64,000 nucleotides of DNA, from NCBI RefSeq assembly GCF_000178955.2, contig NC_016631.1, forward strand, positions 4,464,001 to 4,528,000. Direction: 5' to 3'. Shown one piece after another: positions 1 to 64,000 of the stretch. Under the pieces are notes generated by a model. The model saw only the letters and a program-made list of their open reading frames with translations. It searched no databases and was not told the DNA's origin. Both the position numbers and the translations under genes were made by a program. Every line of letters begins with the position of its first letter. The stretch's first letter is position 1. The DNA is from Granulicella mallensis MP5ACTX8. GTDB taxonomy: Bacteria > Acidobacteriota > Terriglobia > Terriglobales > Acidobacteriaceae.

Positions 1-1
1 C

Positions 2-172
2 GAGATCAGTTATCTTTATCCGCTTGCCTCCATCAGTTATTTACTCGTCGTACTTTCTGCACATTTCTTCCTCAATGAGCCTATCCACGCAGATCGGTGG
101 GTCGGCATCGGATTGATGACACTCGGGATCGGATTGCTCACCTATGGAGCACCGGAGGAGCGGCCACAATGA
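2..172 (+). CDS. SMR/EamA-like small transporter, 3' fragment
   Basis: The reading frame is open from the window edge and ends in TGA at 170-172, leaving 56 residues. They form two hydrophobic helices separated by an FFLNEPI turn, the pattern of the last helices of EamA/SMR transporters (YPLAS...SYLLVVL...NEP). Small SMR-like proteins in polysaccharide loci (the ArnE/ArnF type) are known to move lipid-linked sugars across the inner membrane; that role here is inferred. The stop overlaps the start of the next, similar gene (ATGA), so the two products are probably made together and may form a heterodimer. The N-terminus lies outside the window. Confidence 0.7.
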   Translation, partial: EISYLYPLASISYLLVVLSAHFFLNEPIHADRWVGIGLMTLGIGLLTYGAPEERPQ

Positions 173-540
173 CAACATCCAGTAAGGCAGCCCTCATTCC
201 CTGGCTGTCATTGGTCGGCAGCATTGTGATCGGCGCCGGCGCCCAGGTTTCGCTAAAATACGGCACCAACTCGCGCAAAAACGCGACAGGCACTCTGTCG
301 CGGTACCTATCTCCATGGGTTGGGTTGTGGGCGGCAGGTTTCGTGGCCGCGACCATACTTTGGCTGATCGCCCTCGCTCATCTCGATCTCTCCTATGCCT
401 ATCCGATGCTAGGCCTTAGCTACGTCCTTGTGACGGGAATGGCCGCTTTCATCCTCAAAGAGCCCATATCGCGCTTGCATTGGGTTGCCGTTCTTATGAT
501 CGGTGCCGGCGCAGCCTGCATAGCAAGGAGCGGACTTTAA
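169..540 (+). CDS. SMR/EamA-like small multidrug/lipid-sugar transporter
   Basis: This 123-residue protein has four predicted membrane helices, the size and layout of SMR/EamA half-transporters. An LDLSYAYPMLGLSYV segment and a later LKEPIS turn match the conserved GxSY...NEP pattern of the family and mirror the end of the preceding gene. The ATG at 169 was chosen over an upstream in-frame start at 97 because it overlaps the previous stop by ATGA and has GGAGGAG just upstream. The stop TAA touches the next ATG. Together with its neighbour it is a candidate ArnE/ArnF-type flippase for an undecaprenyl-linked sugar; multidrug export is the alternative. Confidence 0.75.
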   Translation: MTTSSKAALIPWLSLVGSIVIGAGAQVSLKYGTNSRKNATGTLSRYLSPWVGLWAAGFVAATILWLIALAHLDLSYAYPMLGLSYVLVTGMAAFILKEPISRLHWVAVLMIGAGAACIARSGL

Positions 541-1982
541 TGAGCCATTCAGAGACCAGGGCATCGCATATCGTTATCGTTGGCTCGGGATTTACCGGGA
601 TGGTCTGTGCCTTGGACCTGCTCAAAGCCGGCTACCGCGTTACGCTGCTTGAGGCTGGCCGTGAACCCGGGGGATTGACATCCGGCCAGAACTTCGGTGA
701 CTTCACATGGGATCGGTTTTATCACTGCATCCTGACTTCGGATGCTTCCCTGCTATCTCTCCTTGACGAGCTTGGCTTGAGCAACAAACTTCGCTGGACT
801 GCAACCGAAGTTGGCTTCTTTTCACACGGCAAACTGTACAAACTCACAAGTCCCCTGGACCTCCTCCACTTCCCTCTTTTGTCCCTGCTAGATAAGCTCC
901 GGCTCGGACTTGGGACGTTGTATATCTCGCATCTGAGCAATGGGAGGAAGCTCGAGGAGATCCCGCTCGGCCCCTGGACTCAGCGAATATTCGGCAAGAA
1001 AGTCTATACAGAGATGTGGGAGCCCCTGTTCCGGTGCAAGCTGGGCGAAATGCGCCATTCCGCTTCTGCAGCCTTTCTCTGGGGAACGATCCGCAGGCTC
1101 TACTCGACTCGCGAAAACGGTCCACAGAAACAGGAAAAACTCGGCTACGTCGCCGGCGGCTACACTACAGTCTTCAAAAATCTCTACGCCAGCATCACGG
1201 CTCGCGGTGGCGAGATCATGACCTCGACCCCAGTGACATCCGTCGCGTCTCTGGCGAACGGCTCCGGCCAATCCGGCCGCGTCAGAATCACCTCTGCGAA
1301 TAAACAAATTGACTGTGACGGAGCCATCATCACAGCGCCTAACCGCGCCATTCTTGGCTTCCTCCAGACCGACGATGTCACCTACACCGAGAATCTCTCC
1401 CGTGTGCAATATCTCGGATTGATCTGTGTTGTGCTGGTACTCAAGAAGCCTCTCAGCGAGTTCTATGTAACCAATATCACCGAGGAGAGCCCTTTTACAG
1501 GCATCATCGAGATGACGAACCTTATCTCGACGGTGGACGAAACCGCTGGGCATCATCTCGTATACCTGCCTCGCTACACCCAATTTGATGACCCTCTTTT
1601 CAGCGCTGACGAGGACTCCGTATGGGCCACCTTTGAGCCTGCACTCAAACACATGCATCCCTCGCTCGAGGATGCCGACATCAGCAGGCGCTTTGTGTTC
1701 AGAGAGCGCTCCGTCCAGCCAGTACCGACCCTCGGATACTCCCGAATAGCACCACCGGCCGCAACTCCACTGGCAGGTGTTTACGTGGCAAACACGGCGC
1801 AAATCATCAATAACACCCTGAATAACAATGCCATGACGGAAATCGCTCATGCAGCATCCCGGCGCTTGATGCAGGATATCCCGCCTACTCTGCCAGCCAC
1901 CGCCAACAGTTCCCAGGCAGACTCGATTCTCGTAACCCTTTCAGAACAACAGATCGCCTTCGCAGGAGGTGGGCGCTCATGA
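540..1982 (+). CDS. FAD-dependent amine oxidase/protoporphyrinogen-oxidase-like oxidoreductase
   Basis: The 480-residue protein opens with a Rossmann dinucleotide-binding motif GSGFTG (residues 15-20) followed by a strand ending in E38, which normally binds the FAD ribose, then EPGGLTSG, the signature of the amine oxidase/phytoene desaturase/UDP-galactopyranose mutase superfamily. The C-terminal part (GVYVANTAQIINNTLNNNA) fits the second FAD-binding segment. The substrate cannot be read from sequence. Relatives of this type are common in polysaccharide loci and may oxidise a sugar or lipid carrier. The start ATG at 540 shares its A with the preceding TAA; the stop overlaps the next ATG (ATGA). 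Confidence 0.75.
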   Translation: MSHSETRASHIVIVGSGFTGMVCALDLLKAGYRVTLLEAGREPGGLTSGQNFGDFTWDRFYHCILTSDASLLSLLDELGLSNKLRWTATEVGFFSHGKLYKLTSPLDLLHFPLLSLLDKLRLGLGTLYISHLSNGRKLEEIPLGPWTQRIFGKKVYTEMWEPLFRCKLGEMRHSASAAFLWGTIRRLYSTRENGPQKQEKLGYVAGGYTTVFKNLYASITARGGEIMTSTPVTSVASLANGSGQSGRVRITSANKQIDCDGAIITAPNRAILGFLQTDDVTYTENLSRVQYLGLICVVLVLKKPLSEFYVTNITEESPFTGIIEMTNLISTVDETAGHHLVYLPRYTQFDDPLFSADEDSVWATFEPALKHMHPSLEDADISRRFVFRERSVQPVPTLGYSRIAPPAATPLAGVYVANTAQIINNTLNNNAMTEIAHAASRRLMQDIPPTLPATANSSQADSILVTLSEQQIAFAGGGRS

Positions 1983-2176
1983 GCTTGATCGATGCACTTG
2001 TACAACATTTAGCTACCCGTTTTTTTTCCCAACGGCCAGCACTGGCATTCCTGACATTGTCCGTCGGACTCTACCTCCTCTCCGTCATCATTCGGTGGTT
2101 CTCCCGAAACAACGGGGGGACAAAGAGGCGTGTCGCTGCACAGATTATTCCTGGCGTGAAAGATGCCTCTCAATGA
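1979..2176 (+). CDS. Small single-pass membrane protein of unknown function
   Basis: A 65-residue ORF is fitted exactly between its neighbours: its ATG overlaps the upstream TGA, and its own TGA (2174-2176) overlaps the next ATG at 2173. It has one hydrophobic segment (about residues 20-38, ALAFLTLSVGLYLLSVII) followed by a basic stretch (RWFSRNNGGTKRR), so it probably sits in the inner membrane with its C-terminus in the cytoplasm. No family is recognised. The double ATGA coupling is the main evidence that it is translated. It could be an assembly factor for the oxidoreductase or deacetylase on either side. Confidence 0.55.
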   Translation: MSLIDALVQHLATRFFSQRPALAFLTLSVGLYLLSVIIRWFSRNNGGTKRRVAAQIIPGVKDASQ

Positions 2177-2958
2177 TGCTTCATAGCCCAACGGCTTCTA
2201 CGACTCATAGACGACGAGTTCTCGCGTATCACGAGTTCTCCCCAAAAGTGTCTTCCGATGTCTACGAGATGACACCGGATGCCTTCTCCAGACAGCTTGA
2301 GGTCGCAAAGGCTGAGGCGCAGCGGACAGGGACGCATTTGGAAGTCACCTTCGATGACGCCCATCGCTCGCAAGTGACGCTGGCGGTTCCCATACTGGAG
2401 AAACATGGGATATTGGGACACTTTTTCGCACCTGCCGCCTGGGTAGGTGCGCGCCAGGAAACGGCCAGTTGGAGAGAACTACGGGATCTCGTTGCTGCTG
2501 AACATCGCGTCGGTTCCCACGGAAACACCCATACGTTGCTCACCCAATGCTCTCCGCAGGATCTCTTGTCGGAGCTTGTAGATTCACGCCGTTGTCTCGA
2601 AGATAAGCTAGGCAACGCCGTCGATACGATCTCTATGCCAGGCGGTCGATGGAATACGGCGGTCTGCGCAGCCTGCATCGGAGCTGGCTATAAAGAGCTC
2701 TATGTTTCGGAGCCAGTCCTCGGGCTTCATCCAATTCCCTCAGCCCTCAGTGAAAGCATCGCTCTTGTCGGCCGCCTGGTTGTCCGCCGAACCATGGCAG
2801 ATCAAACTGTAGCCAACTACGTGGCTCACCACTGGGCTACAAACGCCAAACTGCTTGCAGAATCCGCAGTAAAAAGGCTCCTCAAGTATTCGATAGGCGA
2901 AGCCCGATATCAAGCCCTCTGGGCAGCGATCCTCCGGTCGCCACATCAAACGACTTAA
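2173..2958 (+). CDS. Polysaccharide deacetylase (NodB/CE4 fold)
   Basis: The 261-residue protein has the two hallmarks of metal-dependent NodB deacetylases: TFDD with D61-D62, and the H116-x3-H120 metal ligands in GSHGNTH. It has no signal peptide, so it would act in the cytoplasm or at the inner membrane face, for example on a lipid-linked sugar intermediate. The ATG at 2173 overlaps the preceding stop; a longer in-frame extension back to 1969 was rejected because it would overlap the small membrane protein and has no homology-like content. It is one of three deacetylase-like proteins in this locus. N- or O-deacetylation of the exopolysaccharide repeat unit is inferred. Confidence 0.85.
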   Translation: MMLHSPTASTTHRRRVLAYHEFSPKVSSDVYEMTPDAFSRQLEVAKAEAQRTGTHLEVTFDDAHRSQVTLAVPILEKHGILGHFFAPAAWVGARQETASWRELRDLVAAEHRVGSHGNTHTLLTQCSPQDLLSELVDSRRCLEDKLGNAVDTISMPGGRWNTAVCAACIGAGYKELYVSEPVLGLHPIPSALSESIALVGRLVVRRTMADQTVANYVAHHWATNAKLLAESAVKRLLKYSIGEARYQALWAAILRSPHQTT

Positions 2959-2982
2959 ACAGTTCTCACGATTGGGGCTAAC

Positions 2983-4128
2983 TTGCGTGTCCTTCACCTC
3001 ATGTCGAGTGCAGGCTTCTACGGAGCCGAGAACGTAGTAGCGGTTCTTTGCTCACAACTCCGGGCCGCGGGACACCACGCGAACATTGCGCTTTTCGATA
3101 GCAGCAATCTACCAACCTCGGACCTGGAGAGGCTGAAGACTGTGTCCGGTCACGTTCCTGCAGACCTACTATTTAAAGGACGTTTCGACATCCGTGCCCT
3201 CATGCGCCTAGCGAGATATCTCCGTTCCGAACGGGTGGATATTCTGCACACTCACGGCTATAAGGCGGACATCTACGGCTTCATCGTGGCGAAGCTTAGC
3301 GGTTGCGCAATTGTGGCGACCTGCCACAATTGGACGAACCGAACAGACTCTCTGCAGTCCTATGCAAAATATGATCGCCTCATACTGCGCTGGTTCAACG
3401 CCGTGGTTGCGGTTTCAGAAAATGTCGCGTCGATTGTCGATGACAGCGGCGTGTCGAAATCAAATATTCGGCTCATCTATAACGGCATCGAAACGAAGAC
3501 ATATCAAGCTTGCGCTCCCGGGACCGAATCCGGCGTGCCAGTCATTGGTGTGCTATCACGGCTGTCTGAAGAGAAGGGCGTCGACGTCCTCGTCCGCGCT
3601 CTTCCATCGATCTTGAAAGACTATGGAAGAGTTCATTGCATCATTGCCGGAGACGGTCCGGATCGCACATCACTCGTCCAGCTCGGCATTGAACTAGGTG
3701 TCGACCAACACGTTCAATATCTTGGTTTCTGTGCGAATGTACCGGCTCTTCTTGGTCGTTGCACCATCGTCGCTCATCCTTCACGCATCGACGGAATGCC
3801 CATCGCCGTCCTGGAAGCGATGGCAGCTGGCGCGCCGATTGCCGCCTCCGCTGTAGGAAGCATCCCCTATCTACTTGATCATGGGCACGCCGGAGTTCTT
3901 GTCCCGAGCGAAGATCCCGCAGCTCTTGCCGAAGCGCTCATTCATCTGCTGAAAAACCCCGAACTACGTCGAGATCTGGGAGAAAGAGCACGTGCGCGCG
4001 CCATCGCTGAGTTCGATGCCGCAGTCATGACTCAGAAATACATTGAACTCTATAGAACACTTCTTCCAGGACAACGGCTTCGGCCAACCGAAGTAGTGGC
4101 AGATCAACCTGCCTGGTGGGTCCAATGA
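2983..4128 (+). CDS. Glycosyltransferase family 4 (GT-B)
   Basis: The 381-residue protein has the GT4 layout: an N-terminal Rossmann half with a glycine-rich acceptor loop (AGFYGAEN) and a C-terminal half with GVLSRLSEEKGVDVL and the nucleotide-sugar-binding segment DGMPIAVLEAMAAG (about residues 268-281). The usual E-x7-E motif has D in place of the first E. It probably adds a sugar to the lipid-linked repeat unit in the cytoplasm. The start is TTG at 2983, because the first strand VLHL begins there; ATG at 3001 is possible but would remove that strand. The stop overlaps the next ATG. Confidence 0.87.
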   Translation: MRVLHLMSSAGFYGAENVVAVLCSQLRAAGHHANIALFDSSNLPTSDLERLKTVSGHVPADLLFKGRFDIRALMRLARYLRSERVDILHTHGYKADIYGFIVAKLSGCAIVATCHNWTNRTDSLQSYAKYDRLILRWFNAVVAVSENVASIVDDSGVSKSNIRLIYNGIETKTYQACAPGTESGVPVIGVLSRLSEEKGVDVLVRALPSILKDYGRVHCIIAGDGPDRTSLVQLGIELGVDQHVQYLGFCANVPALLGRCTIVAHPSRIDGMPIAVLEAMAAGAPIAASAVGSIPYLLDHGHAGVLVPSEDPAALAEALIHLLKNPELRRDLGERARARAIAEFDAAVMTQKYIELYRTLLPGQRLRPTEVVADQPAWWVQ

Positions 4129-5429
4129 CCACCTCATCCATCGTCGAAGACGCCACAAACGTCACTGAACAGCCACCTCGCTTACGCGTTTGGCTGATAG
4201 ACGCCTTCTGCTATACACCTTGGTATACCGCTGAACTGTCTTGGGCATTGAGAAACACCGGAGTAAACCTAAAGCTCATCTGCACCCCCCACCTGAAGGA
4301 ACCTGCATTTTTCGCACAGCAGGACATCACGCTCGACCCTGCGTGCGAACAAGTATCCAGGTGGTTCCGAAAGACTCCTTCGATCATTCGAAGGGCGGCT
4401 CGTAACGCCGACGTATGGCGGACGATGCAACGGCTCATCAGAGAGTTGAACGCAGGAGATCAGGCAAAACCTGACATCATCCACCTGCAGCAGACTCCTC
4501 TCCTCAATCGAGGCATCTGTCTGGACTTCAAGCTATTAGAAGCCGCGAAAAAGGCTGGTGTCCCGGTATTGCATACTGTTCACAATGTGTTGCCCCATGA
4601 TAGCGGGGACCATCTGCGCAACATCTACGGACAACTCTACAACGGTGTAGATCATTTGATCTGCCATGACATCACGGCAGCACACCGCTTGAACGAGGAG
4701 TTTTCGGTTCCGCTGAAGAAGATCTCCGTGATCGGCCATGGGCCTCTCTTCGCCCCTGCTCATGCCCCTAAGGAGTGGGAGATCCACAATGCACGCCGGC
4801 TATTGAATCTGCCCGAGAATGCATCCATCGTTTTGTGGCAAGGCATACACGCACCCTATAAAGGCGTAGACGTGCTTCTTGAGGCCTGGAAGCTCGCCCT
4901 GGCCCAGGGTCTCCAAGACGTCGTGCCTTCCCCACTCCTTCTGATTGCTGGCTCCGGGCCGAAAGACTTCGAGGCCACTATCCGTCTGGCCGCCCAGCAT
5001 CTTGGAGGCACCGTTAGAGCCGACCTGCGCTATATCGAAACTCGTGAATTGCCTCTGTACTACACAGCCGCCGACATACTGGCTTATCCGTATCGAGCGA
5101 TCACTACAAGCGGAGCCTTGCTCACCGGCCTGACCTACGCCAAACCAATCATCGCCTCTCGATTGCCAGCGTTTGAAGGCTATCTTGATGACCGGGAAAA
5201 TGCCATCCTTGTCGAGCCCGGCAACGCCGAACAGCTTGGAATGGCAATTCTATGTCTTCTCAAAAGCCATGCCGCAGCAAACATTGGGAATGTCGGAAGT
5301 GAGGCTGCCTGCTACTTACAGCTAAAATCCGCTGCTCTCAAAAACACATCCAGATACATAAGCTGGGGCCAGATTGGAAATGACACAGTAGCCGTCTATC
5401 AACGCTGTGTTGCATCTTCCCGCAGATAG
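4125..5429 (+). CDS. Glycosyltransferase, GT-B fold (GT4-like)
   Basis: The 434-residue protein has an N-terminal acceptor domain with a VLHTVHNVLPHD segment typical of GT-B transferases and a C-terminal donor domain with LPENASIVLWQG, YKGVDVLLEAW and a LLIAGSGP strand. The final loop (LLTGLTYAKPIIAS) replaces the canonical E-x7-E, as in several mannosyl- and glucuronosyltransferases of polysaccharide loci; donor and acceptor are unknown. The ATG at 4125 overlaps the preceding TGA, and an upstream in-frame GTG at 4116 was rejected for that reason. A 146-bp gap follows, the first clear break in the overlapping chain. Confidence 0.82.
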   Translation: MTTSSIVEDATNVTEQPPRLRVWLIDAFCYTPWYTAELSWALRNTGVNLKLICTPHLKEPAFFAQQDITLDPACEQVSRWFRKTPSIIRRAARNADVWRTMQRLIRELNAGDQAKPDIIHLQQTPLLNRGICLDFKLLEAAKKAGVPVLHTVHNVLPHDSGDHLRNIYGQLYNGVDHLICHDITAAHRLNEEFSVPLKKISVIGHGPLFAPAHAPKEWEIHNARRLLNLPENASIVLWQGIHAPYKGVDVLLEAWKLALAQGLQDVVPSPLLLIAGSGPKDFEATIRLAAQHLGGTVRADLRYIETRELPLYYTAADILAYPYRAITTSGALLTGLTYAKPIIASRLPAFEGYLDDRENAILVEPGNAEQLGMAILCLLKSHAAANIGNVGSEAACYLQLKSAALKNTSRYISWGQIGNDTVAVYQRCVASSRR

Positions 5430-5575
5430 ATCAAAGCATGTGCAACGTATTGCATAGTGCAGCTGCAAATAGGTCTATTTACAAGCACTCGACGTGAATG
5501 TCCCAAGCTTTTCCCAGGTTTAATGTTTGGTCAGCGAATTGCCTCCATCCATCTCATCAAGAGGGAGCAAAGCGT
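5430..5575 (+). promoter_or_regulatory. Intergenic gap with palindromes ahead of the export genes
   Basis: This 146-bp gap is the largest between genes in the exopolysaccharide run. It contains TGCAA-CGTA-TTGCA (5441-5454) and the perfect palindrome TGCAGCTGCA (5458-5467) close together, then an AT-richer stretch. A promoter and operator for the export half of the locus is plausible, but no clear -35/-10 pair was identified. Confidence 0.3.
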
Positions 5576-6247
5576 ATGAAGGTCCAGAGAAATGACTTGG
5601 GTAAAGCCGCAGCGCTACTCGCACTCTATCTCCTGTGCCACGCTGTCGGCGCACAGTCTCCTCGAGTTGAAGCACCCGGATCGCATGCAATGGCCAGCGG
5701 CAGCAAGGCTACCGCAAGTTCAAACGCATCTACCTCACCCCTCACCGTCGTAGATCTCCCCATCGTAGAGTCCTACAAGATTGGCTGTGGAGACGTATTA
5801 AATATCTCGGTTTGGAAAGAGCACGACCTTAGTCCTACGGTGACAGTTCGCCCTGATGGAAAGATCTCGATGCCTCTGGTCGGCGAGATGACCGTGACCG
5901 GACTAACACCCAACGATATTGAGCAACTGTTACGGACACGCCTCGCTAGCATCGTGGTAGATCCGAGAGTTACAGTCACGGTCGCGGAGATTCACAGCCG
6001 GATGGTCTACATCACCGGCGAGGTAGCACGCCCAGGGGCCTACCCTCTCAACTCACCTCTGAATGTATTGCAGCTTATTGCGCAGGCTGGGGGGCTCACC
6101 CAATTTGCGGCTCGTAAAAAAATCACGGTCATTGCACCCAACTCAGCGGGGTCCGGCGTGAGGCTTGACTACAACAAGCTCATTCATTCGCCTAACTCCA
6201 GCCAGGCCATGTGGCTTACACCGGGAACGACGGTGGTTGTTCCATGA
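5576..6247 (+). CDS. Wza-like polysaccharide export protein (Poly_export + SLBB), short form
   Basis: The 223-residue protein has a signal peptide (about residues 1-26, cleavage after AVGA), then the polysaccharide export domain (about 67-150; YKIGCGDVLNISVW and VRPDGKISMPLVGE) and one SLBB domain (about 153-205; VYITGEVARPGAYPL). E. coli Wza has about 380 residues with extra domains and a C-terminal helix that forms the outer-membrane pore; both are missing here, as is a lipobox cysteine. It should therefore form a periplasmic collar and need another protein to cross the outer membrane. The ATG at 5576 follows GAGGGAG; an in-frame start at 5498 lacks this site and would bury the signal peptide. 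Confidence 0.85.
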   Translation: MKVQRNDLGKAAALLALYLLCHAVGAQSPRVEAPGSHAMASGSKATASSNASTSPLTVVDLPIVESYKIGCGDVLNISVWKEHDLSPTVTVRPDGKISMPLVGEMTVTGLTPNDIEQLLRTRLASIVVDPRVTVTVAEIHSRMVYITGEVARPGAYPLNSPLNVLQLIAQAGGLTQFAARKKITVIAPNSAGSGVRLDYNKLIHSPNSSQAMWLTPGTTVVVP

Positions 6248-7515
6248 ACAACCAACAACATCGTCGTCACTCCTGGAGGAGTCTTGGAGGGCTGTCTATT
6301 TCTTTGCTAGCGCTCTCTAGTGTTGCAATATCGGCAGCGCAGTTGCCTGTAATTGCCGATACCCACAGCATGCCTCGTGTCGCCGAGGGCAGCTACTACA
6401 CGATGCAATGGTTAGAGCCATCGCTATCGGTGAGCTCCGGATATGACACCGCCGCCGATGACATCCCGGATGCATCGGGAGGTCTGGTCACGGTAGAAGG
6501 AAAGCTCGGTGTTAATTTTCGACACGAACGGTCGAACCTGATGCTCCAACACGACGGTCAGGTCGTCGACTCAATCGACACCGGCATTGGCGTACAGCAG
6601 TATCAGAGAACATCCTTAGTCTTTGCGGATAGGGCATCGCGTTCTACCTCGTGGAGCTTCCTGGCGGAAAACGGCTATGGGTCAGACGCGGCACGCGATG
6701 TCGGCAACCTGAATACCGCAACGTTGAATACGGTCAAGGTTCCCGACACCAACACAGTCGCATTCGGCAACGTGACCGGCAACACTCTCACTGACCGTGC
6801 CCTGCTTGCTGTCGATCATCAACTGACCGCGGTGCGGACACTGTCGCTTGGTGGTGATGCGACCTTTCATCATTACTTTGATCAGGGCGTGTCCGATCAG
6901 CGTTACAGCGTCAATCTTGGACTGCGGACGGATCTTAGGAATGACATCACCGTCGGTGTCAGAGCAGAGGGGGTTCGAGAAAGCTACAACCATCTGAACT
7001 GCACAACGGCATCGATAACGGCATTTGCAGACCTTTCTTTCAATCGAGACACACTCCTGCAGGGAGGCATCGGGCCGATCCTGGGCTCAGCTGAGTGCTC
7101 AGGAAACTATCAGTACAACGTCACGCTAAGTAAGAGCACAATGCGTGGAACGACCGTCTATCTCGGCAGTACGCGCCAGGTCAGCGATGGATTCGTGAAT
7201 CAATCCACGTGGGAAACCGCAAACTTCGGTGGAGTCTCTTTGGGACAAACACGAACTGCATTAGTCAATTTAGACGCAGGTTATGCACATTATGAGATCG
7301 GTAATCCCACGCCGGCCAATCCCAACCTTCATGGCTATTTTGTTTCCGGTGAGCTCCGGCACCGGCTCAGCAATGATTCCGAATTGTCATTAACAGCACG
7401 GTACTTCTCTCGTGGCCCCAGCCCAGTAGAGCTTTCCCGTGGAGTCTTCTTACTCACATACCGCTGGGCGCGGGAACAGCGGCCAACGAGAACGTTCGAT
7501 TCTGGAGGTAGGTAA
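6244..7515 (+). CDS. Outer-membrane beta-barrel candidate of the polysaccharide locus
   Basis: The 423-residue protein has a signal peptide (about residues 1-33, hydrophobic core GLSISLLALSSVAISAA) and a mature part of alternating polar/nonpolar short strands (for example LEPSLSVSSGYDTA, GVNFRHERSNLMLQH, SLGLRTDLRNDITVGVRAEG), ending in aromatic and hydrophobic strands (VFLLTYRWAR). This matches the outer-membrane barrel proteins encoded beside Wza/Wzz-type genes (EpsL-like). It overlaps the short exporter by ATGA. Inference: it supplies the outer-membrane channel that the short exporter lacks. No family-specific motif was recognised. Confidence 0.65.
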   Translation: MNNQQHRRHSWRSLGGLSISLLALSSVAISAAQLPVIADTHSMPRVAEGSYYTMQWLEPSLSVSSGYDTAADDIPDASGGLVTVEGKLGVNFRHERSNLMLQHDGQVVDSIDTGIGVQQYQRTSLVFADRASRSTSWSFLAENGYGSDAARDVGNLNTATLNTVKVPDTNTVAFGNVTGNTLTDRALLAVDHQLTAVRTLSLGGDATFHHYFDQGVSDQRYSVNLGLRTDLRNDITVGVRAEGVRESYNHLNCTTASITAFADLSFNRDTLLQGGIGPILGSAECSGNYQYNVTLSKSTMRGTTVYLGSTRQVSDGFVNQSTWETANFGGVSLGQTRTALVNLDAGYAHYEIGNPTPANPNLHGYFVSGELRHRLSNDSELSLTARYFSRGPSPVELSRGVFLLTYRWAREQRPTRTFDSGGR

Positions 7516-8990
7516 TGAGAAATTCTAGTCCTCCCCTCGAAGTAGGGGTAGCGCGATGGATTGAAGTGATGCGGCGGAATCTGCTTCTCGCCTCTATCGT
7601 TGCACTTGGAGTCTTCGGCATCGCGACTGTGGTCATCGCAAAACTTCCAAACGTCTACCGCGCGGAGACCCGCATCCTGGTCAACCCTCAGCGCATTTCA
7701 GATAAGTATGTAAGCTCGACTGTTTCGATGGGTCCTGCCGAGCGCCTCAATACGCTTAGTCAGCAAATCCTCAGCACGTCACGGCTCGAAGCCATAACGA
7801 CCGAGTTGAATCTCTATCCCAAAGAGCGGCAGGAGTTAGGGCGCGATCGGGTGATAGATCTGATGCGGAACCACATCACCATCGACCTGAAACAAAGCTC
7901 TGACGGTCCAAGCGCCTTCACGATCTCATACACAGGTGGCTCCGCTCAGGAGGTTGCCACCGTCACCAATCGTCTCGCCGCATCTTTCATCGATTGGAAT
8001 CTTCGCGACCGGGAGCAGGAGGCCCAGGGCACAACGTTGTTTTTGGAAAAAGAGTTAGCAACCAGCAAATCCGAGTTGGACGCCCTCGAAGAGCGGCTAA
8101 GGGTCTACAAGGTGCAGCACCTCGGCCAGCTTCCCAACGAACTCGACGCCAATCTGCAGACGCTCTCACGTTTACAAGTTCAGCTCCAGGCAAACTCCGA
8201 CGCTCAAAATCGGCTTGACCAGCAAGCTCTACTGTCCAGATCCGGCTCGTATGATGCTTCGGGCGAACAAGGCGAAAATCCGCAGGCCGGGCTCCGTAGT
8301 CAGCTCGTCGCACGTGACGTGCAGGCTCATCGTGACCTTGCCGAGTTGCGTTCCCACTACACATCGGCTCACCCGGACGTCATTAGCAAAGAAGCGGAAG
8401 TGGCTTCGCTGGACACCCAACTGACACAAACTCCAGCGTCGGTATCGAGCAGAACCAGGCGCTCTGGCTCCGTTGCCTCTCCCGCCGATGCGCAGGAAGC
8501 CTCAATCCATCACAGTAGGGATCGACTCGCTGCCGAGCAGCACCAGATAGAGTCATCGATCAATAACTATCAATTTCGAGTCAACGGTGTTCCAATCCGC
8601 GAGCAAGAGATCTCACAACTGCTTCGGGACTACGATACCGCGAAAGAGCACTACCGTTCCCTGCTCGAAAAGACATACACGGCTCAAATGTCTATGGAAC
8701 TGGAGCGTGGCCAGGAGGGCGGCAGCTTCACATTGCTCGATCCTGCGCAGGTACCAGATGCGCCGATTGGACCGAATCGTCCTGTCTTGTATTCGATGTT
8801 CCTTGTCGCATCCCTTGTGGCTGGCCTTTTGGTGATCATTCTTCGCGAGCGGCTGGATAGCACCGTCAAGTCCGACGGAGAACTTCATGACATCTTGCCG
8901 CACATCCCGGTATTGGGGCTTATTCCTCGTATCTCCAAAACCATTGTCAACCACTCCCCAGCGCAACCAACTCTTCGGAGGGCCTTATGA
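7515..8990 (+). CDS. Wzz/GumC-type chain-length determinant (polysaccharide co-polymerase)
   Basis: The 491-residue protein has the standard two-helix topology: TM1 near residues 20-40 (LLLASIVALGVFGIATVVIA), a large periplasmic part with VYRAETRILVNP at its start and long helical, coiled-coil-like stretches (about 160-400), and TM2 near 421-442 preceded by the proline-rich DAPIGPNRP. Wzz/GumC proteins set polymer length and link the polymerase to the exporter. It begins one base before the end of the barrel gene and overlaps the kinase gene by ATGA, so kinase and co-polymerase are separate chains as in the CapA/CapB arrangement. The C-terminal tail after TM2 is short and cytoplasmic and likely contacts the kinase. 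Confidence 0.88.
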   Translation: MRNSSPPLEVGVARWIEVMRRNLLLASIVALGVFGIATVVIAKLPNVYRAETRILVNPQRISDKYVSSTVSMGPAERLNTLSQQILSTSRLEAITTELNLYPKERQELGRDRVIDLMRNHITIDLKQSSDGPSAFTISYTGGSAQEVATVTNRLAASFIDWNLRDREQEAQGTTLFLEKELATSKSELDALEERLRVYKVQHLGQLPNELDANLQTLSRLQVQLQANSDAQNRLDQQALLSRSGSYDASGEQGENPQAGLRSQLVARDVQAHRDLAELRSHYTSAHPDVISKEAEVASLDTQLTQTPASVSSRTRRSGSVASPADAQEASIHHSRDRLAAEQHQIESSINNYQFRVNGVPIREQEISQLLRDYDTAKEHYRSLLEKTYTAQMSMELERGQEGGSFTLLDPAQVPDAPIGPNRPVLYSMFLVASLVAGLLVIILRERLDSTVKSDGELHDILPHIPVLGLIPRISKTIVNHSPAQPTLRRAL

Positions 8991-9835
8991 TCACTCTCAA
9001 CCTCAGGGAGTATCAAACCATTGAACCGCATCTGATGATCGCATCGGCGTCGAACGGAGACGCGGGATCGCCCCACAAACATCAGAACGCAGTAGTTGAT
9101 CGCCCTGCCAGCGATCAGTCCGATGCGATCAACTGGCTGAACATGGTTCCGAAGCTGGAACGCTTGCCGCAAAAGCACAGGACAACTATCGCCTTCGAGT
9201 CCGGCGCAGACAGTCGCGCATGTGAACAGTTTCGCCTCATGCAGCATCGCCTTGTTACTGCACGGCCGGCTGGCGGTGTCGTGCTGATTACGAGTCCTAG
9301 TGCTGAAGATGGCAAGAGTCTTAACTGTCAAAATCTGGCGTGGGCACTTGCGGAGGCCGGGCACAAAACTCTTCTGTTGGATCTCGATCTACGACGTCCC
9401 TCACTGCTGGCTGCTTTAGGCGGTGTCTGTCCACAGAGTATCGAGCAGGTGCTTAAGGGAGAGGTCACGCCCGAAGCAGCGATTCGGTCAGTTGGCGATC
9501 TGCCTCTGTACATTATTGGTCTCGATAAGGCGGTATCTAAACCAGTTCCGCTCTTGAGAGCACCGGAACTATCGAATTTATTGAAGTGGGCCCAGAAGAA
9601 CTTTCAATGGGTTCTCCTGGATGCGCCGCCCGTTCTCCCCGTTGCAGACGTTGAACAGTTGCTTCCAAGCGCAGATCTCGTACTTATGGTTGTTCGCGAA
9701 CGTGTCACTCGACGGGCAGCGGTGCAACGTGCTGCTGAAATGCTCGGCGAACATCTCAGCTCTTTAATCTTCAACGATGTCACCATGTCCATCGCCGCTG
9801 GCTACGGAGCTAACTACGACCGCGGCTACAGATAA
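8987..9835 (+). CDS. BY-kinase (CpsD/CapB-like) tyrosine autokinase
   Basis: The 282-residue protein contains the bacterial tyrosine kinase ATPase core: Walker A SPSAEDGKS (about residues 103-111) followed by NLAWALAEAG, Walker A' LLLDLDLRRPS (about 127-140) and Walker B VLLDAPPV (about 206-213). Three tyrosines close the C-terminus (AAGYGANYDRGYR), the usual autophosphorylation cluster. It has no membrane segment, so it would dock on the preceding Wzz-like protein, whose gene it overlaps by ATGA. It should regulate polymer length and export by phosphorylation cycling. The Walker A begins with S rather than G, which is common in this family. Confidence 0.87.
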   Translation: MITLNLREYQTIEPHLMIASASNGDAGSPHKHQNAVVDRPASDQSDAINWLNMVPKLERLPQKHRTTIAFESGADSRACEQFRLMQHRLVTARPAGGVVLITSPSAEDGKSLNCQNLAWALAEAGHKTLLLDLDLRRPSLLAALGGVCPQSIEQVLKGEVTPEAAIRSVGDLPLYIIGLDKAVSKPVPLLRAPELSNLLKWAQKNFQWVLLDAPPVLPVADVEQLLPSADLVLMVVRERVTRRAAVQRAAEMLGEHLSSLIFNDVTMSIAAGYGANYDRGYR

Positions 9836-9887
9836 ATCTTTCAACGACCGGTATCCGGCCGTAAGTCACAGCAATTCGAGGCGCCAA

Positions 9888-12800
9888 ATGAAAGCACTCA
9901 TCAACACCTTCATACGGGTCACATCCATCCGCAACGGAGGCATCCTAGCCGCACTCCTGATTCTACTGGGCATGGGGAGCCAGATCCTGGCTCAAACTCA
10001 AGACCTGACCGTCGTCGTCCTCGTTAACTCCACGGCGACGAGCGACTACAACACCAATAAAACTACGCCAGGCACCTATCAAATGGGGCCGGAGCGCTAC
10101 TTCGTCCATCTTCAGATACCTTATCGAATTATCGATGTTAGCCAGACGGCTCCTCCCGATCTCACAACCGTTCAGCTCATCATCGCCGGCCACGCTCATC
10201 TCTCGCTCAACGCCACTTGGCAGAACGCCATTGCGACGGCAGTGCAGGGTGGCACGGGCTTCGTGAACCTCGACACCGACCCCTCGGTCGGGCTTCAATT
10301 CCACATTCAGAGGATCTTTGGAGCCACCGGCTCTACTGTCGGTAATGATCAGACGAGTGTGGTCGTCCCCGCCGCAGTACAAGTCGGCGGAGCCACGCCA
10401 CACTACATCGCCGCACTGCAGATGCACTGGGCAGGCGATCCCGCTGGCGACATCATCTACACGTACCACGGCAACGGTGTCACCGTCGTTCCGTCTGATG
10501 CGACTCTACTCACCGGCGCCAAGGGAACAGTCGTCGCTCGTCTCGGCACGGATCCACTCATCATCGCCACAACCTTCGGAGCAGGTCGTGCCGTCGACTT
10601 CACGGACTACGACTACATGCGCCAGGATCGCTTCGGCTTCGTCGAAGGTGCCGATGATCTCTTCTGGAGAAGCATCGTCTGGGCAGCTCGGAAACCGTTT
10701 GTTCTTCGTGGATACCCACGTCTTTCCGCGATCCAGATGGATGACAACGAGACCGGCATCATGTCTCGAATTCCTGATATGTGGAACACCACGCTTACTG
10801 GGACCGTCGCAAGCGATGGCACAGGCGGTCCATGGAAGCCGCAGATAAACATGCAGCTATCAGGGCTTGAGGGGCCTGGCGGTGAGCGCGCGCAGATGAT
10901 CACCGCTATTCAGGCCGGTCAAGTGCACGCCTCAGCTCACGGATTGAACTATGGCTCTGGCGGAGATTTGTACTGGAATCTCACCGTCCCCAACACAGAC
11001 GCTCAGTGGCAGGCAAACGTCGCCTCAGCCCTGAAGTGGATCACCGAAAATGGCGGAACCGATACGTTCCCGCCCCTCAGCCGCTCCATGGTGGCTCATT
11101 ACTGGGACATCTCCAACAACTCCGGCTACGAGATGTACAACAGTCTCGGTGTGCGTTACGTTACCTCGCCACAGGCTCCAGGGGTCTACTATTTCACGGT
11201 TCCGAAAACACCCGCGCAACGTATACCGCTTGGCCCATTCCGCATCTATGAGCAGCCGCCCCTCTATACGGGAGACGAGGAAGAGACCTTTCCTTTCTTC
11301 TATGCCGACGACATGACTATCGGCAGCGTAAGTGGAAAACCCGCTCAAACCTTCTTTGCCTTCGGCAGCCAGGTAGGCTTGTCCGCGGGACGCTTTACAC
11401 GTCCCGATGCACTTTGGCCCAGCACAACCAACGACTCCACCGTGGCCCAAAGCCTCAATCAGTGGGAGTACTACATGTGGCACTTCTGGTCTGGTATGGA
11501 GCCGGTTCAGATCTACACGCACGATGGCGATAACCTGGAATACTCCACCGTCGCCGATCGTCAGTCCTTCATCAAGCAGTTGTCCCAGTGGTTCAGCACG
11601 AACCACGGCCAACATACTTTTATGGACAACATGGGTGACTATCTGCGCGCACGCAATCATTCACTTCTGTCGACTGCCTCACTCAACAGTACATCTATTA
11701 CGCTGAACTTCACCGGGTCTGCAACAGATGCCGATGGCCACCTCATCGGTACCAAAACTTACATCTTCTATGGAGATACCGAAGGAACACTTCTCGATAT
11801 ACCAGGCTTCGCCAACGGCGCTACCTACAGCTTTCCCAACACGCTTCCGGCCAAGCTTCAGCTTGATCCGCTCACGCTTTCGTTCGCCGCAACCACAGGC
11901 ACTTCCACCCCAAGTCAGTCGATCACAGTAGCGAATGCCGGTTCTGGTGCTATCAGTTGGACCGTAACCAGCAACGCCGCCTGGCTGACTGCGACTCCGA
12001 GCAGCCGTTCATCGGCCGGAACTACTGTAGTCAGTGTCGCCAGCAGCACTCTCGCCGCCGGCACCTATACCGGAGCACTAACGTTCACTGCAACCGGCGC
12101 TCTCAGCAGTCCGCAGACGGTTCCAGTTACGCTTGTAGTCGCCACACCGTCCCTTGTTCCTTCTCCCACATCCGTTTCCTTTAGTGGAACCGTTGGCGGC
12201 ACTGCTCCGACTGCACAGACCGTCGCGATCAACAATCCAGCCGGAACAAGCCTCACATGGACCGCCACCTCCGATTCAACATGGCTCAGCGTGAGTGTAG
12301 TTACGGCTGGAACACCGGGCTCGATTTCGGTATCGGTCGTACCGGGCTCGCTTCCGCTCGGCACTTACACGGGCAATATCACGCTCAAACCATCGTTGAA
12401 CACCATAGCAACCGTCAAGATCCCAGTTACTTTCCTGCTGTCTGGCGTGATCGATGCGCCATCCACAGCAAACCTTAGCGCCTGGACAGTGTCTCCACTC
12501 GGCAACTCAGCCGGCTGGACATCCTCTGGTGGTTCCATTCACTACAACGGAGGCGGCGAATCCCAGTTGTACACCGGCTCCTCGACCTGGACTGACTACG
12601 ACCTCTACGTGAACCTGACGCTCTCTAACCTGTCGGATTACCCAGGTGGCATTCGGGCTCGCGTCAATCCTGCGACCGGGGCAGGATATGCACTCTGGAT
12701 GTATCCGGCAGAACACACCCTCACTTTATACAGCGTTGTTAACTGGGCGATCGGCAATGGATATACCACGTTGACCAGCACAGGTAACATCGCGTACGAC

Positions 12801-14111
12801 ACAAACCCGCACACACTCCGCTTGAGTGTCCACGGCACGCAAATCTCCGCTTACTTTGACGGCGCTCAAGTCTTGACCGTCGCCGATAGTACGTACTCTT
12901 CCGGAGAGATTGCGCTCGATCCATCCAATCAACCGCTGGCCTTCAACAGCGTGACCGTAAGCAGCACATCAACACAACCTGCATCGTTCACGGCTTCTCC
13001 CACTCCTCTTAGCTTCACCGCAACGGCCGGCACGGCTAACCCGCCAACCCAAGCCGTAGCACTTACCTCTTCCCCTTCCCCTGTCACGTGGACAGTCACA
13101 AGCAATGCAAGCTGGCTGACCGCATCGCCTACTTCAGGAACCACAACCCCAAGCAGTACATCGGCAGCAGTCAATATCTCTGGACTCACAACAGGAAGCT
13201 ACAACGGCATACTGACCTTCACCCCATCAGCAGGCTCGCCAGTCCAGGTACCCGTCACACTTACCCTCACAGCAACGTCGTCCGCAACGCTCGCCGTAAC
13301 TCCAACAACGCTGGATATCTTCAGCGCTGTCGGTTCATCTCCTCCACCGGTCACGCTTACGGTCGCCAACACGGGTACTGGGAGCATGCCTTGGACAGCT
13401 TCGAGCAATCTCGTTTGGCTAACACCTTCGCCTGCCAGTTCGAGCGGAGCGGGGACCCTAACACTGACGCCATCCACTGGAAACCTACCCAGCGGTAACC
13501 AAATGGCAAATGTAACGGTAACGGCTCCGGGCGCTGCGAAGAGCCCCATCACCGCGACCATTACACTTCACCTCGGTACGTTGATCTTTAGCGACAACTT
13601 CGCCAACGGATCTACACAGTGGACCCCGTCTCCTCTTGGCTTGGCAAGCAACTGGACCGTAGCAAACAATGCCTTCAACTACAACGGCAACGGCCACACG
13701 CAGCAGTATGCGGGTAGCCAGTCATGGGCAAATTACATCGTCTCCACAGGCTACAAGCTCTCAAATCTCTCAAACTACCCGGGCGGTCTGCGAGCACGCG
13801 TGAATCTCACCAGCGGTGCTTCCTATACTGCATGGGTCTACCCTGCTGACCACCTCATCAAGCTGTTCCTAACCAGCGGCTGGAATATCGACACAAGTCC
13901 ACTTACTCTCCTGGGCACATCGCCGGTGATCTTGTTCGACACGAACGTGCACATGCTCCGCATCGCCGCGATCGGCAATCAGATCACGGTCTACTACGAC
14001 AACACCGCGGTCATCACGGCCACGGATTCCACTCTACCGACCGGGGCAGTTGCATTGGATGTCTCATCGCAGCCGGTCAGCTTCAGCACCGTAAGCGTAA
14101 TTCAGCAGTAA
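9888..14111 (+). CDS. Secreted multidomain protein: amidotransferase-like fold, divergent deacetylase-like region, four BACON repeats, duplicated C-terminal module
   Basis: The 1407-residue protein has a signal peptide (about residues 15-36, ending SQILAQ). Residues 38-270 resemble a class I glutamine amidotransferase-like sandwich (LIIAGHAHLS, GGTGFVNLD). Residues about 280-640 contain D285-D286 in QMDDNE and H347-x3-H351 in HASAH, the spacing of NodB deacetylase ligands; this is my inference. BACON-like repeats (LSF...TSNASWLT pattern) lie at about 657-750, 754-850, 1033-1125 and 1132-1225. Two copies of a roughly 175-residue module (NYPGGLRARVN, AYLDGA/VYYDNT) lie at about 853-1025 and 1231-1407 and look like laminin-G/concanavalin sandwiches. 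ATG 9888 follows GAGGCG; an upstream in-frame start at 9777 lies inside the kinase gene. It probably binds and modifies the exported polymer. Confidence 0.7.
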   Translation: MKALINTFIRVTSIRNGGILAALLILLGMGSQILAQTQDLTVVVLVNSTATSDYNTNKTTPGTYQMGPERYFVHLQIPYRIIDVSQTAPPDLTTVQLIIAGHAHLSLNATWQNAIATAVQGGTGFVNLDTDPSVGLQFHIQRIFGATGSTVGNDQTSVVVPAAVQVGGATPHYIAALQMHWAGDPAGDIIYTYHGNGVTVVPSDATLLTGAKGTVVARLGTDPLIIATTFGAGRAVDFTDYDYMRQDRFGFVEGADDLFWRSIVWAARKPFVLRGYPRLSAIQMDDNETGIMSRIPDMWNTTLTGTVASDGTGGPWKPQINMQLSGLEGPGGERAQMITAIQAGQVHASAHGLNYGSGGDLYWNLTVPNTDAQWQANVASALKWITENGGTDTFPPLSRSMVAHYWDISNNSGYEMYNSLGVRYVTSPQAPGVYYFTVPKTPAQRIPLGPFRIYEQPPLYTGDEEETFPFFYADDMTIGSVSGKPAQTFFAFGSQVGLSAGRFTRPDALWPSTTNDSTVAQSLNQWEYYMWHFWSGMEPVQIYTHDGDNLEYSTVADRQSFIKQLSQWFSTNHGQHTFMDNMGDYLRARNHSLLSTASLNSTSITLNFTGSATDADGHLIGTKTYIFYGDTEGTLLDIPGFANGATYSFPNTLPAKLQLDPLTLSFAATTGTSTPSQSITVANAGSGAISWTVTSNAAWLTATPSSRSSAGTTVVSVASSTLAAGTYTGALTFTATGALSSPQTVPVTLVVATPSLVPSPTSVSFSGTVGGTAPTAQTVAINNPAGTSLTWTATSDSTWLSVSVVTAGTPGSISVSVVPGSLPLGTYTGNITLKPSLNTIATVKIPVTFLLSGVIDAPSTANLSAWTVSPLGNSAGWTSSGGSIHYNGGGESQLYTGSSTWTDYDLYVNLTLSNLSDYPGGIRARVNPATGAGYALWMYPAEHTLTLYSVVNWAIGNGYTTLTSTGNIAYDTNPHTLRLSVHGTQISAYFDGAQVLTVADSTYSSGEIALDPSNQPLAFNSVTVSSTSTQPASFTASPTPLSFTATAGTANPPTQAVALTSSPSPVTWTVTSNASWLTASPTSGTTTPSSTSAAVNISGLTTGSYNGILTFTPSAGSPVQVPVTLTLTATSSATLAVTPTTLDIFSAVGSSPPPVTLTVANTGTGSMPWTASSNLVWLTPSPASSSGAGTLTLTPSTGNLPSGNQMANVTVTAPGAAKSPITATITLHLGTLIFSDNFANGSTQWTPSPLGLASNWTVANNAFNYNGNGHTQQYAGSQSWANYIVSTGYKLSNLSNYPGGLRARVNLTSGASYTAWVYPADHLIKLFLTSGWNIDTSPLTLLGTSPVILFDTNVHMLRIAAIGNQITVYYDNTAVITATDSTLPTGAVALDVSSQPVSFSTVSVIQQ

Positions 14112-14134
14112 CGTAACCGGCGGAGGCCAGCGGC

Positions 14135-16081
14135 ATGAGTAACCCGACCCAATTGAAAACCGAACCGGAACACCAGTACCAAGCCGGTTCGAGTGGATCG
14201 GGTGCTCAGCCGCGAGTGTTGGCACCGATCATCGTGTCCGTCCTCCTCTCTGCCGCCTGGATCTATCTGGCCTTCTTCAAGCCGTTACCTCGGGTCGAGG
14301 GCCTCCTCTTCACTTCACTCGCCGCGCTGTGGTGCGGCGGACTCTTCACGGCGGTAACCGCAAGCGCACGTTACTGGAGCCAGCAGCCAGCTTCCCTCGG
14401 TCCTCTACGTACGGATCTCGCCAGATGCTCGCTTGCCTCCGTAGTCTTTCTTATCTTCATCCCCGAATACGTTGCTCGTGTTCCACCAACCGCTCTCCGC
14501 TCCGGCCTGCTCCTGACATCCGTCGCTATACTCTGGTTTGCCCTCTGTATCTGCAATATTCAACGCGCGCGCGGAAAGCGACTCCAAGTAAAAGCAGCAC
14601 ATGCGTTCGGGCTTACCGCGATCGCCATTTTGTTTACCGCAGTCACGGCTTTGGCGATTCGAAAGTACTGGGCTTTCTCTTACGTTGGTCAGGACCTCGC
14701 CTACTTCGGCCAGTTGATGCACACTACGCTTCACGGTCATCTATTTTGGGGGAACTTACTCCAGGACCTACTTTATTCCCGTCCAGTCACAACTGATTTC
14801 GCTGGTCACAACTCGCCGATCATGTTCCTCCTGTTGCCGTTTTATGCAGCAGCACCCAGTCCGGTTACTCTGATCGTCGTTAGAAATATAGTTCTCTTTA
14901 GCTGTGCCATACCTGTATTCCTTATCGCACGCAGCAGGATGTCCACCGTCACTGCGTATCTGTGGGTCTTCGCATTTCTACTCACACCCGCCATCCTGTA
15001 TCAGTCCGTCTTTGACTTCTATCCCCTGACCCTTGTCGCGCTTCCATTACTCTTCGCGATTTATTTCTTTCTGGAAGACCGTTTCATAGCTTTCACGATC
15101 GCGATCCTACTCACGCTACTCGTTCGTGAAGATCTCGTCTTCGTTGTCTTCGGCTTGGGATTGCTGGCTATCGTTCGCCGTCGGCCAATAAAGTGGGCAC
15201 TCCTGCCAATCGTCGCTGCAACACTCTGGGCTATATTGTCTTTCCTTGTCGTCCTTCCCAAAGGCCTTCATGGTGCCAGCTTCGTAACAGATACGTGCTT
15301 CGCTCATCTGGGCAAGTCACCCTCTTCGATGCTGCATAACATCCTCCGCGATCCGCGAAGCACTGTTCTCATTCACGCCAACATCGTCTACCTCAAGACG
15401 CTATTGAGTCCGACTGCAATTATCGAATCCGTCGTAAATCCGATCTCTTCCCTCTCAATTCCGTACCTCGCCATCAATCTCCTGGCTGGCGGAGGCCGTT
15501 GCATCACGACCGTAATCTACGCACAATACTCGGTTATTCCAGCAACATTGCTGTTCGTAAGTGCTCTCCTCACAGTGATCTCCCGGCAGAGGTCGAGCCG
15601 GGTCGCCAAGGCGGCCCGGCTCGGAACACGTTCGGACAACGCCGCCCCACTTCTCCTTATTGCTCTCAGCTTTTGTAGTCTCATCTTCGTAACCGGAGCG
15701 CAGCAGGTCGACGATCTGAGAGAGCATCCCTGGAATCCCGAGGCCCGCAAGGTCTTGGCACTCATCCCAGCGGATGCCTCCGTCGCCGCTCCTCGTTATA
15801 TGCTCCCTCACCTCGCCAATCGCGACTGCCTGTACCAGACGCACCGGCTCCTCGAATATCACACCGCCCACTACGAGTACCTCATCCTCGATAGAGATTG
15901 GGAACACATCAACGCAGCGGAGCAGTATGCAGCCGAGTACAAAGCCGTCATCTCCGACGCATCCACAAATCCGGCACTGCAGACCATCTACTCCAGCCCG
16001 CAGTTTCTCGTATACAAGGACCCTTCCATGCATGGCCTATCCTGCTGGCCTGGTGCTGGTATTCATCGGGGGCAGCCATGA
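14135..16081 (+). CDS. DUF2079 polytopic membrane protein
   Basis: The 648-residue protein has about 12 hydrophobic helices. The first long extramembrane loop carries D-L-A-Y-F-G-Q (near residue 188) and TTDFAGHNSPIMFLLLP (near 220), the conserved acidic/His signature of the DUF2079 family, which is distantly related in layout to GT-C glycosyltransferases that use polyprenyl-phosphate sugars. The C-terminal soluble part (AAPRYMLPHLANRDCLYQ, DRDWEHINAAEQY) is also typical of the family. A periplasmic glycosyl transfer to the polymer or its precursor is a reasonable inference, not shown. GGAGG lies 9 bases upstream of the ATG; the stop overlaps the flippase start. Confidence 0.8.
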   Translation: MSNPTQLKTEPEHQYQAGSSGSGAQPRVLAPIIVSVLLSAAWIYLAFFKPLPRVEGLLFTSLAALWCGGLFTAVTASARYWSQQPASLGPLRTDLARCSLASVVFLIFIPEYVARVPPTALRSGLLLTSVAILWFALCICNIQRARGKRLQVKAAHAFGLTAIAILFTAVTALAIRKYWAFSYVGQDLAYFGQLMHTTLHGHLFWGNLLQDLLYSRPVTTDFAGHNSPIMFLLLPFYAAAPSPVTLIVVRNIVLFSCAIPVFLIARSRMSTVTAYLWVFAFLLTPAILYQSVFDFYPLTLVALPLLFAIYFFLEDRFIAFTIAILLTLLVREDLVFVVFGLGLLAIVRRRPIKWALLPIVAATLWAILSFLVVLPKGLHGASFVTDTCFAHLGKSPSSMLHNILRDPRSTVLIHANIVYLKTLLSPTAIIESVVNPISSLSIPYLAINLLAGGGRCITTVIYAQYSVIPATLLFVSALLTVISRQRSSRVAKAARLGTRSDNAAPLLLIALSFCSLIFVTGAQQVDDLREHPWNPEARKVLALIPADASVAAPRYMLPHLANRDCLYQTHRLLEYHTAHYEYLILDRDWEHINAAEQYAAEYKAVISDASTNPALQTIYSSPQFLVYKDPSMHGLSCWPGAGIHRGQP

Positions 16082-17583
16082 GCCAGTCGCCCTCCCTCCT
16101 GCGAGACGTCAGACACTATCTCTCGGGCAAGGTCTTCCTCATCCTTCTCGGCTTCATCTCATTCCCCATCATGACGCGCATGCTCTCTGTCGCGGACTTT
16201 GGAATCGTGTCGCTGACCTTGCGCATCGCTCTCCTGCTGACAGTCCTCTCCAAATGCGGCCTGCAGTACTCCGCTGCACGTTTCTACGATCATCAAACAG
16301 CAACCCCGTCCCACGCGGCCTCGCAGAAGTTCTACACCACGCTGGTCTCTGCTCCAGCTCTCATCACCTTTGTAGTCGTAGCAATCTACTATCTCCTCAT
16401 CGCCTCGATCAGGCATCGCATTGCGGATCCTCTCTTCTACAACTGTCTGCTTCTGGTTCCGGCAGTCGTTGTTCCGCGCACACTGCAATCCGTCCTCCTC
16501 TCGTTCCTTCGCAACGAAGGCCGCAGCCTGCTCCATAGCGTGCTTGAAGTATGTACAAAGGCCCTCACCATATGCGGGTTCTTCGCCCTGATCTTTGGAA
16601 ATCTCCGCAGCGCGTTCTATGTGCTTGCGATCACCGCAATCGCTGAAGGAACGATCGTCCTCTGGCAGCTCGGAACGCTTGTATGGCGTCGCATGATCCA
16701 CTTCAGTGCGTTGGATGTTGGGTTTGTTCGCTCTGCCGTGCTCTTCGGAGCTCCGCTGATTGCATACGAGCTTTCGAGCATCGTACTCGATTCAGGCGAT
16801 CGTCTCCTCATCCGCCACTATCTCGGAGACGTCTCCCTCGGCTATTACTCCGCGGCCTACAACGTCTCCAGCTATCTACAGGACACCCTGGTTACGCCTC
16901 TGAATCTTGCCATCGTTCCGATCTACATGCGTCTATGGAACCCCAAGGATAGTTCACCCATCCGCCGTTTTCTCTCCCAGGGACTTTCATGGTTTGCGGT
17001 AGCAGCCTGTGCGATGACAGGCCTCGCTATCCTCTGCTCAAAGGATGCAATTGTCATCGTTGCATCCGCCAAGTTTATTGAGGCCAGGCACCTGCTTCCA
17101 ATCCTCATTCCCAGTCTGATGATCTACGGCGCCCACATCTTTCTTACTGTCGGCCTCATCCTTGAGAAGCGCACCGCAGCGATGGCAGGCCTTGTAGCTC
17201 TGGCGGCGGTGGTCAACGTGCTTCTAAATATCATTCTCATTCCGCGCATCGGTCTGGCCGGCGGCGCCTGGAGCACGCTCCTGAGCTACGCACTCCTCAT
17301 CGGACTTCTCGCCGTCATCAATCAACGGATACTCCCTCTTCAGTTAAACTTTCGGCTCATGCTCCAGGCTGCACTCGCAACGGTCGTAGCCGCCGTGCCC
17401 ACGTCGCTGATTCACACAGGTCTTCCCATCGTCAGCCTCGTACTGAGATCCTCGCTGTTTCTCCTTTGCTTCACACTTGCGCTCGCAGTTATGTCTTTGC
17501 CGTTCCGGGAGGCTGCCCGGGCCATCCTCATGCGTAAAAGCATGCCACTAGCGCTACCCCTCGGTACTGGAGGTAATGCATGA
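16078..17583 (+). CDS. Wzx-like polysaccharide flippase (MOP superfamily)
   Basis: The 501-residue protein consists of about 12-14 membrane helices, with an N-terminal YLSGKVFLILLGFISFPIMTRMLSVADFGI segment (shown here in part as RMLSVADFGI) typical of oligosaccharide flippases, and a central DSGDRLLIRHYLGDVSLGYYSAAYN block matching the family's repeated second half (RLLIRHYLG, LGYYSAAYN). Such proteins move undecaprenyl-diphosphate-linked repeat units to the periplasmic face. The ATG at 16078 overlaps the preceding TGA; a long in-frame N-terminal extension (to 15898) lies inside the DUF2079 gene and was rejected. Its position directly before the polymerase supports the assignment. Confidence 0.88.
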   Translation: MSQSPSLLRDVRHYLSGKVFLILLGFISFPIMTRMLSVADFGIVSLTLRIALLLTVLSKCGLQYSAARFYDHQTATPSHAASQKFYTTLVSAPALITFVVVAIYYLLIASIRHRIADPLFYNCLLLVPAVVVPRTLQSVLLSFLRNEGRSLLHSVLEVCTKALTICGFFALIFGNLRSAFYVLAITAIAEGTIVLWQLGTLVWRRMIHFSALDVGFVRSAVLFGAPLIAYELSSIVLDSGDRLLIRHYLGDVSLGYYSAAYNVSSYLQDTLVTPLNLAIVPIYMRLWNPKDSSPIRRFLSQGLSWFAVAACAMTGLAILCSKDAIVIVASAKFIEARHLLPILIPSLMIYGAHIFLTVGLILEKRTAAMAGLVALAAVVNVLLNIILIPRIGLAGGAWSTLLSYALLIGLLAVINQRILPLQLNFRLMLQAALATVVAAVPTSLIHTGLPIVSLVLRSSLFLLCFTLALAVMSLPFREAARAILMRKSMPLALPLGTGGNA

Positions 17584-19064
17584 CGCTGCTCGCATTCATC
17601 TTCCAGGCAGCGCCTTCAGCTGGTAGCTTCAGCGGCCGTGCGCTTGCCCTCTACGCTCTCGTGGTGATCTGTGCGTTCCTGGCGCTCACCTGGAAGGCTG
17701 AGATTGGTATCTACATCCTCACGCTGCTTCTCCCGCTGCAAACCACCAGGTATCACCTGCACGCATTTCCACTTGGCGCGAACATCGTCGATATTCTCCT
17801 CGCATGCTCACTTCTCGGCATGTGGATGAGGCCGAACAAACTCAAGGAACCGCATCCCTTTGTATTGCGCTTCGTTGTTGCCCTCGCCATCTTCTACTAC
17901 GTATCGCTCTGGCGAGGTGCTTTCTTCCTTGGCGCTCCCCTTCCAGTCTGGTTCAAGGACGCACGATTAGTTGATTACAAGAACTTCATGGTTCTCCCGC
18001 TCCTTGCATACACCACCTATCGGCTTATCCGTACCAAGCAGCAGGTTGCAATCGTCATCTGTTTAGCGTGCTTCTCGTCTCTCCTGGTCGACTACAGCTA
18101 CCTCAAGAGTTCCCTGGGACGTGACTTCAGTCACTACTCCGAAGAGGCACGTGACGCCGGACCCTTGGGCTACGCAGGAGAAAATGGCCTGGCCTCCTAC
18201 GTCGTCGAGATCACTGCTTTCATGATCCCGATGCTCGCTCTGAAACGCCGATGGCTGGCAGTTCCAGTCGGCGTTCTTTTGGCGGCAAACTTCTGCTGCA
18301 TCCTCTATTCCTACTCAAGGGAAGCCTACCTGGCTATCGCGTTGGCCTTACTCTTTCTTGCCATCGTCAAATTCCGATGGCTTCTCGTTCCTCTGCTCGC
18401 TGTTGCGTTTATGTGGCAGGCAGTCATGCCTGTCGCTGTGCAGGAACGCATCAACATGAGCTACTCACAGAAGGACAGCGGCGAGGCAGCTCAACTCGAC
18501 GCATCGGCACAGGAGCGCGTGATGCTCTGGACCGATGCCCTGACGATCTTCCACGAAAACCCAGTCGTTGGTACAGGTTTTCTGACCTACGCGAACATGA
18601 ACCGCGTTGGCTCCTACAAGGACACACACAACTTCTATCTCAAGATGCTCGTGGAGACCGGCGTCGTCGGACTCGCTCTATTCATCACACAACTGTTTCT
18701 CTTCTGCCGGCAGGGTTTCAAGCTCTACCTGTCGAAGTCGTCCCACTTCTTATCGCTCATCGGGCTCGGATTCGCTGCCTTGATCCTGGCAGCGGCGGTC
18801 GTAAACATCTTCGGCGATCGTTGGATGTTCACTCAGGTCGATTCCAACCTATGGATCTTCCTGGGCTGCGTCATGGCTGCCCCCGCCATGACGCAGCAGA
18901 CCGCTACAGAGGAATCCGAATCGGTTCCTGCCGCTGCCGGCGCTCAGCCTTTTTTTCCTCGTCCCGGATTTGTCAGAGTTAAACCTGCACCCCTGCCCGG
19001 CGATCACGCACACGCCACCGCCTACGTCCTGGCTTCGCCAAAACTGACGAGGGATGGACTATGA
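17580..19064 (+). CDS. O-antigen ligase/polymerase family protein (Wzy-like)
   Basis: The 494-residue protein has about 11 membrane helices and the Wzy_C signature in its large periplasmic loop: ERVMLWTDALTIFHENPVVGTGF followed by THNFYLKMLVETGVVGLALF (key residues W, NPVxGxG, DTHN). This family joins lipid-linked repeat units into polymer (Wzy) or ligates polymer to acceptors (WaaL); the adjacent flippase and Wzz-like gene favour polymerase. The proline-rich C-terminal tail (about residues 440-494) lies after the last helix. ATG at 17580 overlaps the flippase stop by ATGA, and its stop overlaps the next start in the same way. Confidence 0.87.
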   Translation: MTLLAFIFQAAPSAGSFSGRALALYALVVICAFLALTWKAEIGIYILTLLLPLQTTRYHLHAFPLGANIVDILLACSLLGMWMRPNKLKEPHPFVLRFVVALAIFYYVSLWRGAFFLGAPLPVWFKDARLVDYKNFMVLPLLAYTTYRLIRTKQQVAIVICLACFSSLLVDYSYLKSSLGRDFSHYSEEARDAGPLGYAGENGLASYVVEITAFMIPMLALKRRWLAVPVGVLLAANFCCILYSYSREAYLAIALALLFLAIVKFRWLLVPLLAVAFMWQAVMPVAVQERINMSYSQKDSGEAAQLDASAQERVMLWTDALTIFHENPVVGTGFLTYANMNRVGSYKDTHNFYLKMLVETGVVGLALFITQLFLFCRQGFKLYLSKSSHFLSLIGLGFAALILAAAVVNIFGDRWMFTQVDSNLWIFLGCVMAAPAMTQQTATEESESVPAAAGAQPFFPRPGFVRVKPAPLPGDHAHATAYVLASPKLTRDGL

Positions 19065-20275
19065 CCGCCCCTACAACCACCGATCTCCGCTCACCATCCA
19101 GCACTTCAGGTATAGCGGATACTAATGCCCAGAACCTCCCCTGCATCCTCTTTATCGTGGATCAACTCACAGAATTAGGCGGGGGTGAGCGTTCGCTCTT
19201 CGAGATCGCAAAGGGGCTTCCGGCCTTCGGCTACCGAAGCCTGATCGTTACCTTCCGCGACAATCCTGCGCCTGCGGCCTATGCTCTCTGCGACAACATC
19301 ACCATTCTTCCACTTGCATCCTGCTTCAGCTTCAAAGCGCTTTTCACGGCGCTCCAACTACGGCGAATCATCCTTCGTGAACAGGTCACGGTGGTCCATA
19401 CTTTTTTCGAAAGCTCCGACATCTTCGGCGCCGTAGTAGCCCGGATCAGCGGCGTCAAACATCTCATCTCAAGCCGCCGCGACATGGGTATCCTGCGTTC
19501 TTCCAAACACAAAATCGCCTATCGATTATTGGCCCCGCTCTATAGCGCTGTCATTACCGTCTCGGACACTGTGCGCGATTGGCACAGGCAAACGGACAAA
19601 ATAGCCGCAGACAAGATCAAAACGATTCATAACGGTTTAGCTCTCGACCGTCTCCACCCACGGCAGTCGACTAAGACAGTTCGCGATCAACTGGGGGTAG
19701 CATGCACCTCGCCACTCGTCACAACCATTTCGAATATCAATCCATGGAAAGGCGTGGACGTCTTTGTCTCGACCGCCGCTATCGTCCTAAAACAGCATCC
19801 TGGAGCCATGTTCGCCGTCGCCGGCGACTGGACGGATATGGACCACCTCCATGCGCTTCAGGCCGCGGCCTCAAATCTTGGCATCGCCGACCGCATGCTC
19901 TTTCTTGGTCGCGTCGATGACATAGCAGCTCTCCTGCTTGCCAGTGACGTCTTCGCACTTCTGTCCCGCTCTGAAGGCATGCCGAATGTGGTTCTCGAAG
20001 CCATGGCGGCCGGTCTGCCCGTTGTCGCAACCGCCGTTGGAGGAACCCCGGAGGTCGTCGTCGATGGGGTCACCGGCTATTTAGTCCCCAACGAAGACTC
20101 CGAAGCTGCAGCCGAGCGCATCGGACAACTGATCTCCGATCCGTACCTGCGCGCTCGCATAGGAGATGCCGGGATCACGCATATTCACAACCACTTCAGC
20201 TTGGAAAAGATGATCCGTTCCCACGTCGATCTTTACGATTCACTGCTTGCAAGGCAATCAAAGGAGCAACCATAA
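19061..20275 (+). CDS. Glycosyltransferase family 4 (GT-B)
   Basis: The 404-residue protein is a canonical GT4: N-terminal acceptor-binding half with LGGGERSLFEIAKGL, VHTFFESSDI and VSDTVRD, then a linker HNGLALDRLHP, and a donor-binding half with INPWKGVDVFV, GRVDDIAALL and the full E-x7-E motif in SEGMPNVVLEAMAAGLPVV. It probably adds one of the sugars of the exopolysaccharide repeat unit. It overlaps the polymerase gene by ATGA. The donor sugar cannot be read from sequence. Confidence 0.9.
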   Translation: MTAPTTTDLRSPSSTSGIADTNAQNLPCILFIVDQLTELGGGERSLFEIAKGLPAFGYRSLIVTFRDNPAPAAYALCDNITILPLASCFSFKALFTALQLRRIILREQVTVVHTFFESSDIFGAVVARISGVKHLISSRRDMGILRSSKHKIAYRLLAPLYSAVITVSDTVRDWHRQTDKIAADKIKTIHNGLALDRLHPRQSTKTVRDQLGVACTSPLVTTISNINPWKGVDVFVSTAAIVLKQHPGAMFAVAGDWTDMDHLHALQAAASNLGIADRMLFLGRVDDIAALLLASDVFALLSRSEGMPNVVLEAMAAGLPVVATAVGGTPEVVVDGVTGYLVPNEDSEAAAERIGQLISDPYLRARIGDAGITHIHNHFSLEKMIRSHVDLYDSLLARQSKEQP

Positions 20276-20276
20276 G

Positions 20277-21434
20277 ATGGCACGCATCGTCTTCCTGACA
20301 TCCCTCGGGCTTCTCCTCTACACCTATTTCGGATATCCCCTGCTCCTTGCACTTCTCAGCCTCTCGTTTCGCAGGCAGGCAACGCGCCCCTCGACAGATT
20401 TCACTCTCAGCGTGGTCATCTGTGCTCGTAACGAAGCACATGGTATAGGCAACAAGCTTGAGGACACGCTCTTACTCAACTATCCCTCTGACCAGCTTCA
20501 AATTATCGTCGTATCGGATGGATCTACAGATGAGACCTGCAAGATCGTAGAAGGCTTCGCGGACCGCGGTGTCGAACTTATCGTGCTTGCTCATCAACGC
20601 GGCAAGACCCATGCGCAGAACGTGGCAGTCCGCCAGGTTCGCGGCGACATCGTCGTTTTCTCTGACGCCACGACAAAGTACTCGGCGGATGCACTGCAGT
20701 ATCTCGCAGGAGTATTTATGGATTCCGATGTCGGTGCTGTCTCCGGTCGCTATCTCTACGTAAACCCTAAGACTCACTCTACGACCACCACGGGAGCGAA
20801 GGCCTACGCCGGCTTCGACAATACCATTCGCTCGCTGCAGTCCCGCGTCAACAGCATCACTGGCTGTTGTGGCTGCATCTATGCGGTTCGCCGCGCCCTC
20901 TATACAGATCTGCGCGATGACATTATCAGCGATCTGGTGCAGCCGTTATATGTGCTGCGCAAAGGATTTCGCGTGAAGTATGAACCCAGAGCCATCGCGT
21001 CAGAAAATGCCACCAGCTCGCCCAGACAAGAGTTCTCCATGCGTGCTCGCGTGGTCGCCCGCGCTCTCATGGGCCTCCTCAGCGTCTACGAACTTCTGCT
21101 GCCGTGGCCGCATCCCTGGTATGCCTTTCAATTGTGGTCGCACAAACTACTCCGCTTTGCAACGCCTCTCCTCTGCTCGGGTATCTTTCTCTCATCCCTT
21201 CTGCTTTGGCGCTCACACCACATTCAGGTTTTCCTGGCTCTCGAGGCGTCTCTGCTTGTGCTGGCACTCATTGCGGCATTGATCCCTCGAAGCAATCGCC
21301 CTCGCATTCTCGCTCTTCCGCTCTATTTCATGACCGTAAATGCGGGCATGGTGGCAGGCATCGTCCAACTGCTTCGCGGAAATCGGCATGTGATCTGGCA
21401 ACCAGAAAGAGAGAAAGCCAATGCGAACAGCTGA
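20277..21434 (+). CDS. Family 2 glycosyltransferase with C-terminal membrane helices
   Basis: The 385-residue protein has one N-terminal membrane helix, then a GT-A domain: SVVICARNE, IIVVSDGSTD (nucleotide binding), VVFSDATTKYSADAL (metal-binding acidic region), and an acceptor/catalytic segment SDLVQPLYVLRKG. Three or more helices close the C-terminus, as in processive or membrane-bound GT2 enzymes of the cellulose/hyaluronan-synthase type. ATG 20277 was chosen because AAGGAG lies about 10 bases upstream and the previous stop is one base away; an in-frame start at 20247 lies inside the upstream gene. It may be the enzyme that elongates or initiates a branch. Confidence 0.87.
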   Translation: MARIVFLTSLGLLLYTYFGYPLLLALLSLSFRRQATRPSTDFTLSVVICARNEAHGIGNKLEDTLLLNYPSDQLQIIVVSDGSTDETCKIVEGFADRGVELIVLAHQRGKTHAQNVAVRQVRGDIVVFSDATTKYSADALQYLAGVFMDSDVGAVSGRYLYVNPKTHSTTTTGAKAYAGFDNTIRSLQSRVNSITGCCGCIYAVRRALYTDLRDDIISDLVQPLYVLRKGFRVKYEPRAIASENATSSPRQEFSMRARVVARALMGLLSVYELLLPWPHPWYAFQLWSHKLLRFATPLLCSGIFLSSLLLWRSHHIQVFLALEASLLVLALIAALIPRSNRPRILALPLYFMTVNAGMVAGIVQLLRGNRHVIWQPEREKANANS

Positions 21435-22578
21435 ACATTTTGCATCCAAATCCAGTAAGTCCAGTAACTCCAGTCCCAGCATGTTGGGCCATCTCCGCTC
21501 CTCCCTTCGACACGCATCCGTTCGGGCATTGAGAATCGCGGGTGAACTCCGGGCTGCCCGCAAGTCGGTTGCTGCTTCCGGAGATCGGGTCGTACTTACA
21601 TTTCATCGCATCGTACCCGACAAGGAAATCGCTCTGTGCCGTTCCCCGCGCGGCATGGTCTTGCGCGAATCGATCTTCGCCCAGGTCATTGAATATCTCA
21701 AATTCTCAACGTCTATTGAGGCTCCCGAGAGAGTGGAGTGGCCCCACTATCGAACGGGACGTCCGCAGGTTATCCTTACATTCGATGATGGGTGGATCGA
21801 CAATCTGGATATCGCTCTCCCCTATCTCACGTCCGCCGGTATACGCGCTTGTTTTTTTATGACGACCGGATTCGCAGGTCAAGCTGAGCCCTTCTGGCCT
21901 GAACGTCTGCGCGGGATATTCGACTCATTGCGTTCGGCCAATATGCTCCCTCTCCTCCAAGAAGAGATGCATGAACTTGAATCTCGGTCGGACATCCCCA
22001 GCCCTGCGATGAATGGATCTACTAAGTTCGAAGAGATACTGACCTGGCTAAAGCAATTTCCCACCGACACAATATCTCAATGGCTTGACTCACTTCAAAA
22101 TCACCTTTCGCCGATCGTACCGAATCTTCCGGCCGGCACGATCTTCGATCCACGCGAGCGCCTCATGGACTGGGATGAGCTTCAGCAGTTAGCAGCCGCC
22201 GGCCACACCATCGGATCTCATACCCGCAGTCACGCGCTACTCACTCAGCTTGATCCCCATGCCGTCCGCGAAGAGCTACTAGTCTCCCGAGAACACCTGA
22301 GTGAACATCTTCATCCCAGTAACGAAGCTCCGATTTGGCTCTCCTATCCCAATGGAGACGCGTCTCACGCCATCGCCGCTTCTGCCCTGCGGACCGGCTA
22401 CAGCCGTGCCTTCCTTAACTCACCGGGTCTCTGGCGCAAGAGGACGTCGCAGATGCTGATACCTCGCGTCAACGTATGGGACGGGACGGTCACGGACCGC
22501 TCAGGCGACTTCAGCCCGGAGCACCTCGAGTATTCGCTCTTCTGGAAGACAGCCCGCACTCACACGAAATATAAATAA
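21421..22578 (+). CDS. Polysaccharide deacetylase (NodB/CE4 fold)
   Basis: The 385-residue protein has the CE4 core: TFDDGW with D122-D123, FFMTTGF strand, and GSHTRSH with H267-x3-H271 as metal ligands. The insert between strands (about residues 155-235) is longer than in simple NodB proteins and contains FWPERLRG, as in deacetylases fused to GT loci. There is no signal peptide, so a cytoplasmic substrate such as a lipid-linked intermediate is likely. It overlaps the GT2 gene by 14 bases and ends the (+) run of the locus; a 35-bp AT-rich gap separates it from the convergent glycosyltransferase. Confidence 0.87.
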   Translation: MRTAEHFASKSSKSSNSSPSMLGHLRSSLRHASVRALRIAGELRAARKSVAASGDRVVLTFHRIVPDKEIALCRSPRGMVLRESIFAQVIEYLKFSTSIEAPERVEWPHYRTGRPQVILTFDDGWIDNLDIALPYLTSAGIRACFFMTTGFAGQAEPFWPERLRGIFDSLRSANMLPLLQEEMHELESRSDIPSPAMNGSTKFEEILTWLKQFPTDTISQWLDSLQNHLSPIVPNLPAGTIFDPRERLMDWDELQQLAAAGHTIGSHTRSHALLTQLDPHAVREELLVSREHLSEHLHPSNEAPIWLSYPNGDASHAIAASALRTGYSRAFLNSPGLWRKRTSQMLIPRVNVWDGTVTDRSGDFSPEHLEYSLFWKTARTHTKYK

Positions 22579-22613
22579 ATAATATTAGATAAATGAATAC
22601 AAATAATAGAGGT

Positions 22614-23933
22614 CTAAGAATGCGACAGCGCATCCGCAGCTGGAGCCAATTGCAGCTTTCCTCGATCTTCCAGTAATCCCCTCAACATGGCTTCGAAACG
22701 TTTCGCAGCCTGCTCCACTGTAAACTCTTCCGCTGCTCGCTTCGCACCCGCTCGTCCCATCCTGCTACGAAGTTCAGAGTCAGTACAAAGTTTATGAACG
22801 GCCGCAGCAATCGACTCGACCGAATCCCCATCGCAACGCAGCCCGGTGATTCCGTCCTCGATCGCAGCAGCGGTCCCTCCTGCCGTTCCACCAATCACGG
22901 GAAGACCGCAGGCATTCGCCTCTAGAAAAACCACTCCAAAACCTTCTGTGTCGCCATCGATCTCGCGATTCGGCTGCAGAAAGAGGTCCGCGGCCTGGTA
23001 AAGCCCGGCGACCGCATCATCTTCCACAAATCCCCTAAATTCGACTCGGTCTTCGATACCCAACTCCTTCGTCAGATGAGCCAGGTTCCCCTGTTCTTTC
23101 CCACGCCCGGCGATGACATAAATCCAGTTCTCGGGCAGCCCGTTCGCCGTATGAAGACGAGCCAAAGCCCGCAGCGCTTGATCGATTCCTTTTCGCGGGT
23201 CCAGCCGTGCGAGCGTCAGGATCACACATTTGTCTTCCCACCCCATCGCTCGTCGCAATGCCGTTCGATCCTCCGGCACACGAAATCTTCGTGTATCCAC
23301 AAAGTTTGCCAACAACTTCATCTTGTTGGGATCGCAGCCTGACAACTCACAGCTTAGTGAAGCAGTGTAGTCGCTGACCGCGATGTTCAAGGCCGCCGAC
23401 CGCAGAGAGCGCATCTGCACCCATCGCATCCAATGCATCAGCACCGCCGGACGCACCTGCATCGTCAACTCTTCCCCATGCAGATAGTTCACCATCGGCG
23501 TCCCCTCTGAGTGCCGCATCGCTAGCCATGCCGCCGAGTAGGTTCCGCCGCACACAATCAAATCCGGCTGCAACTCCCGCACCAGCGCGTCCCATTCGCT
23601 TCGGCCGCGCTGAAAGAATCCATACAGCTGCAAAAGCAGGCCCACCAAAGGGAGATCCCGCAGTGCGCGCCTCTTCTCCGCCGCGTGGCGCAGATGAAAC
23701 TCAAAGGCATCGATTCTTCTTACCTCAAATCCGAAGTCGCGTTGCGCGATCTCATCCCACCCGGTCGCGTCTTCGTCACGCAAACCATGGCGGTCCGCTA
23801 GGACTACGATTCGATAGCCGGGAAGCCGCTGCAGCAAACCAAGATACACCTGCACCACGCCGCCATAGTAGACAGGCGGAAAGTAAGGCGCCGCAAACAG
23901 TAGCACAGGACGAGCGTCCGCCCCAGCATTCAA
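22614..23933 (-). CDS. Glycosyltransferase family 4 (GT-B)
   Basis: The 439-residue GT4 protein has an APYFPPVYYGGVVQVYLGLL-type N-terminal acceptor loop (PPVYYGGVVQVY), a YLHGEEL segment, and a donor half with ILTLARLDPRKGIDQAL, GRGKEQGNL and a complete E-x7-E motif in TEGFGVVFLEANACGLPV. The start is TTG at 23933, which overlaps the TGA stop of the upstream acetyltransferase (TTGA); the nearby ATG at 23929 is out of frame. It converges on the main polysaccharide run and forms a two-gene unit with the acetyltransferase, so it probably adds to or decorates the same polymer. Confidence 0.87.
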   Translation of the reverse strand: MNAGADARPVLLFAAPYFPPVYYGGVVQVYLGLLQRLPGYRIVVLADRHGLRDEDATGWDEIAQRDFGFEVRRIDAFEFHLRHAAEKRRALRDLPLVGLLLQLYGFFQRGRSEWDALVRELQPDLIVCGGTYSAAWLAMRHSEGTPMVNYLHGEELTMQVRPAVLMHWMRWVQMRSLRSAALNIAVSDYTASLSCELSGCDPNKMKLLANFVDTRRFRVPEDRTALRRAMGWEDKCVILTLARLDPRKGIDQALRALARLHTANGLPENWIYVIAGRGKEQGNLAHLTKELGIEDRVEFRGFVEDDAVAGLYQAADLFLQPNREIDGDTEGFGVVFLEANACGLPVIGGTAGGTAAAIEDGITGLRCDGDSVESIAAAVHKLCTDSELRSRMGRAGAKRAAEEFTVEQAAKRFEAMLRGLLEDRGKLQLAPAADALSHS

Positions 23934-24499
23934 TTCACACCGCCCGTCGATAAAACACTTGCAACGACAGGCGCTTGTCTCTGGCTCACCACCTGCGCCG
24001 GCACTCCCATTACCGTCGAATACTCAGGCACATCCTGATTCACCATCGAGTTCGCTCCGATCCTTGCTCCATCACCCACGATGATCGGCCCTATGAGTAC
24101 AGCACCCGTGCCGATGAACACGCCATCTCCAACGATGGGAACACCGATGCCGCCGACGCCCCGCGTTCCCATCGTCACCCGATGCGCGAGATCGCAGTTT
24201 TTCCCAATCACGACCTCGGGATGCAGGGTGATACCCCCTGCATGCGCAATCAGTAGCCCCGGACCAATCTTCGCTCCCACATTCAGTCTCATCTCCAACA
24301 AAACCTCAAGGACTAAAGCCCCTGCGGAATGCAGAATACGGAACGGCATTGAAAGAACTCTCGATCTGTCGCTTCTATAAATGACTCGTCCTAAGCGATA
24401 CCAGAATATGCACCACACCGCAGGGTTGCGCAAGATTGTGCAAGTACCTTCGCCGTAGGCACGATAGCGAGACATATCCTGCTTAAAGTCATTCAGCAT
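23930..24499 (-). CDS. Serine-acetyltransferase-like hexapeptide O-acetyltransferase
   Basis: The 189-residue protein has an N-terminal helical part (DFKQDMSRYRAY...WCIFWYRLGRVIY) and then a left-handed beta-helix of hexapeptide repeats (IGPGLLIAHAGGITLHPEVVIG in part; IGKNCDLAHRVTMGT, VGDGVFIGTGAVLIG, VGDGARIGANSMV), ending MGVPAQVV. This is the CysE/WcaB-type fold that transfers acetyl groups from acetyl-CoA; in a polysaccharide locus a sugar acceptor is likely. ATG 24499 has AGGAG 11 bases upstream; a 47-residue longer form starting at TTG 24640 is possible but lacks family resemblance. The stop overlaps the TTG start of the next gene. Confidence 0.83.
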   Translation of the reverse strand: MLNDFKQDMSRYRAYGEGTCTILRNPAVWCIFWYRLGRVIYRSDRSRVLSMPFRILHSAGALVLEVLLEMRLNVGAKIGPGLLIAHAGGITLHPEVVIGKNCDLAHRVTMGTRGVGGIGVPIVGDGVFIGTGAVLIGPIIVGDGARIGANSMVNQDVPEYSTVMGVPAQVVSQRQAPVVASVLSTGGVN

Positions 24500-24720
24500 C
24501 GTAAACCGTACTCCTATAACTTCAGGACCCTCTCCGAATCTTCGACCGCGAGATGGAATAACAACATCCTTGGCGGAGATCTTTGCTTGAAGTTCTGCAA
24601 GTGACGTGCCGAATGCTCTCTCCTCGACCACGTTTCGCAATACTCGATCCTTTTTATCCGGTGAGGCCGCCGTATTGAGTTCTTTGGCCGCTAACCTGCA
24701 GCGGAACAGGTGAGAGACTT
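24500..24720. promoter_or_regulatory. Divergent spacer between acetyltransferase and lipoprotein genes
   Basis: About 220 bp separate the divergent starts at 24499 (-) and 24721 (+). It must hold promoters for both directions. The left half is also an open frame continuous with the acetyltransferase (to a TTG at 24640). No palindrome or clear promoter pair was recognised. Confidence 0.3.
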
Positions 24721-26376
24721 ATGCGGATTACTTCTTACCGGGGGGATCTCCTCCCCCTCTTCGGGCTCATCGTATTCATTGCGAGTTGCGCAAGGGTAAT
24801 CCCCCCCAGCGCATTGGCCCTGTCGTCGGACACGAGCGGCACAACCAGCACGGTAAGTCCGCCTCACATCAACTACACCGACATCAACGTCGGCTCGAAC
24901 ACCGGTGGAGATACAGGAAACGGCGTCTACATTCGGATCTTCGGGTCGAACTTCGGTTCTTCGCAAGGTTCAAGTCTGCTCACGTTGGGTGGAAAACTCA
25001 TCACAAATTGCAGGCTCTGCTCCTGGACCAACAATCAAATCATTGCTCAGCTGGGACCAGCCGCAAAGACCGGAGACATCCATGTCGACGTCGCTGGTGC
25101 CCATTCGAATGGCGTACCCTTCACCGTCACCCCGACAACAATCCTCTTCGTCGCTGCAAACGGATCGGACTCAAACCGAGGATCATTTGCCGCTCCCTTC
25201 AAGACCTGGCGCGCTGCCTTTAACTCCGTCACCAATACGGATTCACACCCTCCGAAGCAAAACACGGTCATCTACCTCGAACCTGGAGCCGTGGTGAACT
25301 TCGACGATGGCCGCGGATATAGCGCCGTCCTATCGACCGATATCGGTGGCACCTCGCCCATCAAACAACTCTCCATCGTTGGATTCCCCGGCGGCACCGT
25401 CAACGTCGGCAGCACCTCTGTCACACACGGCGTTCATGGCTGGGGTTCCTATATCACCATCGCGGATCTCACCATCGTTGGAAAGGTCTCCGCGATCGAT
25501 GCTGAGAAAGGGAACGTACGCATCATTAACAACAGCCTGTCCTGTCCCTCACCTCCAACCGGCGTCGGCGGAGCCGCCTGCATCCTTGCTGAAACCGACA
25601 CCCCAACCGACAGTTGGGTCTTCCAGGGCAACAATGTCCATGACACCGGGGGTAACGTCGACAAGACTTATCACGCCATCTACTTCTCTTCAAATGCCAA
25701 TCACGTGGAGTTTGGGTGGAACAACATCGGTGCGAACTTCCTGGGATACTGCCGCAGTGTCCTCTTCCACGCCACCACGGGCGCCAACCTCTTCGATCTG
25801 CACGTGCATGACAATCAGATCGCCGGCGGCTACTGCGACGCTATCAGCTTCGCCTCGGTCAATCCATCCGCAGGCACCGTCGAGGCCTACAACAACGTAA
25901 TCACGCACGTCGCTATCGCTTCAAATCCCTATGGAACCGCAAACGAAGCCGGCATCGCCATCAACTCCGATGCCTCGCCGGGAGCGAGCGGCACCGTCTA
26001 CTCCTACAACAACACGGTTGTCGACGCCGGCGAATACACCATCGGCCACCAGAACGGCTGCTTTGGCGTGGTCAGCCCAGGGGTATCTCTCGTCCTTACA
26101 AACAACATCTGCATGCAGCCCAGTGCCGCTCAGCCGTACATCGAACCGAACAGCACAGGAGTCAGCGGCACCAACAATCTATGGTACGGAGCGGGACCTG
26201 CACCCAGATTCGATCCGCGACCAGTCATTCTTGCTCCACGCCTGGCAACGGCAACCGGCTTCGCCCTGCAGGCAGGATCTCCCGCCCATGCTGCGGGGAC
26301 AATGACTCGGGTATCTATCTTCGACATCATCGGGACACAGCGAAGTCCCGCCCCGTCCATCGGCGCCTACGAGTAG
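24721..26376 (+). CDS. Secreted lipoprotein with IPT/TIG domain and right-handed beta-helix
   Basis: The 551-residue protein begins with a hydrophobic signal ending in IASC (C23), a good lipobox, so it is probably lipid-anchored. Residues about 45-140 form an IPT/TIG immunoglobulin-like domain (VYIRIFGSNFGSS, NNQIIAQLGP). From about 143 (VAANGSDSNRGSFAAPFKTW) to the end it reads as a parallel beta-helix of the kind found in pectate lyases and polysaccharide depolymerases, with repeated short N-rich turns (NNSLSC, GNNVHDTGG, HDNQIAGGYCD, YNNVITHV, YNNTVVDAG). Beta-helix proteins beside exopolysaccharide loci are often lyases or epimerases for the polymer; no catalytic residues could be assigned here. 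Confidence 0.72.
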   Translation: MRITSYRGDLLPLFGLIVFIASCARVIPPSALALSSDTSGTTSTVSPPHINYTDINVGSNTGGDTGNGVYIRIFGSNFGSSQGSSLLTLGGKLITNCRLCSWTNNQIIAQLGPAAKTGDIHVDVAGAHSNGVPFTVTPTTILFVAANGSDSNRGSFAAPFKTWRAAFNSVTNTDSHPPKQNTVIYLEPGAVVNFDDGRGYSAVLSTDIGGTSPIKQLSIVGFPGGTVNVGSTSVTHGVHGWGSYITIADLTIVGKVSAIDAEKGNVRIINNSLSCPSPPTGVGGAACILAETDTPTDSWVFQGNNVHDTGGNVDKTYHAIYFSSNANHVEFGWNNIGANFLGYCRSVLFHATTGANLFDLHVHDNQIAGGYCDAISFASVNPSAGTVEAYNNVITHVAIASNPYGTANEAGIAINSDASPGASGTVYSYNNTVVDAGEYTIGHQNGCFGVVSPGVSLVLTNNICMQPSAAQPYIEPNSTGVSGTNNLWYGAGPAPRFDPRPVILAPRLATATGFALQAGSPAHAAGTMTRVSIFDIIGTQRSPAPSIGAYE

Positions 26377-26920
26377 ACCGCCGTGCGCCGCAGCCTCTTC
26401 GGCGAGCGCGAAGTGGATACTTCTCTTCTGCACAAACGAATCATATCGGCGTCTCCTGATCGACCTGAAAGGGTACGACTCGGGCCATATCCGCCGCAAT
26501 GCGCCTGAAAGTTTATTCGATCCGACTCAACATATCTTCTCGAAAGCCCATCAAGCACATGACAAGGGAATCGAGATTTGTGACAAAGATCACTGCATGA
26601 CCGGTCGAGTAGTATGAGGATTGGGGAATGACAGGTAATGCTTTGCTCCATCCACTGAAGCCATATTGCCGAATTCTGATTGTTTCCTCTCTCTTCGCCT
26701 GCCGTCGAATGCAGCTCAGATAGCCGATCAGGCTCGCGCAGCAGACGACTCCGACGCTTCGTTACGCTGGCCCCTCACGACCGGGATGAAAAACTGGGCT
26801 TGGAAACAACCGCAATCAAAAAGAAATAACCTGCAGCGCCCACGATCGAATGCGCTCTATCCAGCGCATGTACGAATTACGAATAGTGCTGGGCGGCTTT
26901 AGAGAGAAAGCTGACGAACA
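26377..26920. other. Intergenic region without a supported gene
   Basis: About 540 bp follow the lipoprotein gene. Short open frames exist on both strands, but none has a ribosome-binding site, a domain pattern or a link to a neighbour. It presumably contains the end of the lipoprotein transcript and the promoter of the PAS gene at 26921. I see no clear terminator hairpin. Confidence 0.4.
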
Positions 26921-27559
26921 ATGAGCAATAGACTCAATATCAATGTAGACGCAATCAAAAAGCGACTTGACAGCCCAGACGAACCTCTTGGGTCAGCAGA
27001 GGAGCGGGCGGCCATTCTCTCGGGAGACGAGAATGAACGATTCTCCAAGGCGATCCAGGCTCTGCAGAAAGCATCACCTGCTCTAGAAGTCTTAGTCTCT
27101 GCCGTTGAACATGCTCACGATGCAATCATCGTGACTGAAGCCGGCCAACTCGATCTGCCGGGGCCGCGCATCGTATACGTAAATGAGACCTTCACAAAGA
27201 CAACTGGTTACACCTTTGATGAAGCGTTTGGACGCTCACCGCGCATGCTCCACGGACCAAAGACCGATCGGGCTGCTCTCGACCGTATCCGCAAGGCGTT
27301 GACCTGTGGGGAGTCAATCCGAATAGAACTCGTCAACTATCGGAAAGATGGGAGCGAATTCAACGTGGATCTATCGATAGCGCCTATGAAGGACGAAAAT
27401 GGGTGGTTTTCTCATTTTGTGTCGATCCGGCGAGACGTTACAGAGCGGGACTACCTTCGCAAGCGACTGCAAGAGAGTGAAGACCGGGTACGCGCTCTAA
27501 TGGAGGCTATCCCTCAGCCCAAAGAAACATGTAACACATCCAAACGATTTAAGCAATAA
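26921..27559 (+). CDS. PAS-domain protein, LOV-like but lacking the flavin cysteine; probably truncated
   Basis: The 212-residue protein has an N-terminal helical region, one PAS domain (about residues 60-175) and a PAC segment (VDLSIAPMKDENGWFSHFVSIRRDVTERD). The PAS loop reads GRSPRMLHGPKTD where LOV photoreceptors have GxNCRFLQGxxTD: the flavin-adduct cysteine is proline, so blue-light photochemistry is not expected. The C-terminus continues into SEDRVRALMEAIPQ, the usual start of a second PAS domain, and then stops within 12 unrelated residues. No kinase, GGDEF or HTH output domain follows, so this looks like the stump of a larger sensor. Confidence 0.7.
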   Translation: MSNRLNINVDAIKKRLDSPDEPLGSAEERAAILSGDENERFSKAIQALQKASPALEVLVSAVEHAHDAIIVTEAGQLDLPGPRIVYVNETFTKTTGYTFDEAFGRSPRMLHGPKTDRAALDRIRKALTCGESIRIELVNYRKDGSEFNVDLSIAPMKDENGWFSHFVSIRRDVTERDYLRKRLQESEDRVRALMEAIPQPKETCNTSKRFKQ

Positions 27560-27844
27560 AATTAGCAAACAATCCAAGCAACCAAAATTAGCATTGAAAA
27601 TGCTAGGATTTTTCCGTTTTTTATGTTGCTTATAGGGGACAATTTTCTGTTGCTTATAGTAGAATCTGGCCTACCAGCAGACAAAGAGAGGGTTTTTTAC
27701 TCTTATGAAGGAGTTTGTGGACACAATCCTCCCCAACCCCCTTCCTGGTGGGACATTCGGCTTCCATTGCAGAGCAAACGAGTGCTGACAGCACGTTCTT
27801 AGCTACAACGTTTCTGCAGTTCAGGCCGAACTCGGGAGTTTCTT
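27560..27844 (+). promoter_or_regulatory. AT-rich region with direct and inverted repeats upstream of CRP/FNR gene
   Basis: The region is clearly more AT-rich than its surroundings. It contains two copies of TGTTGCTTATAG (27624-27635 and 27648-27659, spaced 24 bp), an inverted TTGCTTA just inside the PAS gene end (27549-27555), two copies of AAAATTAGCA (27558-27567, 27584-27593), and an inverted repeat TAGCAT-TGAAA-ATGCTA (27589-27605) followed by a T-rich run that could act as a weak terminator for the PAS gene. The remaining part (27660-27844) shows no gene. Confidence 0.4.
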
Positions 27845-28537
27845 ATGCTGAAATGTCTCAACTGCCCACAACTTGGGAAGAATCCGTTTTGCAGTCTCGG
27901 TTCCGACGCACAAGCATTCCTGGAAGAGTCCTCAACAGAACTCAGCTATCCCCAGGGAAGCATCATCTTTCGCGAAGGCGATCAAAGTCACGCTGTCTAC
28001 TTCCTCTGTTCTGGGAAGGTCAAGCTTTGTGCGTCCTCGAAAGATGGTCGAACCATGATCCTCCGCATTGCGCAGGCCGGCGAGGTCCTGGGTATAAGTG
28101 CCGCACTTGCAAAGGGAGAATTTGAGGTGACGGCCGAAGTATTGGAACCGTCTTCTGTTCGTGTTCTAAAAAACAAAGATTTTGATCAAATGCTCCACCG
28201 TTATGAGGAAGCGGGCGCTGCAGCCGCAAAGTCGCTTGTACGCGACTATAAGGCAGCCTTCGACGATGCCAGGATGCTTGCTTTATCCAGCTCTGCGAAA
28301 AGTCGACTAGCTATGCTCATCCTTGGCTGGAGCGCCACGAATGCGAAACTTCCGGTCCCCGCCGCCTTCATTAAAATGACATTTACTCATGACGACCTTG
28401 GGGCAATGACCGCAACGTCCCGAGAAACCATGACCCGAGCTCTGGGACAACTGCAAAGGGACAAAATCATTGCGGTCCACGGAATTGCTCTCACGGTGCT
28501 GAATCCATCGGCTCTTGAAGCGTATGCCACTTCGTGA
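27845..28537 (+). CDS. CRP/FNR-family transcriptional regulator with N-terminal cysteine cluster
   Basis: The 230-residue protein has a cyclic-nucleotide-binding-type beta-roll (about residues 30-130; YPQGSIIFREGD, VYFLCSGKVKL), a dimerisation helix (about 135-165) and a C-terminal HTH (about 180-215) with TFTHDDLGAMTATSRETMTR in that order; SRETMTR is the recognition helix as in CRP. The N-terminus carries C4-x2-C7-x8-C16, and C55 and C62 follow in the roll, which resembles the FNR iron-sulfur arrangement though with different spacing. An oxygen or nitric oxide sensor is therefore possible. GGAG lies six bases upstream of ATG. Targets are unknown; it stands alone. Confidence 0.87.
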   Translation: MLKCLNCPQLGKNPFCSLGSDAQAFLEESSTELSYPQGSIIFREGDQSHAVYFLCSGKVKLCASSKDGRTMILRIAQAGEVLGISAALAKGEFEVTAEVLEPSSVRVLKNKDFDQMLHRYEEAGAAAAKSLVRDYKAAFDDARMLALSSSAKSRLAMLILGWSATNAKLPVPAAFIKMTFTHDDLGAMTATSRETMTRALGQLQRDKIIAVHGIALTVLNPSALEAYATS

Positions 28538-28581
28538 GCCCGTTTCTTCATGCCACAACGGTGACGGCAGCACACGGCTAA

Positions 28582-28689
28582 AGCAAATCTCCTGTAGGGG
28601 TATAGCGAAACCACGAAACTTATGGCCGTTTTTCGCCAGAAAACGGCACTGCACGCCCGATTCAACTCCCCAGTAACAGGAGATTTGCT
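28582..28689. repeat. 108-bp element with 14-bp perfect terminal inverted repeats
   Basis: AGCAAATCTCCTGT (28582-28595) is mirrored exactly by ACAGGAGATTTGCT (28676-28689). Inside lies a second perfect hairpin, GCCGTTTT-tcgccag-AAAACGGC (28625-28647). CTA occurs just outside both ends (28578-28580 and 28690-28692), compatible with a 3-bp target duplication. It lies between convergent genes, so it may be a miniature inverted-repeat element, a bidirectional terminator, or both. Confidence 0.5.
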
Positions 28690-28746
28690 CTAGAGCATCG
28701 TCTCGCGCATGGACCTAAGCCGGGTCCGAGCGATCTGCGAAGCGAT

Positions 28747-30243
28747 CTAGCGAGACGAAGAGCAGCTAAAATTCGATGCCTCGTCGATGCTGCCAACACC
28801 CTTGTAGCGGGCGACCTGAGGATAAGGGCAGAGAGGGCGGGTCCGATCGATCTTACCCGCAGCCTTGTGGGCAGCGATGATCTGCTCAGGAGTCTTGCCT
28901 AGTTCCACCCATTGTTCCATCACGTTGATCTTGTCGAAATTATCGGGGCCCTCGCCACCTGAGCAATGTGCCATGCCGGGCGCCATGAAAAGACGGACCC
29001 AGTTTTGTTCTGTAACTTTGCTCGCTTCCAGCACCTCCTTGTAGAACTCAACGCTAGAGCCCGGGGCTACCTGCTGGTCGGCCCAGCCGTGATAGAGGAG
29101 CAGCTTCCCGCCATGTTTCGCGAATGCTGTAAGGTTTGGATTGAGTTCGTCGATATCCTTATCGATTGCGTGCGCCTTGGCAGAATCACGTTCAAGGTCG
29201 AAGGTGCGCCAGTCCCAATTGGGATCCTGGTACACAACGTAGCGGAACTCATCCAGAAACAGATCCGCTGGTTGAGGCCCACCAGCGAGGCGACTCCAGC
29301 GAAGTTCAGTTCCCGGCTCCACCCGTGGGAATAGAATCTGCCCTGTCCTGGTCGCAACGGGACTCGTTATAGTTTGGGCGGTTTGGACCTGACGTGCTGT
29401 AAGGCAATCGATGCCGTCCTCCGCTTTGCATTGCAAGCTCTTGAAGTCCACGTTACAACTCTCTGGAGCTTCGATTAGCCCGTCCTTCAATCCGTCCTTT
29501 GCATCGCAGGCCTCAAGAACAGCGCGATGGATCATTGGGTACTTCGCCGCGGGGATATAGGCTTCAGGATCTTTAAAAGTCTGAACAGCCAACTCGAGCG
29601 CCCAGGCGTTTCGGCGGATGTTGGCTGGATCGCCTGCGATAATGCCGTCGAATTCCTCCGGATAGCGGGAGGCCTGCAGCAGACCTTCGCGTCCTCCGCC
29701 AGAGCAGCCGTTCCAAAAAGAGTAGCGCGGGTCACGACCGTAGAACGCATGGATGAGAGTCTTGGCTTCGACTGTCATCTCGTGATCGGCGCGGTAGGCG
29801 AAATCGATGAGCTTCTCCGGATGGTTAACAATGAACGAAGCACTTGGGCCAGTGTGGCCATCGTCGGTGGCGCTTGTTGCATAGCCTCGACGTAGCGCGT
29901 CGGCCATCTCTCCGTAGGAGATGGAGCCACCCCAGCCACCACTGCCTACGGCGATAAACTTACCGTTCCAACGTACGGTGGGGAGCCATACTTCGATGCG
30001 AATGTCTGAGTCGGAAGTCGGCTTCAGATCTGCAGCGACACGACAGAAAGATGGCAGATCGCGAAGCGTATTTTCGCTTCCAGCGGGAGTCAAGTTGCCA
30101 GCTTCCACAATCTTTGCAAATGTGATTGATACTTTCGGCGAAACGAGTTGCAGAAGCCTCTCACAGGGTTCTGCGTATAGCGCAGCCGGCAGAACCATCA
30201 TGAGAAATAGAACAATCTTGTAGGGCTTGCGTCCAGTAAACAT
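28747..30243 (-). CDS. Tannase/feruloyl esterase family protein, secreted
   Basis: The 498-residue protein has a signal peptide (about residues 1-24, VLFLMMVLPAALYA) and the alpha/beta-hydrolase signature of the tannase family: the nucleophile in GCSGGGREG (S181), the acid in YHGWADQQV, and the base in GMAHCSGG. A cysteine stands directly before the serine and directly after the histidine, the CS-D-HC arrangement in which a disulfide joins the catalytic residues. It should cleave aromatic esters of plant material in the periplasm or outside the cell. ATG 30243 was preferred to TTG 30282 because the signal peptide then begins with a short basic segment. Confidence 0.87.
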   Translation of the reverse strand: MFTGRKPYKIVLFLMMVLPAALYAEPCERLLQLVSPKVSITFAKIVEAGNLTPAGSENTLRDLPSFCRVAADLKPTSDSDIRIEVWLPTVRWNGKFIAVGSGGWGGSISYGEMADALRRGYATSATDDGHTGPSASFIVNHPEKLIDFAYRADHEMTVEAKTLIHAFYGRDPRYSFWNGCSGGGREGLLQASRYPEEFDGIIAGDPANIRRNAWALELAVQTFKDPEAYIPAAKYPMIHRAVLEACDAKDGLKDGLIEAPESCNVDFKSLQCKAEDGIDCLTARQVQTAQTITSPVATRTGQILFPRVEPGTELRWSRLAGGPQPADLFLDEFRYVVYQDPNWDWRTFDLERDSAKAHAIDKDIDELNPNLTAFAKHGGKLLLYHGWADQQVAPGSSVEFYKEVLEASKVTEQNWVRLFMAPGMAHCSGGEGPDNFDKINVMEQWVELGKTPEQIIAAHKAAGKIDRTRPLCPYPQVARYKGVGSIDEASNFSCSSSR

Positions 30244-30351
30244 ACACAGAACTATATATCTCGTGATTTGCCGCCAGAGCAAATGAGGTTCCTGTTGTCA
30301 CAAACTGCGACTTGTTTAAAAGTCAATGCAGCACGAACAAAGCAAAATGAG

Positions 30352-32085
30352 CTACTGAACGCACTCCGCCACAAGAACCCCAAACGGTGCGAGCGTTATA
30401 TGCTCCAGCGAAAAGTTCTCTCCGCTGGTCGACGGCGATGCATAAAGAACTTTTGCGGAACGAGCATGCACATCCCCTCTCAGTGAAAGGTGCTGCGTCT
30501 GCGCGCTCATGTTGAGCGCTATCACCACCGTGGAATGGTTGCTCTTCCTCAGATACGCAAATGTGTTCGGATCATCGCGATCGATGGACTCCTGCGTGCC
30601 GTCCCGCAGAGCGGGCACCGACTTACGCAACGCAAGCAGGGTCTTATAGGTATTGAAGATGGATTCAGGGTCCCGCTCTTCCGCGGCTACGTTGTAGGTG
30701 GCCGCGCTCGGAGGAACCGGCAGCCAGGACTCTTTCGACGAGGTGAATCCAGCTTCAGGAGCGGCGCTCCATTGCATCGGAGTACGCTCGCCGTCGCGCC
30801 CCTTTTCCTTGGGCCAGCCCAACTTGCCGATGGGGTCGCGCACGTCTTCTTTCCGAGCAGGATCGGTGGTTCTCATCCCAAGCTCTTCACCGTAGTACAT
30901 CTGCGGGGTTCCGCGCGTCGTTAGCAGAAGCGTAGCCAGCAGCTTTGCGATCTGATCGTTATGTACGCCGTCGCCATAACGGTCCCATTGCCGAGGCTGG
31001 TCGTGATTGCTGAAAAAGTACTCAGGCTGTCCGTGAGCGGTATTGTTTTCAACCTCATCGAAGAGTCGTCGAAAGACGGGCGCAGATAGCTTGTTGACAT
31101 CCGCTATCTGAAAATCCATCGGGAGTTGTATCTCGTCGCCATTGCCGTAGACCTTCGTCAGTTCGGCAATGTTCGGCTCATCCGCTTCTGTGAGCAGGAC
31201 GGGATCGCCGGGATACTTGTTGACGGTCCGGCGCAGTTCCTTTAGCACATCGTTTACCTCTGGAAAGTTATCGGTGTACTTGTGCTCGATATTGCGGTCG
31301 CCATAGGCATTCCGGCCCGGCAGGTAGGGATCGTCACGCAGTTGGGGGTCTTCAAACAGCCGGGAAACTGCATCGATGCGGAAGCCGGAGACGCCGCGTT
31401 GCAGCCAGAAATCGAGAACGCCCTCCATCGCCTTATGTACTTCCGGATTGCGCCAGTTCAGATCGGGTTGCTGCACGTAGAAATAGTGATAGTAGAACTG
31501 CTTCGTGGTCGGATCGTAGGTCCATGCAGAGTGGCCAAACCAGGATTGCCAATTATTGGGCGGTCCCCCCCCGGGCTTGCCGTCGTGCCAGATGTACCAG
31601 TCGCGTTTTGGATTGGTGAGCGAGGAGCGGGATTCCCTGAACCATGGGTGCTGGTCGGAGGTGTGGTTGATGACGTAGTCCATGATGACGCGGATATCGC
31701 GTTTCCTGGCCTCCGCCACGAGCCGTTCAAAGTCGGCCATCGTTCCGTAAAGCGGGTCGATCGCTGTGTAATCCGAGACATCATAGCCGTTATCGATGCC
31801 GGGCGAAGGATACATCGGCGAGATCCAGATAGCATCGATTCCGAGATTGTGCAGATAATCCAGGCGCGATGCGATGCCATTGATATCGCCGACACCGTCG
31901 CCATTAGAGTCCTGAAAGCTTTTGGGATTGATCTCATAGATGACAGCGTGTTTCCACCACTCATCATGCGAATCGGGCAGAGCAGACGGCTGTTGTGCAA
32001 CGGCGGCTATTCCTAGAAAGAAAGTCAGTAGGAAGGTAAAAAGGCGCAACACAAATTGCTGGATTGCCGTCTGTTTCAATTTCAT
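30352..32085 (-). CDS. GH13 alpha-glucosidase/oligo-1,6-glucosidase-like enzyme, secreted
   Basis: The 577-residue protein has a signal peptide (about residues 1-30, ending AAVAQ) and a full GH13 (alpha/beta)8 barrel: EINPKSFQDSNGDGVGD near the N-terminus, MDYVINHTSDQHPWF, nucleophile D238 in GFRIDA, acid/base E300 in LLTEADEP, and the transition-state stabiliser D362 in FSNHDQPR. The combination suits alpha-glucosidases, trehalose synthases and oligo-1,6-glucosidases acting on short alpha-glucans. Secretion suggests uptake of starch- or dextrin-derived sugars. ATG 32085 is set 8 bases after AAGG; the in-frame GTG at 32094 lies too close to it. Confidence 0.9.
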   Translation of the reverse strand: MKLKQTAIQQFVLRLFTFLLTFFLGIAAVAQQPSALPDSHDEWWKHAVIYEINPKSFQDSNGDGVGDINGIASRLDYLHNLGIDAIWISPMYPSPGIDNGYDVSDYTAIDPLYGTMADFERLVAEARKRDIRVIMDYVINHTSDQHPWFRESRSSLTNPKRDWYIWHDGKPGGGPPNNWQSWFGHSAWTYDPTTKQFYYHYFYVQQPDLNWRNPEVHKAMEGVLDFWLQRGVSGFRIDAVSRLFEDPQLRDDPYLPGRNAYGDRNIEHKYTDNFPEVNDVLKELRRTVNKYPGDPVLLTEADEPNIAELTKVYGNGDEIQLPMDFQIADVNKLSAPVFRRLFDEVENNTAHGQPEYFFSNHDQPRQWDRYGDGVHNDQIAKLLATLLLTTRGTPQMYYGEELGMRTTDPARKEDVRDPIGKLGWPKEKGRDGERTPMQWSAAPEAGFTSSKESWLPVPPSAATYNVAAEERDPESIFNTYKTLLALRKSVPALRDGTQESIDRDDPNTFAYLRKSNHSTVVIALNMSAQTQHLSLRGDVHARSAKVLYASPSTSGENFSLEHITLAPFGVLVAECVQ

Positions 32086-32196
32086 TGTTTTCACCTTTAT
32101 CTTTATGCAGGCCTATTCCAAGCCGAGACCGCCTAACATCAGTGAGAATTTTCTGACACGAAGGCGGGCGCCATTCCTCGCGGTGTTTGCGCGATG

Positions 32197-32228
32197 AGTG
32201 GGAAGCGGGAATGATCCGGCTCCCCACT
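32197..32228 (-). terminator. Imperfect hairpin after the TonB receptor gene
   Basis: AGTGGGAAGC (32197-32206) pairs with GCTCCCCACT (32219-32228) with one mismatch around a 12-nt loop, about 10 bases past the receptor stop on the minus strand. There is no T-run after it. Confidence 0.35.
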
Positions 32229-32237
32229 CCAGGGTTG

Positions 32238-35200
32238 CTAGAACGAGACCCTCACAGCGAACTGCAACTGCCGCATGTTCACATTCTGGTCGAGTCCTAC
32301 GATCTGCCCCGGCGTTCCACCAGCACTAAGCGAGCAGTCGATACAGGGGCCGTTCGTTTCATTGCTGGCGGTTGGCAGGCTGAGCGCAGGATGGTTGAAG
32401 AGATTGCTCGCCTGAAAGATGAACTGCCCATTGACACGTTGAGTGATCGGAAACGTCTTGGACAGCGAAGCGTTTACCAGGAACTCACGCGGACCTGTAA
32501 AAGAGTTCCTTCCGGAGTTGCCGACGATGCCGAAGGCCGGTCTCTGAAACGGTCCTGAGGACGAACCGTTCTGGCTCAAAGGAGCGACGGGGGTGAAGAA
32601 CGTAACCGTGTGCGTGGCAGTATTGAATGCCTGTGCCCCATGAGGAAGGCTCATTGGCGAACCGCTCGGGCGACAGAGGACACCGTTGCTGACGCTGGTA
32701 TCGACATCTTCGTCGGCATTGCACTCCGCATAGGTCGGAGTGAAGGGCAGACCGCTCATCCAGGTTGAAGTTCCGCTCAACTCCCATCCGCCGATGGCAT
32801 AGTTCACGAGCCTGTTCGCGCCGCCCGCGTACTTCTGCCCATGACCGAAGGGCAGGTCATATACACCGTACAAGTTGAAGACGTTGGTGCGGTTCAGATC
32901 ATTGCGAGAGTAGGTCAACCCGGGGTCCTGATTGAAGTAAGTTCCCGAGTTATTCATGGCCTTGGACCAGGTGTAATTGGCATTGAGCGAAAGGCCGCCT
33001 CTCAATTGCTCCTTAAGGGATGTCTGCAAGCCCTTATAGTTGGCGTGAGCGGAGGGTGCAACGCTGTTAAGGCTGGTGTTGCAGCAGACCACGCCATTGT
33101 TGTTGAAACGGTTGAAGAGGGGCATGCGGGCGTTCACATTTCCCAGTTCCGCTGGGGTCGTCGGCAGACGCTGCGTATTCAGGTTGTATCCTTCGGTGGT
33201 GCCAGGATAGGTTCTCTCCGCCAGGTTGCCGACGTAGGCAATATCGACGGTCAGTCGCGATCCCATCTGTTGTTGCAGACTGACATTCCACTGGTCCACC
33301 CGGGCAAGCTGGAGGGTCAGGGGGCGAACCGAGGGATAGCTTGTGTTATTCGCCATAGGAATAAGTCCATTCGGTGGAACCACCGGAGGCGCAGGCAGGG
33401 TGGGGCCGTTGGCTAGGTTGAAGACGGAGCCGTTGGGGCCAAAGGACGCCGCCGCTGTCAGGCTCTGGGTTGTGTAGACGGGCGTATTTTCCGTCAGCGC
33501 CGTTCCGAACAGCGTTCCGTAGAACCCTTCGGAGTCGTACATGATCGCCGCTCCGGCCCGCAGAACCAGACTTGGGTTGACGTTATAGGCAATGCCTACA
33601 CGCGGAGAAAAGTTCTTGTAATCCATCTTTTCGCCACCGTTGGTGCCGATGCCGCCAACGCCTGCAACCTGCACATATCCTGTGCTCAGGTTTACGAAAC
33701 CGCCATTGCCCGCGGCGTTCACCGTCTCGGGGAAGGTCAGTTCCCAGCGCAGGCCATAGGTCAGGGTCAAGGCAGGCGTGACGCGCCAAGTGTCCTGGCC
33801 ATAGTAGGCCATGCGCTTTTGGTTGCTGGCTGCAGCGTTGTTATAGACGATGAAGCGCTGGAAGCTCGTGACGTCGCCAAGCAGCGCCGTTCCGAGATCG
33901 AGACCGCCAGAACCCGCCGACGCTGTGCCCGGCAGGCCGGAGGAACTTGTGCTCGATGCATTGAATTGAAGTACGCCGGTGCGATTGGTGTCGCTCGCAC
34001 TGCGGAGCTGCGTCGCATAGCGAATATCTCCGCCGAAACGGATAGTATGGTTGCCGGCTGTGCGGGTCCAATTGTTTGTGACTTGGTACTCGTGCTCGCT
34101 CTGCTTGAGCGGACAGTTGCAGATCTGGGTGCCGTTGTAAGTGACGTTCGCTCCCAGATTGGTCAGTGTACCGCTGCTGAAGAGATAGTCGGGATTGCCC
34201 GAGGTGTCCAGCGTTCCAGTATTCAGCCCCGGAATGCCAAGGGTCGTCGCAGGCTCCGTGCCGATGTCGGGCTTATTCTGATTTACCTGGTATTTCATCA
34301 GGCCGAAGCGGAAGTCGGTCGCCATTTTTGGGGTCAGCGCCATATCGAATCCCGCTGAAACACTCTGGTCCTGCGACCAGTCGGTTCCGGCAAAGTAGGA
34401 GCCGTCCAATCCAACGCCTCCGGCCGCACCAAAGATGTTGGATCCGCTCAGGGTGTAGCGCGCATAGTCGTAACGGGCAAACGTGTGCATCTTCTGCGTC
34501 GTTTGATCGTCGAGGCGAATGTCTGCCTGATTTGCATTGTTGGGGCCAAATCCGGATGCGGCGTAGTTGTTTGCGGTTCCTGCTCCCGCGACGTTGGGGG
34601 CCGGTAACTCTGAAAGGAGCCCAACGGCCTGGGGTGCAAGCTGGCTTGTGGGAATCATGTTGCCTGCGTAAGCCACTCCGGTGATTGGGTTGTATACCTG
34701 CCCCACATTCCCCGAGCCGAGATACTCACTCAGGTTGCACATAGTCGATGCAGGAGAAAGACAGGTACTGCGCACCAGGTTGGTGGGCACGTTGACGAGC
34801 AGGCTCTGGCCGCTCTTTTGCCGGGTCCCCTGATAATCCGCAAAGAAGAACGTCCGATTCTTGATAATGGGCCCGCTGATCGAACCGCCAAATCGAGCGT
34901 AGACATTGGGTGGCAAGTACCTGCCGGTCAAAGGATTGGGCTGAAACTGCGTGAAGGGATTGCGGGCCTGTTGGGCATCCGAGTAACGATAGAAGTAGAC
35001 ATCACCATGGAGGGCGTTGCTACCGGACCTCGTCTCTGCCGTAATGATGCCTCCCGAAGCTCCTCCAAACTCCGCGTTGTAGTTCTGGGTGAGCACCTGC
35101 ATGCCTTGTACGGAGTCCAGGGTCGGATTGATGACGATAATACCGAGCACGGGGTCGCGGTCGTCCGTTCCGTCCAATATCCAGCTCTGCGTGCCGAAGT

Positions 35201-35774
35201 TTTGGCCGTTGATCGAATAGCTCGCCGATCCCTGGGGGTCCTGCGAGGCACTGTTATTGCCAGTCGACGGAGAGGTTCCTGCTGTCAGCGCCTGAGTCTG
35301 CATAAAGTTGCCGGTCAGATTGGGAAGATTGGCGATCGTCTTTTCGTCGACTCGATCGGAGATCTGTGCGGAATCGGTTTGGAGGGCTGGGGGCGCGGAC
35401 GTGACCGTGACCTGCTGGCTGGTTCCGGCGATCGACAGGGTCTCGTCGACCTTGGGCGCTCCGTTTGCTGTGACTACAATTCCCTTCGTCTCCACATCGG
35501 CGAAACCGTTAGCCGAGACTTTGACCATATACGTATCGGGAACCAGACGGTCGATACGGTAATTTCCACTCTCATTGGATTGAACGGTCTGGTTGATACC
35601 TTTGTCGACGTCGGTGACAGTTACCGTGGCGTTTGGGATGGCAGCACCGCTGCTGTCGGCGACCGTGCCGTAGATTGAGCCGAAGACCGCTTGTGCCCTG
35701 GCCCGGTTGCCGGCGCACAGGACCAGCGCAAGCATCAGGTATAAGCCGGTGGAAATACCTTTTTTGAATATCAT
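32238..35774 (-). CDS. TonB-dependent receptor, Oar-like, with N-terminal carboxypeptidase-regulatory-like domain
   Basis: The 1178-residue protein has a signal peptide (about 1-28, ending NRARAQ), a CarboxypepD_reg-like domain (about 32-115; GSIYGTVADSSGAAIPNATVTV in part, GNYRIDRLVPDTY, VKVSANGF), a plug domain (about 125-250; SYSINGQNFGTQSWILDG) and a long beta-barrel ending in an aromatic residue (FAVRVSF). This is the very large receptor type expanded in Acidobacteriota and usually linked to glycan or peptide uptake; the ligand is unknown. ATG 35774 was chosen because AGGAGG lies nine bases upstream; the extension to 35810 is not needed. A palindrome sits 46 bp upstream of the start. Confidence 0.9.
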   Translation of the reverse strand: MIFKKGISTGLYLMLALVLCAGNRARAQAVFGSIYGTVADSSGAAIPNATVTVTDVDKGINQTVQSNESGNYRIDRLVPDTYMVKVSANGFADVETKGIVVTANGAPKVDETLSIAGTSQQVTVTSAPPALQTDSAQISDRVDEKTIANLPNLTGNFMQTQALTAGTSPSTGNNSASQDPQGSASYSINGQNFGTQSWILDGTDDRDPVLGIIVINPTLDSVQGMQVLTQNYNAEFGGASGGIITAETRSGSNALHGDVYFYRYSDAQQARNPFTQFQPNPLTGRYLPPNVYARFGGSISGPIIKNRTFFFADYQGTRQKSGQSLLVNVPTNLVRSTCLSPASTMCNLSEYLGSGNVGQVYNPITGVAYAGNMIPTSQLAPQAVGLLSELPAPNVAGAGTANNYAASGFGPNNANQADIRLDDQTTQKMHTFARYDYARYTLSGSNIFGAAGGVGLDGSYFAGTDWSQDQSVSAGFDMALTPKMATDFRFGLMKYQVNQNKPDIGTEPATTLGIPGLNTGTLDTSGNPDYLFSSGTLTNLGANVTYNGTQICNCPLKQSEHEYQVTNNWTRTAGNHTIRFGGDIRYATQLRSASDTNRTGVLQFNASSTSSSGLPGTASAGSGGLDLGTALLGDVTSFQRFIVYNNAAASNQKRMAYYGQDTWRVTPALTLTYGLRWELTFPETVNAAGNGGFVNLSTGYVQVAGVGGIGTNGGEKMDYKNFSPRVGIAYNVNPSLVLRAGAAIMYDSEGFYGTLFGTALTENTPVYTTQSLTAAASFGPNGSVFNLANGPTLPAPPVVPPNGLIPMANNTSYPSVRPLTLQLARVDQWNVSLQQQMGSRLTVDIAYVGNLAERTYPGTTEGYNLNTQRLPTTPAELGNVNARMPLFNRFNNNGVVCCNTSLNSVAPSAHANYKGLQTSLKEQLRGGLSLNANYTWSKAMNNSGTYFNQDPGLTYSRNDLNRTNVFNLYGVYDLPFGHGQKYAGGANRLVNYAIGGWELSGTSTWMSGLPFTPTYAECNADEDVDTSVSNGVLCRPSGSPMSLPHGAQAFNTATHTVTFFTPVAPLSQNGSSSGPFQRPAFGIVGNSGRNSFTGPREFLVNASLSKTFPITQRVNGQFIFQASNLFNHPALSLPTASNETNGPCIDCSLSAGGTPGQIVGLDQNVNMRQLQFAVRVSF

Positions 35775-35819
35775 TTGGCGTGCCTCCTCAAAAGTTCCAC
35801 ACCAGAACAAGAGAACTTC

Positions 35820-35840
35820 CCGGTTGAACCATTCAACCGG
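35820..35840. promoter_or_regulatory. Palindromic operator candidate near TonB receptor
   Basis: CCGGTTGAA (35820-35828) and TTCAACCGG (35832-35840) form a perfect 9-bp inverted repeat around CCA, 46 bp upstream of the receptor start. It could be a protein-binding site or a hairpin in the receptor leader RNA. Confidence 0.5.
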
Positions 35841-35998
35841 AACTCCAGACCTGTATCGTCATGGTTCCGACTACGGCTGGATCTACTGTTATGGTGCGAA
35901 GAGCATCTTTATCGGAACACGCAAGCATGGGGAAGTTTCTCGTAGTATGTAGCTTTTTCTATCCATCAAGTCGTTATTTTTCAATAAGATATGTTGAA

Positions 35999-36015
35999 GT
36001 TACATCGCATGTAAC
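35999..36015. promoter_or_regulatory. Palindromic operator candidate near winged-helix regulator
   Basis: GTTACAT (35999-36005) and ATGTAAC (36009-36015) are perfect 7-bp arms around CGC in the AT-rich part of the spacer, 113 bp upstream of the regulator start. The sequence differs from the receptor-side palindrome, so a second DNA-binding protein may be involved. Confidence 0.45.
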
Positions 36016-36127
36016 ATGTTTTTTGATGGGCGATGGCAGAACAGGAACAGGAGAGCGGACAACTTTTTAGGAGCATGGACAGTCCCTCTGCGCACTGCTA
36101 GAATCGCCATTCCTGAAAGAAGTCCAT

Positions 36128-37447
36128 ATGGCGGGTGCGGCTGTTTACATGTCATCGGTCGAAGACTCCCAGCGGATGATGGCGCAGGTTGAAAAGATCA
36201 TTCGCAGTTCGGTCTTCTTTGGAGCCGAAACCTCCAGCAAGCTTCTCCTCTTTCTGGCAAATCGCGCCCTCAATACTCCGGAGTCCTCCGGCTCTTCGAT
36301 GAAAGAGTATGAGATCGCGACAGAGGTCATGGGCCGAAAGAGCGACTTCGATCCCCGGTTCGATTCCGGCGTTCGTGTGCAGGTAGCCCGGCTCCGCACC
36401 AAGCTCTCGGAGTACATGAGCCATGAAGGCAGCGCCGACCCGTATATCGTCGAGATTCCGCGCGGCTCCTACAAGGTCACGTTTACTCCCAATCCAGGGA
36501 GCCATGAGGTCCTGGAGTCCCCTCCTGCGATTCCTACGGATCACACCCTACACCTCCAGACATCCATTCTTGCCCAGGAAACGCCTTCGCCTGTGTCTCA
36601 CGCTGCGGGATATGGAAGTCTCGTCTGGATAGCTCCGGCTGTCCTCGTTGTCCTGATCGCAGCAGCAGCGGTGTCGTTTTTCCATCTCAGGCGGGAGCCT
36701 GCCACTCCCACTCGCGTGGTTCCGCTGGATGCAGCGGTACGAGAGTTCTGGCAGCCATTTCTGGCGGATTCACAAGGGCCACTCACCATCCTGAGCAACG
36801 CTCCGTTCAGCGGAAATGTCATCAATGGTTTGCACTACGACCAGCCCGGCGAGCATTCGTCCGATGTGCACTCCTATTACACGGGTATCGGGGAGGCCAT
36901 GAGTATTCATCGGCTCGATATGCTCTTCGATCAGTTGGGATATCCCCTGCGTGTCAGGCCTGGCAGTCTGCTGACGGTGGAGGACCTTAAGGATTCCAAC
37001 CTGATATTTATCGGGGCCCCGGTCGAAAACCTGATGATCGAAAAAGTGATTGCGCTGAAAGACTTTACCTTTCGCGAACTGACATCGGGGCCACGCACCG
37101 GACAGGTTGTCATTGACAACCACGCTCCGCAGGCGGGTGAACCTGCAATGTACATGGCCAGCAATACCCCGGATCATCCGCTGATCGATGACTATGCCCT
37201 GATCACCCGTATGCCCATTGATGGCACACACGAAGCACTTGTAGCGGCGGGAACGACTACGATCGGAACCGAGGCGGCCGTGGAATATCTCTGCGATCCC
37301 TCTACCCTGATGCATATCCGGCAAAAGATCACTTCATCCAGCCATGAGGATGCTTACGAATTGATCCTCCACATCAGGATCGTGGACGAGGTTCCCATGC
37401 ATGCCGATATCGTTGCTGTTCGGCAGTACCGGTTGTCTAATAAATAG
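36128..37447 (+). CDS. Membrane-anchored winged-helix regulator with extracytoplasmic domain
   Basis: The 439-residue protein starts with a winged-helix-like DNA-binding region (about residues 15-125) in which LLLFLANRAL, MKEYEIATEVMGRKSDFDPRFDSGVRVQVARLR (shown by KEYEIATEVMGR and RVQVARLRTKL) and IPRGSYKVTF follow in the order typical of acidobacterial CadC-like regulators. One transmembrane helix follows (about 163-185, LVWIAPAVLVVLIAAAAVSF), then an extracytoplasmic region of about 250 residues of unknown fold. It likely senses a signal outside the inner membrane and acts on DNA directly. Divergence from the TonB receptor suggests that gene as a target. ATG 36149 is an alternative start. 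Confidence 0.75.
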   Translation: MAGAAVYMSSVEDSQRMMAQVEKIIRSSVFFGAETSSKLLLFLANRALNTPESSGSSMKEYEIATEVMGRKSDFDPRFDSGVRVQVARLRTKLSEYMSHEGSADPYIVEIPRGSYKVTFTPNPGSHEVLESPPAIPTDHTLHLQTSILAQETPSPVSHAAGYGSLVWIAPAVLVVLIAAAAVSFFHLRREPATPTRVVPLDAAVREFWQPFLADSQGPLTILSNAPFSGNVINGLHYDQPGEHSSDVHSYYTGIGEAMSIHRLDMLFDQLGYPLRVRPGSLLTVEDLKDSNLIFIGAPVENLMIEKVIALKDFTFRELTSGPRTGQVVIDNHAPQAGEPAMYMASNTPDHPLIDDYALITRMPIDGTHEALVAAGTTTIGTEAAVEYLCDPSTLMHIRQKITSSSHEDAYELILHIRIVDEVPMHADIVAVRQYRLSNK

Positions 37448-37494
37448 CCTGCCCTGAAACCGGCACGCCACGAGCGCTGCGTAGTGAGTATGCC

Positions 37495-38937
37495 TCAGGG
37501 CCTTCCGCCTCTCGGAGCCGGAGGAAAATGTTGTGGCCATCCGCCGGCAAGCGATTTGTACAGTAGAACGGCAGAGATGGCGCTGTTGGAATGGCTTTCC
37601 GCATAAGCGTCTTCGGCCTGCAGTTGTACTCTCTGCGCGTCCAGCAAATCCAGTAAACCGGTAGCTCCATTCTTAAAACGAACACTGGCAAGATCGGCTG
37701 CACGTTTACTATCGTTGGCCGCGAGCTGGAGTTGAACGTCACGATCCTGCGACCTCGCATAGCTCACCAGAGCGTTCTCTACGTCCTCAAGAGCCAGGAG
37801 AACCGACTGCTGGTACTGGGCAAGTTGTGCATCGCCATCGGCCCGCTTGGCTGCGATGCGAGCGCGAACTCTTCCTCGGTCGAGGAAGGACCAGTCGATG
37901 TTCAATGCCGCCAGGTTCACCGCGCTGACTCCATCGAACGGTGTATCCCCATGGAACTCGTTCAATCCAAGAAGGCCCGCGAAGTTGACACGCGGGAAAA
38001 GATCGGCAGTAGCAATACCGATTTGTTCTGTCGCAGCATGCAGGCGTTCCTCCGACGCGCTTACGTCGGGGCGACGGCGTACAAGATCGGCCGGTGTTCC
38101 AAGATCGATACGTTGAGGAAGATCGGGTAGTGGCTTTGCCACTTCAAGCTCGGAGACAAGAGCCTCTGGAGAGAGCCCGCATAGCACGGCAAGGCGGTGT
38201 TCATCGAGTGCGATCGCAGAGAGCAGCTCCGGAATGCGCGAGGTTGTCGTCTCCAGAAGAGCGCGTGCTCTCGACGTATCGAACTCTGTTCCTCTACCAG
38301 CTGAGTAAGCCGCCTCAACCAGCCGTACTGTTTCCTGCTCATTCTCAACATTCTCTCGCGCGATCCGAAGAAGTTCCTGCCGTCCACGGAGATCTATATA
38401 GGTGCTCGCAACTTCTCCAACCACGGTAACCTGCATCGCCGCGAGGTTACTTGCATCCGCAAGAGTCTGCTGGCGTTGCGCCTCTATGTTGTGACGAACG
38501 CGACCAAAGAAATCGAGTTCCCAACTTGCATTGATCCCTGGGGTAAAAAAGCGATTATTTCTCGGATAGCCAAACGCCTGGTTAGCGCCGAACTTCTGTC
38601 TTCCCACGCTCGTGCTCATCGTTACGGTGGGATAGCGGTCAAACTTTGCTTCACGCAATAAGGCATTGGCGCTGTCGTAATGGGCCAGCGCGACGCGCAG
38701 ATCGTTATTCGCAGTAAGTGAACGCTGCACAAGCGAGCTGAGCTCCGGGTCATTGAAGCTATGCCAGAACTCCGGATCATCCGCGTCTGCGTGCGGGCTA
38801 ACGTCAACAGACGCGGTATCGGGAGCGGTAAACTGCTGCGGAAGTACAAGCGTTGGCTGCTTGTAATGAGGGCCAACGGAACACCCGGTGAGCCCAAGAG
38901 AGAACACCGTCGCCAGAATTGATTTGCGATTAAGCAT
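37495..38937 (-). CDS. RND efflux outer-membrane lipoprotein (NodT/OprM family)
   Basis: The 480-residue protein has a lipoprotein signal with lipobox LTGC (C19) followed by SVGPHYKQP, a strong NodT/OprM family start. Two TolC-type repeats follow, with DNDLRVALAHYDSANALLREA-like helices (NNDLRVALAHYDSA) and a LLDAQRVQLQAEDAY helix near the end. It forms the trimeric outer-membrane channel of a tripartite pump. Its ATG overlaps the pump gene stop by eight bases, so the three efflux genes form one operon read leftwards. It ends 47 bp from the convergent regulator gene. Confidence 0.92.
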   Translation of the reverse strand: MLNRKSILATVFSLGLTGCSVGPHYKQPTLVLPQQFTAPDTASVDVSPHADADDPEFWHSFNDPELSSLVQRSLTANNDLRVALAHYDSANALLREAKFDRYPTVTMSTSVGRQKFGANQAFGYPRNNRFFTPGINASWELDFFGRVRHNIEAQRQQTLADASNLAAMQVTVVGEVASTYIDLRGRQELLRIARENVENEQETVRLVEAAYSAGRGTEFDTSRARALLETTTSRIPELLSAIALDEHRLAVLCGLSPEALVSELEVAKPLPDLPQRIDLGTPADLVRRRPDVSASEERLHAATEQIGIATADLFPRVNFAGLLGLNEFHGDTPFDGVSAVNLAALNIDWSFLDRGRVRARIAAKRADGDAQLAQYQQSVLLALEDVENALVSYARSQDRDVQLQLAANDSKRAADLASVRFKNGATGLLDLLDAQRVQLQAEDAYAESHSNSAISAVLLYKSLAGGWPQHFPPAPRGGRP

Positions 38938-41900
38938 TGCTCACCCCTACGCCTCCGCAAGACTCTTCCGTTACTTCGCTAAGCTTTTTCTTCGTCCAGG
39001 TACGCAGTGCTACATAAAATACCGGAGTCAGAAAGAGACCAAACAAGGTCACACCGAGCATTCCAGAGAAGACGGTAATGCCTGTCGCGGCGCGAACTTC
39101 GCTGCCGGCGCCGTGCCCCAGGAGCAATGGAACCGAACCGGCGATAAAAGCGATCGAGGTCATCACAATCGGACGCAGACGCATGCGACAGGCTTCGAGC
39201 GCAGCTTCGACGATACTCTTGCCCTGAATCTCTAACTCTCGTGCAAACTCAACGATGAGGATCGCGTTCTTACAGGCCAGGCCCATCAAAACCACTAAGC
39301 CCACCTGCACGAATACATTGTTGTCGCCATCCGTGAGCCACACTCCAAGAAGTGCCGCGCACATGCATACAGGCACAATCAAGATGACTGCAAGCGGCAA
39401 TGTCCAGCTCTCAAATAGAGCGGCGAGAACGAGGAAGGCCAGCATCACAGCAAGCGGAAAGACCACGGCGGCTGCATGGCTTTGTGTCACCTGCTGATAG
39501 CTCAAGTCTGTCCACTCAAGTACGATGCCACGGGGCAGCACCTTGTTCGCGATCTCCGTAAGCTTGGTGACCACCTGTCCGGATGAAAGCATTTTGGGGT
39601 CGGAGTCGCCGATAAGATCAGCGGCTGGGTAACCGTTGTAACGCATGACCGGATCAGGGCCATAAGTGGGTACGACCGTCACAACCGAGCCGATAGGCAC
39701 CATTTCACCGTGCGCATTGCGCACACGCAGATTGCCGATGTCCTCCGCGCTCTGGCGATGGGTGGCATCGGCCTGCGCCATGACCCGGTAGACGCGTCCG
39801 AATACATTGAAGTCGTTGATATAGACCGAACCAAGATAGGTCTGCAGGGTGTCGAATAGATCGGATAATGCAATTCCCTGCGCCTTAGCCTTAACCCGAT
39901 CCACCTTGACTTCGAGTTGTGGGATGTTGGCCTGGTAGGAGCTGACGGGAAAGGTCATCCCTGGAGTTTGCGCGACGGTGCTCTGGAACGTGTTCAACGC
40001 ATTCTGCAGAGCACCATACCCGAGCCCGGCTCGATCTTCCAAATAAAGCGAGTAACCCGAGCCATTGCCGAGCCCCTGAATGGGTGGAGGCATCAAAGCA
40101 TAGGTGAAGCCTTCCTTGATGTTCGCAAACTTGGCGTTCAGTTCTTTGTTGATCTCCGCTGCGCTGCGACGGCGCTCATCGAACGGCTTGAGGATGATGT
40201 AAGCCACCGTAAGGTTTGGTGTATTGACTTGCTGCAGCGCGCTGAATCCTGAGTTGGCGGCCACCATCTCGACACCATCTACACTGTGGGCAACCTCAAT
40301 CATCTTGCTCGTGACCTCATTGGTGCGAGCGTGCGAAGCACCTTCAGGCAGCTTGGCCCCGGAGAAAAGATAGAGTTTGTCCTGGGTTGGGATGAATCCT
40401 CCCGGCACTTTGTTGAACAAAAATGTGGTCGTGGCCAGCAAAAACGCATATACGCCGAACACAACTCCACGGTGACGTAGCGTGCGCCCGACCGCACCGT
40501 GATAGTTCTCCGAGCTACGCTCAAAGAAGCGATTGAACGGATGAAACAGCCAGCCGAAGACCCGTTCGATGCCGCGAGCCAACACATCTTTGGGCGCATC
40601 GTGCCCTCTGAGTAACTGTGCTGCGAGCGCCGGCGACAAAGTCAGTGAGTTGACGGCGGAGATCACGGTAGAGATCGCGATGGTTACCGCAAACTGCCGG
40701 TAGAACTGACCAGTGACGCCGGAGAGAAACGCCATAGGCACGAACACCGCGCAAAGCACCAGCGCAATCGCAATGATGGGTCCGGATACTTCTCTCATCG
40801 CCTGGTGGGCAGCAGCACACGGATTTAAGCCCTCCTGGATATTGCGCTCGACATTCTCGACCACGACAATCGCATCATCGACGACGATGCCGATCGCAAG
40901 TACCATGCCGAATAGCGTCAGTGTGTTAATCGAGTAACCCAACAAATATAGCCACGCAAATGTGCCAACTACAGAGACTGGCACCGCAATGAGCGGAATG
41001 ATGGACGCGCGCCAGGTCTGCAAGAACAGAATCACTACCAGCACCACCAGCACCACGGCCTCGATCAACGTATGCTCAACCGCACGAATCGATTCGCGCA
41101 CGAACACGGTAGGATCCCAGATTGGCTTGTAGGCAATGCCGGGAGGAAAGTCTGCAGATAACTCGCGGAACCGTTTATACACCGAGTTAGCGACTCCTAA
41201 AGCATTGGCGCCGGGGGTAAGGAATATCCCGATCGCTACAGCTTTTTGGCGGTCGGAGTACATATCCATGGTGTAGTCGCTGGCGCCGAGTTCCACCCGC
41301 GCTACATCGGAGAGGTGCACGATCTGGCCGTCCCCGCCATCTTTGAGGACGATGTCTCGAAACTCTTGTTCACTGCGGAGGCGGCCTCGCACGTTGATCG
41401 AGATCAGAAGTTCGGTTGTCTTCGGCGAGGGCTCGGCTCCAAGCTGACCTGCTGACACCTGCACGTTCTGCTCGCGCACAGCGTTGACCACATCGGCGGC
41501 CGTGAGACCGCGTGAGGCGAGCTGGTTCGGGTCGAGCCAGAGACGCATCGCATAATCGCCGGAACCGATCATCTGGACATCACCAATACCGGGTAGGCGC
41601 GACAACTCGTCCTTAATGTGCAGGACCGCATAGTTGCGCAGGTACAGTGAGTCGTAACGTTTGTCGGGAGAGTACAAGCTCACGTACATGAGCGGCGTGG
41701 GAGATTGTTTCTGTGTGGTTACGCCGAACTGGCGCACCTCGTCGGGCAATCGCGAAAGCGCCTGGCTGACCCTGTTTTGCACGCGCACAGCTGCAGTATC
41801 TGGATCGACCCCGGGCCGAAAGGTGACCACGACTTGAAGGCTGCCGTCTGAGCCGGCGACAGACTTCATGTACATAATGCCTTCGACACCATTGATCGCC

Positions 41901-42106
41901 TCTTCAAGAGGTTCCGCCACCGATTCGGCGATCTCCTTTGGATTGGCACCAGGATAGGTAGCACGGACCACTACGCTCGGCGGGATGACTTCGGGATATT
42001 CCCCAGATGGAAGCATCGGGATGGCAATGAGCCCGAGCGAAAAAATGACGATAGATAGAACGATTGCGAAGATCGGCCGGTCAATAAAGAATTTTGAGAA
42101 ATCCAT
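38930..42106 (-). CDS. RND multidrug efflux pump, HAE1 type (AcrB/MexB-like)
   Basis: The 1058-residue protein begins FFIDRPIFA, the hallmark of HAE1 RND pumps, and contains the proton-relay residues: the D-D pair in GIVVDDAIVVVENVER (TM4) and K in MGLACKNAILIVEFA (TM10). Two repeats of six helices and two large periplasmic loops give the AcrB layout; length is as expected. It exports hydrophobic toxic compounds using proton motive force. It lies 14 bp after the adaptor gene and overlaps the outer-membrane channel gene, so the operon order is adaptor, pump, channel. Confidence 0.95.
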   Translation of the reverse strand: MDFSKFFIDRPIFAIVLSIVIFSLGLIAIPMLPSGEYPEVIPPSVVVRATYPGANPKEIAESVAEPLEEAINGVEGIMYMKSVAGSDGSLQVVVTFRPGVDPDTAAVRVQNRVSQALSRLPDEVRQFGVTTQKQSPTPLMYVSLYSPDKRYDSLYLRNYAVLHIKDELSRLPGIGDVQMIGSGDYAMRLWLDPNQLASRGLTAADVVNAVREQNVQVSAGQLGAEPSPKTTELLISINVRGRLRSEQEFRDIVLKDGGDGQIVHLSDVARVELGASDYTMDMYSDRQKAVAIGIFLTPGANALGVANSVYKRFRELSADFPPGIAYKPIWDPTVFVRESIRAVEHTLIEAVVLVVLVVILFLQTWRASIIPLIAVPVSVVGTFAWLYLLGYSINTLTLFGMVLAIGIVVDDAIVVVENVERNIQEGLNPCAAAHQAMREVSGPIIAIALVLCAVFVPMAFLSGVTGQFYRQFAVTIAISTVISAVNSLTLSPALAAQLLRGHDAPKDVLARGIERVFGWLFHPFNRFFERSSENYHGAVGRTLRHRGVVFGVYAFLLATTTFLFNKVPGGFIPTQDKLYLFSGAKLPEGASHARTNEVTSKMIEVAHSVDGVEMVAANSGFSALQQVNTPNLTVAYIILKPFDERRRSAAEINKELNAKFANIKEGFTYALMPPPIQGLGNGSGYSLYLEDRAGLGYGALQNALNTFQSTVAQTPGMTFPVSSYQANIPQLEVKVDRVKAKAQGIALSDLFDTLQTYLGSVYINDFNVFGRVYRVMAQADATHRQSAEDIGNLRVRNAHGEMVPIGSVVTVVPTYGPDPVMRYNGYPAADLIGDSDPKMLSSGQVVTKLTEIANKVLPRGIVLEWTDLSYQQVTQSHAAAVVFPLAVMLAFLVLAALFESWTLPLAVILIVPVCMCAALLGVWLTDGDNNVFVQVGLVVLMGLACKNAILIVEFARELEIQGKSIVEAALEACRMRLRPIVMTSIAFIAGSVPLLLGHGAGSEVRAATGITVFSGMLGVTLFGLFLTPVFYVALRTWTKKKLSEVTEESCGGVGVSNA

Positions 42107-42120
42107 GATCTGGCTCTTTC

Positions 42121-43365
42121 TTACTTGCGGGCTTCCTGAGCAGGAGTGGAGGTGCTGCTGGCAGTCACAGCTCCCATTGCGACTTCCTGGGGAGCGATAG
42201 GAGCACCGGGGAAATAGATCTGTTGCAATCCGCCGACGATCACTTTGTCTCCTGGAGCAAGACCGGATTGAATCAGACGCAGGCCATCTGCCATGCTTCC
42301 CGTCACAACATTTTTGCGCTGCGCCACATTGCCGGAACCCACGACATACACATACTTCTGGTCCTGATCGGTAAGAATCGCTTTGTCATCAACCAGAAGC
42401 GCCTGCACGGTGCCGGTGCTCTCAAGCTGAACGCGTGCATAGAGGCCTGGAGTGAGAAGACGGTCAGGATTGGGCAATATGACGCGGGCCCGAATTGTTC
42501 CGGTCGATGGATTGACTTCATTGTCAAGAAAATCGATCCTGCCGGCATGAGGAAAGCCGGTTTCATTCGCCAACGCGACATGCACTGGGTTCGCCGAACT
42601 CACTCCGCTTCCGCGATGCACTCTCTCCTGAAAACGTAAATAACTCTGCTCATCGCAATCGAAGTAAACGTATAAAGGATCTTGAGAGACGACGGTGGTA
42701 AGCACTGTTTGATCGGCTTGCACAAGATTCCCGCGCGTGAGCTGAGCTCGGCTAGTTCGTCCATCGACAGGCGACCGTACTTCCGTGAAGGACAAATTGA
42801 GCTCTGCTGTTGCAACTGCGGCTTCCGCCTCATGGACCCGAGCGGTGCTCTGAGAGAGATCGGAATCGCGGTTCTGATATTCCTCCAGCGAAATCGCCTT
42901 AGAAGCGTTCAGCGCTTGTGCTCTTTTCGACTGAATACCTGCAAATGCCGCCGCTGCCCGCTCGCGCTCCAGACTCGCTTTTGCACTGTCGAGAGCATCG
43001 CGATACGGCCGCGGATCAATGACGAACAGTAGGTCACCGCGCTTTACGTTGTCTCCCTCTCGATAGGCAACCTTATCCACGTAGCCTGTCACCCTGGCCC
43101 GCACATCCACGGAATTGATGGATGCGACACGGCCGTTGAAGTCGTCAGACAGACGAATCGGCTTGGGCACGACCGCAGCGACTTCCACAACGACCGGTGA
43201 AGGCTGCTTCTTATCGGGCGCCGACTTACATCCCGCAAGAGGGATTACCAAAGCCCCAGCACAGGTGCAGGCAAGCAGAAGATGCCTAAACGAAATCCGA
43301 TGTGCAAAGAAAGCAAGGCCCGCCCAATACCGATCGCGGATGTCCGCCGGGCGCTTCCCGCTCAT
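42121..43365 (-). CDS. RND efflux periplasmic adaptor (AcrA/MexA family), lipoprotein
   Basis: The 414-residue protein has a lipobox PLAGC (C46), then the membrane-fusion-protein domains: lipoyl half (VDVRARVTGYVDKVAYREGDNVKRGDLLFVID in order; key VRARVTGYV, GDLLFVIDPRPY), an alpha-hairpin (about 130-195), second lipoyl half (VRSPVDGRTSRAQLTRGNLV region) and beta-barrel (LFATIRARVILPN-like, TIRARVILPN). ATG 43365 gives a normal adaptor length; a longer in-frame form to 43506 would add 47 residues without homology and run into the SDR remnant. The signal segment starts about 30 residues in, so a later start is also possible. Confidence 0.9.
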   Translation of the reverse strand: MSGKRPADIRDRYWAGLAFFAHRISFRHLLLACTCAGALVIPLAGCKSAPDKKQPSPVVVEVAAVVPKPIRLSDDFNGRVASINSVDVRARVTGYVDKVAYREGDNVKRGDLLFVIDPRPYRDALDSAKASLERERAAAAFAGIQSKRAQALNASKAISLEEYQNRDSDLSQSTARVHEAEAAVATAELNLSFTEVRSPVDGRTSRAQLTRGNLVQADQTVLTTVVSQDPLYVYFDCDEQSYLRFQERVHRGSGVSSANPVHVALANETGFPHAGRIDFLDNEVNPSTGTIRARVILPNPDRLLTPGLYARVQLESTGTVQALLVDDKAILTDQDQKYVYVVGSGNVAQRKNVVTGSMADGLRLIQSGLAPGDKVIVGGLQQIYFPGAPIAPQEVAMGAVTASSTSTPAQEARK

Positions 43366-43502
43366 ATTCTGATTAGCCACACATATCCTGCTCCAGGAAA
43401 CGCTGTATGTTTGTGCTTTCCGAGCAAAACACTCGTGAGCAAGATCATCGGTAAAATCTTCCTTCTCAATGTCTACGACTCCGAGGGCGATTCTTAGGTT
43501 CA

Positions 43503-43707
43503 TCATGTCTTTCCTCTTTGATCGCGTAGTGAATTCATCAGTGCTAATAGACTTTTTCGAGCCTTCTTGATTTCTTTAACAGCCTCGTCCGCCTTGGCGA
43601 GTTACCCGAGTAGTCCGCACTACTGAAAAGCCATCTGCGACGAGCCGCCTTGGAATCGCTCCTCCGATACCACCGGAAGCGCCGGTTACTATCGCAGTCT
43701 TTGCCAT
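43503..43707 (-). pseudogene. SDR-family oxidoreductase remnant (N-terminal, frameshifted)
   Basis: From ATG 43707 the minus strand encodes MAKTAIVTGASGGIGGAI, the TGxxxGIG Rossmann motif of short-chain dehydrogenases, up to DGFSVV. The frame then runs into a stop at 43576. In another frame, AKADEAVKEIKKA (about 43590-43552), the expected next SDR segment, continues to a stop at 43503. The remaining roughly 190 residues of a normal SDR, including the YxxxK site, are absent. A GGGGAAG site precedes the ATG. This is a decayed gene with at least one frameshift and a 3' deletion whose junction lies at the start of the RND operon. Confidence 0.75.
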
Positions 43708-44226
43708 TTCTTCCCCTAAGTTTTCAGATTACCCCTATTAAATGACGTGACGCTGCCTGGACAGCATGCATAGTTGGCATACTGAACATGCGTCTGGCGC
43801 AGCTTCAAAAAGCCGATCTTAACCTGCGCGTCTACCTCGTCGTTTTGAAAGTTCCCATAAGGGTCTGCGCCCCGGAAAAATCCATCGTGCCTTGCGCATG
43901 GCGACACCTGAGAGCACACTCTTCACACACGCGATGCGATACGAATGGGCGATCGAAACCGATCAAGCTCGTTCGGCAAAGCACGAAGCGGGAGCGCATT
44001 CCTGACTTCGCATTAGCGAACTTCTGGCGTCGCGCTGGCGGGATCAGATGATCGCGACCAGAGCCTGGACCTGGCTTACAAAAGCACGAACAACCTCCAC
44101 CCAGATTCCTATAGAGCCTGTGGTCGTTGCTTTTTTTGCTCCTGTAGCCGGAGTTTTTCGCGAACGAAGCCCGGATCTCGAACCTGAGATCCGGGCTTCG
44201 CAAGTCGATGACGAATGAAGCGTCGA
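43708..44226. other. Intergenic region, possibly gene debris
   Basis: About 520 bp contain no complete gene. Short open frames on the minus strand next to the SDR remnant (43716-43919, with FFRGADPYGNFQNDEVDAQV) look protein-like but match no family I recognise and may be debris. The right end holds the hairpin at 44165-44200. Confidence 0.4.
44165..44200 (-). terminator. 15-bp perfect hairpin after the TIGR03118 gene
   Basis: CGAAGCCCGGATCTC (44165-44179) and GAGATCCGGGCTTCG (44186-44200) are perfect complements around a 6-nt loop, 26 bases past the stop of the minus-strand gene. No T-run follows, but stem strength and position fit a terminator. Confidence 0.6.
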
Positions 44227-45423
44227 TTACTGGTCGTTGCCTACTGTCAGTTCAGTGGCAACGGGTTTGAGGTAGCCGAAGAGCCCACCAGTGCCCTTGT
44301 CTGGTCCAGCGCTGAAATAGAGTTCTGCCGCGGGTGTGGCAGCGGGATCATAGCTGCCTGGTGCGGCACTATTGCCGGGGCTGAGGGCCCAGAGGCCATT
44401 AATGGAAAGCGGTTTTCCGCTTGCGTCCTGTACCAAACCGATGAACTTACCGGTGGCGAGATCGTAAGCGGCTATGGTTCCGCTCCCCTCGGACGAGCCT
44501 GCGCCAGCAAACTGCCCGACGAGCAGATCGTGACTAAAGATGCCGAAGTCGAGCGGCGCAAGGGCTACGCCCCAGGGAGCATTGAGCCAGTCACCGTGCT
44601 CGAGGCGTTGAAGGAGTTGACCATCAGAGGAGAAGATATCGACGTAGCCAAGACCGGGACCGTCAGTCTCTAATGGCTTGCCTTCCTGGTGGAGAACGAA
44701 AGTGACGACGATGTCGTTGCCGATGGCCTGTACGTTGAAGGGCACGAAGTTTCGGGGCAGACGATCGTCAGTAAACGCCCTGTTATTTTCGTCATCTCGA
44801 TCACCGTCCCGGTTCGGCCGCAAAGTGACTCTTTGAAAGGCACTGTTGTAAACATCCACAGTACCTTTGTTGAAGTTGGCGGCGTAGAGATAACGATTGC
44901 CGTTAATGAGAGCACTGGTAAGCCCGGTGTAACTGGAACCATCGGTAGTCTTGACTACGATGACGGCGTTCGTGGAAGATCCCGGGGCCCCGCCTGCTGC
45001 TACGCCAACGTTCGGGTTCCAGCCGGAGATAGTGCCGTCAAGGGTGGAAAAGAGAAAGGCAGCAGCCGCGCCCGGGGCCAGAACAAAGTCGGTCGGACTG
45101 GAGTTAGCAATCGTTCCGGTGGGAGTGCCCGTGGGGAAGGTCTTGCTGTTGGGATTGGCCTTCGGGATAGTAACGACGAGTGGAGTGATTGCTCCGGCGC
45201 CGTTGTAAAGAGTGCTAAGGCCAGTCCCGTTATCGGAGATCCACCAAGGGCTACCAGAAGTTCGAGAGAGTCCCCACGGATTGACGAGATGGGGATCGGT
45301 AACAGGGGCTACGCCAGATACGTTGGCGACCAGATTGACTTGAGTGTAATGCTGAGCATTGGCAAATGGTCCAACAAACGAGGCCGACAATACGATTGAG
45401 GCCAGGGACAGGAACGTCTTCAT
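44227..45423 (-). CDS. TIGR03118 family secreted protein
   Basis: The 398-residue protein has a signal peptide (about residues 1-24, ending PFANAQ) and the features of the TIGR03118 family: HLVNPWGLS, PWWISDNGTGLSTLYNG, PTGIVAN-like PTGTIANSS, FSTLDGTISGWNPNV, YLYAANFNKGTVDVY, NAPWGVALAP and LLVGQFAGAGSSEGSGTIAAYD. The repeated short blades suggest a beta-propeller. Its function is unknown; members are secreted and common in Acidobacteriota and Proteobacteria. ATG 45423 has AGGAG eight bases upstream, and the 38-residue upstream extension was rejected. It appears monocistronic with hairpins at both sides. Confidence 0.87.
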   Translation of the reverse strand: MKTFLSLASIVLSASFVGPFANAQHYTQVNLVANVSGVAPVTDPHLVNPWGLSRTSGSPWWISDNGTGLSTLYNGAGAITPLVVTIPKANPNSKTFPTGTPTGTIANSSPTDFVLAPGAAAAFLFSTLDGTISGWNPNVGVAAGGAPGSSTNAVIVVKTTDGSSYTGLTSALINGNRYLYAANFNKGTVDVYNSAFQRVTLRPNRDGDRDDENNRAFTDDRLPRNFVPFNVQAIGNDIVVTFVLHQEGKPLETDGPGLGYVDIFSSDGQLLQRLEHGDWLNAPWGVALAPLDFGIFSHDLLVGQFAGAGSSEGSGTIAAYDLATGKFIGLVQDASGKPLSINGLWALSPGNSAAPGSYDPAATPAAELYFSAGPDKGTGGLFGYLKPVATELTVGNDQ

Positions 45424-45670
45424 CACGGATCTCCTGAAGCTGTGTAAGGCCCCGCCATTGGGGTGCCGCCTCATCGCCGACAGCGTCGGAGCATTGGCTG
45501 GATTTTCAGGCATGCGGGGAGTGACAGAAAAATCCACCCCGAGCTTATTCCCGCCGATCGACTCTTGTTGTCAGCGTAATGTCATCACTTTGTCTTCCAA
45601 TGCTCGATCGGAGGCATAAGGATTTGTGAAGCGAAGAAGAAGCTATCACATGCCGGGATGCAGGCATAAA

Positions 45671-45716
45671 CTCCGAGTTCTCATTCAGCAATGCATCGCT
45701 GAATGAGAACTCGGAG
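45671..45716 (-). terminator. 19-bp perfect hairpin downstream of PNGase A-like gene
   Basis: CTCCGAGTTCTCATTCAGC (45671-45689) and its exact complement (45698-45716) flank the 8-nt loop AATGCATC. TTTAT follows on the minus strand, so it fits a terminator for the gene ending at 45801, though the stem is unusually long and perfect. Confidence 0.6.
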
Positions 45717-45756
45717 AATAAATCCCGCGGACTGTTTTCGATTGCCGCATGGCGAA

Positions 45757-45788
45757 GCAGGACATATCAGTTAAAGATTCTGTCCTGC
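45757..45788 (-). repeat. 8-bp inverted repeat 12 bases after PNGase A-like stop
   Basis: GCAGGACA (45757-45764) and TGTCCTGC (45781-45788) are perfect complements around a 16-nt AT-rich loop. It may be a first, weaker terminator or a 3' protective hairpin ahead of the longer one at 45671. Confidence 0.4.
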
Positions 45789-45800
45789 CGAATGTACGTA

Positions 45801-47531
45801 CTAGAAGCGTCGTTCGTGACAGCCCTTACCGTCGGTGACAGACGTCAGCACCTGGTTCTCGGCTGTAAGCGAACGGCTGAAGCAGTTACCCAGCGAGTCG
45901 TTGCTTTGATAGGACGCGTTCGATTTGCCTGCCGCAGACGTAAGGTTCTCGCTGGCGTTTAGCTGCAACGTGTCGTTGGAGTTGACCTGCTCCTGCGTAT
46001 TGCTCTCGAAGAGCGGAAATCCGTTGAGGGTCTTCGACTCAGTCATCAGGTTCTGCTGGTTCGCCGTCGTTGCCTGCGTGAAGGTCCCGTTGGCGTTGGC
46101 GATGAACGAGAAGTTCACCGTCAACGGATACGACACATGCCTGGACTCCGTCTCCACCAGAATGCCGCTCCGCGTGGTGGTCTTTGAATCGACGGTACTG
46201 GTCTGAACGGCGTTCTGCACATCACCGCCTGTATTCGGGTTGACGTTGAAGGTCTGCGTGCTGAGGAAGTTGACCTGCTGCTCAACCGTGGTTTCCACAC
46301 GTCCGTGCGAGGTGTTGACGAAGCCACTGATGGTGAAGGACCGGTTGGAGCCAATCGCGACTGTGCCCGTGACTACACCGCTGGTGCTGGTCGTGAGGTT
46401 TTCGTTGACCTGTGGGGTTGGAGCAGCGCTGAGAGTGTTGCTGATCAGGCCGCCGCTGACCTCTTTGCTGCCATGGTCGGTGAAGACGAGCATGTTCGCG
46501 GTGGCGAGGAAGAGGGTGTTGGCGTTGAAGACGCTGATGCCGACGATGTGCTGGCTGCCATCGCCGAGCACGCCGGCATAGGGTGTGAGGTCGACGCGGT
46601 AGGGCTTGAAGTTAAGCGTCTGCACGCCGGTGATGGGCTCCCATAGGAAGGGATCGATGCCGCCGGTGAAGATGAAGGGAAAGACGGGCGCGACGCCGGC
46701 GGGTTTGCCGTCGATGGTGATCTCGGTCTCGCGGAACGCGGTATTGCCGCAGCTCTCCAGCGTGCCGGTCTGGTCGTTGGGCACGCACAAGTAGTAGAAC
46801 TCATCGTTGGACTGGTTCTGCGCGAAGACGTCGAGGTAGACCTTCTCTACGTTTCGCGGCAGGTTGAGGGTCTGTGTGACCTGATCGGTAGTGGTGTTGA
46901 GCGTGGCGGGGCCGTTGCCAACGCTTACCGGCACGATGATGTCCGGCACAACAGGAGCCGGGGTAAAGCGGGCGACAGGGTAAAACTCGAGCGCCGCGCT
47001 CGCGAAGATGGTACTGGTGTCAACGGAGTTGACGATGTTGCCGATACTGGCGAGGCCGGTCTGCGGCGTCTTGAAAAAGGACGTAAGGTCGGTAAGGTCA
47101 CGCTCGACGTGCCAGGAGGGGCTCAGGTTGCTGCGGGGCTCGGCGGTAGTGCCGTAGAAGATGTTGACGTCGCCAAGATAGAACCAGGCGCTGCGATCGA
47201 ACTGGTTCCCGGACGATACCGTGAAATCTGCCGTGAGAACGACCTTGGCCCATGGACCGGGGCAATCCGCGGGAGGGGTGTAGGTGAGCGGCGCGCCGTT
47301 GAAGCTGGCAAACGGTGCATTGGAGAGCAGCGAAACAATGCAGGGTTTGGTGTCTGGCCGCGTGACCAGTGGCTCCGCGCTGACGGGATTGGAAGAGCCG
47401 ATCTGCGGGTTTGACGGAGCGAGGACGACCTGCGCGGAGGCAGCGCCACAAAATACAGAGACGAGTAAAAGGAGCTTGGAGACGGTGGGGAGGGGGTTGA
47501 GGACACGCAAGCCAACTGCTGTTTTATTCAT
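45801..47531 (-). CDS. Secreted PNGase A-type (peptide-N4-asparagine amidase A) family protein
   Basis: The 576-residue protein has a signal peptide (about residues 1-34, ending GAASAQ). The central region has the PNGase A signatures in order: RSAWFYLGDVNIFYGTTAEP, WHVERDLTDLTSFF, NVEKVYLDVFAQNQSNDEFYY (key QSNDEFYY), REVEITIDG-like RETEITIDG, and PFIFTGGIDPFLWEP (key TGGIDPFLWEP), then LTPYAGVLGDGSQHIVGISVF (key LTPYAGVL). Family members (almond PNGase A, fungal and bacterial relatives) cleave the N-glycan-asparagine amide bond. The C-terminal 200 residues form an additional beta-rich region. Plant glycoprotein deglycosylation outside the cell is the likely role. ATG 47531 precedes the signal peptide; the longer form to 47609 does not fit. 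Confidence 0.87.
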   Translation of the reverse strand: MNKTAVGLRVLNPLPTVSKLLLLVSVFCGAASAQVVLAPSNPQIGSSNPVSAEPLVTRPDTKPCIVSLLSNAPFASFNGAPLTYTPPADCPGPWAKVVLTADFTVSSGNQFDRSAWFYLGDVNIFYGTTAEPRSNLSPSWHVERDLTDLTSFFKTPQTGLASIGNIVNSVDTSTIFASAALEFYPVARFTPAPVVPDIIVPVSVGNGPATLNTTTDQVTQTLNLPRNVEKVYLDVFAQNQSNDEFYYLCVPNDQTGTLESCGNTAFRETEITIDGKPAGVAPVFPFIFTGGIDPFLWEPITGVQTLNFKPYRVDLTPYAGVLGDGSQHIVGISVFNANTLFLATANMLVFTDHGSKEVSGGLISNTLSAAPTPQVNENLTTSTSGVVTGTVAIGSNRSFTISGFVNTSHGRVETTVEQQVNFLSTQTFNVNPNTGGDVQNAVQTSTVDSKTTTRSGILVETESRHVSYPLTVNFSFIANANGTFTQATTANQQNLMTESKTLNGFPLFESNTQEQVNSNDTLQLNASENLTSAAGKSNASYQSNDSLGNCFSRSLTAENQVLTSVTDGKGCHERRF

Positions 47532-47770
47532 GGGGAGATCATCCTTGGACTGCCGCAGAACAATACCACAACGATCTAAACAATGACTACCGCATTGCCA
47601 AAATTTCACAATAGTGAATAAATGTGGAGGTTTCAGGCGATTTCAGAAAACGTTGCATCGTTTTTGCTTCGCATCCAGAAGGTGCCTGGCCACGCACAGC
47701 AATCCCTTTTGGTATGGTGAATGTGTCTAGGCACGTCGAAACGGTAAGACGAAGAATCCGGGAGGCGTGA
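47532..47770. promoter_or_regulatory. Divergent spacer between PNGase A-like gene and deacetylase-fold gene
   Basis: About 240 bp separate the starts at 47531 (-) and 47771 (+) and must contain promoters for both. No clear palindrome was found. GGAGG stands 5 bases before the GTG start at 47771. Confidence 0.3.
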
Positions 47771-48742
47771 GTGGAGATACCGCAGTGGCTGCCCGCAGAG
47801 AAACAGGCGGCTATCTGTTTCACTATCGACGACATCCACCCGGGCAAAAGCAGCGATGCTTACGAAGCAGGCGGCGACCTGGAGAAAGGTGCTCTAGGCC
47901 ACATCCAATGGCTTCTGGAGCGCCACCCTCAGCTCCGCGCCACATTCTTCGTTACTGCCGACTGGCGGGAGCTTGCTCCGCATGTCACACGCCCTCTGCT
48001 GGCCCAAATTCCTATTCTGCGAGACTCCGTCTACCTCACGAAGGTTCGTCCCCTGGGCGAGATGCGTCTCAGTCGCCATCCCGAATTCGTTGCCTATCTC
48101 AAAAGCCTTCCACGTACGGATGTTTCCCTGCACGGTCTCCACCACATCCGTAAGGGCAAACAGATTCCCATGGAATTCCTCGGCAAAGACCGCGCCGAAT
48201 GCGATGTGATGCTCTCCGAAATGATCTCCATTTTCCGCGAAGCGGGTCTTCCCTTCTCTCCCGGAATGTGCCCACCCGCCTGGGCCTACAACGACGACCT
48301 CGGCTCTGCCATGCTGGCCCAGGGCCTGCAATTTGTCGCACCTACCCGTGATATCCGTACGCCCATCGCATCCGGCGCGGTTACGGCCATGAGTGGCGTG
48401 CAAGGCGTCTCGCTGATCCATCCGGAATGGCTCTACCCTGAATCGCTCCAGGGCGGCCAGCTTTTACACTTCAGCAGTAATTTTCAGGCCACCTCACCCA
48501 TCGAACGAGCCTTCGAGATCATCGAAAACAACGGCCTTGTGGCCATCAAGGCTCACATCATCAAGAACACCTACGGCCACATCATGCTTGACGGCATGGA
48601 CGATCTCTATCGCAACTATCTCGACCTCGTGTTTACAGAACTGGACCGTCGATACGGCAACCGCCTCTGGTGGACATCGATGGCGGAAATTACGGCCTGC
48701 GTCAACGAACGAAGAACTAGCGAGCTACCGGTATGCGTGTAG
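47771..48742 (+). CDS. NodB-fold polysaccharide-deacetylase-like protein
   Basis: The 323-residue protein carries the deacetylase metal site pattern: FTIDDIH with D20-D21 and SLHGLHH with H121 and H125 spaced as in CE4 enzymes. CPPAWAY (near residue 165) takes the place of the usual R-P-P-x-G loop. There is no signal peptide, so the substrate is probably cytoplasmic. The start is GTG 47771 with GGAGG directly upstream. It overlaps the following acetyltransferase gene by 10 bases, suggesting a two-step reaction on one sugar: removal of one acyl group, addition of another. The exact substrate is unknown. Confidence 0.72.
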   Translation: MEIPQWLPAEKQAAICFTIDDIHPGKSSDAYEAGGDLEKGALGHIQWLLERHPQLRATFFVTADWRELAPHVTRPLLAQIPILRDSVYLTKVRPLGEMRLSRHPEFVAYLKSLPRTDVSLHGLHHIRKGKQIPMEFLGKDRAECDVMLSEMISIFREAGLPFSPGMCPPAWAYNDDLGSAMLAQGLQFVAPTRDIRTPIASGAVTAMSGVQGVSLIHPEWLYPESLQGGQLLHFSSNFQATSPIERAFEIIENNGLVAIKAHIIKNTYGHIMLDGMDDLYRNYLDLVFTELDRRYGNRLWWTSMAEITACVNERRTSELPVCV

Positions 48743-49710
48743 AAATCAATCCTCCTGACCTCGACTCCGAATATCTCCGCTGTCTGAACGCCTGTTTCCC
48801 CGGCTGGGGCGATAGGCAGATGGCTCAGTGGGCCTTTCGACGTGAACTGGCTCCTGATCCCATGCCGGATCTGATGGTGCTCCGCGAAGAGAACGAACTA
48901 CTGGCGGGTTCGGCCGTTAGCTACCGTAGCATCGTGTTGCCTAACGGCAGCAGGGTCCGGGCAGGCATCATGACGGGATCGTGGACGCTGCCCGCTGCCC
49001 GTGGCCGTGGATGCTTCGCACGCATCATCGAGCGGTCGGTGGCGATTACGCGGGAGCGCGGAGGAGCTTTGCTGTTGGCTTTCGTGACAGAGGACAATCC
49101 GAGCTGCAGGCAACTCCTGAAGGCGGGAGCGACGCCCGTTCCGACTTCCTATTTATTTACCGATCTCGATGATTCCCGGCCTGAAGATCAAGCTGCTCCG
49201 GGGCTTGTAATCCTAAAGGATGCGGAGCTTTCCGAGGCCGTCGCGCTGTGGGCGAAAGGTCACGAGGGAAAATGCCGCTTCGCCTACTCCAGCCTTGAAG
49301 ACTGGAAAGGACAGTTCATCGATCGTCCCGGAAGCGTAGAAACCGTTCGCAACGCATCAGGAGCCTTCGCCGTTATCGATAGGAATCCAACGACCGATAG
49401 AATCCTGGCCTGGTGGGCACCCTCACAAACATCCGCGTTGCAGCTCTTGAACGAGCTTCGCGCCGCTGCCCTGTCAAAGGGACGCAAACTCTTCACCTTT
49501 TCGACCGATGCAGCCATCGCAGCGCAATGCGAGGCAATGGGTTTCAAAAGAAAACCTGGCTATCTCACGGTAATGGTCACCGATTGGGAGCGACTTGGAC
49601 GAGCATTGGAGACGACAGCTTTGCGGGAGCCTGACCACCATGCGCTCCTCAACCCTGCTAGCCCCTGGTTTGCCGGAGAATGGGACATCCAATCCGGTGA
49701 CCGCATGTAA
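48733..49710 (+). CDS. GNAT-family N-acetyltransferase
   Basis: The 325-residue protein contains a GNAT core (about residues 50-140): VLREENELLAGSAVSYRSIVL in part, GIMTGSWTLPAARGRGCFARII with the R-G-x-G acetyl-CoA loop, and AFVTEDNPSCRQLLKAGA. The C-terminal 150 residues form a second domain (DWKGQFIDRPGS, LLNELRAAALSKGRKLFTF) resembling a degenerate second GNAT fold. It overlaps the deacetylase-like gene by ten bases and is almost certainly co-translated with it. The acceptor is unknown. It ends 44 bp from the convergent molybdopterin subunit gene. Confidence 0.78.
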   Translation: MRVEINPPDLDSEYLRCLNACFPGWGDRQMAQWAFRRELAPDPMPDLMVLREENELLAGSAVSYRSIVLPNGSRVRAGIMTGSWTLPAARGRGCFARIIERSVAITRERGGALLLAFVTEDNPSCRQLLKAGATPVPTSYLFTDLDDSRPEDQAAPGLVILKDAELSEAVALWAKGHEGKCRFAYSSLEDWKGQFIDRPGSVETVRNASGAFAVIDRNPTTDRILAWWAPSQTSALQLLNELRAAALSKGRKLFTFSTDAAIAAQCEAMGFKRKPGYLTVMVTDWERLGRALETTALREPDHHALLNPASPWFAGEWDIQSGDRM

Positions 49711-49754
49711 TCGACCTCTGACTACGTATCAGACTGCCGGGGATACCGTCCCGA

Positions 49755-52001
49755 TCAGGCGATGCTGGTCTTTGGCATCGAAAGCAGATCTTCGATTCGT
49801 ACCGGCAGATTGCGAACACGAACTCCAGTCGCATGATAGACCGCACTGGGAATCGCCGCTGCAATACCGGCCAGTCCAATCTCACCCACTCCGCGGACAC
49901 CAAGAGCATTCAGGTTGTAGTCCGGATAGTCCAGGAAAGTAACATCGATCTGCGGTGTATCTGCATTGACCGCCATCACATAATCGGCAAGATTGTTGTT
50001 GATGGGAGCACCGGAACGACTGTCGTACATCGTCTCTTCGAACAGAGCCATACCGATACCCATCACCACTGCGCCTTCAATCTGGTTCCGCGCCGGCCGA
50101 GGATTCATGATGCGTCCAGCATCAATGACAGTGACGACCCGGTTGATACGAAGACGTGCGATCTCTGGTTGCCAACCAATCTCTACAAACTGTGCTCCGT
50201 AGGAATGAAAGGAGTACTTGGGCTTCGAGTCTTCGAGGGTCCCCTCCGATTTACCCTGGCCAGAAACGGAGTTGATCTTGGCTATTTGCAGGACCTCTGC
50301 CATCGGAACCGCGCCCTGCGCCTGTCCTTTCAGGCGCACCATGCCGTCAGCAAGCTCTAGATCTTCGGGCTTCTTCCCTTTGAAGGGAGATCCGTCCGAC
50401 TTAGCGGCCACGAGCAATAAAGACTGACTTGCCTTCTGTGCAGCTTCGAGCACTGCGGGTGTCACGGAAGCTGTCACCCAGGAGCCTCCGGAGATCGGGC
50501 CGGAAGGAAGCGCTGAATCTCCAAGTACGACGTTAATCTTGCTGACGGGGATGCCGGTCTCGTGACTCACAATCTGAGCCAGAACCGTATAAGTGCCGCC
50601 TCCAATATCCTGCGTGCCACACGCGACACGTGCAGAGCCATCCTGTCGCAGCTCTACGCTCGCCTGGGTCTCCGAACGCGCTGCAAGCCAGGAACAAGCA
50701 GCAACTCCCCATCCGAGAGTAACCCCGTCCTTTTTCATAGAGCCGATCTGCGGTGTGCGGTTGGCCCAGCCAAACTTTTCAGCACCGACCGTCAGACACT
50801 CCTTCATATGCCGCGAGGAAAATGGAATATTCAGACTCTCATCCATCTCCGGTTCGTTTTTAAGCCTGAACTGGACAGGATCCATCTTCAGGCTGACGGC
50901 TAACTCGTCCATCGCGGACTCCAATGCAAACAGTCCAGGGACTGCGCCAGGTCCGCGCATCGCCGTCGGATTGCCAACGTTTCGGCGCGCCAATCCGCCC
51001 GTTACGAGCAAATTTTGAGTGCTGTAGATGAACGGCGTAATCTCGCCGCAACCTTCATCGTAGTCATCCAGCATCGAGGTATGGTTGACGTAATCCTGTT
51101 GCACCGCCGTCAGCCTTCCATCGGGTTCTGCCGCTAACTGAATGTGCTGCTCGATAGCGGGCCGATGGCCGACGCTCTGAAACATCATCTGCCTGCTCAC
51201 AACGAGCTTGACGGGACGGTTCAAGTTGCGTGCACACGCGGCGGCCAAAGCGCTCTGAGGCCAGGGCCAGAGTTTGCCTCCGAACCCGGAACCAAGAAAC
51301 CGCGTGATGACCTGTACTTGCTCCGGAGGAACACCCAGCATCTGCGCAAGCACATCACGATGGTTAACGACAGCCTGCGAGGTCTCATAAAGAGTGAACT
51401 TCTGGCCGTCGTAGACAGCAACAGACGCATGGAGCTCGATTGGATTGTGTGTCTCGACGGGGGTCGTATAGACCTCGTCTACTTTGACCTTCGCACTCTT
51501 CAACGCCGTAGCGGTGTCCCCGCGTTTGCTCTTCTCCTCTGGCTTGTCAGTTGTGAGCGGTGAACCTAATAGCTTGCTGTTTGCATCGGGTTTATCCCGG
51601 TTGTAGGTGACCTTTACGCTCTCGGCGGCAGCTCGCGCCTGCTCGACGGTGTTTGCCACCACGACCGCTACATATTGGCCGTAGTAACGAATCTCGTCAT
51701 CTTCGAACGGAGGACGTTTTTCGTCGAGGATCAAAGACATGCCTGCCGCCGGGGGCACGCGATAGAGCTTGCCTATGTTGGCACGATGGTAGACGGCGAC
51801 GACTCCCGTCATCTTCTCCGCCTGGGCGCTATCAAGGTTTGCAATAGAACCCTTTGCAATGGTGGCACAGACCGGCCAGGCATAAAGAAGGCCCGGAAAG
51901 TGGTGGTCGGAGGCATACATCGCCGCGCCGCTCACCTTCAACGGACCGTCTACGCGGCGAGTTGCAACCCCGATAATCTTCGACTCGGTGATTTGATCCA
52001 T
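49755..52001 (-). CDS. paoC: Periplasmic aldehyde oxidoreductase, molybdenum-binding subunit (PaoC-like)
   Basis: The 748-residue protein is the large subunit of a xanthine-oxidase-family enzyme. It has the N-terminal VDGPLKVSGAAMYASD, the substrate/cofactor segments GSGFGGKLWPWP and AMRGPGAVPGLFALE, and the catalytic glutamate in RGVGEIGLAG near the C-terminus. E. coli PaoABC oxidises aromatic aldehydes in the periplasm; the same subunit order and Tat-targeted partner here support that role. AGGAGG lies upstream of ATG 52001, 11 bp after the FAD subunit gene. Substrates may be aromatic aldehydes from plant litter. Confidence 0.92.
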   Translation of the reverse strand: MDQITESKIIGVATRRVDGPLKVSGAAMYASDHHFPGLLYAWPVCATIAKGSIANLDSAQAEKMTGVVAVYHRANIGKLYRVPPAAGMSLILDEKRPPFEDDEIRYYGQYVAVVVANTVEQARAAAESVKVTYNRDKPDANSKLLGSPLTTDKPEEKSKRGDTATALKSAKVKVDEVYTTPVETHNPIELHASVAVYDGQKFTLYETSQAVVNHRDVLAQMLGVPPEQVQVITRFLGSGFGGKLWPWPQSALAAACARNLNRPVKLVVSRQMMFQSVGHRPAIEQHIQLAAEPDGRLTAVQQDYVNHTSMLDDYDEGCGEITPFIYSTQNLLVTGGLARRNVGNPTAMRGPGAVPGLFALESAMDELAVSLKMDPVQFRLKNEPEMDESLNIPFSSRHMKECLTVGAEKFGWANRTPQIGSMKKDGVTLGWGVAACSWLAARSETQASVELRQDGSARVACGTQDIGGGTYTVLAQIVSHETGIPVSKINVVLGDSALPSGPISGGSWVTASVTPAVLEAAQKASQSLLLVAAKSDGSPFKGKKPEDLELADGMVRLKGQAQGAVPMAEVLQIAKINSVSGQGKSEGTLEDSKPKYSFHSYGAQFVEIGWQPEIARLRINRVVTVIDAGRIMNPRPARNQIEGAVVMGIGMALFEETMYDSRSGAPINNNLADYVMAVNADTPQIDVTFLDYPDYNLNALGVRGVGEIGLAGIAAAIPSAVYHATGVRVRNLPVRIEDLLSMPKTSIA

Positions 52002-52012
52002 CGTTCCGCCTC

Positions 52013-53017
52013 CTATGCGATCTGGCTAACCTGCCCCATGGTGTGCACCAGGCAGCGCTTGGCAAGCTCCACTTTGAATCCGTTCTGACTCTGCGGCCTG
52101 GCACCATGCAGCGCCGCTTCGGCTGCCGCGCGGAAATTCGCCTCGGTTGCAGCTTTGCCCATAAGCACCTTTTCCGCTTCCAGGGCACGCCAGGGTCTGG
52201 TGCCTACGCCACCCATTGCCACGCGAACATAGCTAATGCGATCTCCATCCTTTTTCATCACGATCGCTGCTGAAGCAAGCGCGAACTCATAGGACGCACG
52301 GTCACGCAACTTCAGATAACCGCTCTTTGCGCCAACGACTGGTTTGGACAATGTGATGTGGGTGACCAGATCCCCCGGCTGCAAAACCGTCTCACGCTCT
52401 GGTGTCGATCCGGGAAGAAGATAGAACTCCGAGATAGGCACAGCGCGTCGCCCGTTTTTGCCTTCGATGTGCACGACCGCTTCGAGGGCCATCAGAGCAA
52501 TATTCTGGTCGGAAGGATTTGTAGCAATGCAGTGCTCACTGGTGCCAAGGATTGCCAACATGCGGTTGTAGCCACCGATCGCAGAACAACCCGAACCAGG
52601 CTGACGTTTGTTGCAGGCCGATGCAGTGTCCCGGTAATACACACAACGCGTCTTTTGCAGGAGATTGCCAGCAGTCGTCGCCATGTTTCGCAACTGTGGC
52701 GATGCGCCTGCGAGAAGAGCCTGGGACAGGACGGCGTACTGTTCCTTCACAGTCGCGTCCTGCGCCACATCGGCATTCCGCGCAAGAGCGCCAATCTTCA
52801 GGCCGCCCTCCGAAGTTCGTTCTATCTTGTCGAGCGGAAGACCATTGATGTCTACAAGCTGACGTGGGCGCTCTACATTCAACTTCATGTAGTCCACGAG
52901 ATTTGTTCCACCCGCAATAAAGCGGACATCTGCTCCGTTCTGGGCGGTCGCCGACTGGGCCTGTGCCTTGACGGCGTCGGGAATCGTCTTGGCGGTGACA
53001 AGCTGAAAGAGTTCCAT
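52013..53017 (-). CDS. paoB: Periplasmic aldehyde oxidoreductase, FAD and 4Fe-4S subunit (PaoB-like)
   Basis: The 334-residue protein has the FAD-binding loop FIAGGTNLVDYMK and the ASPQLRNMATTAGNLLQ segment of the family. Between them and the C-terminal domain stands a cysteine cluster (C-x8-C-x8-C, then a fourth C in GTSEHC) in CVYYRDTASACNKRQPGSGC; PaoB of E. coli carries an extra 4Fe-4S cluster at this place. ATG 53017 has AGGAGG about ten bases upstream; the 24-residue extension to 53089 overlaps the next subunit gene and was rejected. It passes electrons between the molybdenum and FAD sites. Confidence 0.92.
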   Translation of the reverse strand: MELFQLVTAKTIPDAVKAQAQSATAQNGADVRFIAGGTNLVDYMKLNVERPRQLVDINGLPLDKIERTSEGGLKIGALARNADVAQDATVKEQYAVLSQALLAGASPQLRNMATTAGNLLQKTRCVYYRDTASACNKRQPGSGCSAIGGYNRMLAILGTSEHCIATNPSDQNIALMALEAVVHIEGKNGRRAVPISEFYLLPGSTPERETVLQPGDLVTHITLSKPVVGAKSGYLKLRDRASYEFALASAAIVMKKDGDRISYVRVAMGGVGTRPWRALEAEKVLMGKAATEANFRAAAEAALHGARPQSQNGFKVELAKRCLVHTMGQVSQIA

Positions 53018-53033
53018 AGCCGATAACCCTCCT

Positions 53034-53672
53034 CTAGGACATGCGCCGAACTGCCTGCACGGCAGCAACGATGTTGGGGTAAGCGCCACAACGGCATATG
53101 TTGCCGCTCATCGCCTCTCGCACGTCTGCGTCTGTCTTCCCCCAGGGCTCTTTAACCATGGCGACAGCAGACATGATCTGTCCCGAGGTGCAGTAACCGC
53201 ATTGAAAACCGTCGTGCTCCACAAAAGCGTCCTGCATCGGGTGCAGAGTTTCCAGTCCGCCGATACCTTCAATCGTTATGATCTCGGCGTTCTGCTGCAT
53301 CACGGCGAGCGCCAGGCAGCTATTGATTCTGCGCTCGTTCAGATGGACGGTACATGCACCGCACTGGCCATGGTCGCAGCCTTTCTTGGTTCCAGTCAGA
53401 TGTAGGGTCTCGCGCAGCGTGTCCAGCAGCGTCGCTCGCGGATCGATCTGCACAGCATGAGACTGTCCATTCACCCGAAGCGTAATGGGGACTGTGCCGG
53501 GAATCTTTGTCGATGCGGCTTCAGTTGGAGCACCTTCCGCTGACGCGGAAGAGGACGCAAGAGGCGCTATTGCGGTAGCTGCCGTTGCCGCTCCAACATG
53601 AGACAGAAATGACCGGCGTGTCAGTCGGCCCAAAGACGTTTTCGGCTCGTTCTCCTGCTCATCGATTGCCAT
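53034..53672 (-). CDS. paoA: Periplasmic aldehyde oxidoreductase, 2Fe-2S subunit with Tat signal (PaoA-like)
   Basis: The 212-residue protein has a twin-arginine signal (LTRRSFLSHVGAATAA, about residues 15-45), then a plant-type ferredoxin domain with CDHGQCGACTVHLN...C and the family-specific four-cysteine domain (CGYCTSGQI, NICRCGAYPNI), giving two 2Fe-2S clusters. The Tat signal would carry the folded heterotrimer to the periplasm. It is the first gene of the operon; 16 bp separate it from the FAD subunit. ATG 53672 follows GGAGGG, so the longer frame to 53777 was rejected. The 172-bp spacer to the divergent acylase gene holds the promoter. Confidence 0.93.
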   Translation of the reverse strand: MAIDEQENEPKTSLGRLTRRSFLSHVGAATAATAIAPLASSSASAEGAPTEAASTKIPGTVPITLRVNGQSHAVQIDPRATLLDTLRETLHLTGTKKGCDHGQCGACTVHLNERRINSCLALAVMQQNAEIITIEGIGGLETLHPMQDAFVEHDGFQCGYCTSGQIMSAVAMVKEPWGKTDADVREAMSGNICRCGAYPNIVAAVQAVRRMS

Positions 53673-53844
53673 GGTTCGCCCTCCGAAAGCATCCGGATCG
53701 ATGCAAAACAGTATTTCACAATGGCTCAAGAGGTGAAACAGACCCTGCCTCCTCTGCCACGCATCATGACGTCGCACCCGACCCCTGCGGCTGCTAGTTT
53801 AGTGATGGATACTGTCGAGTCACGAGACTTATTGGAGGGGAAGA

Positions 53845-56067
53845 TTGCGGAGAGGACTGTTACTCGCGGGTGTATTGATGTGGGGTGGTGGACTGCTTGC
53901 GGCGCAGGAACAGACGGCCGCGGATCAAGCCCGATGGAAGGCCGAGGCGGCACGGGTAACGATTGTGCGCGACGACTGGGGTATCGCGCATGTGCATGGA
54001 AAAACCGATGCAGATGCGGTCTTCGGGATGATCTATGCGCAATGCGAGGACGACTTTAACCGTGTCGAGACGAATTACCTCACTTCGCTTGGGCGCACGG
54101 CCGAGGCACAGGGCGAAGACGCAATCTGGCAGGACCTGCGGCAGCGACTGTTTTTGGATCCTGAAGAGCTGAGACACGACTATGCCACGAGCCCGGAGTG
54201 GCTTAAACAGCTGATGGATGCATGGGCAGATGGAATCAACTTCTATCTTTCGCAACATCCGGACAAGAAGCCGAAGGTGTTGACACGGCTTGAGCCTTGG
54301 ATGGCGCTGTCGTTTACGGAAGGCAGCATCGGTGGAAATATCGAACAAGTCGATTTGAAGGCGCTGAAGGCGTTCTACGCACCGCCCAGCATACATACCA
54401 CGGATGTTGGCGCGGTCCAGATAAAGCCGCTTGCGGCTGAACCGGACTGGTTCATGCCGGAGCCGAGCGGGTCGAATGGGTTCGCCATTGCTCCCGGTAA
54501 TACGGTAGATCACCATGCGCTCTTGCTGATCAATCCCCATACTTCCTTCTTTTTTCGCAGCGAGCTGCAGATGGCGAGCGATGAGGGACTGGATGCGTAT
54601 GGGGCGGTGACGTGGGGCCAGTTCTTCGTCTACCAGGGATTCAACGACCGCGCGGGATGGATGCATACCTCCAGCAATGTGGACGCAGTGGATGAGTATC
54701 TGGAGAAGGTGGTCAGGAATGGCGATACGCTGAGCTATCTGTATGACGGCACCCTCCGGCCGTTCACCAAGAAGCAGATCACGCTCCAGTACAAGACACC
54801 TCACGGCCTTGCCTCGCGGACATTTACGGCGCTGTACACCCTGCATGGACCAGTGATCCGGAAGGACGCCGATAAGTTCGTAACGATCCAGCTCATGAAT
54901 ATTCCTGTGGCCGCGCTGGAGCAGAGTTATCTGCGCACGAAGGCGCGAAACTATGCCGAATATAAAAAGACAATAGAACTCCAGGCGAACGCCTCGAACA
55001 ACACAGTCTTTGCTGACGCCGATGGCGATATCGCATACTGGCACGGCAACTTCATCCCCCTGCGCGACACGCGGTTCGATTACACCAGGCCGGTGGACGG
55101 GAGCGATCCAGCGACGAACTGGAAGGGGCTGATGACGGTGGACCAGGCACCGCATCTGCTGAATCCGAAGAGCGGGTATCTTTTCAACGTGAACGATTCG
55201 CCCTGGAACGGCGCGGGCGCGAGTTCGCTGCGCAAGGCGGATTATCCAGCGTACGTAGAGCAAGGAATCGAGTCGGCACGCGGCCTGCATGCGACACGGG
55301 TGCTGGCTCCGGACGGTACTCCGCGGCGGGATCTCTCAATGGATGGGTTGATGCGTGCGGCGTACGACCCGTATCTGCCGTGGTTTGCCCGGACAGTACC
55401 CGCGCTGGTCGCGGCGTACGACGCGCTACCGGCTGATGCTTCGCTGAAGACGCGTCTGGCTGGGCAGATCGCACTCTTGCGTGGATGGGACGATCGCTGG
55501 AGCGCGGATTCAATGGCGACCTCGATCGCTGTGTATTGGGGTACAGAGATGATGAAGACCGTGGGCCGCCCGGCGCACGAGGCGCTAGTCCCCAGCGAGG
55601 ATTGGGTGGCGACAAGAGTCCCGGCGGAAGCTCTGCTTACCGCTTTGGCGCAAGCTTCGGACAATCTGGCGGCGGACTTTGGAACGTGGCGTACACCCTG
55701 GGGGCAGATCAACCGCTTTCAGCGTCTTACTGGAGACATCGTGCAACCCTTCAGCGATGCCGGGTCGAGCATCCCGGTGCCGTTTGCATCATCGCTCTGG
55801 GGATCGCTGGCGTCGTTTGGCGCGCGGCAGTATCCGGGAACGAAGCGGTGGTATGGCACGAGCGGTAATAGCTTTGTCGCAGTTGTAGAGTTCGGAGACA
55901 AGGTGCGGGCAAAGGCCGTAACGGCCGGCGGCGAGAGCGGCGATCCGAAGTCGAGCCATTTTGATGACGAGGCTGAACGATATGCCGCAGGCAATCTGCG
56001 CGAAATTTACTTCTACCCGGAGCAATTAAAAGGACACACGGAGCGGACCTATCATCCGAATGAGTAA
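53845..56067 (+). CDS. Penicillin acylase family (S45) N-terminal nucleophile hydrolase
   Basis: The 740-residue protein has a signal peptide (about residues 1-20), an alpha chain with VRDDWGIAHVHGKTDADAVFG and AQCEDDFNRVE, and the autocleavage site at PSGSN, making S210 the new N-terminal nucleophile of the beta chain. NPHTSFFFRSELQM and the N-S-N-type oxyanion segments follow. The family includes penicillin acylases, cephalosporin acylases and acyl-homoserine-lactone acylases; which acyl amide is cut here cannot be read from sequence. The start is TTG 53845, preceded by GGAGGGG with good spacing and directly followed by the signal peptide. Confidence 0.88.
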   Translation: MRRGLLLAGVLMWGGGLLAAQEQTAADQARWKAEAARVTIVRDDWGIAHVHGKTDADAVFGMIYAQCEDDFNRVETNYLTSLGRTAEAQGEDAIWQDLRQRLFLDPEELRHDYATSPEWLKQLMDAWADGINFYLSQHPDKKPKVLTRLEPWMALSFTEGSIGGNIEQVDLKALKAFYAPPSIHTTDVGAVQIKPLAAEPDWFMPEPSGSNGFAIAPGNTVDHHALLLINPHTSFFFRSELQMASDEGLDAYGAVTWGQFFVYQGFNDRAGWMHTSSNVDAVDEYLEKVVRNGDTLSYLYDGTLRPFTKKQITLQYKTPHGLASRTFTALYTLHGPVIRKDADKFVTIQLMNIPVAALEQSYLRTKARNYAEYKKTIELQANASNNTVFADADGDIAYWHGNFIPLRDTRFDYTRPVDGSDPATNWKGLMTVDQAPHLLNPKSGYLFNVNDSPWNGAGASSLRKADYPAYVEQGIESARGLHATRVLAPDGTPRRDLSMDGLMRAAYDPYLPWFARTVPALVAAYDALPADASLKTRLAGQIALLRGWDDRWSADSMATSIAVYWGTEMMKTVGRPAHEALVPSEDWVATRVPAEALLTALAQASDNLAADFGTWRTPWGQINRFQRLTGDIVQPFSDAGSSIPVPFASSLWGSLASFGARQYPGTKRWYGTSGNSFVAVVEFGDKVRAKAVTAGGESGDPKSSHFDDEAERYAAGNLREIYFYPEQLKGHTERTYHPNE

Positions 56068-56176
56068 GAGAGCGCCTTCGGGAAGCACATAGAAGAGTTC
56101 CTCTTAGGCTGCATCGGGTCACAAAGAGTAAATCTTCGTCGCTGACGAGTTCTCATGCTTTATCCTCGCAATCAAG

Positions 56177-57466
56177 ATGAGATCTCTTATTCTTGCCGCA
56201 GCGTCGATTCTCTTTCCGCTCCTTGTCACTGCACAACAGCCGGCCCAGCAGCCCGCGCCCGCCGCGACCGTTCTGCACGCGGCTCGCATCCTCGACGTCG
56301 CCGCCGGTAAGGTCGACTCCCCCGGCGAGGTACTCATCGTCGGCAACCACATCCGCGAGGCCGGCGAGCACGTCTCGCATCCCAACGGCGCTACTGTCAT
56401 CGATCTCGGCGACGCCACGCTGATGCCCGGCCTCATCGACGCGCACGTCCATCTCTTCCTGCACCCCGGCGCCGAAGACCTCCAGACCGTCGAGGAGTCC
56501 GTCCCGCAACGCACGCTTGAAGCCGCAGCAGCAGCCAAAGCCGACGTCATGGCCGGCTTCACCGCGGAGCGCGACATGGGTACCGAAGGAGCCAAGTGTG
56601 CCGACGTCGCCGTGCGCAACGCGATCAACGACGGTCTCATCCCCGGTCCGCGCATGAGAGTCTCCTGCAACGCCATCGATATCCTCGGCGGCCACGAAGA
56701 CGCCATCGGTTACAACCCCGCCCAGCATGTCCTCTCCAACGCCGACATTGCCAACACCGCCGACGAGATCCTCGCCACGATGCGCGAACAGCGTAAGGAA
56801 GGCGCGGACTTCACCAAAATCTACGAGACCGGCCATGACCATCTGGTAGAAGGCGCCTTCACCACGCCCTATCAATACAACGAAGCGCAGCTCGCCGCCG
56901 CCGTCACCGAAGCCGACCGCACCGGCTCTGTCGTCGGCGTCCACTGCACCGGGGAGCCTGGTGCAACCTATGCCGCCGAGGCCGGTGTCTCCAGCATCGA
57001 CCACGCTTACTTTCTTCTGCCCTCCACTATGAAGCTCATGCGCGACAAGCAGATCTACGCCGTGCCCACCTTCGCTGTGATGGAAGCCTTCGCCCAGCAC
57101 CCACGCCGTCCCGGTGACGGCGAGAAGGACCAACAGGTGCTCGACTTCCACGCCGAGCAGTTTAAGAAACAGATGGCCGCCGGCGTTCCCTTCGCCATCG
57201 GCAGCGACGTCGGCCCCTTCCCTCATGGCACGCAGGCCCGCGAGTACGTACTGATGGTGAAATATGGCATGAGCCCCACGGAGACCCTACGCTCCGGCCT
57301 CATCAACGGTGCGAAGCTGCTGCGCTGGTCCGACACCATCGGCCAGCTCAAGCCCGGCTTCTACGCCGATATCATTGCAGTCACCGGCAATCCACTCACC
57401 GACATCACTGTCCTCACCCACCCAACCTTCGTCATGAAGAACGGCGAGATTCTCCGCAAAGATTGA
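56177..57466 (+). CDS. Secreted metal-dependent amidohydrolase
   Basis: The 429-residue protein has a signal peptide (about residues 1-19, ending LVTAQ), then an amidohydrolase barrel: DAHVHLF (two metal-binding His), a likely carboxylated lysine in FTKIYETG, HCTGEP and DHAYFL histidines, and the aspartate in IGSDVGPFPHG. The N-terminal beta-sandwich (VLHAARILDVAAG) and C-terminal GFYADIIAVTGNPL complete the imidazolonepropionase-like subfamily. Such secreted enzymes often cleave dipeptides with C-terminal proline or lysine-type residues; substrate is unknown. It lies 109 bp after the acylase gene and converges on the membrane protein gene. Codon use is visibly more GC-rich than upstream. Confidence 0.88.
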   Translation: MRSLILAAASILFPLLVTAQQPAQQPAPAATVLHAARILDVAAGKVDSPGEVLIVGNHIREAGEHVSHPNGATVIDLGDATLMPGLIDAHVHLFLHPGAEDLQTVEESVPQRTLEAAAAAKADVMAGFTAERDMGTEGAKCADVAVRNAINDGLIPGPRMRVSCNAIDILGGHEDAIGYNPAQHVLSNADIANTADEILATMREQRKEGADFTKIYETGHDHLVEGAFTTPYQYNEAQLAAAVTEADRTGSVVGVHCTGEPGATYAAEAGVSSIDHAYFLLPSTMKLMRDKQIYAVPTFAVMEAFAQHPRRPGDGEKDQQVLDFHAEQFKKQMAAGVPFAIGSDVGPFPHGTQAREYVLMVKYGMSPTETLRSGLINGAKLLRWSDTIGQLKPGFYADIIAVTGNPLTDITVLTHPTFVMKNGEILRKD

Positions 57467-57476
57467 AGCCGCCGCA

Positions 57477-58043
57477 TCAGCTCTTAGAGGGCGCCTTTGG
57501 GGTGCGGTGCTCGAAGCGCTGGAAGAGGGGTGCGCCCCATGTACCGATGGCGAGCAGAGCTCCGAAGAGGACGACGGCGTCGATGCTCTCGCGTCCCTCG
57601 CGTGACCAGTAGGCGAGGGCGTCGAGGTTGAGCCAGAGGGCGAACTCGTCGAGCGTAAGAGCGGCGCCGATGCCGTAGCTCAGAGCTAGCAGGCGGCTGA
57701 CCAGAATCGAGACAGGGGTGTCGCCGGTGCCGGCTTCGGCGAGGGTGAAATAGCCGGAGATGAGGAGCAGGAGGATTCCCCAGACAAGGTGGTGAATGTG
57801 ATGACCGCCCATCTCGACATAGCCGAAGGGTCCGATGTGGTGGGTGATAGAGGCGACCAGCAGGCGGACGGCGAGGAACGTGATGAAGAAGCTGATGGAG
57901 GCGAGGAAGAGACGGCGATGCGGCCGGTCGGGGATCTTCTGGTGGATGAAGTGGCCGAGCCGCGTGAGATGGAGCACGAGCAGGATGGCGGCTGAGGCGG
58001 CGGCGATGAAGAGGAGCAGTATCCAGGAGCCAGCGATGTGCAT
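57477..58043 (-). CDS. Small polytopic membrane protein with His cluster
   Basis: The 188-residue protein has about five membrane helices (WILLLFIAAASAAILLVL, LASISFFITFLAVRLLV, LVWGILLLLISGYF, SRLLALSYGIGAALTL, and a C-terminal helix). A histidine group GGHHIHHLVWG lies at the start of helix 3, and THHIGPFG just before it, which could bind a metal or heme. I do not recognise a named family with certainty. It lies between two amidohydrolase genes, converges on one and follows the other by 154 bp, with a large inverted repeat in that spacer. Confidence 0.65.
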   Translation of the reverse strand: MHIAGSWILLLFIAAASAAILLVLHLTRLGHFIHQKIPDRPHRRLFLASISFFITFLAVRLLVASITHHIGPFGYVEMGGHHIHHLVWGILLLLISGYFTLAEAGTGDTPVSILVSRLLALSYGIGAALTLDEFALWLNLDALAYWSREGRESIDAVVLFGALLAIGTWGAPLFQRFEHRTPKAPSKS

Positions 58044-58064
58044 AGGGTAGGGGTATCACGAACT

Positions 58065-58144
58065 GGTCACTTCGTCGAAGAGAGTCCTCGTTCCAACCAA
58101 CGGAAGGACCACGGCGAAGCCGCTCCACACGTCACGAAGTGACC
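58065..58144 (-). repeat. 11-bp perfect inverted repeat with 58-nt loop upstream of membrane protein gene
   Basis: GGTCACTTCGT (58065-58075) is mirrored by ACGAAGTGACC (58134-58144). The loop contains a smaller CGGC-gaa-GCCG hairpin (58113-58123). It lies between the stop of the amidohydrolase gene (58198) and the start of the membrane protein gene (58043), so it could be a terminator/leader structure or an operator pair. Confidence 0.45.
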
Positions 58145-58197
58145 GCCGCCCGCGCAGGGCGCCCGTCCGGCAGGACAAAGGCTTCTATCGATCCAGC

Positions 58198-59676
58198 CTA
58201 ACGAAGACCCACCAGACCTTGAATAGACTGCGTAAGTTTCAAGGGATCGTAGCCGAGTCCGTCTTTAAAGACCGTGTCAACTTTTTCGATGTCGTTGATA
58301 TCGACGGCAGGGTTGCCGGAGAGGACGACGAGGTCGGCAGCTTTGCCCTGCGCGATCGTGCCGATCGTAGCGTCTTCGCCGAGGAAGGCAGCACCGTTCT
58401 GGGTGGCGATGTGGATGGCTTCGAGCGGCGAGAAACCAGCTTCGACAAGGAGCTCGAGCTCGCGCTGGTCGCCGTAGCCGGGGAGAACGCCGCCAAAGGA
58501 GGTGGGATCGCAGCCGGCCATGAGCAGGCCTCCGGCTTTGACGAAGTCACGCTCGAATTGCATCTCTTTCTGAAGAGCCGCGGCGGCGAGAGGACTGTTG
58601 CGCTCGGCGATGGCGCTACGTGTGGCAAGGTAGGTGGTCCAACCCTGCGGCGTAAGCGCACTCTGGGCGCGGGCTTCCTGACGCAGAGACGGGCGATTCG
58701 GAACAGAGATCTCGAAGACGGCGAGAGTCGAGGTGACTGCGACGTGGCGGGCGACGAGGTCGTGGATCATCGCCTGAACGGGCGCGCCTTCAATGTCGAC
58801 ATTTTTGGCAAAGTCTTCAGACGTGCCGGTGGAGGGACAGATGCCGGGCTGTTTGCCCGGGAAAAATTCGGTGTCGACGATAATCCCGTGCTCGAGGTTG
58901 TCGATGCCAAGCGCGGCGGCTTCGCGGAAGCCGACAGAGCAGAGATGGCCGGTGAGTTTGAGGCCGCGCGCGTGGGCGTGCTCGATGGAGACCTTGAGCT
59001 CGTCGGGGGTGATGTCCATGTAGGCCTTGAAAGAAGTGACGCCTTCGTCGGCCCAGTAGTCGACGGTACGGCCGGCATCTTCGGGGCCGGTGAGGGTGTG
59101 GAGCTGCGGGATGCGGCTGAGCAGCCCGCCGAGATAGGGGCTGGTGATGCGGAGTTTGGGCCCAGGGGTGAGGCCGGAGTCAATCTTCTTTTTGAGGGAG
59201 AGATCGGTATAGGGCTCGATGCTACCGGCGGTGCGGGCGGTGGTGATGCCGCTGGCGAGGTAGAGCCGTGGAGCGCTGTCGGCCATCTCGCCGAGGAGGA
59301 AGACACCGGTGTGGCTGCCTTCGGGCGAGGTGTAGAAGAGGTGTTCATGCATGCCAACGAGGCCGGGGATGACGGTCTTGCCAGTGAGATCGAGGACCTT
59401 CGCGTTGGGCGGGTAAGAGACTTTGAGCGCGGCGCTCTGGACACGGAGGATCTTGCCATCAGCGATGTCGATGCGCTGATCTTCTACTGGCGCGGCGCCA
59501 GTGCCATCGATGACGCGGACGTGATCGAGGACGAGAAGGTGAGCGTCTTCTTTAAGGAAGGGCTTGAGGGCCGCTGGGGATAGGGGTTCCGCCTGGGTTT
59601 GGGCCTGCGTAGAAGTGGGTGCGAAGCTGACGGAGACGGCAAGTGTCACAAAAGCGGCGAGAAGCGGACGGCGCAT
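58198..59676 (-). CDS. Secreted metal-dependent amidohydrolase
   Basis: The 492-residue protein has a signal peptide (about residues 1-25, ending STQAQ) and an amidohydrolase barrel: GMHEHLFYTSPEG (metal-binding His pair), a lysine in TSFKAYMD, H in LTGHLCSVG, H in NLEHGI, and D in MAGCDPTSFGG. The end GKAADLVVLSGNPAVD is typical of the imidazolonepropionase-related family. It resembles the enzyme at 56177 but is clearly a separate subgroup. Substrate is unknown; secreted dipeptide or ester hydrolysis is plausible. The start ATG 59676 lies directly before the signal peptide. Confidence 0.88.
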   Translation of the reverse strand: MRRPLLAAFVTLAVSVSFAPTSTQAQTQAEPLSPAALKPFLKEDAHLLVLDHVRVIDGTGAAPVEDQRIDIADGKILRVQSAALKVSYPPNAKVLDLTGKTVIPGLVGMHEHLFYTSPEGSHTGVFLLGEMADSAPRLYLASGITTARTAGSIEPYTDLSLKKKIDSGLTPGPKLRITSPYLGGLLSRIPQLHTLTGPEDAGRTVDYWADEGVTSFKAYMDITPDELKVSIEHAHARGLKLTGHLCSVGFREAAALGIDNLEHGIIVDTEFFPGKQPGICPSTGTSEDFAKNVDIEGAPVQAMIHDLVARHVAVTSTLAVFEISVPNRPSLRQEARAQSALTPQGWTTYLATRSAIAERNSPLAAAALQKEMQFERDFVKAGGLLMAGCDPTSFGGVLPGYGDQRELELLVEAGFSPLEAIHIATQNGAAFLGEDATIGTIAQGKAADLVVLSGNPAVDINDIEKVDTVFKDGLGYDPLKLTQSIQGLVGLR

Positions 59677-59914
59677 GGTATGGCCTCTGGAGCGGCGAAG
59701 GTCTGGAGTAGGTAGAGCGATCTATGGCTGCGGGACTCTGTAGCGACTCAGCGTAGAAAACCGGGCGCAACAGGCTCTGCAGAAGAATAACCGGATAGGA
59801 AACAGACGTCGAGTGAAGAGCGATGCGGTGCAGGCCCCCGGTCATAGTAAAGGGGAAACAGCTCTAAACGGCGCGAAGCGTGTCTGTCACGCGTCACCCA
59901 ATACCGAAACAAAG

Positions 59915-59955
59915 AAAGCAAGGACACCAGTCAAGCACGGGTGTCCTTGCTTTTT
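59915..59955 (-). terminator. Rho-independent terminator (bidirectional)
   Basis: AAAGCAAGGACACC (59915-59928) pairs exactly with GGTGTCCTTGCTTT (59940-59953). T-rich sequence follows on both strands (TTTTTC on plus; CTTTCTTTG on minus). It most likely ends the GH12 transcript on the minus strand; an IS remnant lies between the GH12 stop and this hairpin. Confidence 0.8.
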
Positions 59956-59961
59956 CACTAG

Positions 59962-60075
59962 GGCGTGTTCACGCCATCTGAGCGCTTCGACGATAAGAGC
60001 GAAGTGGAGGAAGCCGAGGAAGAGAACGTCGAGCTTCTCGAAGCGGGAGAATATTCAGCGGAAACCCTTGAGCCT
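59962..60075 (-). mobile_element. IS5-family transposase C-terminal remnant
   Basis: On the minus strand, directly after the GH12 stop, the same frame reads RLKGFR, a stop, then IFSRFEKLDVLFLGFLHFA and LIVEALRWREHA, the conserved C-terminal end of an IS5-family DDE transposase. Everything upstream of this, including the DDE residues, is missing. GGCGTG-TT-CACGCC (59964-59977) at the distal side could be part of the element's terminal repeat. The element is dead; one end appears fused to the 3' end of the GH12 gene. Confidence 0.65.
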
Positions 60076-61395
60076 CTAAGGCGCGACAAGTTTGAACAAT
60101 TGAGCTCCCGTTCCATTGCAGGTGTAGATCTGTAGTTGTACGCCATTGGCGGTCGAGGCAGCTGGAGTATCCAGGCAAAGACCGCTGCCCTCGCCAACAA
60201 ACTCATAGTACCCATTGCCCATCGAGACAGCCTTCCACACCTCGTTAGGATTTCCGGCATAGGTCCACAACTGCATCAGGCTGCCACTGGTGGTGCCACT
60301 ATTGACCACATTCCAGGTTTCGCTCGGTGCATTGACGTTCTCGACGTAATAATCGCCATTGCCAGCCGGCTCGAACTCCCACTGCTGGTTGGGTTGGGTA
60401 CTGAAAGTACCACTACCGCAGGCCCACTGCTGCACCGTTGTTCCATTCGCGGTGCCGGAGTTCGTAGCGTCCACGCAGGAGCCGCTGTTCTGATTGATGA
60501 TGTTGTACGGGGTACCGGTAGTGATCGTGCTGCCGCCGCTGCTTCCCGCAGCGACATTGACCCAGAAGTTATTGACCTGTATTCCTGGACCGCCAACCCA
60601 TATCTCTGTGCCAAATTCGATGGTGGTCAGATACCACGAGGACTGGATCTGTCCCAGGGCCAACGCTTCCTCGAAGAAGGGGACCAGATTGAGGCTGTAT
60701 GTCGTGCCGTTGGTTGGCCCGTCACCATCATTGTTCACAAAGCTGATGACCTGGGCTCCCACGGGTCCGGAGCAATTGCAGTTGCCTGTGTTAAGCCCCG
60801 TATACACAGACCAGGTGTGCCCGCCGGTGGTGATCGTCGCCACCGGGGAGCAGCAGCCGATGGGCCCCGCGCCGCCATTGTGCTGTACCCAGATCATCAG
60901 TTCAGTCCCGGTCGTGTTCTGGTTGGAAGGCGCAGTCGTACCGGTGTTGAACCAGATGTCGTAGGCCACGTCATTGTTGTCTCCCGAAGGTTCCACTACC
61001 GTCTCGCCGCTGGTGATGGACCAATTGGAGAGCGCCGAAACCTGGATCGGCAGCTGCGTGTTCTGCGAGCATGCGCCATGAAAACATCCATAAAGGAAAT
61101 CCGGGTAATCAGCGGGAGTGCCCGTGGTGTCGTTGAACGCGCTGCCAGAATAGACCATGCTCGGGCCGTTCGGAGGCGTAGCCGTCGAGTTCGTAATCGT
61201 TTCGCACTGATTCGTGCTGGAGAAGGCTGCATTCCACTGGTCGCCGCCAAAGATGTACTGGTTGACGTTGCCGAGCGGTCCCGAGCTATTGTTGCCGCAT
61301 ATCTGCTGCGCAGAGGCACTCCGTGCTGTCCCCATAAAAAGAACGGCGAAGGCAAAGACTGTTGTCAGTATTCCTAATACAGATTGCTTCTTCAT
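60076..61395 (-). CDS. Secreted GH12 endoglucanase/xyloglucanase with CBM13 (ricin B-like) domain
   Basis: The 439-residue protein has a signal peptide (about residues 1-29, ending SASAQ), a GH12 jelly-roll domain (about 30-285) with nucleophile E165 in TELMIWVQ and acid/base E264 in FGTEIWVGG, and a C-terminal beta-trefoil (about 295-439) with repeated Q-x-W motifs (QQWACGSG, NQQWEFEP, LQIYTCNG), a ricin-type CBM13. GH12 enzymes cleave beta-1,4-glucans and xyloglucan. AGAGGAAG precedes ATG 61395; the longer form to 61446 was rejected. Its stop codon abuts an IS5 transposase remnant, so the last residues (KLVAP) may have been altered by that junction. Confidence 0.88.
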   Translation of the reverse strand: MKKQSVLGILTTVFAFAVLFMGTARSASAQQICGNNSSGPLGNVNQYIFGGDQWNAAFSSTNQCETITNSTATPPNGPSMVYSGSAFNDTTGTPADYPDFLYGCFHGACSQNTQLPIQVSALSNWSITSGETVVEPSGDNNDVAYDIWFNTGTTAPSNQNTTGTELMIWVQHNGGAGPIGCCSPVATITTGGHTWSVYTGLNTGNCNCSGPVGAQVISFVNNDGDGPTNGTTYSLNLVPFFEEALALGQIQSSWYLTTIEFGTEIWVGGPGIQVNNFWVNVAAGSSGGSTITTGTPYNIINQNSGSCVDATNSGTANGTTVQQWACGSGTFSTQPNQQWEFEPAGNGDYYVENVNAPSETWNVVNSGTTSGSLMQLWTYAGNPNEVWKAVSMGNGYYEFVGEGSGLCLDTPAASTANGVQLQIYTCNGTGAQLFKLVAP

Positions 61396-61483
61396 GGTGC
61401 TTCCTCTCCCCACCTTGTTGGAGCGAGAAGATAAGAAGTGGTCCACTCGCCGGAGTCACCTCTTATTTACGCTCAGAATAAAT

Positions 61484-61513
61484 GGGTGCCGAAGGGTTTC
61501 CACTTCGGCACCC
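61484..61513 (-). terminator. Hairpin terminator after secreted protein gene
   Basis: GGGTGCCGAAG (61484-61494) and CTTCGGCACCC (61503-61513) are perfect complements around an 8-nt loop, 24 bases past the stop at 61538 on the minus strand, followed by ATTTATT. This fits a rho-independent terminator. Confidence 0.75.
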
Positions 61514-61537
61514 TGAGTTACTCGGAGCCGATGAGTT

Positions 61538-62626
61538 CTACTCTGTAAACAGAATAGAAGGCGCTGATCCACCGGTTGCGGTACATGTGCCGAGCTTTAG
61601 ATTATTGGTTTCGCCAGTCGTACCGTCCTCCGCAGATGGCGATACGCATGTCGGCGCAGTTGTCGACCCATCGGTCACCGCCACTTTCACCGAAAGTGAC
61701 GCACCGGAGTTGAATTGCGCTTCCGATCCACCGGCGTTGCCTAATACATTGAACTCCGCCTGGGTCCAACCGCTCGCAATATCCGTAAGGCTATCGTTGA
61801 CAGTTGCCGTAAACGCCTCGGTCCCAAAAGTGACCGTGGCTTTATCCGTTCCATTTTTCGTAGCTGAACCCGAGAGTGTCAGCTCTGCGAGATCGGTAAT
61901 CGGTAATTGTCCATTAGCAATCACTACAGCCGGGGTATTTTGGACGCAGTCTTCGCCCGGCCCTGTTTCATCGGCACCACCATCGATGAATCCGCTAGGG
62001 CAAACATTGGAGCCACTCCTGGAGCCATAATTGATAAGCCAGTATTCTATAAATACTTCTGTTTTGCCGGTCAGACGATTGCTAGTAAGTGATACCGGAG
62101 TGTTCGTCGACATCACATACTGCTGCCAGGCGAAGCAACCCGAGAAGCCGGCACAAGCTGCAGAGTGAGGATAGAAGTTCGTATTAACCTGCAGCGTATA
62201 TTCATTCGATCCAAGAATGCCACCACCCCCAAATGCAGCAACACCGACACTCTTTTCAGTTTTCACGTCCGTCACCGTTGGAAAGCTGCCGAGTGCTGAG
62301 CTGAGCAGACTCCCTGATGGTGCTTGAACGACATAATCAGAGCCATTACCAACTGTTTGCTCTCTCTTTGTGGGCTTTGGCAGTGCAGAGCGATAGCCTG
62401 GCGCTTCGGAGCATTCGATCGCCTGCCACTGAGTGCTCGGATACGAGGCATGAAAACAACCATTTCCGGGTGCGCTGAGGTGGTGCATGGTCCCGCTCCA
62501 GGACTCATGCGCCTGAGCTTCTACCTGGTCAGCGGTCTGAGCGGCAAGCACGGATGGAAGCCCGGCGACGCTCACAAGACTTGCAACGACTGCGATCTGA
62601 ATGATGGAACGTACTTCAAATTTCAT
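61538..62626 (-). CDS. Secreted protein of unknown function
   Basis: The 362-residue protein has a clear signal peptide (about residues 1-29, ending SVLAAQ) and AAGGAGA upstream of ATG 62626. The N-terminus of the mature part has a Cys-rich segment (GNGCFHASYPSTQWQAIECSEAPGY by key residues C-F-H, W, C-S-E). A central region (NEYTLQVNTNF, CFAWQQYVMSTN, TEVFIEYWLINYG, CPSGF) reads as a beta-sandwich resembling eqolisin-like or lectin-like folds, and two more cysteine pairs suggest disulfides in the periplasm or outside. I do not recognise a named family. It sits among secreted glycan-degrading proteins. Confidence 0.7.
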   Translation of the reverse strand: MKFEVRSIIQIAVVASLVSVAGLPSVLAAQTADQVEAQAHESWSGTMHHLSAPGNGCFHASYPSTQWQAIECSEAPGYRSALPKPTKREQTVGNGSDYVVQAPSGSLLSSALGSFPTVTDVKTEKSVGVAAFGGGGILGSNEYTLQVNTNFYPHSAACAGFSGCFAWQQYVMSTNTPVSLTSNRLTGKTEVFIEYWLINYGSRSGSNVCPSGFIDGGADETGPGEDCVQNTPAVVIANGQLPITDLAELTLSGSATKNGTDKATVTFGTEAFTATVNDSLTDIASGWTQAEFNVLGNAGGSEAQFNSGASLSVKVAVTDGSTTAPTCVSPSAEDGTTGETNNLKLGTCTATGGSAPSILFTE

Positions 62627-63359
62627 GCTATCTCCTTAGCCCGTCTATGAGGTTTTTGACACATCATTACGTTCGAGAATCAGAATAAGCAGACCTGCTT
62701 GCTTTTTAGAGGCACGCAGTCCACTTATGCCATCATTTTGGATTGCTATCGATCTCCGGTAACTGTGTGCATAGTTATCATTCGCAAAAAGTAATTACAA
62801 GAGAAATCATTTGTATTTTCTTGAACGCTTTCGCCTTGATTAGATAACACGGAGATTGAGGGTCGGATTGTAGCTGGTTGGCCGAAAGCCTAGGGCAATC
62901 CTGCATAAGTTATCTCGCTAACGCCCGCAACCTACCTCCGGATTGCGCGTTGCGTAAAGTACATCTTTCTGTTGCCTAAGCGCAAAAAAGGATGGTCCAC
63001 AGCCTGATTAAGAATGTGCTCCCAGAGGGCGGCTAAATTTAGCCTCTTATTCGGTCCTATGTGGATGGTTGTTCAAGGGAAAGTCATCCACGCTGGACAG
63101 ACAAGAAATAGTACAGACAAGGAATAGTTTCGCTAAGGGCACAGCTTTAGCTACGTCGTAACAAGCGGGGTAGAATCCAACCCGTTCAAGGTCTTTGAAG
63201 TGGACAGACTCTGTCCGAGCTTTTTTCGTCGTCACCCTGAACCGTACCGAGGTTCCCGGCCGGTCGTGATGGGCTATCCATCGAAAGATGGAGCTTGGAG
63301 CATCTGCGAAAATCCGGCCTTCCATCTTTGCAAGATGGAAGGCCAGATAGTTGATAGCT
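62627..63359. other. Long intergenic region without a supported gene
   Basis: About 730 bp precede the secreted protein gene. It contains AAGCAG-AC-CTGCTT (about 62686-62699), a small palindrome some 60 bp upstream of the start, an AT-rich stretch around 62780-62850 that may hold the promoter, and the terminator of the next minus-strand gene at 63316-63344. Short open frames exist but have neither ribosome-binding sites nor family features. Confidence 0.45.
63316..63344 (-). terminator. Rho-independent terminator of the CBM-repeat gene
   Basis: GGCCTTCCATCTT (63316-63328) and AAGATGGAAGGCC (63332-63344) form a perfect 13-bp stem with a 3-nt loop, 15 bases past the stop on the minus strand, and are followed by GGATTTTCG. 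Confidence 0.8.
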
Positions 63360-64000
63360 TCAGTGAATTGTGGGTGCAATGTTGATGGAATCGAGATCAG
63401 GCGCGAAGTTGCTTGGATTGCCGAACTGGATCTGGTTGGTTCCCGCGTTCAGTTGCACCGGAATCACCGTGCTGGTTGGCGTGCTGAAGGTGTAGCCGTT
63501 CAGGTCGAGTTCCTGAGCAGGATTGTCGTTGACGGTGATGAAGAACGAACGAGGGCCGCTGGTGCGGTAGTCGACCTCCATCTGATAGGTGCCTGCCACC
63601 GGCACCGTTACATTGGTGAAGGTCACGGTGTTCTGGGCTCCGTCGCCGATATTGCCTGCCGTGGAGACTCCAGAACAATTGCCGCAATAGGACTGGGTGG
63701 CGCTACCGCTCAACGTCGCGAGTTCGCCTTCATAGGTGGTGGAAGCCGGAAAAGGCTCATGGCCATCTCCGCTGATAAGGATGCGGTCAAGGTCAGGGGG
63801 ATAGCTTGCCGGATTTCCGAACTCGATGCTGTTCATCCCCGCTTTCAGACGGACGGGAATGGTGGTGGGAAAGGGAAGGTTAGAGCTTCCGCCGCTGAGG
63901 TTAAGGGTGATCGCCGGATCGCCGTTGACGTTGACGATGAAGGAGCGAGTGCCGTTGGTCATCGAGTCGACTTCCATCCGGTACACTCCTGCCACCTTCA
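63360..64000 (-). CDS. C-terminal part of secreted protein with tandem CBM6/CBM35-like repeats
   Basis: The frame is open to the window edge, leaving about 213 residues of the C-terminus. Two copies of a beta-sandwich unit are visible: VAGVYRMEVDSMTNGTRSF...LKAGMNSIEFGNPASYPPDLDRI and VAGTYQMEVDYRTSGPRSF...LNAGTNQIQFGNPSNFAPDLDSI (given by their key blocks GVYRMEVD/GTYQMEVD, GPRSFFITVN, IEFGNP/IQFGNP, PDLDRI/PDLDSI). This pattern is typical of CBM6/CBM35-type modules attached to glycoside hydrolases such as GH27 alpha-galactosidases. The catalytic part, if any, lies outside the window. A strong terminator follows. Confidence 0.75.
   Translation of the reverse strand, partial: KVAGVYRMEVDSMTNGTRSFIVNVNGDPAITLNLSGGSSNLPFPTTIPVRLKAGMNSIEFGNPASYPPDLDRILISGDGHEPFPASTTYEGELATLSGSATQSYCGNCSGVSTAGNIGDGAQNTVTFTNVTVPVAGTYQMEVDYRTSGPRSFFITVNDNPAQELDLNGYTFSTPTSTVIPVQLNAGTNQIQFGNPSNFAPDLDSINIAPTIH

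What the first reader, a model, noticed from the sequence alone, without database searches (positions are those of the whole stretch)
9888..14111. Giant secreted protein inside the export operon with a concealed deacetylase-like site
Within a protein with no obvious catalytic annotation, QMDDNE (D285-D286) and HASAH (H347-x3-H351) reproduce the metal-ligand spacing of NodB deacetylases, after an amidotransferase-like N-terminal domain. It is followed by four BACON repeats and two copies of a C-terminal sandwich module. A periplasmic or surface deacetylase carrying many glycan-binding modules, made together with the polymerase and exporter, would parallel PelA or PgaB in function but with a different architecture. 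I know of no described system with this arrangement.
Basis: partly seen in the sequence, partly recalled or inferred. Interest (0 to 1): 0.75.

Follow-up and report, generated by a model that had tools for sequence, protein, structure and literature searches.

The report
Hidden sugar-polymer deacetylase in polysaccharide operon
A large secreted soil-bacterium protein, encoded among the genes that build and export a sugar polymer, has the layout of known three-domain enzymes that trim acetyl groups off such polymers, although its catalytic part is too divergent to prove this from sequence alone.

Summary
The gene, domains and residues are real: a cysteine-free, secreted-type protein of 1407 aa in a Wzx/Wzy/Wza-type exopolysaccharide operon (Granulicella mallensis or a very close relative). 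Its core (38-655) has no Pfam family and is rare within Acidobacteriota (9 of 396 genomes). The bare DD...HxxxH pattern is weak (10% of shuffles). Conservation is informative but modifies the proposed site: over 16 homologues D285 and H351 are invariant, H404 and H545 15/16, D286 13/16, H347 only 10/16. All 10 operon copies keep all six residues; the 6 copies found elsewhere lack H347. The amidotransferase-like domain has no cysteine. Its profile matches the N-terminal region of CE18 (Agd3-type) deacetylases (P=9.4e-4; 0 of 150 shuffles), whose binding domain is itself GATase/ThuA-like. The order alpha/beta/alpha, putative esterase, beta cap is that of Agd3 (CE18) and PelADA (CE26), so the arrangement is not undescribed. 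Homology of the catalytic domain is not significant, and both structure predictions failed. Confidence 0.55.

The parts
9888..14111 (+). Gene of the secreted-type multidomain protein P0001 (1407 aa)
   Evidence: ORF of homologue L006 starts one codon later (9893 in L006)
9888..9995 (+). Probable Sec signal peptide, residues 1-36
   Evidence: read from sequence; cleavage site inferred, no predictor run
9999..10706 (+). alpha/beta/alpha (GATase1/ThuA-like, CBM87-like) domain, residues 38-273; no Cys
   Evidence: weak hits in distant members or profile, CE18 profile match, Cys count; boundary placed by analogy
10707..11672 (+). Putative carbohydrate-esterase (NodB-like) domain, residues 274-595
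   Evidence: conserved D/H set; position by analogy to Agd3/PelADA; homology not statistically shown
10740..10745 (+). D285-D286 (MT1/CM1-like); D285 16/16, D286 13/16
10926..10928 (+). H347, conserved only in the operon clade (10/16)
10938..10940 (+). H351, invariant (16/16)
11097..11099 (+). H404 (MVAHYWD), 15/16
11520..11525 (+). H545-D546 (IYTHDG; MT5/CM4-like), each 15/16
11673..11852 (+). Short beta-rich cap, residues 596-655
   Evidence: aligned in the members of A2; 51-61 aa in 14 of 16, longer as cut in L016 and L018; beta character and analogy to Agd3/PelADA inferred
11856..12146 (+). BACON_2 domain 1
   Evidence: E=6.4e-11
12147..12446 (+). BACON_2 domain 2
   Evidence: E=5.8e-6
12447..12977 (+). 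Sandwich module 1 (PF06439-like)
12984..13280 (+). BACON_2 domain 3
   Evidence: E=1.8e-10
13281..13583 (+). BACON_2 domain 4
   Evidence: E=1.2e-8
13584..14108 (+). Sandwich module 2, 73/159 identical to module 1
1969..2958 (+). CE4 (Polysacc_deac_1) gene of the operon
   Evidence: E=6.1e-19
5498..6247 (+). Wza-type export protein
7515..8990 (+). Wzz/GNVR chain-length protein (XrtA-system-like)
8987..9835 (+). Tyrosine-autokinase-like ATPase, immediately upstream
14135..16081 (+). DUF2079 membrane protein, immediately downstream
15898..17583 (+). Wzx-type flippase (mechanical ORF; start probably near 16078, as in L003)
17580..19064 (+). Wzy/O-antigen-ligase-like protein
21421..22578 (+). Second CE4 (Polysacc_deac_1) gene of the operon
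   Evidence: E=6.6e-21

Best explanation
P0001 is a secreted polysaccharide deacetylase of the three-domain type known from Agd3 and PelADA (NDST1 has the first two domains). A catalytically empty alpha/beta/alpha domain holds the chain, a metal-dependent esterase domain removes acetyl groups, and a short beta domain caps the core; a BACON/sandwich tail binds or spaces the enzyme along polymer or cell surface. It would act in the periplasm or outside on the polymer made by the surrounding Wzx/Wzy operon. Proposed chemistry: D285 is the base, H545 (helped by D546) the acid, and D286 with H351 hold the metal, with H347 as third ligand in the operon clade and H404 as the family-wide candidate third ligand. 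Shown: secretion-type start, operon position, tail domains, residue conservation, a profile match of the alpha/beta/alpha part to CE18 proteins. Inferred: fold of the catalytic domain and of the cap, metal, substrate, and every catalytic role.
For: The core occurs with changing tails: BACON and sandwich (L004), BACON (L005), TIG and sandwich (L021, L023; L021 also Big_2), Big_2 (L022), a MopE motif (L024, L025) (7 proteins), or no tail (L017 ORF of 609 aa). Polar residues of the second domain kept in 15-16 of 16 homologues include D285, H351, D371, H404, N411, Y454, H545 and D546, a His/Asp set typical of a metal site. Single distant members hit GATase1_like (L017, E=0.01) and ThuA (L013, E=0.008) weakly (GATase1_like in 3 of 16), the folds to which the binding domain of Agd3 is closest (PMC7229062); the window protein itself does not hit them. 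No Cys. hhalign of A2 with an 11-sequence CE18 alignment: score 39.5, P=9.4e-4; 150 block shuffles gave at most 27.7 and reversed A2 14.2; 12 other families of the operon (one of them its CE4 gene) gave 11.6-20.7. The CE18 set is genuine: its 10-sequence version finds Agd3 at E=1.1e-52 and NDST1 at 1.1e-5 in PDB. An invariant Trp lies 20 residues before DD in our family (W265) and 19 before it in CE18. In 10 of 10 genomes with the operon copy the kinase and DUF2079 neighbours are the same and all six candidate residues are kept.
Against: [quoted passage not shown]), a widespread fold. The part after DD gives nothing (15 of 60 shuffles reach the observed score), and pieces with the junction and DD are reached by 7 to 48 of 60 shuffles. 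With another alignment of CE18 the P-value is 0.0032, with one CE18 sequence 0.04. No CE4 or CE18 Pfam model hits. H347 is not conserved; three homologues lose D286, one of these also H545, and another loses H404. Both structure models failed. The operon has two other deacetylase candidates.
Confidence: 0.55

Rival explanations
1. The core is a metal-dependent enzyme of another kind (for example another hydrolase or a lyase acting on the polymer) built on a different second domain; the resemblance to deacetylase motifs is convergent or accidental.
For: No significant match of the second domain to CE4 or CE18 by any method tried; the bare DD..HxxxH pattern is common by chance (10%). The conserved set D285/H351/D371/H404/H545 is not tied to one chemistry.
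Against: An Agd3-like binding domain before DD, an invariant Trp at nearly the same distance, a downstream hydrophobic-His-Asp motif and a short domain after it follow the Agd3/PelADA order; the alpha/beta/alpha domain matches CE18 far above controls.
Confidence: 0.27
2. A non-catalytic glycan-binding or scaffold protein: the second domain descends from a deacetylase but serves to bind polymer, together with BACON and sandwich modules, to hold the polymer at the cell surface.
For: Three homologues (L013-L015) have lost D286 and H347, one of them also H545, so the fold can evidently be kept without the full site. Many accessory modules. Two ordinary CE4 proteins in the operon could do the deacetylation.
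Against: All 10 operon copies keep all six candidate residues; D285 and H351 are invariant down to 22% identity, which argues for catalysis.
Confidence: 0.13
3. A plain CE4/NodB deacetylase with the triad D286/H347/H351.
For: Residues and spacing are present and kept in 10 of 10 operon copies.
Against: H347 10/16 and D286 13/16 across the family; no PF01522 match in 16 members although PF01522 finds the operon's two real CE4 genes; no Arg-Pro pair of an MT3 motif near H404; hhalign P=0.43 and 0.56.
Confidence: 0.05

Closest known systems
PelADA of Bacillus cereus (CE26 + CBM114; PMC13254593)
   Same: Order alpha/beta/alpha (62-253), esterase (254-543), C-terminal beta domain to 610; DD near the start of the esterase (D262/D263), HxxxH, distal catalytic His (H488) with a nearby Asp (D491); encoded with the polymer machinery. 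The minimal homologue L017 (609 aa) has nearly the same length.
   Different: PelADA is membrane-anchored, has no BACON/sandwich tail, and belongs to a Pel synthase operon, not a Wzx/Wzy one. In 6 of 16 of our family the HxxxH is lost.
Agd3 of Aspergillus fumigatus and bacterial homologues (CE18 + CBM87; PMC7229062; Pfam PF25115)
   Same: Three-domain order; GATase1/ThuA-like binding domain without the Cys triad; DD early in the CE domain; profile match of the N-terminal part (P=9.4e-4).
   Different: PF25115 does not hit our family; all 10 CE18 sequences in A4 keep both His of HxxxH, 6 of 16 of ours do not; no significant match of the CE part.
NDST1 N-deacetylase region (PMC10864358, passages)
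   Same: Rossmann-like N-domain plus (beta/alpha)7 deacetylase; D319/D320, H389/H393, H529; found by the CE18 profile.
   Different: Animal enzyme fused to a sulfotransferase; our A2 profile did not find it in PDB at E<=10.
PelA (CE21; PMC12022489) and PgaB/CE4 (PgaB recalled and from passages on it)
   Same: Periplasmic deacetylases encoded with the polymer exporter.
   Different: PelA has four domains including a hydrolase; the operon's CE4 proteins are recognised by Pfam, ours is not.

Membership tests
CE4 / NodB (PF01522) | Matches the CE4 profile | tested here: not met
   No PF01522 hit at E<=10 in 16 members; with a 21-sequence CE4 model the window protein scores no better than reversed sequences, and the best forward member (L014) has E=6.1; hhalign P 0.43 and 0.56
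CE4 / NodB (PF01522) | MT1 Asp-Asp and MT2 HxxxH metal site | tested here: inconclusive
   Present in the window protein and 10/10 operon copies; H347 lost in 6/16, D286 in 3/16
CE4 / NodB (PF01522) | MT3 Arg-Pro motif | tested here: not met
   Region around H404 reads SRSMVAHYWD; no Arg-Pro pair there in any of 16; assumes that this is the MT3 region
CE18 (Agd3_CE, PF25115) | Match to PF25115 | tested here: not met
   Own genome 0 matches; none in 16 members by Pfam scan at E<=10; true members found in G032 and G109
CE18 (Agd3_CE, PF25115) | N-terminal CBM87-type alpha/beta/alpha domain | tested here: inconclusive
   hhalign P=9.4e-4 (whole core) and 1e-4 (part alone); 0 of 150 and 0 of 60 shuffles reach it, but the match is short and the fold is common
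CE18 (Agd3_CE, PF25115) | CM1-CM4 residues (DD, HxxxH, Arg, His) | tested here: inconclusive
   DD and distal His present; HxxxH only in the operon clade; a candidate Arg (R452, GPFRIYE) in 12/16
CE26 + CBM114 (PelADA) | Sequence relationship to PelADA | not testable with these tools
   No PelADA sequence could be obtained; the A2 profile hit only 3soz in PDB (E=0.25)
Class I glutamine amidotransferase | Catalytic Cys of the Cys-His-Glu triad | tested here: not met
   No Cys in P0001; [quoted passage not shown]
Three-domain polysaccharide deacetylases (works like) | Metal-dependent deacetylation of the operon's polymer | not testable with these tools
   needs protein and polymer

The most novel reading that the evidence does not exclude
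The core is the founder of a further carbohydrate-esterase family of the Agd3/PelADA/NDST1 kind with a rearranged metal site (D285/D286, H351 and H404 instead of HxxxH, with H347 a lineage-specific addition), working in a Wzx/Wzy operon and carrying its own BACON/sandwich tail; copies outside the operon have lost, or never had, parts of the site.
Probability: 0.35. Interest if true: 0.6.

Novelty: new variant of a known kind. Interest (0 to 1): 0.45.

Why it matters
Deacetylation decides charge, adhesion and protection by exopolysaccharides. Three-domain or related deacetylases are being given new CAZy families one at a time (CE18, CE21, CE26 in the papers read) because sequence tools miss them. 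This would be another such enzyme, in Acidobacteriota, in a Wzx/Wzy-type rather than a synthase-type system, with natural variants lacking residues of the site that could show which ligands matter.

Tried and rejected
I drew nothing from them and ran no fold search, since low-confidence models give meaningless matches.

Deeper families: searches of PDB sequences found no deacetylase (nothing; only 3soz, E=0.25, in the alpha/beta/alpha part; only an unrelated chain, E=1.6). PDB holds Agd3, but our profile does not reach it at E<=10.

DUF2194 (PF09960): a weak hit in L018 (E=0.03). Loci found with this model in the phylum (13 of 396 genomes, all below its cut-off) mostly read, by eye, as membrane proteins of the GldG/ABC-auxiliary kind (name recalled); L020 reads by eye as a GH42-like protein (name recalled). 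So this match probably reflects only the alpha/beta/alpha fold. The weak genome hit G717 (L037) is likewise a different protein.

CE4 comparison set: of the 29 loci returned, L068 (same gene as L065) was left out, and a motif filter kept 21 of the other 28 (dropped: L042, L043, L044, L045, L053, L056, L065). The negative CE4 result rests on these 21, on Pfam, and on the operon CE4 family (score 18.7).

A register by eye (AG-x6-H351 against AGHEIGSH of CE4) would make H351 the first, not the second, metal His; this is a reading, not a test.

No homologue in plasmids, phages or viral contigs (14 stretches matched a pattern, none confirmed). Whole genomes were searched with the profile only within Acidobacteriota; the scan of the wider genome collection reaches close relatives only, so other phyla are open. 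Neighbours of the non-operon copies: NDP-sugar epimerases beside L013 (in L021), a GT4 beside L014 (in L023); the ORFs tested in L024 (1), L025 (2) and L026 (3) hit no Pfam family and some may be spurious; those beside L015 (in L022) were not scanned.

Literature: DUF2194+deacetylase, Granulicella+exopolysaccharide+deacetylase and BACON domain+deacetylase+exopolysaccharide returned 0 papers; CE18+carbohydrate esterase+Acidobacter returned 1, on a CAZyme tool (listing); Terriglobus+exopolysaccharide+gene cluster returned 3, seen only in the listing. 'Not described' means in these searches of this library only.
Full report
What is there. The gene 9888-14111 (+) encodes 1407 aa starting with a signal-peptide-like sequence and containing no cysteine. 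The nearest named genome found is Granulicella mallensis X5P3 (96% over the core), so the window is that species or very near it. It lies in an exopolysaccharide operon: amine-oxidase-like FAD protein, CE4, two GT4, Wza, a porin-like protein (below cut-off), Wzz/GNVR, tyrosine-kinase-like ATPase, this gene, DUF2079, Wzx, Wzy-like, GT4, GT2, CE4. Several components resemble the XrtA/PEP-CTERM sets of NCBIfam below cut-off. The tail is BACON-BACON-sandwich twice.

The core. Residues 38-655 hit no Pfam family above cut-off. Relatives: 4 loci in the genome collection (a search that reaches close relatives only), 10 of 397 genomes of the order, own genome included, and 10 of 396 genomes of the phylum, own genome included, at E<=0.001, one of which (G717) is a different protein, so 9 of 396. 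Other phyla were not searched with the profile. Sixteen sequences, the fifteen others at 22-96% identity to the window's, were aligned (A2; L007, a copy of L006, and L001 and L002, copies of the window and of L003, were left out). The core stays while the tail changes: BACON and sandwich, BACON, TIG and sandwich, Big_2, MopE (7 proteins scanned), or none (L017). That marks 38-655 as the functional unit.

Conservation. In the second domain, polar residues kept in 16/16 include D285, H351, D371, N411 and Y454; H404, H545 and D546 in 15/16; D286 in 13/16 (His in L013-L015); H347 in 10/16 (Gln in L013-L015, Thr in L016 and L018, Glu in L017). At 22% identity the placing of single columns depends on the alignment. 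The 10 sequences with the full set are exactly the 10 that sit between the kinase and DUF2079 genes. The 6 without H347 show no such pair of neighbours; for L016 and L018 a contig end hides one side, and near L013 a kinase-like ATPase (28%) lies several kb away on the other strand. The 10 are also one clade at 72% identity or more, so location and ancestry cannot be separated.

Is the motif more than chance? DD followed 40-140 residues later by HxxxH occurs in 10% of 20,000 shuffled cores and in 3 of 33 window ORFs (this protein, one true CE4 gene, one glycosyltransferase); a stricter pattern written after seeing the protein in 1% of shuffles. The motif alone would not carry the claim; family-wide conservation of D and H does suggest a metal site.

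Relation to known deacetylases. CE4: none detectable. CE18: the Pfam model PF25115 does not match our family, but found genuine members in two other Acidobacteriaceae genomes (1 of 61; the same and one more of 99). With one of these I found plasmid-borne homologues (13 records; 9 of 13 fetched) and aligned them; the 10-sequence profile recovers Agd3 (E=1.1e-52) and NDST1 (1.1e-5) from PDB. hhalign of A2 with the 11-sequence CE18 set gives score 39.5, P=9.4e-4; reversed A2 14.2, 150 block shuffles mean 18.0, maximum 27.7; 12 other families of the same operon, those with at least 7 sequences, 11.6-20.7. Less favourable variants: P=0.0032 with the 10-sequence alignment A4, P=0.04 with one CE18 sequence. 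Single members against a CE18 model reach at best E=0.013 (L018, for 1000 sequences), the window protein only E=41, among reversed sequences. [quoted passage not shown]). The part after DD is at background (16.3; 15 of 60 shuffles at least as high). Pieces spanning the junction and DD put our DD on CE18's DD in three of four trials, without significance (14, 7 and 9 of 60 shuffles; the fourth piece gave no real alignment, 48 of 60).

What this adds up to. Agd3 has an alpha/beta/alpha domain (141-364) closest by DALI to GATase1- and ThuA-like proteins and lacking the Cys triad, a CE domain (365-733) with D377/D378, H510/H514, R613, H668, and a C-terminal beta domain (733-806) (PMC7229062: abstract, sections 7, 8, 13 and passages read). 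PelADA has alpha/beta/alpha 62-253 acting as a CBM, CE 254-543 with D262/D263, H350/H354, R458, H488, D491, and a beta domain to 610 (PMC13254593: abstract, sections 4, 5, 9, 11 read). NDST1 has a Rossmann-like N-domain, D319/D320, H389/H393, H529 (PMC10864358: passages read). PelA, CE21, was read in abstract and section 5 (PMC12022489). Our core has a GATase/ThuA-like cysteine-free domain to about 273, then D285/D286, conserved His at 351, 404 and 545, and a probable beta cap to 655. From first Asp to last catalytic His: 291 (Agd3), 226 (PelADA), 210 (NDST1), 260 (ours, D285 to H545). The order and spacing fit; the fold of the middle domain is inferred, not shown.

Mechanism offered. As the polymer crosses the periplasm or leaves the cell, it lies along the alpha/beta/alpha groove into the cleft; a metal held by D286, H351 and a third His activates water with D285 as base; H545, tuned by D546 as PelADA's H488 may be by D491, protonates the leaving group. 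In the operon clade H347 can be the third ligand (HxxxH). Because 15 of 16 keep H404 and only 10 keep H347, H404 is the better family-wide candidate. The tail keeps the enzyme on polymer or surface. Substrate and linkage (N- or O-acetyl) are unknown. Every step here is inference from conservation and analogy.

Verdict.

Noticed in passing
L013:1501-3360, L014:1487-3346, L015:1501-3375: Homologues outside the operon with MDHN in place of MDDN and Gln in place of H347; L015 also has Asn for H545. Possibly inactive or re-tuned copies.
   Followed up: partly
L016 and L018 (genome G575); read in L024 and L025: Two copies of the core whose proteins also carry a MopE-type metal-binding motif (PF11617); no operon neighbours seen.
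   Followed up: no
L082 (G032), L084 (G109): Genuine CE18 (Agd3_CE) proteins in two other genomes of the same bacterial family, with Ig-like repeats (by eye) before the core; CE18 and our family are separate there.
   Followed up: partly
window 21421-22578: The second CE4 protein matches PF01522 in two pieces about 86 residues apart, between the FDDG motif and the HTxxH motif.
   Followed up: no
window 14135-16081: A DUF2079 membrane protein follows directly in all 10 operon genomes; its role in the polymer pathway is unknown.
   Followed up: no
L088, L090, L092: Bacterial CE18 genes lie directly before pelF on Streptomyces and Thermus plasmids.
   Followed up: no
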